A DNA stretch of 64,000 nucleotides, from positions 19,179,361 to 19,243,360 of the forward strand of contig NC_054756.1 of assembly GCF_018143015.1 (NCBI RefSeq), in the 5' to 3' direction. Made by a program: the position numbers and the translations under genes. Under the pieces are notes generated by a model, which searched no databases, was not told where the DNA came from, and saw only the letters and a list, made by a program, of their open reading frames with translations. This DNA is from Lytechinus variegatus (taxonomy: Eukaryota; Echinodermata; Echinoidea; Temnopleuroida; Toxopneustidae). Below are positions 1 through 64,000 of the stretch, in pieces. How positions within the stretch are numbered: position 1 is the stretch's first letter; every line of letters starts with the position of its first letter.

Positions 1-530
1 TGTTGTTCTTTTGTTTTTTGCTTGACAATTTTTTTCGCGGATGAAATATCCTCGAAAAAATTTGCCCCCCTTTTGTAAAATCCTAGGTACGCCAGTGAAA
101 GGGACATTGTCATGATCACTGGCAAAAAGTCCCATGGGTACCGTTTTATATAGACTAGCGACAAAACAATACATAACTTCTTTATCAAATTCACTATCAG
201 CCATTCAAACCGAATGAGTTCAGTAGCTTTAAGCTGTTTTCTTTTGGCAAAATAGTTGTTGCAAGCAGTTTTATGAAATGGCCCCCTGGTTATTTTGTTG
301 AAGGTGAATTAATCATGAGAAATTATGTCATAACTATTGCTGTTAAAATCCATGTTTAGCTTCAGAATAGGGTTAAAATGTTCATTATTATTTTTCTTCA
401 GTCATCCGTACAGATCGAAAATTTACGCACTAGTCAATTTACATGCGAGGGTGTACGTGTGTGCATACAGTTGAAACCAAAAGTTTACAAGTTTCAATAA
501 AATGTGTGCGTTGCCAAACATCGCAAAATA

Positions 531-1114
531 AAAGGGGAATTGAACCTTTAGAACAAGTAGGCGTGTGTCGAAACAGGAAAATCAAAGAATAAGAACAAAG
601 AAAGTTTGGGAAAATCGGACAAATAATGAGAAAGTTATTAGCATTTGAATATTGCAATCACTAATGCTATGGAGAATCTCCCATTGGCAATGCGACAAGG
701 ATTTGTGATGTCACATGTGAACAACTTTCCCTTCGATGGACTATAAAATACCCTCTATATGTCTCTTTTTTGGTTTTTTCTTATTATGATACAAACTCTT
801 TATCCATGATGTATTCTTTAAAAATCTGTATTGCATGCCCTCCTCTAGAAAGAACACATGATCTACTGATAGATGTGATAAAAGAGGCAATTTAAGTGAA
901 ATATATAGTGGGGAGAGTTGTTTACAAGTGATATCACACACCTTTGTCGCATTGTCAATTTGAGGATCTCCTTAGCATTAGTGATCGCGATATTCAAATG
1001 CTCATAACTTTCTCAATATTTGTCCGATTTTTCTCAAACTTTTGTTGATCTGTTTCTTTGATTTTTCTTTGTTCACACAAGCTATCTTGTTCCAAAGGTT
1101 TCATTCTCCTTTAG
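531..1114. mobile_element. Palindromic MITE
   Basis: The arms 531-725 and about 915-1114 are inverted copies: GAACCTTTAGAACAAGTAG against the complement of CTATCTTGTTCCAAAGGTT, and GCATTTGAATATTGCAATCA against the complement of GTGATCGCGATATTCAAATG. The spacer has no coding signal. Confidence 0.7.
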
Positions 1115-1940
1115 CTATATCTTCAGAAGTATAAATACTACCATGACGAATTTGGTGTCAAATGAAATAGCTTATTAAGCTCTTATTATCATTTGTTTGG
1201 CGTCAACTGTGCCTGAGAGGCGAAAAGCGAACTTAATCACTATGATCCACAGGTCTCTCCTCCCGATATAACTGATTGGGGGGATGTAGGTGGACCACTG
1301 CACCGGGGTTTCCCCTACTCTTATACGAACAGTGCAGTAGGTTTTTAACGTGCAGAGGTGGTGACTCTCCTCTGCACGGGGCCTCCATTAAACGTCCTAT
1401 CCGAGGGACGGAGTGTTTTCCATTGTAACATAGCCTGCATCTATGAAACACGGGAGAGACGTTTACACACAACGCACTGGCTTCAGTCATCCCCCCCCCC
1501 CCCTCTTTCTCTCTCTCTTTCTCATGATTGGATTAGAGTATATTTCAGGAAGAATTTTCCAAGAAGAAAAAAAAAAGTTTGTGCCAAATGTACATATTTT
1601 TATTGTATTTTCAAACATCGTTTCATGGAAATATATTTATGTCAACTTTATGAATTATATTGCATTTTCTATTATGATTTGTCATCACTGAACAAAAAAG
1701 TGTAATCTGAAATGTTTGTCAAGTTTTTATTTTCAATTTGTCTAAAATATGAAGATTTTTTTTGGGGGGATAAATGACACCTAAATATTTTTCAGCTCCG
1801 ATGACAAAGCAATCGGGGGCATATCAAATTCGTCATGATAGCACCCATATTTCATAAGACAGTAAATGTTATGGTGTTTTGCAAGTGTCAAATTTTCCTT
1901 GAATTTCCTGGGGGTATGTAAATTTCTGGCCTCAACTTAC

Positions 1941-2010
1941 TCACCCCCCTCCCTCCATCCCCCCCCCCCCTCTCTCTCTCTCTCTATATATATGTATATA
2001 CATATACAAT
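1941..2010. repeat. C-rich, (CT)n and (TA)n low complexity
   Basis: A run of C, then CT dinucleotides, then TA dinucleotides; simple sequence only. Confidence 0.85.
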
Positions 2011-2544
2011 GTATGTGTGAGTGTTAGGATAGATAATTATGAAGTACCAGCACAATATCGAAGGGCCAATAGCCTTGGCCCTTGGGTTAAACGAGCAATT
2101 AATTTCCTCTCTGTACCACACAATGGTCTATTTCAAAGTTTTAGGAATAAACGTGATTTTAATTAGATATCTTGTAGATATCATCGCGCAAAATGCTGAA
2201 AATTTCATCAAAATCGGATAACGAATGAGAAAGTTACAGAATTTTAAAGTTTTTTTAACATATTCAATAAGGAATACGAGTTTACTGTTTTTACAAGGTT
2301 TAATATCTTAGCAATGTTTTATGAAAAAAAAGTTATAATGTGCCGTGTTTAGTTTGTATGTACATGCGAACCTCTGTATTTGGTTGTAAGGGGGTAACCC
2401 ATATAATACTGTTACCTTTGTTATCCCCCACTGCTTGATACATGCTGGTTTGTACACCTTTTTTTTAAATTCAAATTAATGTGAACTTCAATAAATTCAA
2501 TTTAATGATTTATGTACGCTCTCATGAATATTCATTAGCTTGGC

Positions 2545-2705
2545 TGATGGATCCGCCAGAACAACTACCCCCACCGACAGACAACTATCCTCCGGAAAAA
2601 TACCACGGACAACTAATATCTTAGGACAACTACCATGAAGGCAGTACTGACAGACGACTACCTTCCAGGACAATTAGCCCTAATAACCATTCGAAGGACA
2701 ACTTT
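2545..2705 (+). repeat. Degenerate tandem repeat of GACAACTACC-type motif
   Basis: The motif [GC]ACAACTA[CT]C recurs about every 15-30 bases (GAACAACTACC, AGACAACTATCC, GGACAACTAATA, GGACAACTACC, GACGACTACC, GGACAATTAGCC). It resembles the units of foldback elements elsewhere in the window but has no inverted partner here. Confidence 0.6.
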
Positions 2706-3260
2706 CTCATCTTATTCTTTCTCTTTCATGAAATCATGCGTAGAACCGTTTCACATATAGTAAAGAAAAGGCAAAAAAAATTACTACTTTTTTTCATTCC
2801 TTATCCGATTTGGATGAAAATTTCAGTGTTTTAATTGTTTGATCTTACTTTCTCCGTTCAATTCATAAAATTTTCAGCCTGGGGTGGCCTTTTATTTTAA
2901 AATATCATAACTTTCTTGTCACTCGTATTATGAAATTGTCACTGCTTTGTTATCTGGTTTTATCCGTGCAAATCAGTTTATCATAAGCCTGAAGCAGCCC
3001 TTTGATATATGGGAAAAGAAAGATTTAGCGGTGTCTCATAGGTATCTCGCAGACTAATGAGAAACATATGACGCCATTTCAGGGGTTCTTAAAATCATCA
3101 TGGGGAATGAAAAGAGTGCTTTAAAGAATGACAACTTATCTGATGAATGGTAACTACAACTCATTAACACAAAAAACGGTGCCTTTTAAGATGAAACTGA
3201 GGACACTGAACACCAGTCCTGAAAATTAAAGGAGCATTTCCCCCATTGCCCCTGCCCTCG

Positions 3261-3748
3261 GATAGCTGCCCCTGCATTTACGCACTGCTTGAACAATGAA
3301 AAATATAGTATTGCTAGAAAAAAATAAAAGCGTTTACCAAAAGATAAGTTGCAAGGTGGCATGGACCATACTCGTAGATGGACGCACTAATTTGAAGGAT
3401 AAGCTTAAGTGCCTCGCTCGTCAGGGGAGAATTTTTTCAATTTTTTCAGTACTGTTACGAAACTGATTTTTTATTAAGTCACGATAAATGCCTTAATTGC
3501 TTAAACAAATTAAGGCATTTATCGTGACTTAATAAAAAATAAGTTTCGTAACAGTACTGAAAAAATTGAAAAAAATTCTCCCCTGACGAGCGAGACACTT
3601 AAGCTTATCCTTCAAATTAGTGCGTCCATCTACGAGTATGGTCCATGCAACCTTGCAACTTATCTTTTGGTAAACGCTTTCACTTTTTTTTCTAGCAATA
3701 CTATATTTTTCATTGTTCAAGCAGTGCGTAAATGCAGGGGCAGCTATC
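3261..3748. repeat. Near-perfect 240-base-arm palindrome
   Basis: Arms 3261-3498 and 3508-3748 are almost exact inverted copies around a 9-base loop, beginning GATAGCTGCCCCTGCATTTA and meeting at CCTTAATT / AATTAAGG. Only a handful of substitutions and small indels separate the arms. No coding signal. Confidence 0.9.
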
Positions 3749-4548
3749 ATAAACTTTATTTTTCATCTTCAAGTAGTAATTTTGTTACTTAAAGGGCCGG
3801 TCGGGGGCACTTGCATGGGTGCAGGCCAAAAAAAAATCGCCTTCCCTCGCTTCCTGGGCTCCATAGGGATTAAACACCCCCACCCGTCGATCTGCTACAG
3901 AAATCTGTACATGTAGCTCAAAATGATTTATAAATATATATTCTTTGACGGAATAGCTCAATACGGCAGGACAGAAAATGTTTTCGGATCGTCGGATTGA
4001 TTGCAGCGAAGAAGAATATATGCACATAGTTTCTGCGCTATATAAATCAGTATATATTATTTATTATTTTTATTATTAACTGTGATTTGCATGTAGGCCG
4101 ATTATAGCTCATGATCATTCACACGCTGTTGACGAACTGCATTTATTCGTCTGCTTTTATGTTGAAACCTCTCTTTTGAAGAGAAGCAACGAACCGTTGC
4201 AATTGTCATTCCTTACTTTTTCATATACCACAAATAGTGGGTGTAGCTTTTCAATAGCGCATTCATCCAGTGTGTTGTCGAAATGGTATTTAAAATGGCC
4301 TCAGTTTGCTAGGACGCTTGAACCCCACCTAAACTTTCCAGGTTCATGCAAATTATAATGACAATCAGGCCTTTGTAAACGCAATAAATCGGAGTAGTGT
4401 ATACTTGTTTATTCGGGATCCAGAGTAGAGGATTACGCTACTGTATTTCTAATATTGGAAAGCGGTAAGTTTCATTAAACATGTCTTCACAAAGCGATTG
4501 GAAATCTGTATGGCCTATGTGCGTGATAATTTTTAGCAAACATGTACA

Positions 4549-4806
4549 TGGAATAAACTGCCTAATAATCTGAGGGCCATCACATGTACTTCCACCTTTC
4601 TCAAATCTTTAAAAACGTACTTGTTCTCATGTTAGATTATTTGGTTTAGGATAGGTATGTTGCAATGTTTTGTTAATCTTTCATTTAGTTTTTATGTATT
4701 TTATTCTAAGTATACCTGTATAAGATTTAATTACCTCCTCTGTAAAGCGCATAGAACTTCTGTAGAATATTATGCGCTATATAAGCATCTACTATTATTA
4801 TTATTA
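4549..4806 (+). mobile_element. LINE 3' end remnant
   Basis: An isolated 28-codon stretch reads WNKLPNNLRAITCTSTFLKS then LKTYLFSC and stop, which is the typical last segment of a non-LTR ORF2. It is followed by GCGCTATATAAG and an ATT-type tail at 4790-4806. The rest of the element is absent. Confidence 0.65.
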
Positions 4807-5247
4807 TGTTTAAGTCAGATATGATTAGTTTCATGCGGGACCGTCTTGTTATTAAGCTAATAAGGCTCGAACCTCTGTATCAATCTGTATATAGCTTTCC
4901 TCGTGTAACTTGGATTACAAGCGCCCAATATAGGCCAATGATTTGGCGAATATTATTCATGAATTGGCCAGCTTGTCTGTCTCGTGCCTCATAATACCGA
5001 GTGAAATGCGGAAAGTAGACTTTAAATATACGTGAGTTCAACTTTTCAATTGGACTATATGCCTTTATAGTTATCGTAATTTTAAACCAGATATATTTTT
5101 AAGTATAATTCAAGGAACTGAAAACAGGATTTTCATTCTATGAAAAAGAGGCATCGACCTAATACCCTTTTTATTCGCTCATAATGGTTGAGTCAAAGGG
5201 AAAACGTTGTTCAAGCTCATAAACTAATAATAATAATGAATATCAAT

Positions 5248-5250
<3 letters not shown>

Positions 5251-5280
<30 letters not shown>
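5251..5280. repeat. (TA)n microsatellite
   Basis: About 15 TA units directly abutting the SINE at 5281. Confidence 0.9.
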
Positions 5281-5282
<2 letters not shown>

Positions 5283-5580
5283 CGCTTAATACATCGGAAC
5301 CAAGCGATTTACAGATATGTTATTACCCCGGTCATCGGATTCAATTATAGTCATTCCCGCACACAATGTGTGCACATTCTCCACTCCCTGGGGAGCATTC
5401 CAGTCAATCGCCGATGAGGCGCACATAGAATGACTTTCACATTATATTTAGCATCTGGGTCGTGAGTGGGAAAGTGTGAATTAACGCCTTTCCAAAGGAC
5501 GCCAGCGACCGCGGTGGGATTCGAACACACGACCCTCTGTTTACGAGGCGAGAGTCAATACCACTACGGCTTCTACACAA
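5281..5580 (-). mobile_element. tRNA-derived SINE
   Basis: Read on the minus strand, the head is tRNA-like: an A-box-like AAGCCGTAGTGGTATTGAC and a B box GTGTTCGAATCCC near 5516-5530. A body of about 200 bases and an AT-rich tail at 5251-5280 follow. It lies just upstream of the small membrane-protein gene. Confidence 0.7.
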
Positions 5581-5692
5581 GTTATATAAAAAAATACATA
5601 GAAAAGTCAAAGCAGGTCGAAAATTCTCAAAGTATTTCTGAAATATCTAAGAAATTTAAGCGTTAAGTGATTTACCGTTTTGCTGTCATACC

Positions 5693-5699
5693 TATATAA
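5693..5699 (+). promoter_or_regulatory. TATA box of the small membrane-protein gene
   Basis: TATATAA lies 113 bases before the ATG at 5812, predicting a start site near 5725 and a leader of roughly 85 bases. A pyrimidine-rich TTTTAG at 5787-5792 could instead be a splice acceptor for an upstream leader exon. Confidence 0.5.
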
Positions 5700-5811
5700 C
5701 GTGAGGATATTCCTCGTCCCCTTTTGTCACTTACCCATCCCTCGTTGACAATTATTTTGTTACCATATCAGCCCATTTCTTTTTCATTTTAGAATTCAAT
5801 AGGCCTTCATC

Positions 5812-6539
5812 ATGAAGTTTTGGATGACGGTTCTTTCACTCTTGGTGACAATCGTTCCAGGTTTCGTTTCAGCCGAACCGCTAGAAAATATCAGTATGTA
5901 ACTTTTTATCACTCTACTTTTGTGTGTGGATGTGCATGTGGGTGTCTGAGAGTGCGTGCCGATGTGGGTGTGTAGTATTGGGCTAAGCTAAAACTTATTA
6001 ATTTGCTTTGTGGCAATAAGAAAAGAATACATTTAAACTTCTGACACTTTTTTCGATGAGAACGTCCCTTTGATCAAAATGTTTTGCTTTATTTTGACAG
6101 GTGCTCCATGCCAGTAAATTCTGCCGGGATTTTCTTATGGTAGCATATGCCCAATATCTCTAAGATAGTCTTCAGAAATTCGCAAAACTATACCAGAGTT
6201 TTGATGAAAACATTGCAAACATTATGCGTATAATGTGATTTAAAACGGGATCGATTCATATTTTTCATTTTTTAGTTGTTGAAATATTGTGGTCAGCTAT
6301 TACGAGGCTCTGTATTCCACTAGAAAAGAAAACATAAACATTGTGACTGATTATAACTCTCATCGTGTCTTTCTTTACCTACAGATAAGGAAGCCCTTGC
6401 CCTCATCATCATACCTCTATGTATGATCTTCTTCATGTTATATCTCTACACCAGTCAGGATGACGACGACAATGAAAACGAGGATGAAGACATTGAAAAC
6501 CCAGGGGAACTTGACTACGTCGAGAACACGCGTTTCTAA
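5812..6539 (+). CDS. Small acidic single-pass membrane protein (78 aa, two exons)
   Basis: Exons 5812-5893 and 6385-6539 join through GTATGT and a pyrimidine-rich CTACAG acceptor in phase 1, giving 78 codons plus TAA. Exon 1 encodes a signal peptide (MKFWMTVLSLLVTIVPGFVS, likely cut near FVSA) and a few ectodomain residues. Exon 2 begins NKEALALIIIPLCMIFFMLY, a clear membrane span, followed by a tail with DDDDNENEDEDIE that ends LDYVENTRF. Expected topology: a tiny extracellular segment and an acidic cytoplasmic tail. A TATA box lies at 5693 and AATAAA signals at 6582 and 6597. I do not recognise the family. A phase-1 junction directly after the signal peptide is typical of genes that gain symmetric extracellular-domain exons, and the CUB-like gene near 57494 uses it too. 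A further exon inside the 491-base intron was not seen. Confidence 0.72.
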
Positions 6540-6581
6540 AACCAAACAACTCTTTCAACTGTAAATATACTCAAGACACGC

Positions 6582-6602
6582 AATAAAACATTGTCAAATA
6601 AA
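6582..6602 (+). terminator. Tandem polyadenylation signals
   Basis: AATAAA occurs at 6582-6587 and again at 6597-6602, starting 43 bases after the stop codon of the 78-residue protein. Cleavage is expected around 6600-6625. Confidence 0.6.
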
Positions 6603-8517
6603 ACATGAGGGAACGGGCCCTGTGACCTTCACCGTGTCCACTTTCAGTTTAGAATATTTGTGTACCGAAGATGGGCTTTTTAAAATTCCTCCAATACTCT
6701 TAAAGGTATGGTCAAAGTAAAAGTTATCGGTTGGCAAATTGTGTCCGCCCGATAACAATGGTCATTATCAACCAGATTTTTGGTAGATTCTAGCCTTAAA
6801 AAAGAACTTGATTTTAACTTCTTTTGTCGGTCAGACACATACATATACAGACACGTACAGATTAGTTACTCTTACCAATATTTTTATGAATGAAGTCTCG
6901 TGGCACGCAAGGGAGAGGGGGCAGTTGCTCCTCCGAGATCTTTTCAGTCTTGGTAGAAAAAAATGAATAAATCGGATTTCTTATAGTTAAAAAAACAAAA
7001 GAACAAGTGGAGATATGACATATTCAATTTGCTCATTGAATATTCATGAATACTTGGCGAGATCTATTTCCCCGGAATATTGCAAAACTTTGAAATACCA
7101 CAACTTTGTTTGTCCTTGTCCGATTTTAATGATGTTTTCAGCGTTTTGGTTGTCTAATATTTCTTTATCTGTTTATATCATACTACTCTCAACCCGGAGC
7201 ATTTTTTTAACACCAGCAATTGGCTAGGCGTTTTGCTCACTCAGCTGACTATCAATGATTGTAATTTCGGTGAACTTTGAACAGCTATCACTTCGTTTCA
7301 GTTGTCAACAGTTTTAACATATTTGCAGATGGGTAAAAAAAATATATTCATGCCTGAGTACGGGTCATTTTCTTTTACCTATTTAAAGAGGATTGATGTT
7401 CTACTATAAGTTTTTATCCCCACTAACGATATGATTATAGAGATTCGATTGTGCAGGTTCACACTTAAAGGGATATTGATATTGATCCAATCTTCTGAAC
7501 AGGAATGTGAGTGGCTTGTCTGCGTTCCTAGCTATAATATTTACGCCTTGTTATAATCTTCACAACAAAATTCAAGTTCAATTACATGTATACACTGTAC
7601 ATTGATTTCAAGTGTATCATAAAATCTAACTACGGCGTTTCCAGTTTATAGTATTTACACGAGAAATATTCACCCATGTCCTATAAAACATATATCAATA
7701 TTGACATCTGGTTGTGTTCGTTTCCGGGTTGGTTTACCAAAACACACATATCGCTCCAATCCAAAGATGACAAAAAAAATCTATTCTGTAAAGAACCCTG
7801 AAATACTCAAAATATACATGATTGTATATGATCTACATGATTGTATGTCATCATTTTCTCATGTTTCATAGATTTGTATATGGTGTATGGAATTATAGTT
7901 TATTGTTACAAAGTGATATACTTTTTCTTTATAGCGCTAGATAAATTGAATCACAATTGATTTAACTAATTGCCATTGTATACGTAATCAAGAAATCTAT
8001 GCCTATCAACTTCTATGTGTCATGTAAGTATTTAGAATATGAATTGTTTGGACTAAACCAGGAGCCATGTGAGTGTGCCTGTTGGGGTGTGTGTGGGGGG
8101 GGGAGGGGTAATATAGAGCCCGATTTCACAATACCCCTATATCGACAATTGAATTTAAGAATCGCTGTAGAGAAGATGCTAACCTTTGAATTAACATTAT
8201 TGAATGGCTCAAAAATGAATCCTTACAGTAATAGACGGGCAAATGTTTCAGGGAATACCAATGCAAATGACAATAATAACAAAACACACACAAAAAAACT
8301 TAAGTTATGTTACGTTTTGGATATTCATGATGGTGCATATTGATATATTATTTGCTTAGAATATTGTATTGTATGATGTGTTTTTTAAGGAATACACTTG
8401 TATATACGAAGTGAATAAATTCTTATGTACTAAAGTCTCTTTTGCGGATCAGAAGTACGTCTCGAAATGAATAATTAGAACACATAGCGTGGACTGAAAG
8501 AAACAGACGGTTTATTT
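6603..8517. other. Intergenic, no gene seen
   Basis: AT-rich DNA without splice-linked ORFs. The 114-codon ORF at 7999-8343 has a G-run and Asn-rich low complexity and no homology that I recognise. The segment 7080-7170 resembles the inner part of MITEs seen elsewhere (GTCCGATTTTAATGATG). Confidence 0.5.
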
Positions 8518-8925
8518 CCACTTCGTCTAATTACGATTCATCCGATAGCCAACTCGTCTACTATCATTTGGTCTACCATTAGTTCGTCCACTCACCAGTT
8601 CGTCTAATTGCCTATTCGTCCACTCACCAGTTCGTCTAATAACCAGTTGGTCCAACAGTCATGTAGTCCATATACCATTTGGTCAAATAGGACTAAGTCA
8701 TGTTGTAAGTGTTAATTGTGCAAATTGAGTGTAAATGAAATGGATATTAGACCAACTGGTTGTGAAACAGATGGGCATAGACGAAATGGTGATTAGACGA
8801 AGTAATGATTGGACCAGATGGTTATTAGACCAAATGGTACTTAGAAGAAATGTTGGACAGAATGGCATTAGACCTAATGAAAGTAGACTGGCAGTAGACA
8901 AATTGGCAATTTACGAGGCAGAAAT
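8518..8925. mobile_element. Foldback element of degenerate short tandem motifs (TU-like)
   Basis: The left half is made of units such as AGTTCGTCTAAT and TTTGGTCTACCAT. The right half carries their complements (ATTAGACCAACTGG, ATTAGACGAAGTAA). The design, two inverted arms built of roughly 14-15-base tandem motifs, is that described for sea urchin TU elements. No ORF. Confidence 0.6.
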
Positions 8926-8938
8926 ACATTAAACAGAG

Positions 8939-9090
8939 AGTGGAAGAGAGAGAGAAAGAAAGAAAGAAAGAAAGAAAAGGAGAAAGAAAGAAAGAAAAGG
9001 AGAAAGAAAGAAAGAAAAAGAGAAAGAAAGAAAAAGGGAAAGAAAGAAAAAGAGAAAGAAAGAAAGAAAGAAAGAAAGGGAGGGGGAGAG
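8939..9090 (+). repeat. GAAA-rich microsatellite
   Basis: About 150 bases of purine-only GAAA/GAAAG tandem repeats. ORFs in every frame here (Lys/Arg/Glu-rich, or Phe/Leu/Ser-rich on the other strand) are artefacts of this composition. Confidence 0.95.
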
Positions 9091-9451
9091 ATGGAGATAC
9101 ACATAAAGAAAGAAAGACATATAGATCAATTGAAAGAGACGCACATAGAATAGGGAAGGACAGACGCATAAGGAGTGATAGAAAAAGGCATAGAGAAGAT
9201 GACAAGGACTGACGCAGACAGTGAGGATACAAAGTAAGAAGGTGATACCGACAGACAGAGGAGGTAAACAAAGAGTGAAAAAGAAAAGAATTGATGAGAT
9301 GTGGATAAATTACTAGAAAAACAAATCAAATCAAAACGAAGCCAAGTTAAAGTATGGGATGTTGATCTCACAAGAACTTTTACCCTGAGAATAAATAGCA
9401 TGAAAACATGGGAGTTGCAAATGAAATCATATCAGAAATTTATATTTGGAG

Positions 9452-9725
9452 TGTTGTGGCCCAGTGGATTAGTCTCCGGACTTTGAAACAGAGGGTCGTG
9501 GGTTCAAATCCCAGCCATGGCGTAATTTCCTTCAGCAAGAAATTCATTCACTGTGTGCTGCACTCGACCCAGGTGATGTAAATGGGAACCGGCAGGAAGT
9601 AATTCCTAAAAAAGATGTGTGCGCTTTAATCGGTTGACTAGCTTTGCCGGGGTAATAATAATAGCAGTGCCCTTTTAAAGCGCCATGAACACCGAAAGGT
9701 GGACCTATCCGCTATTTAAGTAGTC
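9452..9725 (+). mobile_element. tRNA-derived SINE
   Basis: The tRNA-like head has TGGCCCAGTGGATTAGTC (A box) and GGGTTCAAATCCC (B box, 9501-9513). The body contains GTGCTGCACTCGACCCAGG and the tail is ATT-rich. It is the same family as the copy at 14793-15050. Its tail carries the hairpin insertion at 9740-9900. Confidence 0.75.
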
Positions 9726-9739
9726 ACCATTATTATTAT

Positions 9740-9900
9740 AACATCTGAAGGTTTCCATGGCGAAGAAGAATAGTGTAGTAGGTTTCACGGTACACCATGT
9801 ATCTTTCTTGGGCAAGTGTTGGTCCTGAAATTGGGTGGTCCTTTTCAGGACCAACACTTGCCAAGAAAGATACATAGTGTACCGTGAAACCTACTACACT
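9740..9900. repeat. Hairpin insertion in a SINE tail, 14-base flanking duplication
   Basis: A 59-base arm (9772-9830) is followed by its complement (9843-9900) with only one mismatch and one indel. The block is flanked by ACCATTATTATTAT at 9726-9739 and 9901-9914, a likely target duplication in the SINE's ATT-rich tail. Confidence 0.8.
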
Positions 9901-12707
9901 ACCATTATTATTATTTCAAGTTCTCATTTATGCTGTAAATCTTCAGGAGAGTGCATAGAGCTATTACTCTATGGAGAGTTGTAAACACAATGGCATATAT
10001 AACACTGTCCAATGGGAGAGCCTTCTCGATTTTTTTTTACTCTGAGATATCTCAAATTAATCATCTAATGTTACACTAAACACAGACAAAAACTTTTTTT
10101 TCCCTTAAACAATGTGGTACAGTGATCTGCCACCTCAGAAAATTATAGACCAACAAGAATTTTTTTTTAGAGAATTACCTTCTCTAGCAGAGGCAAATTA
10201 TTCATATTCAATTCACCTCCATATTTGTTTCCCTTTCTTCTTTTATGTCATTTTTGATTTCCACAACAAGGTCAGCATGATTGTTGAGCAAGAGCACTTC
10301 AAATTAAAATGTCTAAATCAGGTTTTTGCCAAATGATTTGTCAAGGTTTGAAGACATGGGGCAAGAAAATGGATGGCACTCTTGCGTATTAGGCTTTAAA
10401 TATTTATTTCACTGTGTTCAGAATAAAAAGGCTTATAAATCAATCATTTCAAACTGTTTTTGTTTTTTTAATATTCATGAGCCAAAATCTTTCTTGATTT
10501 TACAAGGAATTTACTTTCAAATAAAGAAGAGGTAGTCTATTAGAAGTTTGAATTAATGATTGTGATCTATCTCTATGTCTGAGACGAACTGTACAAGAAG
10601 AAAAACAAACGTAGAGAGCGCATTTCTTGTATCTAACTGCAGTATATGTATTTTATTTCCGGAACAAATTATATATCAGATCCGAATTTATATAATATAT
10701 ATATAGTTACATAGATGTACAATATACACAAACGATACTAGTCTAGAAATAAACCAAATTACAGATCGTACATGTATATCAAGCATTATGTCAGAAATCC
10801 ATACACAAAGCGAATGTACATTTAAGTCATCTGCCATGATATACTCACAAATTATTCTGTACATTTTAACAGACTAATTTACACCAATTTAGGAATCATT
10901 CATTGATTGCTTTTGTGTTTTCAATATCTTTCAAAGCAAGGAAAGAAAAATATACTGTGAGTTGATTTAATACTGCTGGCAAACAATTCTTTCGGCTGTA
11001 TTTTCATCAGTTAAATTGCTATACTGACTTGATACAGTATTGACATATCACATTGTTAAAAAAAACAAGATTTAGCATTGTCCACTGTTCAAACAATGAA
11101 GATTTATCATCACTTTGTATGCTTTGTTAGAAAATGGAATATTCTGACAAGACTCTACTCCAGTGTTATCAAAAAAGGAAATAAGAAGACCTTGTGCATA
11201 CAGTTGTGTCAATCCATCTCTTCATTATATTTCCTTTCAATTTATTTTTTATTGGTCATTTCAAAGTGTGTATAAGTCATGCAACAAATATATCTTCAAA
11301 TAATTTATTCATTCTATACATAATGAGATTGACAACCCCTTCGACTCAATGAGGCAGATATTTTGTGGAGTCTGTATATGATCTTTAAAATATGAATCTG
11401 TCTTATTTTCTCATCAACATATTTGAGTTAAACAGGAAGAACAATAAATAACATCTTCATAACTTCTGTTTCTACAGTGAAATAGATGATACTGCTGTAT
11501 TTTAAAACAGTTTAATGGTTGGAAGCAATGAGAATGAGTGGCTAACATGGCAAAACTGTAAAAGTAATGAAATTGAATGATTTTGAACATCTATGCATTC
11601 AGAAAAGTCAAATTTACACCTCTATAAATTCAAATTTAATTGCTTGTTCTTTTTTTGTAACGCAAGATGTACGCGCAAGGCCTATTGTTAACTCAGAAGT
11701 CCATATATAGATTTATGTACCTATTAAGGATGTCCACTCAAAAGTTTTAACTCATTATAACATGAAATGAAATATCATACATGGAAAACACAATTTGTAC
11801 CAAAGATGTTGGTCTAAAAATTAACTATACATGTAAACCAGCAACAAGTTACAATTTGAGAGGCTAAAATAATAAATTGGGTCCCCAAGATATTGCCTTT
11901 AAAAATATACTCACTCAACAGGCATGGAATGGGTAGAAAAATATTGGACACAATATGTGTAATTTATTCATCCCTTTTGGACATGAAATATGCATTGATA
12001 ATACCTAGAACAGGCATTATATGGGCTCATAATAGTAAAAAAAATAAAGCTATTGTTAAAAGAGAGCCTTAAAACTATCTGTTAGTCTGCAAGTACGACT
12101 CAATTTTGACAATTCAACTAATAGACCAGTTCGTAGTTACTTCATGGACAATTTTGGTCAAATGACCTTTCATTTCTTTCAGGCAGATTTCAAGGCAAGA
12201 TATTATGTAAGCTTGCCTTACATAGAAGGATGAAGAAATTGAATAGACCAGGTGACTAGAATAGGACACCAATGAACACTTCATGAAGGCATTTGTCGCA
12301 TTCTTACTTTGAATGCATATCATAGCATGTTGCACAATATACTTGGCAAACTGTGAAATTCCAGTCGTGCGCATTGTTGTTTTTTGTGGATGTAATGAAC
12401 ACCACTATTCAAAAGAATATACGAATAATCAAGACATCAATGTTGGTGCTTATCTCATTAGATTTTAAACCACCATGTCACTTTAGTACAAATGACCTTC
12501 CTCTGTTCATGCGTAGAATCTTTTGATCATGCGAAGACAGGAACTACAAACTGGCTTATTACACATGTCTGGAGTGAAGACTAGACTCCAAACAATCTAT
12601 CAGTGGTAAAGGCAGCTGCAGTACACAATGAATCTAGTCTCAATACTTCAGACTCTGTTTAATGCACTATGCAAGTTGCAAAAACTTAAGGTCTGTGCCT
12701 GGAGACT

Positions 12708-12836
12708 AATACCATGGTCACATTTGATCTACAGCGGCCATTCAAGCCACCTATGTATAGCTGGTACAAAAAATGTGAAAACTGCCGTTTTCAACTCGCC
12801 GTACGGCCGCCGTAGAGTAAATGTGACCAAGGTATA
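12708..12836. mobile_element. Short palindromic MITE
   Basis: The left end ATACCATGGTCACATTTGAT and the right end AAATGTGACCAAGGTAT are inverted copies. The inner halves contain CTACAGCGGCC and GGCCGCCGTAG. It is about 129 bases long. Confidence 0.65.
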
Positions 12837-14497
12837 ACTCCCATAGAATCATTTTTTTAAAAAGAAATCTTCCAGTCACAGCACAATTGTAGGATATGAT
12901 TTTTAAAGTAATAAGCGAGCACATGAATCACAAAATCTTCTCTACAACCTGGGCTTCACACTATTAAATGACCCTTAGACAAGCGAAGTTAGTAATCACT
13001 CTTTGTGATAACATTGATAAAAAAGCACTGATTAATTCATGGGTTTGAATACATAGCAGTCGACCAATCTCTCAAGATTAACCTGAAGGATCGATGTCAC
13101 TTGCGTGTACATACATGTAGCAGAATGCACTATCGAATGGCATGTCAAGACTTACTGAAGCAATCATATGGCAAGATCAATGCATCTCATTACTGTAGAT
13201 GAAAGTAAAACACCAGAAATTAAAAGCAAAGTACTGCAGTCAGTATCATACAATATTTACAATATCAATATAGATCAAAACATCACACCTTGTCTATAAA
13301 GTTTTCATTCAAGAATGATACACATTTGGTCACTGATTCTACGCACTATAATTTCATACACTTGACCTGCAGCACAATACTCAACGGGGTACAAACTTAA
13401 AAATAAAAGGAAAAAAGATACTCAATTTTGACATCAGGGTCCCGCAACACAATAGATAACAATTAATCCAATGCTTGATTTTCGTGATTAATTGTGCATT
13501 GAAGACGTCAATCAATAAAGTGCAAAATAAATGTACTACGATGATTGGTAGGCTTTGTGTTACGGCCCCAGATTGTACGCAACAATGATTTTTCTTTGAA
13601 ATAAATGAAGGCCCAAAGGAAAGAAACTATGTGTGTAGATGGATATACTGCCTATTATGCAGATACTGTAAAAGATACATGTACATTTAGATCAGCTAAT
13701 GCTGGTGATCACTGCTTTCTGATGTCAAAACCCTTAGGACCTTGACAAGTCATAGCACGTTTTACTTCTATCATATTTCAATTTTGCTGTATGATTTCTC
13801 GCTCAATAAAAGCATTTAGAAGGTGTCTTTCTTTGCAGTATTCTTCATTACATCTTCACAAAATCTACCTTTGCCATTTCTGTTCAGCAATTGTGCTAAC
13901 TCTGTTTATTGTACTTATCTTTCATCAGAATTACCCCAACATGTTTATGTACACAAGAGTTGTTTTTGGCCCCTTTGGAACTTGGTCATGAATTGTCCGA
14001 TTTCACAGAAATCTGCATGCTTGTCCCTGCATACATGTACATCTTCCCTCAGTGATTTCATACAATCATTTTTTTAGGATTTATAACCTGATTGGTGACA
14101 AAGACCACATTACCTCAGGTTCGGAACTACAGAAAGTGTGTTTCATACGTATATTTGATATGAAATCTGCTCCAAGGGGCTCTATCAAATTATGACAATT
14201 TATTTCTAGCAAAATATACAAATAGTTCAACAACCAAATGAGGCATATCTCTCCCCCTTTAATTCATTTTTACCATTTTATTTTTCAGACATTTTGATCT
14301 TTGCAATACTTTGGAAGCCATTAACAGGACTACTTTATTGGCTACAAAGCAAGAATGATGATTCAGTGATGGACTTTGGATAAAAGCACTTATTGTATTG
14401 AAACTGTACATAGCATCAGATCTTTGTGCAATATTGGTCCAATGATTAGTTGGACCAAATGAAACCGGGCATACGGTTCATAAGAATCAGGTACCTT

Positions 14498-14669
14498 GTG
14501 TGTGTTTCATAAAGCTGTTCGTAAGTTAAGAGCGACTCTAAGGATGACTGTGACCCCTTCTTGTACTAAATGATACATCCCTATGTCATTAATTTAGGAA
14601 ATAAGAACATGTTCCAGTTGTTTGTAAAGTTGTGCGTTACATTACGAACAGCTTTATGAAACACCCACC
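14498..14669. mobile_element. MITE with GTGTTTCAT ends
   Basis: The left end GTGTTTCATAAAGCTGTTCG and the right end CGAACAGCTTTATGAAACAC are exact inverted copies. Relatives lie at 14671-15146 and 46125-46289. Confidence 0.75.
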
Positions 14670-14670
14670 A

Positions 14671-15146
14671 GGTGTGTGTTTCATGAAGCTGTTCGTAAGT
14701 TAAGAGCGACTTTAAGAATGATTGGTGAACCTTTCTCACGCGCTCTGTCATCACCAATGAATATTTTAGTCTACATCATTTAATATGATATAGGGTATTT
14801 ATATTGCGCACATATCCACATTGTTAGGTGCTCAAGGCGTTCCTATATTACCCGGCTAAGCTAGGCGTTCATAGCGCACACAGCTTTTTAAGGAATTACT
14901 TCCTACTGGTACCCATTTACCTCACCTGGGTTGAGTGCAGCACATTGTGGATCAGTTTCTTGCTGAAGGAAATTATGCCATGGCTGGGATTCGAACCCAC
15001 GACCCTCTGTTTTAAAGTCTGAAGACTAATCCACTGGGCCACAACGCTCCACATAGATTATTATAGTTATTTACCACACAAAAGAATCACCAGTCGTTCT
15101 TAAAGTTTCTCTTAACTTACGAACAGCTTCATGAAACACCCATCAG
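14671..15146. mobile_element. MITE with GTGTTTCAT ends, split by a SINE
   Basis: Left end GTGTTTCATGAAGCTGTTCG; right end CGAACAGCTTCATGAAACAC. The interior is interrupted by the SINE at 14793-15050. Confidence 0.75.
14793..15050 (-). mobile_element. tRNA-derived SINE nested in a MITE
   Basis: The minus strand reads TGGCCCAGTGGATTAGTC and GGTTCGAATCCC (14992-15003), nearly identical to the copy at 9452. It interrupts the palindromic element at 14671-15146, so it inserted later than that element. Confidence 0.75.
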
Positions 15147-15640
15147 GCCATCAAAAATGAGATCGCTGAAGTCCACAAGATTTCGCACCATTTCCTTTTG
15201 GGGGGGGGGTAGATAATACCCTTGGTCTCTATAACTTAAGTACAGACCTATAATAATCTATTTATTCAACCTTCGAAAATAGAGGTAAGATAAATACAAA
15301 GGGGGTAAACCGTTTATCAAGTATCCCCAATTGAATGGTAACATTTGATAGCATGAAGCAGGGGTGTAGTAAAGGTTGGCCACGAGTCACTTGTACAAAC
15401 TCTATGTGAGAAGCACCAGCCTCGACTACATCCCTTACATGAACACATGTATTGCACACAGCATCACTCTCACAGACTTATTGTGGATCTCAGAAAAAAA
15501 CGGGAAAATTTTTGTGCATCGGATTGGTCTAGTAATAAGTGATAAATGACATAATGGCTACAAATATTTTTGAAAATCTACATGTATTTACAGATTTGTT
15601 GATGTCATCATGATTAGTGATCTATTATCAACAATAAACA

Positions 15641-15794
15641 GGGCCCTGTAACACGAAGGTTAGCGGTCAATTGTTACTTTGAAAGAACAATTCTGATTTG
15701 CTCCTAGTCAGTCTACTGAGTCAAATGCTCATGCAACGATGATCATGATAGGCTATTTCATTTAGCATATAATCGCTAACCTTTGTGTTACAGG
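15641..15794. mobile_element. MITE with GGGCCCTGTAACAC ends, copy 1
   Basis: The left end GTAACACGAAGGTTAGCG pairs with CGCTAACCTTTGTGTTAC on the right. The interior shares ACGATGATCATGATAGGC with copy 2 at 16611. Confidence 0.75.
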
Positions 15795-16610
15795 AATACA
15801 TACATGTACATTTACCCTGTATGTATTACATTATATGACACAATGTCTCTACATGTTCTTACAGGAATTACATGTATATACTATTTTAGACATCTTTCTT
15901 TCAGTATGATTTAGATGCCATTATATTACAAATTAGAAGCTCCATAGTGCAGTTTTTATATTTAAAAAAATGGAACACCTGTCATATCAGTCTTCAGAAA
16001 TACAATCTAAATCATAACCAATTACACTTTTTCATTGCACCAAATTCCTCAGTTGAGATGACATGGTAAAGACATGTTGATCACAAGATTAGATAAGATT
16101 TAGTGCTGTAGCTTAAAAGTCAAAGCAGTCCCAAGAACACTCACTTAATAGCAGGGATGTTCACAAAGCTGGCCACAAAACAGTTGTCGGAGAGATGTTT
16201 TTTGAAAATGATTTTGAAGTCCTGCGTGCCTCTACAAACGCCAAGGTAGCGTCTTATGAAAGGACGTCAGATGTGTAATCTGGCAGTCGCCATAGTAACA
16301 GTGCTTTTTTAATCAAAATCAAGAAGATTTGTCAGATGCAACAACCTGTTGGTAAAAATTTTTCATGAGACACTCACCTGGAATATGGAATAAAACGTGA
16401 TCTTCTGGATCAGTCATAGAGTAGTGCAGTATTTTGCTCCTGAAGATCAAACTCCAATCCGACCATCGTCAATCTCAAACAGCAAAACCAAAGTCTGAAT
16501 TTGATCCTTCATTTTTTTTTTCCTCCAGTTATTGTGAGAAAGATATATTCTCTGGAATATAAGAACCTTTGAGAACTTTACCCTTCTTTAATACCCAGAT
16601 AAACTAACAT

Positions 16611-16768
16611 TGGCCGCTTAACACAAAGGTTAGCAATTCATCGCTAATTTGAAAGAGAAATTCTGATTGGTTCCTGGTCAGTCCACTGAGAAAAATGCGC
16701 TTGCAACGATGATCTTGATAGGCCATTTCATTTCGCGATTAACTGCTAACCTTTGTGTTACGGGGCCC
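16611..16768. mobile_element. MITE with GGGCCCTGTAACAC ends, copy 2
   Basis: The left end TTAACACAAAGGTTAGCA and the right end GCTAACCTTTGTGTTACGGG form terminal inverted repeats. It is the same family and nearly the same length as the copy at 15641. Confidence 0.75.
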
Positions 16769-17246
16769 AAACTCATCCTCTGTACTGTATGAATACGCGG
16801 ACAGAGCTTGGAGGTGGTTCCTCAAGGCTCTTAGCATGCTGAATTGATTTTGGGGGATGATAATGACAATTGTTTCAATGCTATTTTCTTTAATTCAAAA
16901 TTTCTACATCGCAACATTGATACTTATTATTATTATATAGTTGCTATCCAAGAACTATTGTATATCTAGTTTGAAGTTAGGGAAGAAAACTAATTACTAT
17001 GATCGTTGAATTTAATTGTACGAATGTGCAAGATTACAACATCAGCACTCAAAGGGTTTACTATCTCGAGAAAGAAAATGGGGTAGACATACTGACGACC
17101 CGGATACACATCAAAATGCTTCCGGCATCCATCTAGAGCAGCCAGAGGCACAAAAACAGTTGCACGATTAATCGCAAAGCTTTGTGTATTGAGGACCACA
17201 TGTATGCTTTGTCTAGTAAGCTACAGCACTAGTAGGGTATAGGCGT

Positions 17247-17396
17247 TCACCTAGCTGTGGGGTCCCAAACGCCTAGCTTGCCGTCATGGAATACAAGATT
17301 CCTTGTGGGGTAGGGAAGGGTCGGTGATTGGCTGCGCTGGGTCGATGACGGCATCATGGCAGCATCGGCCGGCAAGTCTGGCACCACGGGTAAGTC
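17247..17396 (-). CDS. FAM91A1: FAM91A1 exon 20, C-terminus and stop
   Basis: The terminal exon reads [20 protein letters not shown] and ends [19 protein letters not shown] then TGA (complement of 17247-17249), matching human PAKNLIFKDGVLSEW near its end. The acceptor is preceded by a pyrimidine-rich tract. A 5'-truncated LINE on the opposite strand (17520-20514) lies only about 120 bases upstream, inside the last intron, close to the likely branch-point region. Confidence 0.9.
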   Translation of the reverse strand, partial: DLPVVPDLPADAAMMPSSTQRSQSPTLPYPTRNLVFHDGKLGVWDPTAR

Positions 17397-20300
17397 CTGT
17401 GACAGGGAGAAGGTTGAAAGGGAAAAGAATATTCTTATCAGGGAAAGGGTTGGGATGCATCTAATTAAAGGTAAAAGGCAGTAGTTGCAGGGGAAAAAAA
17501 TTCATGAGAAAGTCTTTTAAATCAATGTTAAGAACATGATTGTATGTATAGTGTATAGACCCCCTCAAACTGATATTGATAATTTTCTCACAGGTATTGA
17601 GTTATTATTGACTGATATAAATGCATCTGGTAAATCAGTTTGCATTATGGGTGACTTCAATGTTGATCTATTGACAGAAAATGCAAACACTCTCCGTTTC
17701 CAAAATATTCTCGAGTCTAATGCTCTTTGTGCAATGATTAACAAGCCAACAAGAATAACTGACAGGTCATCAACACTTCTTGATAACATTTTCGTGAAAA
17801 CTACCAAAGGTTATTCCCAATCAGGTTTATTTTTTAGTGAGATTTCTGATCATCTTCCAATCTTCTGCATGCTTTATGATATCCATTCCAACAAATACAA
17901 TAAGGCCAAAGTTATACTAAAGCGCAAATTTACTGAAAGCATTATTTCTAGCTTGAGGGATGCTTGTCAGGAAGATAATTGGGAGGATGTATTGGAATGT
18001 CATGATGTTGAACAGGCTTATGAATCATTTAGTAAAATTTTTCATCACCATTTGGACAAGACTATTCCACTTGTTAGAATATATAATAGAAGTACAGGAA
18101 AACGGCCATGGATTACAAAAGGTATACTACAATCTATCAAAAGAAGAAATGTCTTATATAAAAAGAGTGTAAAGAAACCTTCACAAGAGCACGTTGAAAA
18201 ATACAAAAAGTACCGAAATAAGCTTACTTCTATTATACGATCATCACGGAGTTTGCACTATTCTAGACAGTTTGAGAATGCTCGAGGTAACATGCCCTTG
18301 ACATGGAATGTTGTTAGAGATATATTATGTAAGCGAAATAAGTCAGAACCTGCCACAAAATTTGTCCATAAGGATAAAGAGTTTACTTCTGATGATGACA
18401 TTGCAAATGGATTCAACAGCTACTTTGTGAACATTGGGCCTGACCAAGCAAAGAAAATAACTCCCGTAGAAGTTAATTACAAAGAATATTTACAAGACAG
18501 GTCCGAATCATCTATATTCCTTAAGCCAGCTGATCATCTTGAGATATTAAACATTGTTAAGTCTCTTAAAAATAGTAGGTCATCTGGGCATGATGAAATA
18601 AGTTCAGAATTGTTAAAACAAATAATTGGCTCAGTCCTAACTCCTTTACTGCATATCTGTAATCTGTCCATTTTAACTGGTGTATTCCCTTCCTCTCTTA
18701 AACTAGCCAAGGTTATTCCTGTTCATAAAAAGGAAAGCATGACCGTTATAAGCAATTATAGACCAATCTCAATTTTGCCTAGTTGCTCAAAAATACTAGA
18801 AAGAATTGTTTATAATAGACTGATTGCCTTTCTTGACAAAAACCACCTACTTAATCCCAACCAATTTGGATTTCGCAGGTCTCACTCAACAGACCTTGCG
18901 TTGTTGAAATTTTATGACTATGTATCTAGTTCTCTGGCTAATCGTGAGCACGTTATTGGTGTATTTATGGACCTGAGCAAGGCATTTGACACCCTTGACC
19001 ACTCAATACTGCTTTATAAACTCCAACATATGGGAGTAAGGGGCGTTGCCCTAAATTGGTTTACTAGTTATCTTTCAAATAGAAGACAATACACATGCTA
19101 TAACTATTCTAATTCTGGTATATCAGTTTTGAGGTGCGGTGTGCCGCAAGGTTCTATATTGGGTCCATTATTATTTCTGATTTATATTAATGATATTTGT
19201 TTGGTATCAAACACATTGAATTATATATTATTTGCTGATGACACAAGTGTTTTCCTATCACACCGTGATATTGATATCTTAGAAAACACCATTAATGTCG
19301 AACTTCCGAAATTATCTAATTGGTTTCGAAGTAATATGTTATCACTGAATGTTAGAAAGACTAATTATGTACACTTTAAAGGCAGAAAGTCATGTGCTGA
19401 TCATGATTTAAGATTGAAACTTGACAATGCTTTGCTGGAAAGACAGACATCTACGAGGTTCCTTGGGGTCTATATCAATGATCAACTTAACTGGAATGAT
19501 CACATGAAACACATCAGTAAACCAATTTCTCGAAATATAGGTATACTGTATAAAGTTAAGTACCTTGTACCTTATAAAATACTTTACATGTTGTACAATA
19601 CTCTTATTCTACCTTATGTGTCATATTGCAATATTCTTTGGGCAACATCAGAGTGTCACAAACCCGATTCTTTTGTTGCAAAAGAAAGCAATTCGCATTT
19701 GTGCTGGAGTTGGTTACCGTGATCATACACGCCCTCTCTTTATAAAGCTGCAATGTCTTACTGTTGATGATGTCCATTTTCTTCAAACTTCCCTTTTTAT
19801 GTATCGGTTTAATGCCAAAATGTTACCTACCTGCTTTTCCAATATGTTTCAACAAAATAATACTATCCATACCTACCACACAAGACAAGCATCTAATATG
19901 CATTTGTATAACCCTCGCACACTGTTGGCTCACAAATCTGTCAGACATTATGGACCTGATGTTTGGAATTCGATACCTACTAGTATTAGGAATATATTAT
20001 CAGTGCATTCCTTCAAAAATGCGGTAAAACGCATACTTGTCTCTAAGATGTAATTTCTTTAGCAAGACACATTTTGTTGTACTGTACATTTTAAACTTAA
20101 GGATTGATATAATTTCAAGTATTATTACGCCTCATACACTCCTTGTAAATATTTGTAAATAGTTGTGGAACATAATAATTTGTTTATTTAGTTTTCTTTG
20201 TTTTGTTTTTCTTATTCTTTCCCTTCTTTGAGTAATCATTAGTTTTGACTTTTCAGTATTGTTTTTATATTTATGTATGCATTTCATATATTCAAAGGTA

Positions 20301-23300
20301 TGACAACAGCTCAAGCATCTGCTTATTTTGTCATACCACTGCATGTCTGCAAAAATTAACCTTGTTATAATCAGTTATGTTAATGTTATGTTAATCATCA
20401 TAATCATACATTATTATTATGTAAAATTCAATGTAATCAATTTTGTGATGGTTACACTATGTAAATTATCATGACATGCAGAAACAAATAAATGAAATAA
20501 ATAAAAATAAATAAGTGTCCAAATATCATCATATACTTAGATATGGTCCATTAATGTGAACTCATCTTTGTAAATGATGATTTCTTACCTAAAAATGGAT
20601 AATTCTGTTGATCACTAACACAGAAAAGCATATGTGAGACAGTGTAATTAATATTGCTTCGAGTGCTTATTTTGTAATTTCTCAGCAATTAAGCATTTTC
20701 TTCCAGAGCTATTTGGCACATATCTAAACATACAAACACTTTGGTGGTAATTTCATTAGATTCTGCTTGAACTCATTTTGAGATGGTTACCACATCAGAC
20801 CATGGTCCTTTTGGGGCGAAACTACACCTTTCAACGATTTTGTTGGGGCTATTTGTTAAAAACCCTGCTCATCATCACCAACATCATCAATAAATCAAAT
20901 GCTGAGTACTCTAAAGAGTGCATTTCATGCTTTATAAGTTACATTATCAGTTTTATTATATGAGTTGATTTTTTTTTCGTTAAAAACCTCTATCATTTCT
21001 CACCTGTTGCCTTGCAATAAAATTGAGCAGTTGGAGTGACAGCTTCCGACTTGAATGAAGTAAGCACTCCAAGCTCTTCTTCTGGCACAGGCGCTTTTCG
21101 GCTATCCTCTGGCAAACTTCCTGATTGACCACCTCATCAAAGAGAGGGACCCCGAAGCTAAGGTCCAAGAGAACCCAGTTTGATTCCAGCTCTTCAGAGT
21201 TGATCCTCTCCCTTTCATCCGGTACCTTCAAAATGAAATCACCATAATAAAGTAGACTCTGCTTAAGTCAACCTTCCATCAGTAAAGTAACTGCGTAATA
21301 AAAGACTATTTCAAACCAGAATATGCAAAATCAGGTCTTTTCTTACATCTTCTGAGTCAAATCTCGCCTGAGTCAAACAAATCTCTGTGGTATTGAGAAT
21401 TGATCTCGGCAGAGTTACTTTTATAATAAATCATAATTGAATTACATAGGCCAATCTATTCTCCTTGCTAACGATAAGACGTCCATGGAAAGAGAAGAGT
21501 AGATCTAGAAAATTCAGTAGTTTTCTCATAAAGAATTTAATGGACAGTGTACTACCTTGAAGTACACTTCTTCAGATGGAGACTGTTGACATTGCAGCCC
21601 GAGATAGTCCGAGAGGACTTCATTTCCAGCCAATAACAACAGTCTTTTGTCTATTGAAAAAGAAGCCTACAAAAACTTATAAGTAAAGGTAGTAGACAAA
21701 GGTAATTGTCCATGGTATTTGTAGCCATCTGAAAGCGAGAATGGTTCCGGATTTGGCAGAGTCTTTAACCAAGCAAAATCTATTGGCACTGTCATGATTC
21801 TCATCTTTCACACAGAGCATTGGGGGTTTGAATCTTGAATCCTAGTCCCAGCCCGTTTTTCAGTCTTCAGTAATTAACTGTGCTGCCCTCAAACAAAATG
21901 TGGTGAAAGGGTTCCCTATAGGACCAATGCTTTGAATGCATTGGCGATGATGAAAAACAGTGGCAGTTTGAGCTAAAGCTGCGGTAATAATGGTGTACTT
22001 TGTAACCTCTGGAGAAACCACTTTAAACGGTAAATCCAGCTTAAACACAAGGACAGTTTGGAAGATCAAATCAACCCATGGGCATACCTGTCTTGATCCT
22101 AGCGGTAGCTGCATCGAATCTTTAGCCTTCTCGACATCCAGGCTCTTGCTCTCTGCACCATCCGCTGCCTCCCCCAGACCTTCCTCGTCATCGGCCGCCT
22201 CGCTGAGCTGCGATGCAGTCAGCCGGCTCTGAGCATCCTCGTCATCGTTGGGGCCATCCTTGCCATCTTGGCTGCTTGGCTGAGGATGCTGCGAAGATGA
22301 CAGACAGCCTGACTTGAGGAGGGTGATGTAGCCACAGGAGTGGGTGAGGTCCAGCTCATCCTCAAGCTTCTTGACTGTTCTGTGAGTGTGCATGGAACTC
22401 CTTGTTAGGTAACCTGCAAACAGGCAAAGGGGAAGACAAGTAACAGGGCAGTCAATAACATGAAATGCACAGCTGCATGTTCAGTTTCCCTCCTAATGCA
22501 GTCATCCTATCAAAAGAAGAACAAAGTGTTAATATCTGTACATAAATGAATATTCTACACGACATGGGTAAGGTAGAAAATGAGTAAACACTCAGTACTT
22601 GGCATAAAATACATGTAAGAAGCATTCTGTCACTTATGAAGCTATTCTCAATGGTATATCATAAATTGTGCTCCTGTGTGCTTATTTTTGTTGGCATACT
22701 TAAACAATTTACTTTCAAAATCAGATTTCAGCTACCGGGAAATTGCAATACATACCTCCCTAAAGCAAATGTAAGTTTTGTTTTGTAATACATCCCCTAG
22801 AAGTGCATGCCAATACTTAAATTCATTATCAGATTATATGTATATGTATGCTGGAAGGCAGTTACCATCTGGAGGATGAAATAAAGATGTGATTTTTTGA
22901 TAAATTTTGTGATTTTTGCAATGCGATGAGTACCTTCATAACCATTGGAACATCCCTGACTACCTCCTTCGGTTTACAACTGTTACTATTGCACATGTAC
23001 CTTTTGACCATAATTCCTAGTAATTTACTTACTGATGAGTATAATTTGCAAAACTAATTCAGTGTGATTTCAAGACTTTATTGTATCAATAATACTAATA
23101 ATAATTATAGGCATTCATATCGTGCCATCTATCTAGAAATAGCCTATTCTGAGGTGCATTGTTGTTATCATTATCACCCCAGCTGTAGCTCAAGCAGCCT
23201 TTCAGCTCTCGGTGCATTTCAAGGAATTATTCCTACCTGGTACCCATTCACCTCCCCTGGGTTGAGTGAAGCACAATGTGGGTAAATTTCTTACTGGTGG

Positions 23301-26300
23301 AAAAAAACATGGCTGGTCCTCCAACCAGCATTCTCGCCAGAAAAAAATTCAGGGTTCCCACAGAAATTTGAAAACAGAATTCCATGACTTTTCCATGACT
23401 AAATTGCTGCATTCTATGACTTGCTTTCTGGCACCGTTTCCAAAATCAGACACATTATGATGGCCTCCATAACCACCCCTCACAGCCATCCATTCCACCC
23501 ACTGCCTTACTCATGACATGTACATCTACATGTATTATCATTGGTATATGGTCTGTTTCTGACCAGGGTACAGTACCATTTTCGTTTCACCAACATCAAG
23601 ATTCAAAATTGTCTTGAACACAAACTCATGTAATTTCTTGAACTGACAGATTTCCATGAACTATTTCCAAATTTTCAGAGCATAGCATGCAGATCTTGTC
23701 ACAAAAGTGAACTATACAATACATGTAAATGTAAATGTCAAATTTTCCAGGCATATTGAAATTAGGATCCTGAATTCACCTTTACTACAAAACTTCCACA
23801 TAAAAGTCATGGAATTCTGTTTTCAAATTTCTGGGGGGAACCCTGAATTATATGAAGATGAAACACTTTACATATGTCACACATGAGCCAATTATTACAA
23901 AAAAGTGACATTAGTTTTACAATAAGGTGACATGAAAAAAAAAGGCTAACAAAAATATCCTCATCCTAAAATTCTCAACATAGTGCTGCATTTCACTCTA
24001 CATTACAAAAAAACGAGGCCATTTGTGATACAACTTGAGGACCCCACTCACACCAGCTAAATTAACAAGTGTATTTCTCTATATGCTCCAAAAATAATGA
24101 GGATATCTTGAAAATTGGACATTTGATGCCTATTTTGGTATTTCATTAAACTTCATTTTCAAGTAACTTTTCCAGAGAGGACACATTACTTGATGCTAAA
24201 ATAGCAATTGAAACATCTTGTGTAACTAAGAGATTCAGAACCTTATGAATGTATTGTGTTCTGATAGCCATGCTGGTAGTGCTTGATCAGTTGTGACTTG
24301 ATATGTCAATTAATTGCCATGAATTTTCAGTGAAATTGTACTAAACTTTATATTTAAATTCTCTAAAAACAACTAAGAACGCAAAACTGGTTACAAAATG
24401 TGACATATTAAAAATACTTTGACTGATTAACATCTTATATCATTGCAAATAAGATGAAATTTTCTGTAGTCTGGTTGTCCGAATTTAATGTCAGGAGCAA
24501 TCAATTTATTCATGGCCATGAGTATTTTGAGTGAGGAATGTGGATTGTGGCTGTGTTATACATGTATTCACAAAAAACTTTTTTTGTTATTTCAACCTTG
24601 CTAGCCCTAACACTAAGTCATCTTGGATTTTTGAACATACAGACAACTGACTGGTCTTGTAACTAACCCTAGTGTATTACTTGACCCTTTAAACCATGGT
24701 TTAGACACCAAACTCATATTCCCCAGACAGATATTGAATGAACTATGTCCTTTTATTAAAAAAAAGTAACAAACATCAGACATTTTGTACTCCATTTTTG
24801 GAAGCCATCTTGGAATTTTGAACATACTAGACCAATGAGTGTCATTGTAACTTGTCCTTATATATAATTTGACCCTTGAAACCATAGTTTAGACACAAAA
24901 TCATATATCACCAGTGGATATAATTAAGTATGAGAGAACTTTGCGAGACACAACAAAACGTAAAGCTGCCATAGCCATGAGGTAAATGCAATTCCATGAC
25001 TTTTCACAAATTTTCCAAATTTCCTGACTTTCCAGGATTTTCCATGACCGTGGGAACCCTGAAATTCACCCATGTCGGGGACTTGTGCTGCCACTCTTGG
25101 GGGGTGGGGGTTCACCCCTCCCGTGTGGAGTGCTGAAGCGACGGCCTTTTCATCAAGAAAAGGGTAATCACGAAATGCATTCAACTTCGGAACAAAACAG
25201 CGTTCATGATTGAGGGTCATGTGATATGTAATGGAGTTGGTCAATAGAGTCGAGACGCGTCATCCAACTTAATTCGCTGAGCTAGCTGAGCGCATGCGTG
25301 TGGCTTTCGTGCACATACACAAATGCAAAATATATCAGACACTTCCTAGTGATTTACGACTGTCTGTTCCAACACCAAACAACGTAATGGCGTGTAGATC
25401 GACATGTAAGTTTTGTGTGAGTCTGTGATCTGACGTTTCACCATGGAGCATAGCCGGTGTGTTGTGCGGGGCAAACGGGGTAATAGGCAACGGAACGACC
25501 GTACGTGCCGTCATATGCCCGAAATAGCAGCCGCGAGCTAGCTGGGCGCCTTGCCACTTTCCTAGCCATAGTAGGCCTGTAAGTGGTCTTAAGTTGGTGG
25601 GACTTCGGCGCAACCCGATAAATGAAGTTGATATCACTAAGATGAGTTCATGGAGTGTATTATTTTTTTCTGAATATTTCCATTTAATTTTTCCACGCAT
25701 GTCGCTGAAATTTCCATTTCCGCACGCATGGTGTTTGAACCATGCGTATTATACACTGGCGAGAACGCTGATTCCAACCCACATCCCTCTTATTGAGAGA
25801 TGTGAGTCATAATCACTAGACCACGATGCCTCCTCATCTAATATTCAAATGCCAGAGTATCCCTAATGCGGTTTCATGAAAACACACCAGAGGCCACATA
25901 TACACATACCTATTCTTGAGCTTTCATCCAAAGGAAATGGTACGCATACTGTCTCCCCATCACTGAGCCAACCATGCACCTGCAAATTACAATTGCAATA
26001 AAAAAACAACAGAAAAAATAATAATCCAGTTTTTAAGGTGCTTGGAACATGTTCAATTGCAGATTAATTAACATTGGGTTCCATTGTTTGCTTTACATTT
26101 TCCACTCCCTGATGAATATTCTAGCAAGACATGATGTGAGGCGCCTCAAGGCTTTAAATTTGTATTAAGACCATACATTTTTGGGGGACTTTGGGGTCAT
26201 TTAGCTTGAATTTTTGTTAATTCATTTAGCAAAATAACGCTGTTACATGGACACGGTGTCCGTGTAGCATAGGGATATTTACATTTGGTCGTAAATTAAG

Positions 26301-29300
26301 TCAAATTATGGCAATAAAAATTAGGTTGACCTACACTTGATTTGTGCTCCAACTTCATGGAAAGACCCAAATGTAGCTAGAATGTTATCAGTTGCCGTTT
26401 GTTGATGTTGAGTATTACACAGGTAAAAAAACCCCAAACAAACAAGATCGGCCGAAAACTTCTCATGGGGGTTGTTTGTCAGAAGGGTCCCTATTATTAT
26501 CATTATTATTTATTCGACCAATAAAAAAAAATGTACATATACATACCATCAGAAAAAAAAAATTACAGTACATGAACATGTTAAGAAATTGCATGTGGGT
26601 CTGGGGGCACAAAAGCGAAATTCATCACTATTGCCCGAAGGTATGAGCCCCACACATGCTGCTCCCAAGAGATAAATCAAACATATAAATACTCTTTATA
26701 CACAAAATATTGCACTTTGGAATAAAGGGGAATGCAAAAAAGGGGGTAAAAAATAAATAAATACATAGGCCTACAGATGCATTTAGAAAAAATATAACAC
26801 TGCAAAAATTAGACTGCCACTTGGTCTACACCTGGTGTGTGTAATCTCCACTTGGTCTCATCACACATGGTCTAATACAAGTTCGTCTACTAAGAATATA
26901 GTCTAATCGCCATTTAGCCCATGATAATATTTTGTCTAGTTTGCAGTTGGACTATACCCATTTCCTCTCAACATCCATTTGGTCTAACATCAAGAGGTCT
27001 ACCTATTTAAATATATGAACAAATTTGCATTTGAAAATAATTTACAGACGAAGTGGAAATTAGACTAACTGAGCATTAGAGTAAATAAGAAATAGAGTAT
27101 AAAGTGGATGTTAGACCAAACAGTTAGACCAAACTGACAGTACACCAGAAGGTATAGGACTCTGATAAGTAGACATACTGCTTGTAGACCAATCGAAAGT
27201 ACACATAAAATATTCATGTAGAACGTTAAAATACTCCTGAAGGAGGGCTTTTAGAAACTCACCTGAATCAGCACAGCTGAGTGAGCGAGGGCATCGTTTA
27301 TTGTAAAGAGGGCATTTGATGTACTGACCAGGCCTGGATCGTGGCCCCATGTTGTGACCAATAACCGATCAAACTCCTGAAAATAAATGCAAGGATATTT
27401 GAAAGGGAAAAAAAAGGAGAAAAGAAAGCATATTACATGAAGAAAGGTTTGAACAGAATCTGATGAACTATGAGGACTATTTATTGTAAAGGAAAGGTAA
27501 ATGAAAGACTGTTTAAAATGACAACAGAATAAACACAAAGATGCTTACTACTCTAAAAATAAGTCTCAGCTGCCAACTGTCTAGAGAGAAAAGCAGGGCC
27601 CCGTCTTTCAACAAAAAGTTCTTCCCAAAGCAAGGTCACCGGAATCCGAAACCCCCGCTCTACCGTCTGAACTGACCAAAGCTCTATCACATTCCGACTC
27701 AAGCGGTCATTAAAGACAGCTTACTATGAGGAGTATTCCAGTTTCAAAGGACATCTCTGCTTTGCAGCTCACGGGTGTAGTCTTTGTGGATCGAACCCTA
27801 TTGTGTTGTACCCTGAACAGCAGAGGGCCTTGAAAAAATGCTAATGGCTATATTTCACACACATGGCCATAATTAAAATAACAGATTTATTTTATAATGT
27901 TTCTATTGCAGTCATGCTTTCTTGCCTGGAAATAAATAAATAAATACTAAATAAATAAATAGATAGATAAATAAATAAGTAAATAATAAATGAATAAATA
28001 AATGAATAAACATATAAATACATTAACAAATAAATAAATAAATACATAAATACATAAATAGAAAGATTGCTGTAAGCTTCAAGAATCTTTCCTAGAATGT
28101 TCATACAACTTACCTGAAACATTGGAGGGAGGTATCTTAACCTGCTTCCTTTGACTAGAAGGAGAGATGGAGGACCACTCTCTACAAGGTGGTAGAGATA
28201 CAGCTTGAACCACAAGGAATTCACCTGATGTAAACAAACAAACAAACACAAAATGTTGATGAATTCTAGCATAATCCTATATTAAATGCAAAATCCATTA
28301 GGTACTGATTTTCAAGAAAATATTCATCTACCGTTATATGTATTTGTATCACGAGTGCATGCTCCAACACCCCCACACAAAACAGAACAAGACACACATA
28401 TTAAATTTGACGATCTGGGACTCAGTTAAAATTAATCACCACAGTGGGAACATTTTAGTGTGGTATCATACACTAACAAACCAGTGTGGTGTTTCCTGAT
28501 GCTGTTTGTTACAAATGACTTTACAAATTAATGCAACATGTAATAAATGATCAGTATTCACACACACATCAATAGAGCACAACAAAGGGCCACCAGTTGC
28601 TCGTAAAATGATACTAACAAAAAGCTTTATGAAATGACCCCCGTGGTAATTTTCTAAACATAAATCACTAAAAGCAGGGACACTTCCTACCCACTACACA
28701 CACAACTTGAGTTTGATTTGCCGAAAGAGATGTTTTTACAAATAATTAGGTTCCTATATGATATGGTTTGAAATGAGATAGTCATGGCATGGTTTAATAT
28801 CTGGACCAGGAAATGTCCCCAGAATCAGCTATTTCCAAACTCACACACAAATGCACAATTAACATCCTCTTTGAATGTATTGAATTATCTTCTCTTTTTC
28901 TCACTATTTCTATCCCCCTTTTATCTCTCTCTCTCCCTCTCCCCTTCTTTTTCGCATTTTGATCTCAATCATCCTTACCCTCCAAACTCTCCAATTAAAG
29001 ATGTATATTGAGCAGTCCCTTGGTGCCCCACCCATTAATTATCAATTAATATACCTACTGCAGTTCTTTTGACTCAATTATAATCAACACAACCCTTCAC
29101 TGACTCTACCATACCACCACATTTCCCTTACATTCCACATTCAAAAATAAAACTCGGATAAAATATAATTCAGAAATAAATGAAATTCAGAAACTACATC
29201 ATAAATGAAAAATACTGCACAGAAAAATAAAAAATATATATGACTAACCTCTGGTATAGCAGGTCCTATATGTTGTGGTGTACAGCTACTAATAGGTCTG

Positions 29301-32300
29301 ATCTCATTACTAAGAGGGGCCATCGATACCAAAATCCTGTAAAGTATACAATGACAATGGTTAAATGAATTCTGTACAAATCCGTTGATTACGCAGCTTA
29401 TAAGCAGTGAGGGTTGGTTAATATAACACTGCTGTATGCAATACAACGCCACTTTATGCACTGAGGTGACATCATGACCAATAATGTGTTCCTTGCAGCT
29501 ACAATCAGACAGTGGTGCATTGATAATCTATAATACTGCTACTTAAATACATTTTGTACAAATTGCTTGTATAGTTTTTAATCATGAAAGGATGGTTGGT
29601 ACTACAAAATCTAAGAATGGCAATGAGCAGAGAAATGTTACATCCTCCTAGAGCAAATCAAAGTTATATATTACATTATTTTCTACCTTAATCTTCCATC
29701 TTCCTTTGTTTGATTTCATCTTACATGTACAATGTATGTTTATTTTTGCATTTTGCCCCAAAGTAAGTGAGTCATATATTTCTATACTCATTCTCTGATC
29801 AAATATGACATATTTTTTATAGGAATTGTTTCTTAGATTGAATTTAGTGACAAATGAATTACCAGGATCGTTTTTAATAAAGAGTTTCAGCATTCACCAG
29901 GATTTCATAAAACTCCTTTTACCAGTTAGCAATGAACTGCATCTAGAAGGGCACAGTTCATCATGAGTACGAGAATTTCATAAGAATTTGTAAGCATTTA
30001 GATTAAAGAACTTTGATAACAATAACAATGTGACTTATTAAGCAAATCCATTCTGTAGAGTGCTCAAGGCGCATAAAGAGCCAAGAGTAAAATAAAAAAA
30101 GTTTTTAGAAAATTTTTGAAAGTCTCTTCATGTCTTCAGGAAGATTAATATCAAACCAAGTTTGGTCCAGTGTGCAGTACAGTTTCTACATATTCTGTAA
30201 TGATAATTTAACAAAAATCAAAAATAAATCCTGTCTCTGGTATGGCTGCTATTACTCACTCATAGTTTTTCTGCAGTACCCGAGCACACGTAGCTGGTTC
30301 TAGACCCAGTAAGCTCTCGCACCTTAGCAGATCTATACCCATACCTTTACTCACACCATCAGAATCAGGGGATATGTCCTTATTGTATCTGAAATACAAG
30401 CATACAGAAATAATGATAGCAGTGTTCTAGCTAGACCCATTTTAGTAATCGTAATTTCATGGCATTACAAATTCTTTATCAGGCCAAGTTAGTTGTTTTT
30501 AAGTAAAGGAAGATCAACCTAATAACAATCTGACAGTAGTAATAATGAACAGTGGCAGGTGACTCCAGTAACTACTTGTACTTGCTAGTAATGGGGGTGT
30601 TACAAAAAGATATAAGTTTAGCTTGAAGATGCACTTTTTGATACCAAGATACATGTGATACAGGTACATGTCAAGTACTAGTTATATCATGCCATTAAAG
30701 AGGACATGCGCTACTGTGTATTAATGGGATTAACTGCACTTTTAATATCATGTGCACGTCAGCAATAAACACAACTTTTAGTCACACTTAAATCTTTATG
30801 AAAAACCCCACTGATAGGCCATCAAGATGTCAAAGTGCAAAGAAGAGCAATGGGAAAAAAGATACTGCACATGCCTGAGGCAGAAACAGTGCCTCTGACA
30901 GTATGCAGCACAATATACATGTACGCATGAGCTACCGCTTGAGGATTAGGCTACGCAGCTCAAATCAATTCATTGTCATTAAACTCTATCTTACACAGGT
31001 ACATGTGTACATTGTATGCATTACATAAACCATTAAGTTTTAGGTTGCCAATCGATTCCGCATTTGCTTCCATTTTACTTTTTAAAACAGAAGTAAAATA
31101 AGAATGAAAGAGGATGAATACATAGTTTATAGGAATAACCCCATATAAGCTGATGCTGTTTTACAGGTGTAACTGTATTTCAGCATCGCTAAATCCCTCG
31201 ACTGTCGATAATTGACTGAAAAAGGGTAAGAATACATACCTTAGGAATGTGATTGTGTTTTTGAGTATGACAGCATGTTCAAAGTATCGCTGTGCTTCTC
31301 CTTCCACTACACTGTCTTTAGGAACCTGAAAAATAAATTAAAAAATCAATACAAACCATATGGTGAATTCAGTGCCCTGTCTTACAAAGCATTGCGACTG
31401 ACCTGATTAACCACAACTATGGAAAGCCAGCAAAGTCAAAATCTAAACCGCATATTTTTTCAAAATATTTTCTAGCTATGATGTATATTCATGCATTCAT
31501 CGTTGTCTTGAAAATTCACTGTGCTTCTCTTTGTTTACAAAGGACACTGTGCACATTTCTACTACATTATCTCTCCATTCATGAATGTTCAATTCAATTC
31601 AATTCAATTCAATTTATTCAAATTCCATTCAATAAAAAACACAAGATACAATATCAGAAAAATACATAATTGATAAGAAAGCAATTAAACATACATGAAT
31701 ACAAAATGAAATTTGGGAGACTGCAAAAGACCGAAAGGTCTTGACGAGGCAGACCCCGAGTGCCATCATGGCGATACAAATATTGACATATTAGAAATGA
31801 GGACATGAAGGGAAAAAAAGTACAGATGTCCTACCCCCCCCAATCGGGAACTGGAAACCAGTGTAACAATTATAAATTATCTAAATACACTTTAAGAAAA
31901 AAATTCATGAGTCATATGATGATATGATATGTTTTTTTAGCTTACGTTTAAAAGAAGAAAGCGAAGAACATTCTTTTATTTTACGAGGCAGTGAGTGCCA
32001 AACATCGGGTCCTCTATGTCTGATGGATTTATAAGCAAGTACTGTTTTGGGATTACTAAGATGAAAATTGTTGGAACTTCTGGTATTGTGTTCATGAACC
32101 TGGGTATTACGTATAAACATTGAATTAAAATTGCTTGGAACCAAGTGATTAGCATAATTGAACATAAAGTTTGCAGTTTGTAAGATATTGATATCAGATA
32201 TTTTTAATATGTTCAGTTTTTTGAAAATTGGATCAGTATGGGCTAAGTAAGGAGAACTTGTGCAAATTCTTATGGCTCTTTTCTGCAATAACAGTAAGGA

Positions 32301-35300
32301 ATTAACGTTTCTTTTGGTTCCACAACCCCAAGTAATATTAGCATAAGATAAATAAGATAATATGAAAGAATTGTACAATAGTATAATAGACTTTGGCATT
32401 AACGTATCTTTTAGTTTGAACATAATACCAATAATTCTAGAAATATGAGTTCTTAGATGCTGAAAATGCAAATTCCAGTTTAAATGTTGATCAAGAATAA
32501 CACCAAGAAATTTAACATTAGTTTTCCTTTCAATTATGGTATTGTCTATTAAGATTTGGCTCTGGTCTTCCATAATGTTTTTGTTTGTGTTGTGAAATAT
32601 AACATAATTTGTTTTACTGAGGTTGAGAGATAACTTATTACATTGTAGCCAGTTAGTTAATTTACGTAATTCTACATTGATGGTGTTTATCATTTTGTTA
32701 AAATCATAATGAGAATATAGCAGTGTCGTATCATCTGCAAATAACACATAACTAAGCTTTTCAGAAGACTTTACAATGTCGTTCATATATATTATAAAGA
32801 GAAGCGGCCCAAGTATGGATCCTTGTGGGACGCCACACTGGAGCTCTAAAATTTGTGATTTATGAACATCGACCTCAGTGTATTGAATTCTATTTTTTAA
32901 ATAATCTCTAAACCATGCCAGAGGCGTACCCCTTATGCCATAACATTCAAGTTTATGTATTAAAATTGAGTGATCGAGCGTGTCAAACGCTTTTGATAGG
33001 TCCAAAAATAATCCGGTTATATATTGTTTTTTTGCAAGGGAGTTAGTTATTCTATCATATAAGTCCAAAACTGCTAATTCCGTTGAATGATGTCTCCTAA
33101 AACCATATTGGGCGGTGCAAAGTAAATTGTTTTTGTCTAAAAAATTATATACCTGGTTATGGATTATTCTTTCTAAGATTTTAGATAAAGAGGGTAAAAT
33201 AGATATGGGTCGGTAATTTTCACATTGGATCCGATTTCCCTTTTTAAATATTGGTACGACGCGTGCTAATTTGAAAGAATTCGGATAGCACCCAAGAGAC
33301 AATGATAAATTGAAAATATGACAAAGTGGATCTGCTATAAAGAAAATTATTTGTTTTAAGATAAATGAGTTGATATCGTCATGCCCACAAGTTTTGGTAT
33401 TTTTAAGGGATTTTACTATGGATATAACTTCGTGTGGTCTTACGGGTTTGAAAAATATCGAGTTTTCAGCTCGTTCAGGTAAAAAATCTTTAAAAGAGTG
33501 CTCATTGGTTGTAAAAGTTTTTGATAAAGTTGGACCTATGTTTACAAAATATTTATTTAAGATGTTTACAATTTTCTGTGGGTCACGAGTCTTTTCTTTT
33601 TCAGAGTACATTTCTTTTGTGAATTCTGTTCTTTTACCCCTGCCTAAGATATTGTTTAAGATGGACCAGGTAGCAGACATATTTCCCGACACTCTTTTAA
33701 GTTTATTTGTATAATACATTTTGCGTGATGCTCTAATAATGGCTGTTAGTTTGTTACGATAAGCCTTAAATTTATTATGTTGGACGGTATTGCTAGGATT
33801 GCGTATATACAACTTATATAATCGATTCTTTTTTCGAATAGAATTCATTATTGCATTGGTAATCCAAGGATTATGAATATTATTTTTTCTTTTCTTTTTG
33901 AGCAAACAAGGTATATTTTTATCATAATATTCCTTAAATTTTTGAAGAAAAAGTTCATATGCTATGTTCACATCATGTGTTACTTGAAATACATCTGACC
34001 AGGTTTCTTTTATAAGATCGATTTTAAGGGAGTTTATATTTTCGACTGAATAATTTCTATTAAAGTATTCATTAGATTCATATCGTTTCCCTTGTGTTTT
34101 TCTTGATATTGTAAAAATAGGAAGGTGATCTGATACATCATAGTATAAAATACCACTTTGAAAATCTTCTACAATATTTGTGAAAATGTTATCTAAAAGC
34201 GTTGCGGATGTCGGGGATACTCTGGTAGGTTTGTCTATTAATGGATAGAGGGCGTAACTATTCAATAACGATATGAAAGTATTATAAGACTTGTCATTTT
34301 TTGAAAGTAAGTTTATATTAAAGTCGCCCATTAGATATATATGTTTGCCACCTTTCGAAAAATTACTGATACATGATTCTAATTGATGAGTAAATGAATC
34401 AATATTCGTACCGGGTGGACGATATGCTACGCCTACAATTACATTTTTACATTTAACATTGGAAATTTCCACAAAAAGCATCTCAAAGTCTGGTGATTCG
34501 GACAGAGGGGTCATTAATTGAAAGGAAATATTTTCTTTTACATATAATACTACACCTCCTCCACGTCCATGTAATCTGTCAGAACGTAACATCTGATAAC
34601 CTTCCATGTTAAATAAAGTAGGAGAATTAGGGTTTAACCATGATTCACTTACTCCAATGATGGACAATGAATTGTTTAGGGATTTAAGTAGATTAGATAC
34701 ATTGTCAAAGTTGCGACTTAAACTCCGGGCATTTAAGTGTAGTAAGCTGAAATAAGACTTGTCGTTACAATTATGACAGGAGTTAAGCTCGTCGGGTAAA
34801 TAATAGTGGCATTCATTGGATTTCAGTTCTTCGTCAGATAAAGACATGTTTAAAGACTCAGTCATTTAATGATTTACGTTGCTCGTTCATGCAATATACT
34901 ACTATAGTTAAGTCACTGGCATTGATATCTAACGACATGTTCTTAAAGTGGTAATGGCAATTGTTACAATGTGAATTTGAAAGAGTAAATACATGGGAAA
35001 AACATCTACAGAAGCCCATTAAAGATCTAATACGGAATATGTACACACAAGGCAAAAATAGAAACAAATATAATTGTTGAAAAATAAAATAGAATATAAG
35101 AGTATAAAACAATTATAGACTTGTATAGCGTATAAACAATTTGGATAATCTGGAGGAAAATTCGTCAATTTTGAGTTTGCCTTCAGCAAATATATAGAAA
35201 CATGATAAATATGCATAATGAAATGATATGTTGATATGACATTTGATTGGACTGTAATTAAGAAAACATAAATTTATCGGGTTGAAGTTGTACTGTGACA

Positions 35301-38300
35301 TACAAGGAGTTATTCAGACATGTCGATGGAGAATATAAAATTACAATCTTTGTATGTATGCGTACATTAATGTTAAGTTGTAAATATAATATGGTTTTAT
35401 TTAAACAACAGTTTCGTGAATATTACATATAGAAGGGTATTTGATATAACACAGTTTTTAAGGATCTACTAGGAATATACAAACTGTAGCGTTTGTAGAG
35501 TTTATAAGGCAAGAAGGTCACTATCTCTAAAGATTTGTTTCTTCATTGAAGTGTTAGGATCTGTTGTTTTCACTGAGGCGATAGAAGGGTATTTGATATA
35601 ACACAGTTTTTAAGGATCTACTAGGAATATACATGTACATGTAAGCCAAATTTATTCAAAATAGAAGGGTATTTGATATAACACAGTTTTTAAGGATCTA
35701 CTAGGAATATACATGTACATGTAAGCCAAATTTATTCTGAAATGTTCACTATTTTCATGGTCATCTCAAAGGCATATTTACAAAACTAGCTTTTATAACA
35801 CCACTGCCAATGGGAGATGGAATGCAGAGTAAGCTGGTTTGGTTTTGCTTTGAAATGAATCAAGGGGTATGAGAACGTTTGTCTTACCCGATCCAACTCG
35901 GCAAGAAAGCTGTCCAGAGACTCGTCGGAAAGTTTACCGACCTCAAACATGGTTACTGCATGACTCTTCAGACCCTGTGAAAAGAAACGTACAAGAAGAA
36001 AAGCTCAGTAAATTACTTTAATACATGTATGACAATGAGGGATACAGCAAATTTTGATGTCACATGGAGGGATTTGGCAGTCAGATTCTTAAGAAACCTA
36101 ATTTGAAATAAGTGGGTTTTTTGTTTTCAAATGACTAAACAATTTTTTAGTCCATGTCATCATCTCGAAATTGCATCTGTCTTTGTGAAAAATGAAAAGA
36201 AGGTCATCTAATTGTAGATCCTATTATTGCAGCATCTTTCACTCTCCTGAGGCCCGATTGATAAAGAGCTGCAACTGTTGTAGCTTTGTCATTACGGGAA
36301 ATACCATGGCAACAGGGCTCAGCAGCTAATCATAATCAAGGTTACGGTCTCAGTTGCCATAATGGGAATGTTACAACAGTTGTAATTTTTTATGAAACTG
36401 GGCCACTGATCGTTAAACACTTCTGAGATTCAAGGGGATTGACTTTGACTAAAGATTAAATAAATAAAAAAAACAGGACAATACTATCCTGAATCATCTT
36501 TTGCTAACAAAATATGAGGGAAAGGAAATTTGTCTTACCGGAGATAAATTTCCCATCATGAGAAACGCTGTAAGGGTGGAATCAAACAGGAAAGCTATCC
36601 TCTTTGAATGACCTCCAGTCGCCGTGATCGCTGATGCTGAAACATCGGACTCATCGATGCTGGCAATGTCAGAGGTGTCGATGGAGCCCTCGTTGGATGG
36701 GGAGGTCTTCTCAGAGTTTGTGGTGTGAGCAGCTCCCCAGTCAATGAGGAGCAGATCATCTTGAACTGTAGATCTGTTCCAAATGTGAATAAACAGAAGT
36801 ATGTTTTATACCTTGTATTATTAATCATAATTTTGAGGGAAAGGAAGTTGCAGAAGCAGATGAAGGGAGAGAAAGAGGAAAAAGGGAGCAGGAGCGCAAG
36901 AAAGGTTAGAGGAGGAGAAGTTCAGAGGACAAAGAAACATTGAGGAAGAAGAAGAAATAGACAACATAAACAAAGAACAAAACTTATAAAGCTTCTCTGA
37001 ATACCAACTGTTTTCAATGTCCTAGTGGTTTATAATTTGGTGACTTATAATAAAAATCATAACAGTACTTATACTTATTACACGAGTTCATATTTTTTGA
37101 TAAACTTGCAATAGTGTGAAGCTCTGTTTTTCTCTTCCAGAGCAATAATTGGAGGTATAATGAGGACCTGAATATATTTTGTGCTTCTTTGGTTAACATG
37201 TTTATCCCTACAATGTGTTGCTATCATATTGCAAAGAATGAACATTCACATACTTTTTGGTGCCATTTGCTTGGAGAATGTCTTGCCACGATGGATGTAA
37301 AGCTTCCATATCAAGGTCCTGTCCTTTCCTCTTAGCGAAACCTAGTCTGCAGTACATGGAGATGGCATTCTTCACTAGACCAAGGTCAATCTGGAGTACA
37401 TTGGAAAGCTGGAAGATTGAAATCAAATAAAATGATTTTAATATTGCATTCATAATAATGTAGATTGCAATTATATCAACTAATTTAGATTGCAATCAAA
37501 TTAGATAATTTAGGTTACATGTACAAGTACAATTATCAAACAGATTGCAATATACATTACAATTGTATTAATTGACTTGTAGTGCAATTACAATAAGTAA
37601 TTCATATTGCAATCATACCAGACAATGCAGATTGCAATCACATCAAATAACTTTTACTGCAATCATATCAAATTATTTATATTGCAATTACATCAAATAA
37701 TTTTGATGGCAGCCATATCAAACAATTTATATAACAGTTATAATAAATAATTTATATTGCAACCATATCATCTAATTTAGATTGATACAGTGTATCATAT
37801 CATATGAAGCAATTTACACTGTAATCATATCAAATGATTTATATTGCGATCATATCAAATTATTCAGATTGCAATCATAGCAAATAATTTAGATTACAAT
37901 CAATCCAAATAATTGAGATTGCTGTCATGTCATTGTTACAATACACATACAAGCAAATTGTGACAATGACAAATATGCATTTGTGTTATATAATGTTTCC
38001 TTCATTGAGTAACAATACGGTTGCAATATATATCTACTGCAAGAAAATCAAAATGAGAGAAATTCACCCAACAACACCCTAAATTCACCCACGTGACACC
38101 AGGGAAGCCTTTCATAAAGCAGATTGTCATTGTTTTCCACTAACAACTGTTATAAGCTACTGATATCCTTGAATCTCATTGGCACAGAAAACTAATTCAA
38201 TAAAATTACTGATTATTTGTGTCATGAAACGCTCTCTGGATAGTCACCAATTTGATTAATTTAGGCATTCTGTAGCTTTGCTCACCTCTGCTACTGTTGT

Positions 38301-41300
38301 GTGTTCATCGATGGAGACAAAGATTTTATACAGGAGCTTCTCAAAGTAATCACCTTGGAGACGATTCATGACAAAGCCTTCCAGTGGAGGTACTGCACAA
38401 TCTCTATTTCATTTCGTACTGAAGCAGAGAAACACCATAATGTGTGATATATTAAGCCAATGTTACATGATGCGGTTTTGTAGACGACAGTTCACCGTTA
38501 AATCCTAACTATGTACCGGTATTACTATATATGACAGCTTGAATGCACTTAGAAGTGATTACATGTAAATGCACTTAGAAGTGATTACATGTAAATGCAC
38601 ATGGTGTTATCGCACATGATAAAGGATGTCTTGCTGAAAATTCGTTTTTAAACTATCCAAAGAATGTCTCAATATATCAAGACCACTTTGTCTTCCTGGA
38701 AGCAGGAATGGTATTTGTGCAGCTCTCAGAGTAACACTATGCCAATTCTATACATGGCATGTCTGACTCATGTATGCTGACCTTAATATCATGCCCCCCT
38801 ACTCCTATACTCTATATAGAGTTCCATGGAGTTAATTTCCACTATAAAACGTCTCGAGGACTTTGATACATTAATGAAATAAGGTTTTCACTATACCTGA
38901 TATATAATCATCATCTTCAATTGGCACATCAACATAAACAAGACCCTTCAGATATAGTTCTGTGAAATAAAGAAAGTGAATTTTAATTTGCTTAAAAAGG
39001 ATGTTCAGATTGACAGATATATTAAGAGAAAATTCACCTCCCCCACACACAAAAAAAAATCCAGTAGTACCCACTCCAGTCCAGTGAAGAACAAATTCTC
39101 CTGTCTTTTATATGAGATCAATAAAACTTGGCTTTACAAGGTTCTAAAAGTTCTCTTTCCGCCAATGTGGGTTTCAGTATTAAGATATTGTCAAATGTAT
39201 GGTAAAAAATATGGAGATAGATGGGGTTGTTAAGAAGGCATATGTTACTGCTAGGACTATGCAACCGCGCCTCAGGCTGGGAAGCAATTGCCCCATCCTG
39301 AAAATATCATGAGGTACCATGAGCATCCATTATAATACAGATACAAATAATACTGATAATACTTATTATTCCAATGAAAGTCTAGGGGATACGATTAATC
39401 AATTAATGTTTTTTCCCTCAACATAAAACTGTCTTGCTAGAATCATTTCAAATTTTGGCCTTATGATTAACAATTATGAAACCAACTAGCAGGAAAATGG
39501 AAACCCGGTACACGAAATACTTACTATGCACTATGTAATAATCCATTGCACCAGCTGGTTGAGACCCTGTATCGATGATTCGATCTATAGCATTCTTCTC
39601 AGCTATTGACACAGTCTAGGAAAGAAAAAGATATCAAAAGGTATATGTATGAGGGAAAAACAACATATTACGCTTCGGGGGGGGGGGGGGGTCCAAAGTC
39701 TGGACATTTTATAAAAACAGCAACATTTAATTTGGGTTTTCTGAACATACATGCATCAAATAGAATAATTAGTTTTAAAAGTTTATGTAAGTTTTTTCGC
39801 ACTTTACTTTCAACGATTTATGAAATATATTGATCGCAAATTTCTCAAAATTGTCATCTTGTCCAAACCAGCCTGCAGTATACAAGTGGGTATGTATGAG
39901 CATGTACAGTAGCCCCTGCAGCCTTATTCTCACTCTCAATAGAATAAACATGTACTTCAATATTGTGCTGCACTCAACCATGGTGAGATAAATGGGTACC
40001 TGGAAATGCCACAATGCTGTAAAAGGCCGCGAGGCTAAAACCATGGTACTAATATCCAATCGAGCGCCTGGGACGCATTTGGCAGTAAAATGTGCTAAGC
40101 AGGTTGGTATTATTACAACTTTGCTGCTTTGTTTATATTGACCATAATAAATTACTGAAATTAACAAACAGATACCCTGATGTCATCCTCGGTGATGTAT
40201 CCAGCTTGCACCATCCACCATGGCTCCACGCTCACATCCTCTATAGGCTTGCCTGGAAGCAGGTCACGGATTGGTTTCCTCCGGAAGAATTTCTGCAACA
40301 AATCAAGAAGATTACATAATTTTAGCAGAAAAAAATCAGTTTCAACTTTGCATAGGCACCAGTACAGGTAAATCTACGTTGAAGTGAATATTGACCTGCG
40401 TGATTTTATCATGTATTTTTTCCATCTATCTATCTATCTATTCATTCATTCATTCATTCATTCATTCATTCATTCATTTATTTATTTCTTATTTATTCAT
40501 TTATCCCTTTTTTCTTCTTGATTTATTTATTCATTCATTCCTTTTATTTATTTATTCATTTACTTATTCATTATCATTATATTTTTGTTTGCATGTGGGT
40601 ACATGTACCTTCATTTCCCCAGCCCCACATCCCCTGAACAAAACTCTCACAGCTCAAATTTATGCCATTGTCGAAACAACTCATTTGCTGTACAACCAAG
40701 TCTGTACAATACATATTCAAAAAGGCCTTAATACTCTTTACACGTACATGTAAAGTGTACATCCTTTCTGTGACAAACTTTCATGCAAAAATAACATGCA
40801 CAAATTGCAGTTGTACAATATTCAATGTTTACATACATGTATGTATGAAACAGCCATTGCAATTACACTGTCAGGTCAACAATCTTGGAGACAGATTACA
40901 GAGTAGCAAATAATACAAAATATACAGTGCTACGAATACATGTACTGGAAAAATGTTATCAAAGTGAGATATTACATGGACTACATGTATATACATGGTG
41001 TACAGCACTGCTCAAAAGTTAGTGAACCACGCCAGAAAACGAACATACCTAAGTGTTAGAGTTCTGCTGTGTTTTAGGTATTTAATTGTTAAGTTTAATA
41101 AGTGATAACATATTACATTCAATAAAATATGTTTCTCTGAGCTCATCCAACATTGTAGTGCTGTTGTCTACAATCAACACTCAGCATAAAGGAGTACAGT
41201 TTTGGTATGAATTACTGTTTCTTTACAAGGTGGATATTTTTTCTGACTCTGATACATGTATTTCCAATTTACCTGTTGCTGTGTTCATTACTTGTAATAT

Positions 41301-44300
41301 ATGCAATGTAATGTGTAACATTTTATGGGCCCACATACATGTACATAGTGTACATGGCTCTATTAATGCAAAAAAATATATGTTTTTTTAATGGGAGGGG
41401 GCGTGGGTGGGGGGGGGGGTCCAAGTCAAGCACAATATTGCTGCACAAGCTTCAAACGTAAAATTCTTAGAAAAAAACATAATTATCAATGATACATGTA
41501 GATAAAAAAATGTACATGTAGCACAGATTCCTAAAAGATATACATTGTACATGTATGTCACAAAATATAACTTGTGAAATAATAAATATATATAAGTATA
41601 TAATTTAACATAGCTTTATTGTTTTTAGGAATATTCATATTGTTACATGTACATGTAAGTGCAGGAGATTAGTGAACATTCAGAGAGATAGCATTTACAG
41701 TACATGTATGGTTAGCTCATGACAGGCAAGCGCAATGCACCATTCAAAGTAGCTTAATTCAAAGGTTTTTACATTTCACTCAACATGCAGGATTTCTTCA
41801 ACTTAAAAATTATGTCTTTAGGAGCATTACAGAACATTATAAAGCATACCAAAAATATACAAGTGGAATGCCTCTGGCCGTCTCACCTGCATCACACAGT
41901 TCAATATAGCAGCAGTGCTAACTTTGAAAACTACTCTAACTCGCACAAGATGTTCAGTGATACATGGTTACTCTTATGTCCACTTTTTATGAACTAGACC
42001 AATAAACTTACAGAGATATGATGGTTATTCAACAGATACACCCAATATGGCCAAAGTTCATTGACCTTTGACCTTGGTCATGTGACCTGAAATGCGCACA
42101 GGATGTTCAGTGATACTTGATTACTCTAATGTCCAAGTTTAACGAACTAGACCAATAAACTTTCAAAGTTATGATGGTAATTCAACAGATTTCCCCGATT
42201 TGGCCAAAGTTCATTGACCCTAAATGACCTTTGACCTTGATCATGTGACCTGAAACTCGAACAGGATGTTCAGTGATACTTGATTACTCTTATGTACAAG
42301 TTTCATGAATCAGATCCATAAACTTTCAAAGTTATGATGGTAATTCAACAGATACACCCAATTCGGCCAAAGTTCATTGACCTTTGACCTTGGTCATGTG
42401 ACCTGAAACGCGCACAGGATGTTCAGTGATACTTGATTACTCTAATGTCCAAGTTTAACGAACTAGACCAATAAACTTTTAAAGTTATGATGGTAATTCA
42501 ACAGATACCCCCGATTTGGCCAAAGTTCATTGACCCTAAATGACCTTTGACCTTAATCATGAGACCTGAAACTTGCACAAAATTTTCAGTGATGCTTGAT
42601 TACTATTATGTCTAAGTTTCATTAATCAGATCCATAAACTTTCAAAGTTATGATGGGAATTCAACAGATATCCCCAATTCGGCCAAAGTTCATTGACCCT
42701 AAATGACCTTTGACCTTGGTCATGTGACGTGAAACTCATGCAGGATGTTCAGTGATACTTGATTAACCTTATGTCCAAGTTTCATGAACTAGGTCCATAT
42801 ATTTTCTAAGTTATGATGACATTTCAAAAACTTAACCTCAGGTTAAGATTTCGATGTTGAATCCTCCAACATGGTCTAAGTTCATTGACCCTAAATGACC
42901 TTTGACCTTGGTCATGTGACATGAAACTCTAATAGGATGTTCAGTAATACTTGATTAACCTTATGGCCAAGTTTTATTAACTAGGTCCATATACTTTCTA
43001 AGTTATGACGTCATTTCAAAAACTTAACCTCAGGTTAAGATTTGATGTTGACGCCGCCGCCGTCGCCGTCGGAAAAGCGGCGCCTATAGTCTCACTTTGC
43101 TTCGCAGGTGAGACAAAAACTGAGATCCACATACATGCACAGTGTAGACTTATATTGTGTAAGGGTAATATCAAAACAAAAACCAAAAAAATAACAAGAA
43201 AATCATAATATCTTGATGCCAACAAAAAATTATTTACAAAAGAAAATGTCTAAGTCTAATTGGACTAATTACTAATTACATCAAATGTTCAGGTGATAAT
43301 TATGCACGATACAAGATCTGTTATGTCACACGTGCAGTACTAATGACGGTGTTGATTGAATTACACTGTGAATATGGTGCACACTTACTTGAATACTACC
43401 AGAACGATTAAGGGAGGGCTAAATAAAAGTAGCATGAAAAAAATGAACAATTCAAGAAGTAACAAGATTTTCACCCCAAAATTACACAGAATGAAAGTTA
43501 AATGGTTAATGTTACATGTCTCTTTTTGTCTTGTGTCTATTGTAATTACATCCCCTCCCCCCCCCCCCCCACGTACGCTTTATTTGTATTGCTGCAAATT
43601 GGTACATACATGTACTGTATCAATGATTATTACTTTCAATAAATAAATAAATAAAACAAAGCTATTTATCTTTTCAATATTACAAATTATCAAGAAGTGT
43701 ATTTCACTTCTAATTTCTCATTATAATTCTATGATACTAATAAAAATGTTATTTTATTCTTAATAGGAATTCAATGATCAAAAGTGACAAGACAAGTATA
43801 AAGAGATAATAGTGAGAGGTATAAGAGATATAACTTTATAAAGTATGAATGAAAATACTAAAGTAATGGATGGAAAACAAATCACAACTTCATTCTTTTG
43901 AAATTTAATCATCTCGCAAAAAACAGATACTGGTACAACATACATGTACTTCATGTACACAACATGTCTATTAATGCTTGTGATTTGTATGTAAACAATG
44001 GAAGTATAAAACATTGTTTTAATGCATAAATTAATTAGATATTGAAGAATATATGTTTATGAATTAAAAATTTACCTTTGATGATCTGCATTGGTTCATG
44101 ATGTCAATATACTGGTTCCTTCCAATCCCAAGTAACCTTAAACCTGTGGATTGAGGCAAAAAAATAAATAAATGTTATGCTATGCAGTTGGTAAAAAGAG
44201 CCTTTAAGAAAAAGAAATGGTGGAAATTGTGTTTGATTGGAAATTCTAACAAAACTCATAAAAAACACATTGTCAAATTTGACCAAACAGAGAATGGAGG

Positions 44301-47300
44301 TCCCTTTCATAAAACAAAGCCATTGATTTTCATTGACTATTGTAATAAGCTACTGAAATCATTGCATTTTAATAGATCAGAGCAAATTTTTTCTTATGAC
44401 TTTCTGATTTATGACGTTCTCCCAGGATGAATGTTGATTTGTGCCATATGTTTGGTTGCTATTTGTACATGTACCAACAAACTAATGATAAAATTTGTAA
44501 CTTACATATACATGTACTGTCAACATAAGTTTGGATTTCAATTTTCAGTACAAAACAATTAACACAGTGAACTTACAATCAGCAGCAGTAAAGTTTGGCA
44601 GTGAGTCGTAGCTCTTTTCACTCGACATGATATCATGCATCATGCTCAGATAGTAAGAGAAGGGTGTTATCCTTAGTCCTTTGACTGTGATGTCCGATAG
44701 ATGGTAAGGGTAGAGCATCAGGTGATCTCGGCTGTACTTGAGCAGGTCTTCGTAGTACTTGCGATCATCTTTCTTTACTTGCCGTACTGCAGGAGAAAAT
44801 AAAGAGAAATGAAACATGAGAATTCTTGCAAGCCAACTAATGGAGATACATGTACATGTGGTAGGAAAGAAGGCTTGCTGATGCTATTTATTTATAAAGC
44901 TCAATCATAGGTACATGTAATAACTAAAAATTAGGGGATGAAAACTATTAAATGTATATTAAAAAATTCATGGTCATACTGACACAATGCATAATGTTCC
45001 TATAAATTTCTGTTTTTAGATTGATCTTTGGGCCTCATGTTGCCATCATTAAATGTTGAAAACTGTCAAGTAAAACTCATATTATGAATTAAAGGGTTAT
45101 AGAAAATTGATCTCTCAACGAGTTAAAATCAGAAAATTTCAGGTCCTTCTCCTCCTTCCTCATTTTCTTTGTCTTCCTCTTGTTAGATTCATTTTCACTT
45201 CTTCCAATCACATTCCTACTCTCTATTTGGACATTTATAAAACTTCTTTAATGATCAGACATAGCCGAATTGATTCAGCTTTTTATCTTCCACCTTTTAT
45301 ACTTTTAAATAGTAAAAACTACTGAGACTTACTGAGGTTGCCTTTGAAACGAAGTTGATTCTTGATACTATAGCTGAAGACACATTTCTCATATTCCTTT
45401 GGGGAATGACCAAGTAACTGAAATGAAAAAATAAAAAAGTGACTCTCTCTGAACAATACAATAAAGAAAATAATGTACAAAACAAAATGACAAAAAGTCA
45501 TCCATACTGAATACTTAATGCAGCTGCGCGTATTGTACATGTAACTCTATCTATCAAGCGCAGTCATACATGTATTACACCTACATGTATATTGAAAACT
45601 CTTCACTGGTTGTCCCTGAAGGAACGCAGTCTTTAAAATCATTCTTTTGATATTTCATATAGTCAATGGAACTTCCCCCAGTTACAATAAGTCTTTGATG
45701 CATAATTACGAACCCTCAAGAACCTTACAATCCACATCATCTAATATCTTACAAATTCCAGTTGCTAAGAAATTATGCAGGGGGGGGGGGAAGGGGCCTT
45801 TGCTCATGCATGGCCTAACCAATGGAATTCTCTTCCACAGAGTTTGAAAACCCAGACTTCAGTGACCACATGCAAGGGCAACCTGAAAACATACTCTACC
45901 TGTTTGAAATTGCATTTTGATAGACAGTGACTTATATAGCCATATATGTAAATAGCTTTTGTTGTTATTCTGCTCTGAAGCGCCTTGGGCAAGATGGAAA
46001 GTGTGCTATGCAAATCTCATTATTATTATGAGGCCTAGTGAACAAGACCCAAATCTTTTACTCTTGAATAGCCTGGGTACTGATCATCATGTTCCATCAT
46101 AAATCAGTCATTCTGATCATGCCTGGTGGGTGTTTCATAAAGCTGTATAAGAGCGACTTTAAGAACGACTTGTGATCCTTTTTTTGTGGTAGATGGTATA
46201 TTCATGGCGATGGTTTAGCATGTTAGAAAGGTTCATCAGTCATTCTTAAAGTTGCTCTTAACTTACGAACAGCCTTATGAAGCCCCCTGGTCTTGTACGA
46301 TATGCAATCAGTGTTTGCATCTCATGTTAGTTTGACTTATAATCAAATCAGTATACATGTACTAATTATTTATATTCACATATTAAATTTTACTATTTGT
46401 GAAACAATAATTTTTATCTATGAATTATTCTTCAAAACGGCATAGCTAGTCAGAAGTACGTCATCACGAAGCAGTTCAAGGGTCAGGTCTATTGTATTTG
46501 CTTTGTTAACAAACAGATCGAGGGATCTACGGGAGATCAGGTCTGGTAAGAAACGTCTCATTTTTACCATTTATAGTGAAATAATTTTCATCCCTTTATA
46601 CGCATTAGGTGCCTGAAGGTTCATATGGTTGTAGATAAATAAAATTCGACAATACAATACAAGCTTAGTATGGCATGCCTTGGATTTCCTATGGAAATCA
46701 ATCTTTGTGTACATGTGTCTCTTATAGATACATGGACGGGGATTCAAGACTCCATGATGAAGAAATATATGTCCAAAAAAAAAACATCATCATGGAGTCC
46801 TCAACTTCCCTTCCTACAGTACAGTAGTCAGTACACTCTGGCTTAGACAGCTGGCAGCCATCTGTTTTGAGTTTTTAATTTTTTTTTTTCAATTTCTCCT
46901 CGTATACAGACGGCTCGCTATCGTGCAGCCACCATTTAGGGGACTTACAATGACAATCCCCCGTCGGGGCTCTTCCTTCAATTTTGGTCTGTAATGAATC
47001 AAACTTTTGAAAATTAATGTGACCGAAATGCAACTTAATATTCCCTCTTGACATTAATTGCCCAAAACGGGGTAAAACTTAAAAGTCAAGTCCACCCTTA
47101 CAAAAACTTGATTTGAATAACAAGAGAAAAATTAAAGCATAACACTGAAAATTTCATCAAAATCGATGTAAAATAAGAAAGTTATGACATTTTAAACTTT
47201 CACTTCATTTCACAAAACAGTTATATGCACATTTTGGTCGGTATGCAAATGAGGGAACTGATGACATCACTCTCTATTTCTTTTGTATTTTATTGTATGA

Positions 47301-49115
47301 AATATTTTGATTTCCTTGTCATTGTCATGTAAAATGAAGTTTCATTCCTCCCTGAACATTTGGAATTCCATTATTTTAACATTTTGTGCTTCAGGCAAGT
47401 AGGTCCTAATCATCAAATTCGTAAGAATTGAAATATTGTACATGTATAATTCAAACAATAAAAAACAAAAAAGAAATAGTGAGTGAGTGACATCGACTCT
47501 CTCATTTGGATGTAACTGGCTCGTTCATATAACTACTTTGTTAAAAATAAGTGCAACTTTGAAATGTCATAACTTTACATCTGATTTTGATGAACTTTTC
47601 ATTGTTGTGCTTGTCTGATTTTTCTCTATTGATTCAAATCAACATTTTTCTGAGGTGGACTTGACATTTAAGTTAAAAGGAACAAAAACCATGATTTAGA
47701 GTCTACCTCGGCTGGCTGCCGTGCAACTTCACTTCCCAGTTTTATCCGAACTTAATAGTACATAAACAGATGGCCATTGAGTCCCATGTACAGATCGCGC
47801 TGGAACTTCGGTCTCTGTATTTGGTGACTGAAGCCAACCACCAACAGAGTTCAGCTAAACAACCAACATAACAGAGACCGAAGCTTTTTTTTGGTCTAAG
47901 ACAGTGAGAGATAGATCTAACTCTGGCTCAGCAGCGGCCCAGATGACGATCTACATGTAGGCCTAAAGTAAACTAATAATAAAAACAAAAGAAAGTGTGT
48001 CTGATAAGAGTAAAAGATTGAATTAAGAATTCGGTGATACGATCCACTGACAGTAGAGGCGCTGGTCAAATAATTGGGATTGTCCCAGAAAACAAGGATA
48101 TCCTCATAAACCAAGACAAATCATGTCTTGATAAATTGAGACTGTCCTTGTTTATGGGGACTTTTTTTTCACTTCCCCCTACGGGACAAAGACAGCAGTT
48201 ACGGAAATTGAGAGTGCTAAAAATAGATTCAGTGACCTCAATTCCCCCCAATTCACAGTCTATTTTTCATGACTTACCGTCTTCCAATAGTCTTGTTATG
48301 AAACGTGATATGTTTACATTGACTAGCACACTTGATTGGTGTCGGCACTTGACAGGTGAATAAACTTTCCTAGATTTCTTGTGTGAAGAAATCCTTATAA
48401 ACTGAGACAGTCCCTGTAAACTGGGACGATCCCAATTTTCTGACCAGCGCCTCTACTGACTGAGCACTGACACACGTGCATGTAACATCATCATGGATCA
48501 TGGCAACGCCTAGACCAAAAGCTTCGGTCTCTGTTTTGTTGGTTGTTCAGCTGAACTCCGTTGGCTTCACTCACCAAATACAGAGACCGAAGTTCTAGCG
48601 CGATCTGTACAGGGGACTCAATGGCCATGTTTATGTACTTAAGATCAGATAAAACGGGGAAGTGAATTTGCGCGACAGCCGAGGTAAGTCACTGATTTTG
48701 TTCCTTTCAACTTCATTTTTCTCTGCAATTAATGCCAAGAGGGAATATAAATTTGCATTTTGGTTGCCTTGATTCTCAAAATTTTTATTCATTAAAGTTA
48801 AATGAAGAGCCCCGACGCCGGGGGGGATTTTGCATTATTTAGTGGCTGCACGATAGCGAGCTGTCTGTGTATGAGAATTAAAAAAAAAATGTTTAAAAAC
48901 TCCTCGAAACAGACGGCTGCCAGCTGTCTAGGCAACGCCATGGATGAAAAAACAAAGAAGCTGAATTATGAACGGTACTACGACTAACACAAATTTGTAA
49001 GAGTGGGACTGAAAGCTGATTGAATGAACTTAAGTGAACGAACCTGCTTAATATTTCCCGGGAGTTTTCCCCAAGGATAGTTGTTTCTGATGTGAAATTC
49101 TACTTCTGAATTCAT
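17247..49115 (-). CDS. FAM91A1: FAM91A1 orthologue, 20 coding exons (861 aa)
   Basis: Coding exons in transcript order: 49115-49044, 45417-45333, 44786-44577, 44143-44076, 40292-40176, 39615-39525, 38959-38897, 38392-38286, 37408-37254, 36773-36539, 35974-35888, 31325-31240, 30388-30260, 29336-29249, 28224-28114, 27376-27263, 25979-25910, 22413-22088, 21225-21004, 17396-17247. Every junction is GT-AG, phases agree, and the total of 2586 bases gives 861 codons plus stop, close to the 838 residues of human FAM91A1. Near-identical blocks include [70 protein letters not shown] and [14 protein letters not shown], covering both the N- and C-terminal FAM91 domains. Known role: the human protein joins WDR11 and binds TBC1D23 on the trans-Golgi, helping golgins capture endosome-derived carriers. 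Introns are packed with transposons. The 5'UTR, start site and poly(A) site were not located. Identity is secure; single exon edges were read by eye. Confidence 0.96.
17520..20514 (+). mobile_element. 5'-truncated non-LTR retrotransposon in FAM91A1 last intron
   Basis: Homology to the LINE at 31581-35740 begins abruptly inside the endonuclease ([16 protein letters not shown] matches [16 protein letters not shown]), so roughly the first 140 residues and the 5'UTR are missing. ORF2 continues to 19722 with [42 protein letters not shown] and FADDTSVF. A single frameshift near 19650 moves the remaining C-terminal part ([20 protein letters not shown] to [14 protein letters not shown]) to another frame, ending at 20053. 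A 3'UTR and an AAATAA-rich tail follow to about 20514. The element is antisense to FAM91A1. The two ORFs are clearly related but well diverged, so they are distinct families or old subfamilies. Confidence 0.9.
22088..22413 (-). CDS. FAM91A1: FAM91A1 exon 18, variable acidic segment
   Basis: The longest coding exon, residues about 630-738. It begins with the conserved [20 protein letters not shown] and [14 protein letters not shown], then runs into a Ser/Gln/Asp/Glu-rich low-complexity stretch that corresponds to the poorly conserved acidic linker of the vertebrate protein. It is likely disordered. It joins exon 17 through a split Gly codon and exon 19 in phase 0. Confidence 0.92.
23326..25770. 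mobile_element. hAT-like non-autonomous element with 15-base TIRs
   Basis: The left end CAGCATTCTCGCCAG and the right end CTGGCGAGAACGCTG are inverted repeats differing at one base. The flanking 8-mers CCTCCAAC and ATTCCAAC match at six of eight positions. CAG ends with 8-base duplications are typical of hAT transposons. No transposase ORF is visible inside; it carries further nested palindromes beginning CAGGGTTCCCAC. Confidence 0.6.
23350..23845. mobile_element. Palindromic MITE with CAGGGTTCCCAC ends
   Basis: The left arm starts CAGGGTTCCCACAGAAATTT and the right arm is its complement, ending GGGAACCCTG. The arms match for more than 40 bases around the shared block AACAGAATTCCATGACTTTT. 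A third copy of this terminus closes at 25061 (CCGTGGGAACCCTG), so a longer element 23350-25061 is the alternative reading. Confidence 0.6.
26475..26670. repeat. Dispersed repeat related to 51120-51295
   Basis: The blocks ATTATTTATTCGACCAATA, TACAGTACATGAACATG and CACAAAAGCGAAATTCATCA recur in inverted orientation at 51120-51295. It is probably the 3' end of a non-LTR element. Exact ends are not determined. Confidence 0.45.
26815..27140. mobile_element. Second TU-like foldback element
   Basis: The left half is rich in CATTTGGTCTAACA and CACTTGGTCTAC; the right half has TGGATGTTAGACCAAAC and GAAATTAGACTAAC. The motif and layout are those of 8518-8925. It lies in FAM91A1 intron 16, shortly before exon 16 at 27263-27376. 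Confidence 0.6.
27919..28062. repeat. (AAAT)n microsatellite
   Basis: Imperfect AAATA/AAATG tandem repeats about 50 bases from the 3' edge of FAM91A1 exon 15. Confidence 0.9.
31905..34865 (-). CDS. LINE ORF2: endonuclease and reverse transcriptase (986 aa)
   Basis: An uninterrupted ORF. The APE-type endonuclease (about residues 40-250) shows [10 protein letters not shown] with the catalytic Asn, VSESWL with the catalytic Glu, LMGDFNIN and the SDHLPIF box. The reverse transcriptase (about 480-760) shows [54 protein letters not shown] and the catalytic [11 protein letters not shown] at about 709-712. The C-terminal region ends near [14 protein letters not shown]. It nicks target DNA and copies its own RNA at the nick (target-primed reverse transcription). 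Intact motifs and length imply a recent insertion that may still be active. Confidence 0.93.
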   Translation of the reverse strand: MTESLNMSLSDEELKSNECHYYLPDELNSCHNCNDKSYFSLLHLNARSLSRNFDNVSNLLKSLNNSLSIIGVSESWLNPNSPTLFNMEGYQMLRSDRLHGRGGGVVLYVKENISFQLMTPLSESPDFEMLFVEISNVKCKNVIVGVAYRPPGTNIDSFTHQLESCISNFSKGGKHIYLMGDFNINLLSKNDKSYNTFISLLNSYALYPLIDKPTRVSPTSATLLDNIFTNIVEDFQSGILYYDVSDHLPIFTISRKTQGKRYESNEYFNRNYSVENINSLKIDLIKETWSDVFQVTHDVNIAYELFLQKFKEYYDKNIPCLLKKKRKNNIHNPWITNAIMNSIRKKNRLYKLYIRNPSNTVQHNKFKAYRNKLTAIIRASRKMYYTNKLKRVSGNMSATWSILNNILGRGKRTEFTKEMYSEKEKTRDPQKIVNILNKYFVNIGPTLSKTFTTNEHSFKDFLPERAENSIFFKPVRPHEVISIVKSLKNTKTCGHDDINSFILKQIIFFIADPLCHIFNLSLSLGCYPNSFKLARVVPIFKKGNRIQCENYRPISILPSLSKILERIIHNQVYNFLDKNNLLCTAQYGFRRHHSTELAVLDLYDRITNSLAKKQYITGLFLDLSKAFDTLDHSILIHKLECYGIRGTPLAWFRDYLKNRIQYTEVDVHKSQILELQCGVPQGSILGPLLFIIYMNDIVKSSEKLSYVLFADDTTLLYSHYDFNKMINTINVELRKLTNWLQCNKLSLNLSKTNYVIFHNTNKNIMEDQSQILIDNTIIERKTNVKFLGVILDQHLNWNLHFQHLRTHISRIIGIMFKLKDTLMPKSIILLYNSFILSYLSYANITWGCGTKRNVNSLLLLQKRAIRICTSSPYLAHTDPIFKKLNILKISDINILQTANFMFNYANHLVPSNFNSMFIRNTQVHEHNTRSSNNFHLSNPKTVLAYKSIRHRGPDVWHSLPRKIKECSSLSSFKRKLKKHIISSYDS
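35429..35737 (-). repeat. Repeated blocks at the 5' end of the minus-strand LINE
   Basis: A 52-base block beginning ATAGAAGGGTATTTGATATA occurs at 35429-35480, 35581-35632 and 35661-35712. The last two belong to an 80-base tandem unit that also includes CATGTACATGTAAGCC. These may be promoter-like 5' monomers of the LINE or duplicated target DNA. Confidence 0.7.
36252..36411. mobile_element. Palindromic MITE in FAM91A1 intron 10
   Basis: The left end AGGCCCGATTGATAAAGAGC followed by TGCAACTGTTGTA pairs with TACAACAGTTGTAATTTTTT and ATGAAACTGGGCC on the right. About 160 bases. Confidence 0.65.
36539..36773 (-). CDS. FAM91A1: FAM91A1 exon 10, inter-domain linker
   Basis: Residues about 323-401. 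The first two thirds are a Ser/Thr/Asp-rich linker ([20 protein letters not shown], then a run rich in S, D, E and T), followed by the conserved block [20 protein letters not shown]. The acceptor at 36774 was preferred over an AG seven bases further into the exon because only it keeps the frame and restores the KST that human FAM91A1 has at this point. Confidence 0.9.
37430..37935. repeat. AT-rich minisatellite, unit about 28-30 bases
   Basis: About 16 degenerate units of the form ATTGCAATCATATCAAATAA plus TTTAT (for example at 37605, 37655, 37685, 37845). It starts about 20 bases outside FAM91A1 exon 9 and occupies the polypyrimidine/branch-point side of intron 8. Confidence 0.75.
39965..40135 (+). 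mobile_element. SINE body fragment
   Basis: GTGCTGCACTCAACCATGG and GATAAATGGGTACCTGG match the body of the SINE at 9452-9725. The tRNA-like head is missing. It lies just before FAM91A1 exon 5. Confidence 0.5.
40421..40575. repeat. (ATTC)n / (ATTT)n microsatellite
   Basis: ATCT, ATTC and ATTT tetranucleotide tracts in succession in intron 4 of FAM91A1. Confidence 0.9.
41880..43114. mobile_element. DNA element with internal tandem array and GTCTCACCTGC ends
   Basis: The left end GTCTCACCTGC (41880) and the right end GCAGGTGAGAC (43104-43114) are perfect 11-base inverted repeats. The interior is a tandem array of about 150-190-base units (CCAAAGTTCATTGACC, GACCTTTGACCTTGGTCATG, AGGATGTTCAGTGATACTTG). 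A GC-rich end piece (GACGCCGCCGCCGTCGCCGT) follows. Six copies of TGACCTTTGACCT lie inside. No transposase. A diverged piece of the same family is at 61490-61870. Confidence 0.8.
42062..42908. promoter_or_regulatory. Six consensus DR1 nuclear-receptor motifs
   Basis: TGACCTTTGACCT, the complement of AGGTCAAAGGTCA (direct repeat spaced by one), occurs at 42062, 42225, 42378, 42541, 42704 and 42896, once per tandem unit. Several are followed by a further TGACCT or GGTCA half-site. The match to the RXR/HNF4-type DR1 consensus is exact; binding is inference. Confidence 0.45.
44577..44786 (-). CDS. FAM91A1: FAM91A1 exon 3, most conserved N-terminal block
   Basis: This 210-base exon (phase 1 in, phase 1 out) encodes [20 protein letters not shown] and continues through [20 protein letters not shown] to NFTAADC. 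It is almost residue-for-residue the vertebrate FAM91A1 N-terminal domain. The final Cys codon is split with exon 4, which supplies [20 protein letters not shown]. Confidence 0.95.
45595..46031 (+). mobile_element. Decayed LINE 3' end in FAM91A1 intron 1
   Basis: Pieces such as [20 protein letters not shown] and [12 protein letters not shown] resemble the conserved C-terminal region of RTE/CR1-type ORF2, broken further on by frameshifts and stops and by a G-run near 45780. It ends GCGCCTTGGGCAAG and then an ATT tail at about 46020, as in other non-LTR 3' ends here. Confidence 0.65.
46125..46289. mobile_element. MITE with GTGTTTCAT ends
   Basis: GGTGTTTCATAAAGCTG on the left and ACTTACGAACAGCCTTATGA on the right are the ends of the family at 14498. 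More diverged than those copies. Confidence 0.65.
47083..47667. mobile_element. TTAA-flanked MITE inserted in a foldback arm
   Basis: Ends AAGTCAAGTCCACC and GGTGGACTTGACAT are flanked by TTAA at 47079-47082 and 47668-47671. The other arm of the foldback lacks the insert, which confirms the boundaries. TTAA duplications are used by piggyBac and Kolobok transposons; the superfamily cannot be decided here. Relatives lie at 50345-50741 and 62401-62853. Confidence 0.8.
48051..48458. mobile_element. MITE with CAGTAGAGGCGCTGGTCA ends
   Basis: The left end CAGTAGAGGCGCTGGTCA pairs with TGACCAGCGCCTCTACTG on the right, an 18-base perfect terminal inverted repeat. Further pairing includes TTGGGATTGTCCCAG against CTGGGACGATCCCAA. 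It is flanked by ACTGA on both sides (48046-48050, 48459-48463). Confidence 0.8.
49044..49115 (-). CDS. FAM91A1: FAM91A1 exon 1, start codon
   Basis: The ATG is the complement of 49113-49115 and the 24 codons read [20 protein letters not shown] followed by NIKQ. This aligns with the start of human FAM91A1 (MNIDVEFHIRHNYPWNKLP), which fixes the start. The exon ends CAG before a GTTCG donor, phase 0. It is 3.6 kb from exon 2, and the intervening intron holds the nested foldback at 46841-48933. Confidence 0.93.
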
Positions 49116-49727
49116 AGCTGTGCTCTTTCATAACATTTTTCGTATAATGAGCGAACAGTGGAACATTCACTTCAAAAATGTGGTTTTATAGAGATGCAAA
49201 AGTTAATATTTCGCACTTTAATAAGCTGAAGTTAGCTCTTTCCTAATCTCGTTCTTCTCGTCGAGTTGTATGGTATCGGCGATATTTTTACTTTAGAGCC
49301 ATAAAATAAGCTTTAATTTATCCATCTCTATGATTGTCGCTGATGATTTTTTTTTCTCTCCCCCCCCCCACCTTTCTCGGTTCCTTATGCGCGCTCTCTC
49401 TCTCTTTCAATTAAGATGATGTATATTGTACTATAATTTTTAGTAAAAATGACAACCGTTCAAACTTCAAAGATTAAACATAAGATTAAATCTAACTTTT
49501 AGTGAGGCAGCTAGTGTTCCTTTTAATGACGAAATGGGACAGATAAGTCTATGCAGTAGAAAGTCACCCTCTCGACATTTTCAAACTTAAATTAGAAATT
49601 AAGCCTGATCACTGAGAAAAGAAATAAAGTTAATCATGAATTCGTATGATGAATTCATTGCGGAGCAACTATAAGTTTTGCCTATTATAGTTTTCAGGAG
49701 TTTCTGCATGCATATGCAAGCTATAAG

Positions 49728-50263
49728 CCCCGGGGGCCACTTACATTGACGAGTGGGTAACATGCAAGACAAAAAAAGGAAAAAGGATGTCTTTTTCAAG
49801 ATAGGGCACGTTACGTACGTAACGTGAAAAGGGTGTCAAAAACACAAAAATAATGAAAAAAGGGGATCTATTTCGCTAGGAAAGTTGTACGTGTTTAGGG
49901 GCAAATTTGTGGGAACAAAATTAGCCCCAACACTACGTGTTTAGAGTCAGATTTTCGCGAGGTGTGGAAGGTGGGGTCGTACTAAACCAAAATGATGTGT
50001 AAAGGTAAAATGGTAAAACCGACGACCGAAGAACCCGTGATATAACAATAAAATATTCCTGTAGACCTACCTGGTTAGGGGTTCATTATTTGCCAAGAGT
50101 ATCCTATTGTTTCCAATACTTGTTAAGGGTAGGGTTTCACACGCCAATACTTGTTAAGGGGTGCATTTTCAGAATATGGAAAATACGTGTTTAGGTGCTT
50201 TTCGACCCATGGTCGCGCATGGTATCAACTCGTCAATGGAAGTGCCCACCCCCCCCCCCCCGA
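49728..50263. mobile_element. MITE with G-rich GGCACTT..TTGACGAG ends
   Basis: The left end GGGGGCCACTTACATTGACG and the right end CGTCAATGGAAGTGCCCACC plus a C-run are inverted copies. CTATAAG flanks both sides (49721-49727, 50264-50270). No ORF. Confidence 0.75.
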
Positions 50264-50344
50264 CTATAAGCATGAAACTGCTTGAAACAATAGCAGCCAG
50301 CAGCGATCGAGGGCTACATTGAAACCGTGGTGAATTAAATTATA

Positions 50345-50741
50345 TCTAAAAAAAGGGAAAAAAATTCTTACGAAATGGAAAATATTAAAAAAAATATCAA
50401 AATAGAGAAAAATCTAACTAACATAATGCTGAAAATTTTATCAATTGAACCATATCATTGAACAATTCTAATTCCATAATGTACAGGGATGAATTGATCA
50501 TTATTTCAGTTGACAATGAGGAGAAAATTTGAATATTCCATATTTCATACCAAAAGTACAAAATAAATAGTGAGTGGATGACGTCATCAGTCTCCTCATT
50601 TGCATACCTACCAGAATGTGCATATCATTGTTTTGTGAAATTATTTTACATCTGATTTTGATGAAATTTTCAGAGTTATGCTTGTTGGATTTTTCTCTTT
50701 TTATTCAAACCGACTTTTTGTTGGGGTGGGCTTGTCCTTGA
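50345..50741. mobile_element. TTAA-type MITE relative
   Basis: The right end GGGGTGGGCTTGTCCTTGAA and the inner block GATTTTGATGAAATTTTCAG match the family of 47083 and 62401. The left end is poorly defined. Confidence 0.6.
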
Positions 50742-51119
50742 AAGAAGTGCGTTATAAAGCATTGGTACTTGGTTGCAGGTAATTTATTCAAGATTCACGT
50801 ATTGGTCAATGTACGAATATAACGAAGAAATTTGGTTTCCAATGGCTTTAGCAATAAGTGTACACAAAGATGAAAAGTACAATATATCATCACAATGATT
50901 ACACGGACAATCACGATAAATTATCAATAATTGTCGGCAATTACTTGAATACCCCTAAATAAATTTTATATGTCGTGAATAAGCATTCCAATTTTGATGA
51001 TGGTGATAAAAGTGTTTACGCTCAATACCAATGAGCGGTTGCCCCCGTCAATCAAAACATCTACATTTTGTGTAAGAGTATTTGTATATTTGATTCATGT
51101 CTTTGGAACGGCATGTTTT

Positions 51120-51295
51120 GGGGTTCATGCCTTCGGGCACCGCGGTGATGAATTTCGCTCTTGTGCCCTCTAACCCACATGCCGTTCCCCATTTTCTTTG
51201 CATGTTCATGTACTGTAATTGTTATTTTCTGATGTTATGTGCATTTTTTTTATATTGGTCGAATGAATAATAATGACAATAATAATTCCCAAGCC
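51120..51295. repeat. Dispersed repeat related to 26475-26670
   Basis: GGTTCATGCCTTCGGGCAC, GTGATGAATTTCGCTCTTGT and TATTGGTCGAATGAATAATA are inverted matches to 26475-26670. Possibly a non-LTR 3' end. Confidence 0.45.
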
Positions 51296-52384
51296 CTGAA
51301 AAAATGAGGAGCCTTGCAGATGTACTACCGTGGCTGAACGTGAATAAATATGATTTGCATCAATTGAACAGATAACAAATCCTTTCATCTGCAGAACTTG
51401 ATTGCACATAATTACTTAATGCAAAACTTGGATGGACATGTTTCTTGATGTGTTATGAAGAAATTCATAAATCTTTGTTATCATTAGACCATATATATCA
51501 CATAAAATCCAGTTCTAGAAATGAATTGTACTTAACGAGTTTTAAGACAAAAACAACGTAATGTTGTATTTTTTAATATTATATCGAGTGCCATATTTAT
51601 ATATAGAGAGTGCCATTAAGATTTTTTGTGTTGGACATGCTATATATCATGTATATAGGCCTTAATGTTTTGCAGAAAGTTAAACTTAAACATGCCTTAG
51701 ATTTCTTTGTTACACATTCGACTTGACGTAATATTTGTTTCTATTACCCAACACTATACTTTTTCTTGGGTTGAATTTGCTTTTGTTACAACCCCCTTTT
51801 TAAAAATTTGGTTCCAATAGTTTCGATAGAATTTTCTTTGGTTGACATGTTAGAATTTTGTTCAAATAAGTTTGAGTTGCGTTCAACTTGCCATTTAAAA
51901 TCCATCGAGTGCAATCCTTATTATACCGCAGCATTGTGTCATAATTAATTTCCTCTGCCATATCCCACACTAGCTAGAATCAAATTATACATTATAAACT
52001 TACATGTATCCAAGAATCGCTGCACGAGTTATACGCCGAATAATACTTTCCTTATTTTCTCTGCCAAAATGAATTCAAACTTTACATATATCTTTAGGTT
52101 TATAAAAACAAAATCATCAGGGCTTCAAAGTCTTCACTGAAAGAGGATGAATAGTGTAAATGAAAAATAATATACCTTTTTTATTTTGAAGATGATTGGG
52201 GAGTTAATATAGAGGAAAGAAAATATTGACAAAAATAGAAATGGGTTAAAAAAAATTAACATATTATACTCGAAGTAGAATTCGCTAGTCCTGTTTTCGA
52301 CATCAACACTGTAAAGAACCACTCTTTTCCTCTCTTCAATACTGACATGCAGGGGTCAAATTAATATTTAAAAGTCATTAGTTT

Positions 52385-52740
52385 AACATCTGAAGGTGTT
52401 TCTAAAGTGGTTACCTCTTAACATCTGAAAACACATTAAGGGTACGCTGTTATTCAACTTTAGCATATATTTAACCTCCGAAGGTTTTTCTAAATTATAT
52501 ATTATAGTATCATAAAATCCACCATGTGTGTGACGGTATTAACTTTAAACAAAATCGGTTGATTAACCTCTGAAGGTGTTTCTACATTAGTTATCTCACA
52601 ATATCAGAAAACCACCTGATGGTATTAAAATCAGTTGTTTTTTCCGCTGAAGGTGTTTCTACATTAGTTACCTCATAATTAGAAAAAAACCCATCATGTG
52701 CGTATGGTGTTTAACTTAAAAAAATAACGGTTGTTTAACC
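52385..52740. repeat. Minisatellite, unit about 85-100 bases
   Basis: TCTGAAGGTGTTTCTA (or CCGAAGGTTTTTCTA, GCTGAAGGTGTTTCTA) recurs near 52390, 52478, 52567 and 52640, each followed by TTA-rich sequence and CCATGTGTGTGA-like blocks. Confidence 0.65.
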
Positions 52741-54185
52741 ATTAATACGTACATGACGTGTATCGCAAGATGTATACACGTGTGTTTGGGGGAATGTAAA
52801 TTGTCTGCTCGATAAGGTCCAAATAATTTTTCGTCATCGTTGCTCAACCTGGTTATGCTGGTACCCGGGGGAGCATATCAATTTTTTTGTGTACAAAAAA
52901 CGCTCCTCTTATAAGGCATATAGAAATGGGACGTTTAACGCACTGTCACTAATACGCGCCGCTGTCTTCGCATCGTGCAAGCGTCTCCGTGTATAGTGGC
53001 GGGCTGCTACATTGCGGTGCAGGGGTGTTCAACTTACATATCGTGAGCGCACTCAGCTGCGTGTTTTCACTTCTTCTCCTTTCCTTGTCATTTTTCCTCG
53101 GATTACTTGTTTTCATAAATTTCCCTCTCACTTTTCTTGTTTTCTCACTCCCTTCAGTTTTGTAACTCTTCTTGATCACTTGCATTCATTGGCACACCCC
53201 GGTCAAAAATGGTACGGTCCTATTCAACATACGCTCTTAAGTCGTCGCTGTACGAATAATGAAAATGTGCAAAATTCTTCACGCGCTGCGTTGCCTAGCT
53301 ATGCGTGTGTACTGTGTACTATACTGTGTACACACAATGCCATCGGCTGAACCCGCCAAACTATAGTGACCAATTGCAAAAGCTTTTGCAAATGTGAAAA
53401 GTGACAGAGTTTTTTTTATCCAATCAAAATCATTCTTAGGTATTCGCAATCTACAGCATTTTCTGCAAAATGTCTTTTTTTGATAGGGTCTATTGTGACG
53501 TATATTTTTTTACAACAATGTGAAGTCGCACCAAACGTTTCGTTTCCCGCACTTGCCCATTGGCTCATGTACAAATGGATGTCCAAAATCATCAAGAAAG
53601 GTTTCAAAAACCTCAAAAGTGACAGAACTTAATTTGACTAAAATTAAATGAAAATCATATCATGTTCAAGGTGAGAATCTGCTCTATTCTATTCTGTTTT
53701 GATAGATCACCTTGTTGACGCGTTTGGGAGATATCTTAGCAAATCCCTCAAAAACGGCGTATTTTCTATTATTCTCCATAGCGAAATAATTTAACACGCT
53801 ACGCACTGCAAAAAAGGAGCGCAAACAAATTGATATGGGGGCACTCATAGTGGGTATGTGCCGCGGAGGGGACCCCCATTCTTACACTCAGATTTCCGTT
53901 CCAAGGCATATATGAAAGTTTTGTCTTATGGAGAAGAACAAAGAAAACCGCTCCAAGGCATAGGATTTTCTTCTTATCGTGAAAAAAGGAGAAAGAAATA
54001 CGCTCCAAAGCTTCGCATATTTTTCGTTTCGCCGTTCCGATCGCATTGATCGATCTGCTGCAATGAGAGAATGAGCTGGAATTTTGGTGAAAAGCGGCCG
54101 CAGAGCGCTGTCCCATCACTCCGCCTCAGCTCTTCGCGAGCGCACCCGGCGGAGGCCGCGCTAGCTGTGCATGCACACATGACCC

Positions 54186-55050
54186 CCGGGGGGGGGGGCA
54201 CTCGACCAAAAAAGTGGTAGGGGTGTGCCGCGGGCGAGACAAAAAACGCGGGCCTTGGAGCGGGCTTATTGAAAAAAGGAGGGTCCTCGGAACGGGCTTC
54301 TGAACTACAATTTTGTGAAAACGGGGGTCCTTGGAACGGATCGCCAGCGTGTGAGTACGTGCGTATGCACCCCTATGGAACGGGCTTGCGTGCATGATGC
54401 AGCTAGCGCGGCCTCTGCCGGGTGCCCTCGGGCAGAGACGATGGTCGGATAGCGCATTATATACTGAGTGCCCCCCCCCCCGGGACATGACCGTTCCATA
54501 GGGATGCATACGCCCCGGGGGGGGGGGGGGGGCACTCGACCAAAAAATGGTGTGCCGCTGGCGAGGCAAAAAACGGGGGCCTTGGAGCGGGCTTATTGAA
54601 AAAAGGAGGGTCCTCGGAACGGGCTTCTGAACTACAATTTTGTGAAAACGGGGGTCCTTGGAACGGATCGCCAGCGTGTGAGCACGTGCGTATGCACCCC
54701 TATGGAACGGGCTTGCGTGCATGATGCAGCTAGCGCGGCCTCTGCCGGGTGCCCTCGGGCAGAGACGATGGTCGGATAGCGCATTATATACTGAGTGCCC
54801 CCCCCGGGACATGACCGTTCCATAGGGAAACATACGCCCCGGGGGGGGGGGCACTCGACCAAAAAATGGTGTGCCGCTGGCGAGGCCAAAAACGGGGGCC
54901 TTGGAGCGGGCTTACTCTAAAAAGGAGGGTCCTCGGAACGGGCTTCGGAACTACAAATGTTTGTGAAAACGGGGGTCCTTGGAACGGATCTCCAGCGTGT
55001 GAGTGCGTATTTTGTATGCATCCCTATGGAACGGGCAATCGTGCACGATG
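54186..55050 (+). repeat. Tandem units of 334 and 319 bases with G-run borders
   Basis: CACTCGACC after a G-run occurs at 54199, 54533 and 54852. Each is followed by GGCCTTGGAGCGGGCTTA, AACGGGGGTCCTTGGAACGG and CTAGCGCGGCCTC, and the first two units end ACTGAGTGCCCCC. The units are nearly identical. The 242-codon minus-strand ORF across them is a by-product of stop-poor GC-rich repeats. Confidence 0.85.
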
Positions 55051-55168
55051 CAGCTAGCGCGGCCTCCGCCGGGTGCGCTCGCGCTGAGGCGATGGTCGAA
55101 AAGCGTCGATCTACGGCCGCTTTTCACCAAAATTGCAGCTCCTTGTAGCAGTTCAATGCGATCGGAAC

Positions 55169-56599
55169 CAACCGCGTAGCCAGGATTTCATTTTGGAGGG
55201 GGCGGTAAATGCACGCGAAGCGTGCCAACACTTACAGAGCGCGCGAAGCGCGCTCCCTAGGGGGTGGGTGCAGGGAGGGGGAGTTTCCCCTTTTGGTGTT
55301 TCATAAATTAAAATGAAAAGGAGCCGTCTCTCTTGTCTCTAGTGCCTATTTCAGCTCCAATTCAGTTGACTCATTGTGATTTTGAATATTGTTTTCATGA
55401 ATCTAATTTGTTTTCAAAAAGTGATTGTGAACGCACAAAAAAGGAATACATTGGAGGAAATTAAAATAATAATACCCTCGCGCGAAGCGCGGAAGCTAAA
55501 GCGTTTTATCAGTTTTTTTGCCATGAAAAGGGTCCCGACTAAAGGGTCTTCTCAAAGATATATTGAATACTTCCCTTGGAAAGATCAGATTTGATTACAA
55601 ACAATTTAGCGACAGTGCATATCTTTAACTCGCAAAATAGAATAGAAGAAGTGTATATATGCCGGGAGAAAGATATTCAGTCCCGCGCAGAGCAATGAAA
55701 CTCTGAAATTTCAAAGGGCGGACGTTTCATCAAAATCAGCAGATACGTCTAATACCACCATCGGCTCTAATTAAAATGATTTTCTAAGATTATTGAACTT
55801 CTTTATGAGGAAATAGTGCGCAAAAAGTTGAAACTTCTGTGATTTATTGAAATTGAATTTAAAAAAAGAGGATTCCTAATTTCTTTGACTTATATCATCC
55901 TGAAGTGCTTCATTTTGAATAATAAAGAAATTTAAGTGTCATTCAAAATTTCAAACTGAGGACGCAAAACAGGGCAGGAGATGAATGTGAAGGGAAATGA
56001 CATGAAGTTTAATAGAATTTGATAAAAAAAATATTGTACTTCTTTATTTAATACGACGCGAATTTTAGGAACCTGTTTGCCCCAGAATTATGGTTGTTTG
56101 GTAATGAGCTGAAAAGCAGGAGAAGTTGACTTTATGGAGGTTGCGGCAGAAATTGATATAAAATTTTACCCGCCCGGAGCCGACCCGACCAGAAGTTGCA
56201 CGATCAATTAAAAAAAAGATAACTTCATATACTTTGGCGTAGCCTTACTCTAATTCCATGCCCTAATGGATACATTTGAACTTTAACCGGTAAGAAACAC
56301 ATATACCTGAGGTGGAAAAACAGGGTTAGAGAAAGGGTGGGGAAACAATGGAGAATTGCAATATTGTCATTTAACCGCGCGCAGCGCGGAAGAAAAATTC
56401 ATATATAAATTTAAAGCAAGAGTGATGGAGTTTCTCTTTTAAGAAAAAAAAAGAATAAAAAGAAAAAAAAAACACAAAGCTACCTTTCTTCCCTTTCCTC
56501 CCTTCCCTTTTTCTTTTCTCCTCTCTTTTTTTTCCTTCTTTTTTTCTTTTTGGGGACGTTTTGGGGGGGGGGGCGACCGCCCCCCCTGGCTACGCGCCT
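55169..56599. mobile_element. Nested insertion with CGCGTAGCCAGG ends and 9-base duplication
   Basis: CGCGTAGCCAGG (55173-55184) and CCTGGCTACGCG (56585-56596) are perfect 12-base inverted repeats. GATCGGAAC flanks both sides (55160-55168; 56600-56608). The uninterrupted left arm of the host foldback shows the empty site with one GATCGGAAC. A 9-base duplication would suit Mutator-like elements, but no transposase is present. The interior has three CGCGC[AG]AGCGCG-type palindromes. Confidence 0.78.
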
Positions 56600-57493
56600 G
56601 ATCGGAACGGCGCGCCGCGGCGTAACGAAAAATATGCGACGCTTTGGAGCGGATTTCTTTGTTCTTTTTCTCAATAAGACCAAAAATGCTATGCCTTGGA
56701 ACTGATATTTGAGTGTAAAAATGGGGGTCCCCTCCGCGATACCCACTATGCGTTTATATACTGAGTGCCCCCCCCCCCGGGGGCATAGGCCTACGCACTC
56801 ACACGCTGGCGATCAGTTCCAAGGACCTCCGTTTTCACAAACATTTGTAGTTCCGAAACCTGGGCCGTTCCGAGGACCCTCCTTTATACAATAAGCCCGC
56901 TCCAAGGCCCCCGTGGCCTGGCACACCCCCACCATTTTTGGGGTCGAGTGCTCCCCCCGGGGGGCTGGTGCTAGTGTAATCAATGTTCCACTAGCTAGAT
57001 ATATTTTTATTACAATTTTACGACAACTTATAATAATAAGATAATCCAAGGAAGATAGCGGGGTGCTATCATAATGCAGTTGATAAGTGCTGTGTAACCA
57101 AACTGATTGAAATCAAAGAAATACCTCATCATCAATTTATTTTTTTAAAGAGAAATCGTTTATTAAGGAAAGGAAACACTTGAAAAATGAAAATAAATTC
57201 CCTAATGTTTCATTTTGATAGCTGTTAAAATATTTTCCATGTAAAGAATGGTACATAAACGAATATGTTATCAACGGATATATACTAGTGAGGAAGCAAA
57301 ACAATACCTTATCATACTCAAGAAATATTGTCATTTGTTAAGAAGGAACAGCTTTCAGGTTATTCATGATTTTTTTTGTGAAATTCACTTGGGATTTCTC
57401 TGTCGATGTATTCAAGTTTGTGACAAAACTCTAATTATATTTGTATGAAAATGTGTTCGGAGTTATTGAAAGGACTATTTCAAGGCAACTGAT

Positions 57494-58111
57494 ATGGCTA
57501 ATTTATTCAATTTGATCTGTGTGGTGTTTCTTATTCCCTGTGTCGCCAATTCGATTGCACAACCAATTATATGGACGAGTGAGTATATCAATGTCATGAT
57601 TATAAATTATTGTGATCGTTGCGAAGTATTAAAATTATCATTGAAAAGAAATTATTAATGAATTGGTGCCATCTTTATAAGTGAGGGGGGGGGGGATTCC
57701 CGTCTCAGAAATTATATGCATTATGTTCAGGGGCCCTGGAATCGGGGGAAGGGTGGGCTTCAGTCCCCTTCCCCCCTACACACATCCATTTTTCCCCAAA
57801 ACCGTGTACAAAAACGTGAAAATAACCATCTGATTATGATTATATTGCATGGTACACGGGAGTAAAAATATCGGGTGAAATTTTAAACAGCAGGAAGGTA
57901 ATTACGTGTCCAACCAATTTTGGACAGTATTTTGCCAAATATCATTGTTATTTGTTACAATAATTTTCTTCAATGCACAGCATTTTCAAAACTGTAATGA
58001 AGACGAATAACGACATTTCCTCAACTATAACAGAGACGCTTTGTCAAAGAGAATCAGTGGCGTAGACAGGTCCTTAGACCTGGGGGGATGATCCCTAGCT
58101 GGGTCATACTT

Positions 58112-58143
<32 letters not shown>

Positions 58144-61100
58144 ATATATACATATATATATATTGATATATAAATATAAAGAATGAAGGAGATAACGTAC
58201 TCGATAAAAACAAAATATCATGGGCCAAATCAGACGAGTTAAAGAACAAAATAACACGATCTGCCTCATGGATTATCTCGTGTGTCTTTTAATCACTTTG
58301 CTTTCAGCAATAAACAGGGCATCCAGTAATAAACAAACTTCCTTGCACATTTTTCATGGCAGTAATCTTTTGTTTGATTAATGACAATGAGTAAAGATGA
58401 TCATAAGAGAAATGTCATTTGTCGGATGTCTAGTTATCATCTTGGTCATGACAGTCCTGCTAAACATGATCTAGAATAACTAGTATTCCTTATTTTACTA
58501 GTATAGTAGTATACTCTTTTAAAAGTAGCGATATTGTTAATGATCAAACGAATGAATCAACAACTAAAGGAATAAACAAATAAACAGCCAAATAACTAAA
58601 AAAAAATATCAATTACAATTATAGTAATAGGGGTAAAATAAAAAAAGCTCAACATTATATTTCTTATCCACGTGCAGATATGCGGACACTAAAATGATAA
58701 GCACACTCTGTTTAAAATTACCATGATTACAAAGGCTTGATTGAATTAAGTATGGAAATGAAATAAACCTCACCGGGTTGTCGGAAGTAAACTGTATAGA
58801 TAGTAACTTGTTATAATTTCGATTCATTTCTTATTATGTACCTTGTTATGATGATTATGATAAAAACATAGGTAGGAAATGTAACAGTTTATAACCTTCA
58901 AACCTAGAAGACTGCGCACGTACAGAAATCACTGGTATATATAAGTAATTCCAAAATACATTGCGCCAAAAATATTAAGTGAAAAAAACCTCGGATATCA
59001 CTGAGGCCATCCAAAATTTGCACTTTCATTCCAAAATCATTCATTTACTAATTCGCTCCTTAGAGACTGAAAATTTTCACCTTTCCTTTGCAAAGTAGGG
59101 GTTGAGGACATGCATGGCCAGCAGGGAAAAGGGTCAGTGTATGTGTATAGGTAATTTCTTATTAATTCGTTTGAACAGTGTTAATGTGTTATGAAAGCAA
59201 TTGCTCTGAAAGGGAGTGATTAAGCGACACTTTCTTAAATCTGTAATGAAATATTTTGAACTTATCTCCTTTGCAAATACATAATTATTATAAGGAAATG
59301 TACTTGGTGAAACTCTGAATAACGATCCTTAAATGTATATGACGACGCAAGACAGTTGTTATTACTTAAAACTTGCAAGTTGTAAATGCATATAAGATGA
59401 TTGACTCTGAATAAAAGTCAAATTTTGATCATGTTTGTCATTGCTGTACGTTATGATTATATAAATGTTGAGGAGGGGTTGATTCAACCCCCCCCCCCTC
59501 CGGCCAGTTTACGGTTAAAATGCCTTGGCCTTGGGCCTGCATGCATTGGCCTTGTGTACTGAAGCCTTGACCATGGCGTTGGAGGTTTGAGCCTAGACTA
59601 CACAACATTTTACTGATAAGCTGCAGAGAGAAGTTTACATGAGGTTTCCAAATGCATGTATGTCTCATTTATTACATGTAATTGCAATAACGCAAATATA
59701 GTTCTCTATATCCCATTACTTTTGAAAATATGATATTTATTTCAGCTATCCATATGCAAGATGGGGGTAGTGAACTGTTGCAATCTCCTAATCATCCGGG
59801 CAATTACTACAACAATCTCAACGTAAGATGGTTTGTTAGTGCTCCTCCTGCGTATCGATTAAGACTTCAATTCATCTCCTTCTCAATCTCTTGGGGCGAC
59901 AATGTAATAGTGAGCGATGGATGGACATCGGACTTTTCAAGCTCAACTGAATTGGAGAATCTATCAGGTACATCATTACCTGTTGATATCATAACGAATG
60001 GATCCTATCTGTGGCTTCAATTCACCACAAATACTCGGCAATCGACATCTACAGGATTCATGGCCAACCTGACAGCTGAGATGAGATGTAAGTGGAAAAT
60101 GTTTAATGCTCATCAACTTTCTGTCCTTCTTACAGGATTTTATACTCTTTCACCACCTTTTACAGGTGAAAAATTGGATCTCCTATAAAACTGATATAAT
60201 AATCTAGCCAAGGGACGAATAATGTCGTTTTTACAAATTATTATTCGAGATCAAAGCTAACATTCCGATAAGACTGATTTTCATTCAAACGATTGACGTG
60301 AACATGATAAACTGAAGATAAATACCACACATTTATTAATCTTCATTTCTTTATCCAAAAGGATATACAACAATATTTTCAAAGACTAAAACAAGATCAC
60401 ATGTCTAGAAAACAATTGTTGGATTGCCGCTATCACATCACAGAACTTAGATCGTGGCCACATTCAGTCTCCTGATCATCCGTTATATTAGATTTTGTTC
60501 TTGTTATTTATTCATTTTAATACGGCAATGAAACATGTAAGCTCTTCACGTAAACAGTTTTTACCATTTCCAAATGATATACATAACGATGAAAGTATGT
60601 AGGCCTATCTGAATGTAAGATTAAGCGTTTAACGTAGCCATGATTGGATTATTTATCCTACGAGCTGCGGAGAGAAGATTATTCAAGGTTCTCAAAGACA
60701 TGTATGTCTCGTACATGTATGTCTCATTTACATGTAATTGCAATAACGCAAATATAGTTCTCTATATCCCATTACTTTTGAAAATATGATTTTTATTTCA
60801 GCTATCCATATGCAAGATGGGGGTTGTGAACTGTTGCAATCTCCTAATCATCCGGGCAATTACTACAACAATCTCAATGTAAGATGGTTTGTAAGTGCTC
60901 CTCCTGCGTATCGATTAAGACTTCGATTCATCTCCTTCTCAATCTCTTGGGGTGACTATGTAAGAGTGAGTGATGGATGGACATCGAACTTTTCAAGCTC
61001 AAGTCAATTGGAGAGTCTATCTGGTAGTTCATTACCTGCTGATATCATATCGAATGGATCCTATCTGTGGCTTCAATTCACCACAATAACTCAGCAATGG

Positions 61101-61239
61101 ACATCTACAGGATTCATGGCCAACTTGACAGCTGAGATGAGATGTAAGTGGAGAATGTTTAATGTTTATTAGCAACCTACCACTTTGACTCTATACTCTT
61201 TTACCACCTTCTACAGGTGACAGGATGGATCTCCTATAA
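57494..61239 (+). CDS. Secreted CUB-like protein gene with duplicated CUB exon
   Basis: Exon 1 (57494-57578) encodes a signal peptide, MANLFNLICVVFLIPCVANS then IAQPIIWT, ending phase 1 at GTGAGT. CUB exon A (59746-60087) and CUB exon B (60802-61143) are each 342 bases, phase 1-1, flanked by TTTCAG and GTAAGTGG. Both carry LLQSPNHPGNYYNNLNVRWF, VSDGWTS and NGSYLWLQFTT, a CUB fold signature with sequons (NGS, NLT). None of the four usual CUB cysteines is in place apart from one N-terminal Cys in B (Ser in A). Each CUB exon is followed after 73-78 bases by a possible terminal exon (60166-60188; 61217-61239) reading C[DE][KR][ML]DLL-stop. The transcript could use A then B, either one alone, or stop after A; the sequence does not decide. 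Role unknown; CUB domains usually mediate extracellular protein or sugar binding. Confidence 0.72.
58111..58172. repeat. (TA)n microsatellite
   Basis: Imperfect TA repeats in the first intron of the CUB-like gene, just after CAGTGGCGTAGACAGG (58066-58081), which resembles a DNA-transposon end. Confidence 0.85.
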
Positions 61240-61270
61240 AACTGAAATAATCAAGTCATGGGATGAATGA
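59590..61270 (+). repeat. Tandem segmental duplication carrying the CUB exons
   Basis: A unit of roughly 640 bases (about 59590-60230) is repeated at about 60660-61270. The match covers the end of the upstream intron (TTGCAATAACGCAAATATAG), the CUB exon, the short downstream intron and the putative terminal exon. The exons differ by a few percent, mostly in substitutions that keep the frame. Confidence 0.85.
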
Positions 61271-61489
61271 TATTTGTTTCCAAATTACTATTCTAAAATC
61301 TAAACCAATGCCTACATTCTGATATCACTGAATGGGTCCGCCTATTTCTTGTCATAATCATTTCCCTGAGTTATATTCAATACCGATAGTCACGTGAGGT
61401 TTTAAGAGGATTGTTTTTAGTGCACTCCTGGCAGCGAAGTTACGATGTAATAGTACAACATGTCTTGTACCGAAAGGGTGTATGGGTGG

Positions 61490-61870
61490 ACGTCGCCCTG
61501 CATATACTTTGTAAGTTATAACGACATTTCAAAAACTTAATCTTTGTTAAGATTGTGATATTGACTCCTCCACCATGGTATATTCATTGACCCTAAATGG
61601 CCTTTGACCTATGTCATGTGAGGTGAGCAATGATACTTGATTACCCCTATGTCAACAATTCATTAACCATATCCATAAACTTTCAGATTTATGACAATTT
61701 AACAATTACCCAAAACATGGCCAAACTTCATTGACCTTAAACGAACTTCAACCTTGGCCGTGTGACCTGGAACTTTCACAGGGTTTTTGGTAATAAACAA
61801 TTACCCACATGTCCAAGTTTCATGAACTTGGTCAAATACCCTTCTAAGTTATGATGACATTTCAAGTTGA
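61490..61870. mobile_element. Diverged fragment of the tandem-array element
   Basis: Blocks TAAGTTATGATGACATTTCA, TTCATTGACCCTAAATGG and CTTTGACCTATGTCATGTGA match units of 41880-43114. Terminal repeats are absent. It lies after the duplicated CUB exons. Confidence 0.65.
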
Positions 61871-62400
61871 TATACTGGGGTGGTCAGAGGGGGGTGGGGT
61901 GGACTTGAATTAAGAAAGTTATATGAGACGTGCAAATGTAGTCGTGCTTTTTATATTGGGTGGTTGCGGGCAGGTTATTGAATAATTTAGAAGCTGAAAT
62001 AAAGGGGGGGTTGTTTTGAGATATTTCTATATATTCTTTTCTTTCATTTCTACTTTATCCATATTCAATTATCCAATATCAAATTGTATTTATGTAATTA
62101 AATTGAACATTTTTTTTACGTTTTTATGGCCAAATAAACAATAATAATGATGATGATAAAGTCACATTGATACCATTACCTGTCGTAAATATCGGACAAA
62201 TAAAACAAGGTTATTAAACTTTGAAGTTTAGATATATTTTGTAAAAGACACCTACATGCATACCGTCTTGAAAGTAAAATACTTGGGCTGATCATGGTCC
62301 CACTTTGCTTTTCTTTATGTTATTACATGTAAATATATACATGTTATTATTCCACCTTTTCGCACAAGTATATATGATACATATATATCTTGTAATTTAA

Positions 62401-62853
62401 AGGACAAGTTCACCCTTGGAAGAAAATTGATGGGAATAGAAATGGGGAAAATCCAAAAAGCATAACAATGAAAATTTCATTAAATTTTTATGCAAAATAA
62501 GAAAGTTATAGCTTTTCATCTTTTTATCATTATTTCACAAAGCAGTTTCATCACATTCTGGTCAGTATGAGGAGACTGATGACATTATCCACTCCCTATA
62601 TATTTCGATTTTTCCCCCTGACAAATTGTTTTAACATTTTCTTGTTTTGTAAAAATTGAAATGTTGTGTAATATTACATTAAAACAAACAACAGAAATAG
62701 TGAGAGACATCATCGACTGTATAATTTGCATATCACTGAGATGTGCATAATTATACCTGTATTGTGGTAAATAGCGATATCTAAAATATCATAATTTTCC
62801 TATTTTACAACCGACCATTTTCTTTGTTAATTTGGTGGGGTGGACTTAACATT
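62401..62853. mobile_element. TTAA-flanked MITE relative
   Basis: The left end AGGACAAGTTCACCCTTGG follows TTAA (62397-62400); the right end is GGGGTGGACTTAACATTTCA. It shares AAAATTTCAT and AATAAGAAAGTTATA inner blocks with 47083-47667. It lies between the two CUB-like genes. Confidence 0.65.
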
Positions 62854-63158
62854 TCATCAGTTTCATCAATTATTATCTTAAACATTTAAATCAATTGTAA
62901 ATTCGTTTTCTTCATTTCTTCGTCAACAAATTCGAGTGAATATAATTCTTGAATAATAAAATGTGAAAAAATGTAAGGTAATATTACCAATTACACCTCA
63001 GAGAACATAATTATAATGATAACGTGAACAAGATTTTGAATTTTAGAATTATGCAAATTCAAACCATGCTCATTTCTGTAATCTAACCTCTTATCTTGCT
63101 CTGCAAACAAAAGGGAATTGCGCCACGCTGACGAGTTGCTGTAGGAAATTCAAATGAA

Positions 63159-63166
63159 TATATAAG
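63159..63166 (+). promoter_or_regulatory. TATA box of the second CUB-like gene
   Basis: TATATAAG lies 53 bases before the ATG at 63212, predicting transcription from about 63190 and a very short leader. It supports 63212 as a true gene start rather than an internal exon. Confidence 0.5.
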
Positions 63167-63211
63167 GTTTTAAATTTCAAATACATCAGTTCTAAATTTA
63201 CATTTACCACT

Positions 63212-63768
63212 ATGCCATGTCGTGTTTTCCCCCACTTGATAGCCTTCACCTTCACGACTATCCATTTAACGGCTGGGGCAGAAACCCATTTAAACTCCCG
63301 TAATTATCCTGAAGATGAAGACATTCTGGTGAACATCACATCTCCTGCAAACAGCCAAATCCAACTTTATATTACGTTCGATCCAATCCAAACTAATCAT
63401 GGCAATGATGTAGTTTACGTATACGAAGGATGGACATCGAATCAAGTTGTACCAACGAAAAGATGGGATCTATCTGCATCATCTTTCCCGGTGAATATTA
63501 CATCACATGGGTCGTATATATGGATACAATTCAATCGTAACGCTGGCAAACGGAGGGACATCTTTCAGGTTGTTGCATCTTCTCAGATCCGAAGTAAGCT
63601 AAGTTTACTTTAAATATAATCTGTTAAATAGCTGTATCTAGATTTGTTCAAAAGCAAGGTGTAGAGAGTGGCCACTTAATGTTTTGAAATATTTTACGAT
63701 TAATGCAAATACTTTTTTTACGGTATATTCAACCAATCTTGTCTACTTTAGCCTATTTCGAATGGTGA
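63212..63768 (+). CDS. Second secreted CUB-like protein gene
   Basis: The first exon, 63212-63593, starts with a signal-peptide-like MPCRVFPHLIAFTFTTIHLT and continues as a cysteine-free CUB-like domain (NSRNYPEDEDILVNITSP, VVYVYEGWTSN, NITSHGSYIWIQF). It shares TIH, GWTS and NGSY/HGSY landmarks with the CUB exons at 59746 and 60802, and ends in phase 1 at GTAAGC like them. A TATA box at 63159 sets the start about 50 bases upstream of the ATG. A possible short terminal exon follows the acceptor at 63751, reading TYFEW then TGA (63752-63768). That exon is weakly supported; the gene may instead run beyond the window. An alternative reading is that 63229 is a splice acceptor (CACTTGATAG) and the exon belongs to the upstream gene. 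Confidence 0.6.
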
Positions 63769-64000
63769 AGGTAATAATGTAAAAATGACATGCTAAATTG
63801 ACAAGGAAACGAATGAGATTTCCGTTGATATCGGGCATAGTTTTTTGCAAGATCCGTATGACTCTTGTCGGCGAAAAAAGGCTATATGAGTTGATTACAT
63901 CGTTTGTGGTGTCTCTATCTTATTATAGGTCTTTAAACTTTATTAGTTGTAATAATTAAAATCAAACACTTTCTGTCTGTAGTAATGGTTATAACCTGTA

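Follow-up and report, generated by a model that had tools for sequence, protein, structure and literature searches.

Does this locus encode CUB domains that have given up their disulfides, and do such domains belong to separate secreted proteins or to a single gene? The initial annotation of the window, i.e., the whole 64 kb stretch of DNA analyzed here, had proposed three CUB-like domains, and all of them proved to be real: exons A, B and C score 45.8, 52.0 and 21.9 bits, respectively, against the Pfam CUB profile (PF00431), for which the cut-off is 21.4. Exon C exceeds the cut-off by half a bit when read from an ATG at position 63212 (E 2.3e-4) and by less than one bit in either reading (E 1.8e-4 and 22.2 bits vs 21.4 when read from position 63243). 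A phmmer search of the PDB with exon B retrieved cubilin (3kq4) in three stretches with an E-value of 8.8e-22, followed by PCPE-1 and the neuropilins, and a profile built from A, B and C likewise matched cubilin (E 2.7e-18) as well as PCPE-1 and neuropilin. Exon C alone retrieved no CUB chain from the PDB at E-values up to 10. By sequence comparison C is clearly related to the other two exons, with 33% identity to A and 35% to B, a tblastn E-value of 5.7e-11 for A/C within the 64 kb window and a BLASTP E-value of 2e-13 for B/C.

No further CUB exon passed the inclusion threshold when the A/B/C profile was run against 2879 six-frame segments, each 15 residues or longer (best other E-value 0.28). 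A 53-base stretch at 60430–60482 resembles the start of a CUB exon in exact register, with 31/53 ungapped matches and a stop soon after. It is the best plus-strand place after A and B, just ahead of C (30/53), and the best minus-strand place reaches 27. As a candidate for a decayed third CUB exon it was rejected, since 648 of 1000 shuffles reached its score in a gapped local test and among 20 Markov sequences, each 64 kb long, two also reached 31 matches. Searches of viral contigs with exon B gave four candidate stretches and searches of prokaryotic contigs with the A/B/C alignment gave 33, none of which was confirmed; both collections say little about animals.

Table 1. Features of the CUB locus and LINE-type frames in the window.
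Feature	Position	Strand	Description
Exon 1	57494..57578	+	Likely signal peptide (MANLFNLICVVFLIPCVANSIAQPIIW...) with the start codon; phase 1 donor, joins exon A in frame
Exon A	59746..60087	+	Cysteine-free CUB; three N-glycosylation sequons; phase 1-1; Pfam CUB E 8.6e-12
Exon B	60802..61143	+	CUB whose single Cys, at residue 8, is non-canonical; three sequons; phase 1-1; Pfam CUB E 1e-13
Exon C	63243..63593	+	Divergent CUB; 351 nt; phase 1-1 if TAG 63240-63242 is the acceptor
Duplication unit with exon A and flanks	59655..60246	+	592 aligned columns shared with 60714-61293 at 89.0% identity
Duplication unit with exon B and flanks	60714..61293	+	89.0% identical to 59655-60246
LINE-type frame	17521-19722	+	Endonuclease and reverse transcriptase domains
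LINE-type frame	31905-34865	-	Endonuclease and reverse transcriptase domains; open for 986 codons

The layout of the exons (Table 1) is most simply read as that of one gene. Exons A and B have AG/GT borders and identical lengths of 342 nt, and phase 1 is found at the ends of exons 1, A, B and C as well as at the starts of A and B. The donor of exon 1 matches five of nine consensus bases, and exon 1 is the only one with a strongly hydrophobic start. We favor, with a probability of about 0.6, a reading in which the plus strand carries the 5′ portion of a single animal gene that comprises a signal exon and at least two, most likely three, CUB domains, encodes a secreted or cell-surface protein and extends past the window. 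Each CUB domain would thus occupy its own phase 1-1 exon downstream of one signal-peptide exon, with A and B arising by a recent local duplication and C being an older relative. The open exons, their phases and their homology are observed here; secretion and the splicing of C are predictions. The separate secreted paralogues with individual signal peptides that had been suggested at first are doubtful, because A and B follow one shared signal exon and a good acceptor, in phase, precedes C, which makes a single multi-CUB gene the simpler solution.

Exon C is open from the ATG at 63212 to 63593, where it is followed by a GT (GTAAGC) in phase 1, the positional counterpart of the donors that end A and B. 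Its candidate acceptor is preceded by 13 pyrimidines in 16 positions, is phase-1 compatible and has the previous AG 53 bases upstream; on this joint measure, only 1.04% of the 6735 AGs on both strands equal it. The acceptors of A and B, with 8 and 9 of 16 pyrimidines, are equaled by 13.5% and 10.5% of the AGs, respectively. As they are ordinary on this measure, it serves as a rough guide, and the acceptor of C favors one gene without proving it. Splicing of C at 63243 would yield an open chain of 373 residues from exon 1 through C.

We next turn to the cysteines. Exon A has none, B has one at residue 8, and C, when read from the ATG, has one at residue 3, which is absent if the exon starts at 63243. 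All four canonical positions lack Cys in A, B and C, the first one by extrapolation: the Pfam match starts at position 11 or 12 of the 110-position profile and stops at 108 or 109, and since it begins only there, Cys1, at which we take the PF00431 profile to begin, was placed by ungapped extension. The extrapolated site falls on the splice-junction codon in A (Thr when spliced) and on a Thr in C. The second Cys had been described as replaced by Arg, which is off by one residue: each of the four cubilin repeats shown has its Cys2 opposite Val26, and Arg27 comes next. The third and fourth cysteines are likewise missing. A and B have no Cys around the Cys3 site in any of the alignments; among the four cubilin repeats, Cys3 faces a five-residue gap of B in one and Arg54 or Val55 in two, and the remaining repeat itself lacks it. 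Opposite Ser73, three of these repeats have Cys4 and the fourth has a Tyr. The N-terminal Cys that had been described for copy B, Cys8, extrapolates to about profile position 9 rather than to Cys1. If a gap is allowed, Cys8 could be read as a shifted Cys1, yet its partner Cys is missing.

Both Val26 and Ser73 are invariant across A, B and C. Identical residues at two lost-Cys positions are more easily explained by a single ancestral loss than by separate decay in each copy, which supports this part of the earlier interpretation. The cysteine loss itself is directly visible; A, B and C probably adopt the CUB jelly-roll fold, which would be kept without either disulfide, with Thr/Val at Cys1/Cys2, a Cys3 site without Cys and Ser at Cys4. 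The domains would then bind proteins by way of their sheets or loops, as glycosylated modules. Calcium binding may be affected as well. The Glu present in all four cubilin repeats shown faces Ser48 of B, and A carries the same residue; Asp51 of B, also shared by A, faces Asp in two of the repeats and a gap or His in the other two. Calcium-binding CUB domains of the cubilin, C1s and PCPE-1 type bear acidic residues at the calcium site, and the Ser in place of the cubilin Glu suggests that calcium-assisted ligand binding was probably lost in A and B.

The coding sequences of A and B share 317/339 bases. The NG86 method gives a dN of 0.0592 and a dS of 0.0987, i.e., a dN/dS of 0.6, and with 16 nonsynonymous and six synonymous differences the ratio is not distinguishable from 1 (Fisher p 0.60). 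Residues 1–40 hold one nonsynonymous and two synonymous differences, residues 41–99 hold 15 and three, respectively (Fisher p 0.77), and the two exons differ in their sequons. The intron flank just upstream is 73/74 identical, which together with the conserved first third of the exon suggests a conversion tract across both. Diversifying selection on A and B was not retained as a result, as the excess in residues 41–99 is not significant, and is kept here as a possibility. A and C share 196/339 bases (58%) in an open frame. In a neutral simulation carried slightly beyond this divergence (to 55% identity) and restricted to substitutions, ignoring indels, only 4 of 4000 sequences stayed stop-free. 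The rarity of open frames in the simulation indicates that selection probably maintained the A-to-C frame for much of that time.

Could the same exons be arranged differently? Two adjacent genes, the paralogue model of the initial annotation, are an unlikely solution, in which the signal exon, A and B form the first gene and the second begins at the ATG at 63212 with a signal peptide fused to a CUB domain, the intron having been lost in C. This ATG is in frame and followed by a moderately hydrophobic start, but its best 10-residue hydrophobicity mean is lower than that of exon 1 (1.72 vs 3.16), and the supposed signal peptide contains the good in-phase acceptor described above. The junction bases ACGA followed by CTATCCAT are identical in C and in spliced exon 1 plus A, and the intron end before A differs; the four bases 5′ of the C border thus equal the end of exon 1, as expected under loss of intron 1. 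However, just these four bases match upstream of the border, which we estimate to occur by chance in about 1 in 256 cases. For a possible derivation of the 5′ part of C from exon 1 or from the intron upstream of A, the alignment scores are 14.5 and 17.0, values obtained without a control. Rather doubtful, too, is that A and B serve as mutually exclusive exons for a single CUB position, an arrangement compatible with C as a further exon. Their equal length and phase, their near-identical flanks and the concentration of 15 of the 16 nonsynonymous differences in residues 41–99, as seen when exons vary one face, would suit this. On the other hand, inclusion of all 342-nt phase 1-1 exons keeps the frame, hence exclusion is unforced, and given the nearly identical upstream flank the quiet first third may be a mere conversion tract, with no significant excess in residues 41–99.

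Two readings of how the cysteines were lost are each improbable. In one, A, B and C are what remains of an expanded CUB gene in decay, with relaxed constraint behind the loss of cysteines. The dN/dS of A and B, the differing sequons and the lone Cys of B agree with this, as does a stretch at 60430, between A and B, that weakly resembles a CUB domain and ends in a stop; however, A, B and C all have open frames and usable splice borders, two lost-Cys positions hold the same residues in all three, and A and C diverged without acquiring any stop. The other posits that a lineage of animal CUB domains dropped, in one ancestor, both disulfides together with the calcium site, packing and glycosylation providing stability, and that it then spread by exon duplication while one face (residues 41–99) changed rapidly, as would suit a recognition protein under diversifying selection.

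The remainder of the window was surveyed for other genes and repeats. Protein domains were searched in 147 of the 174 listed frames, a list limited beforehand to frames of at least 62 residues that passed a complexity filter and did not fall within the two LINE frames, and ten frames were rescanned singly. Among the 147 frames, six match FAM91_C and five FAM91_N; four of the ten rescanned frames are FAM91 on the minus strand, in the N-to-C order 44548–44883, 36497–36805, 29144–29527 and 21863–22480. Taken together, the split exons, the CUB domains and the FAM91 exons suggest that the window is of animal origin. Scans of the window for Rfam families (gathering threshold) and tRNAs returned nothing. 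Downstream of exon B, a repeat at 61501–61865 has several overlapping matches at 41955–43061 with 67–84% identity. The region 62389–62738 is a dispersed repeat with copies at 47.1–47.7 kb and 50.6–50.7 kb, which may resemble sea urchin repeats.

Judged from their sequences, the domains are a genuine but mildly unusual variant of the very common CUB module and not new in kind; most likely, the locus is one multi-CUB gene whose architecture is ordinary and whose loss of disulfides is uncommon. If the fold holds, it offers a natural case of a normally disulfide-stapled extracellular module that works without its staples, which would inform our view of protein stability, and cysteine-based rules would overlook some CUB proteins. 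At present, it adds modestly to a large and well-known domain family.

How far do these domains depart from known CUB systems? In two papers, four conserved cysteines forming two disulfides are attributed to “almost all” CUB domains (PMC3100851) or are said to occur “often” (PMC9083331). Since these sources call the four cysteines usual and not obligatory, membership in PF00431 by profile stands. The closest comparison is cubilin (3kq4), which in the alignment shares the SPN.P and DG motifs and a Trp two residues past the Cys2 site. One cubilin repeat (chain positions 128–225) also lacks Cys3 and Cys4 in the alignment. In contrast to cubilin, the three domains have no canonical cysteine at all, and A and B carry Ser where the four cubilin repeats have Glu; ligand binding by cubilin is said to need disulfides (PMC9485058). 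The CUB-like domain of CDCP1 (CDCP1_CUB_6, PF23665) is matched weakly by residues 7–45 of A (E 0.0043) and residues 10–45 of B (E 0.021), with 17.0 and 14.8 bits vs a threshold of 27 and with C not listed, and the general CUB profile fits A and B far better. A likeness in another respect is found in ADAMTS13 CUB1-2, CUB domains that have also shed standard features: as described in PMC8051872, CUB2 is without the second disulfide, neither CUB domain binds calcium and the loops are glycosylated. In the same paper, some disulfide-linked dimers are reported for a construct with an unpaired Cys1275. Among the titles and abstract openings covered, which represent part of the literature on the topic, none described fully cysteine-free CUB domains. 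Each ADAMTS13 CUB domain, according to PMC8051872, retains at least one disulfide, whereas those of the window have none of the four cysteines. Partial loss of cysteines is thus already known for CUB domains, and complete loss in three related domains is one step beyond it.
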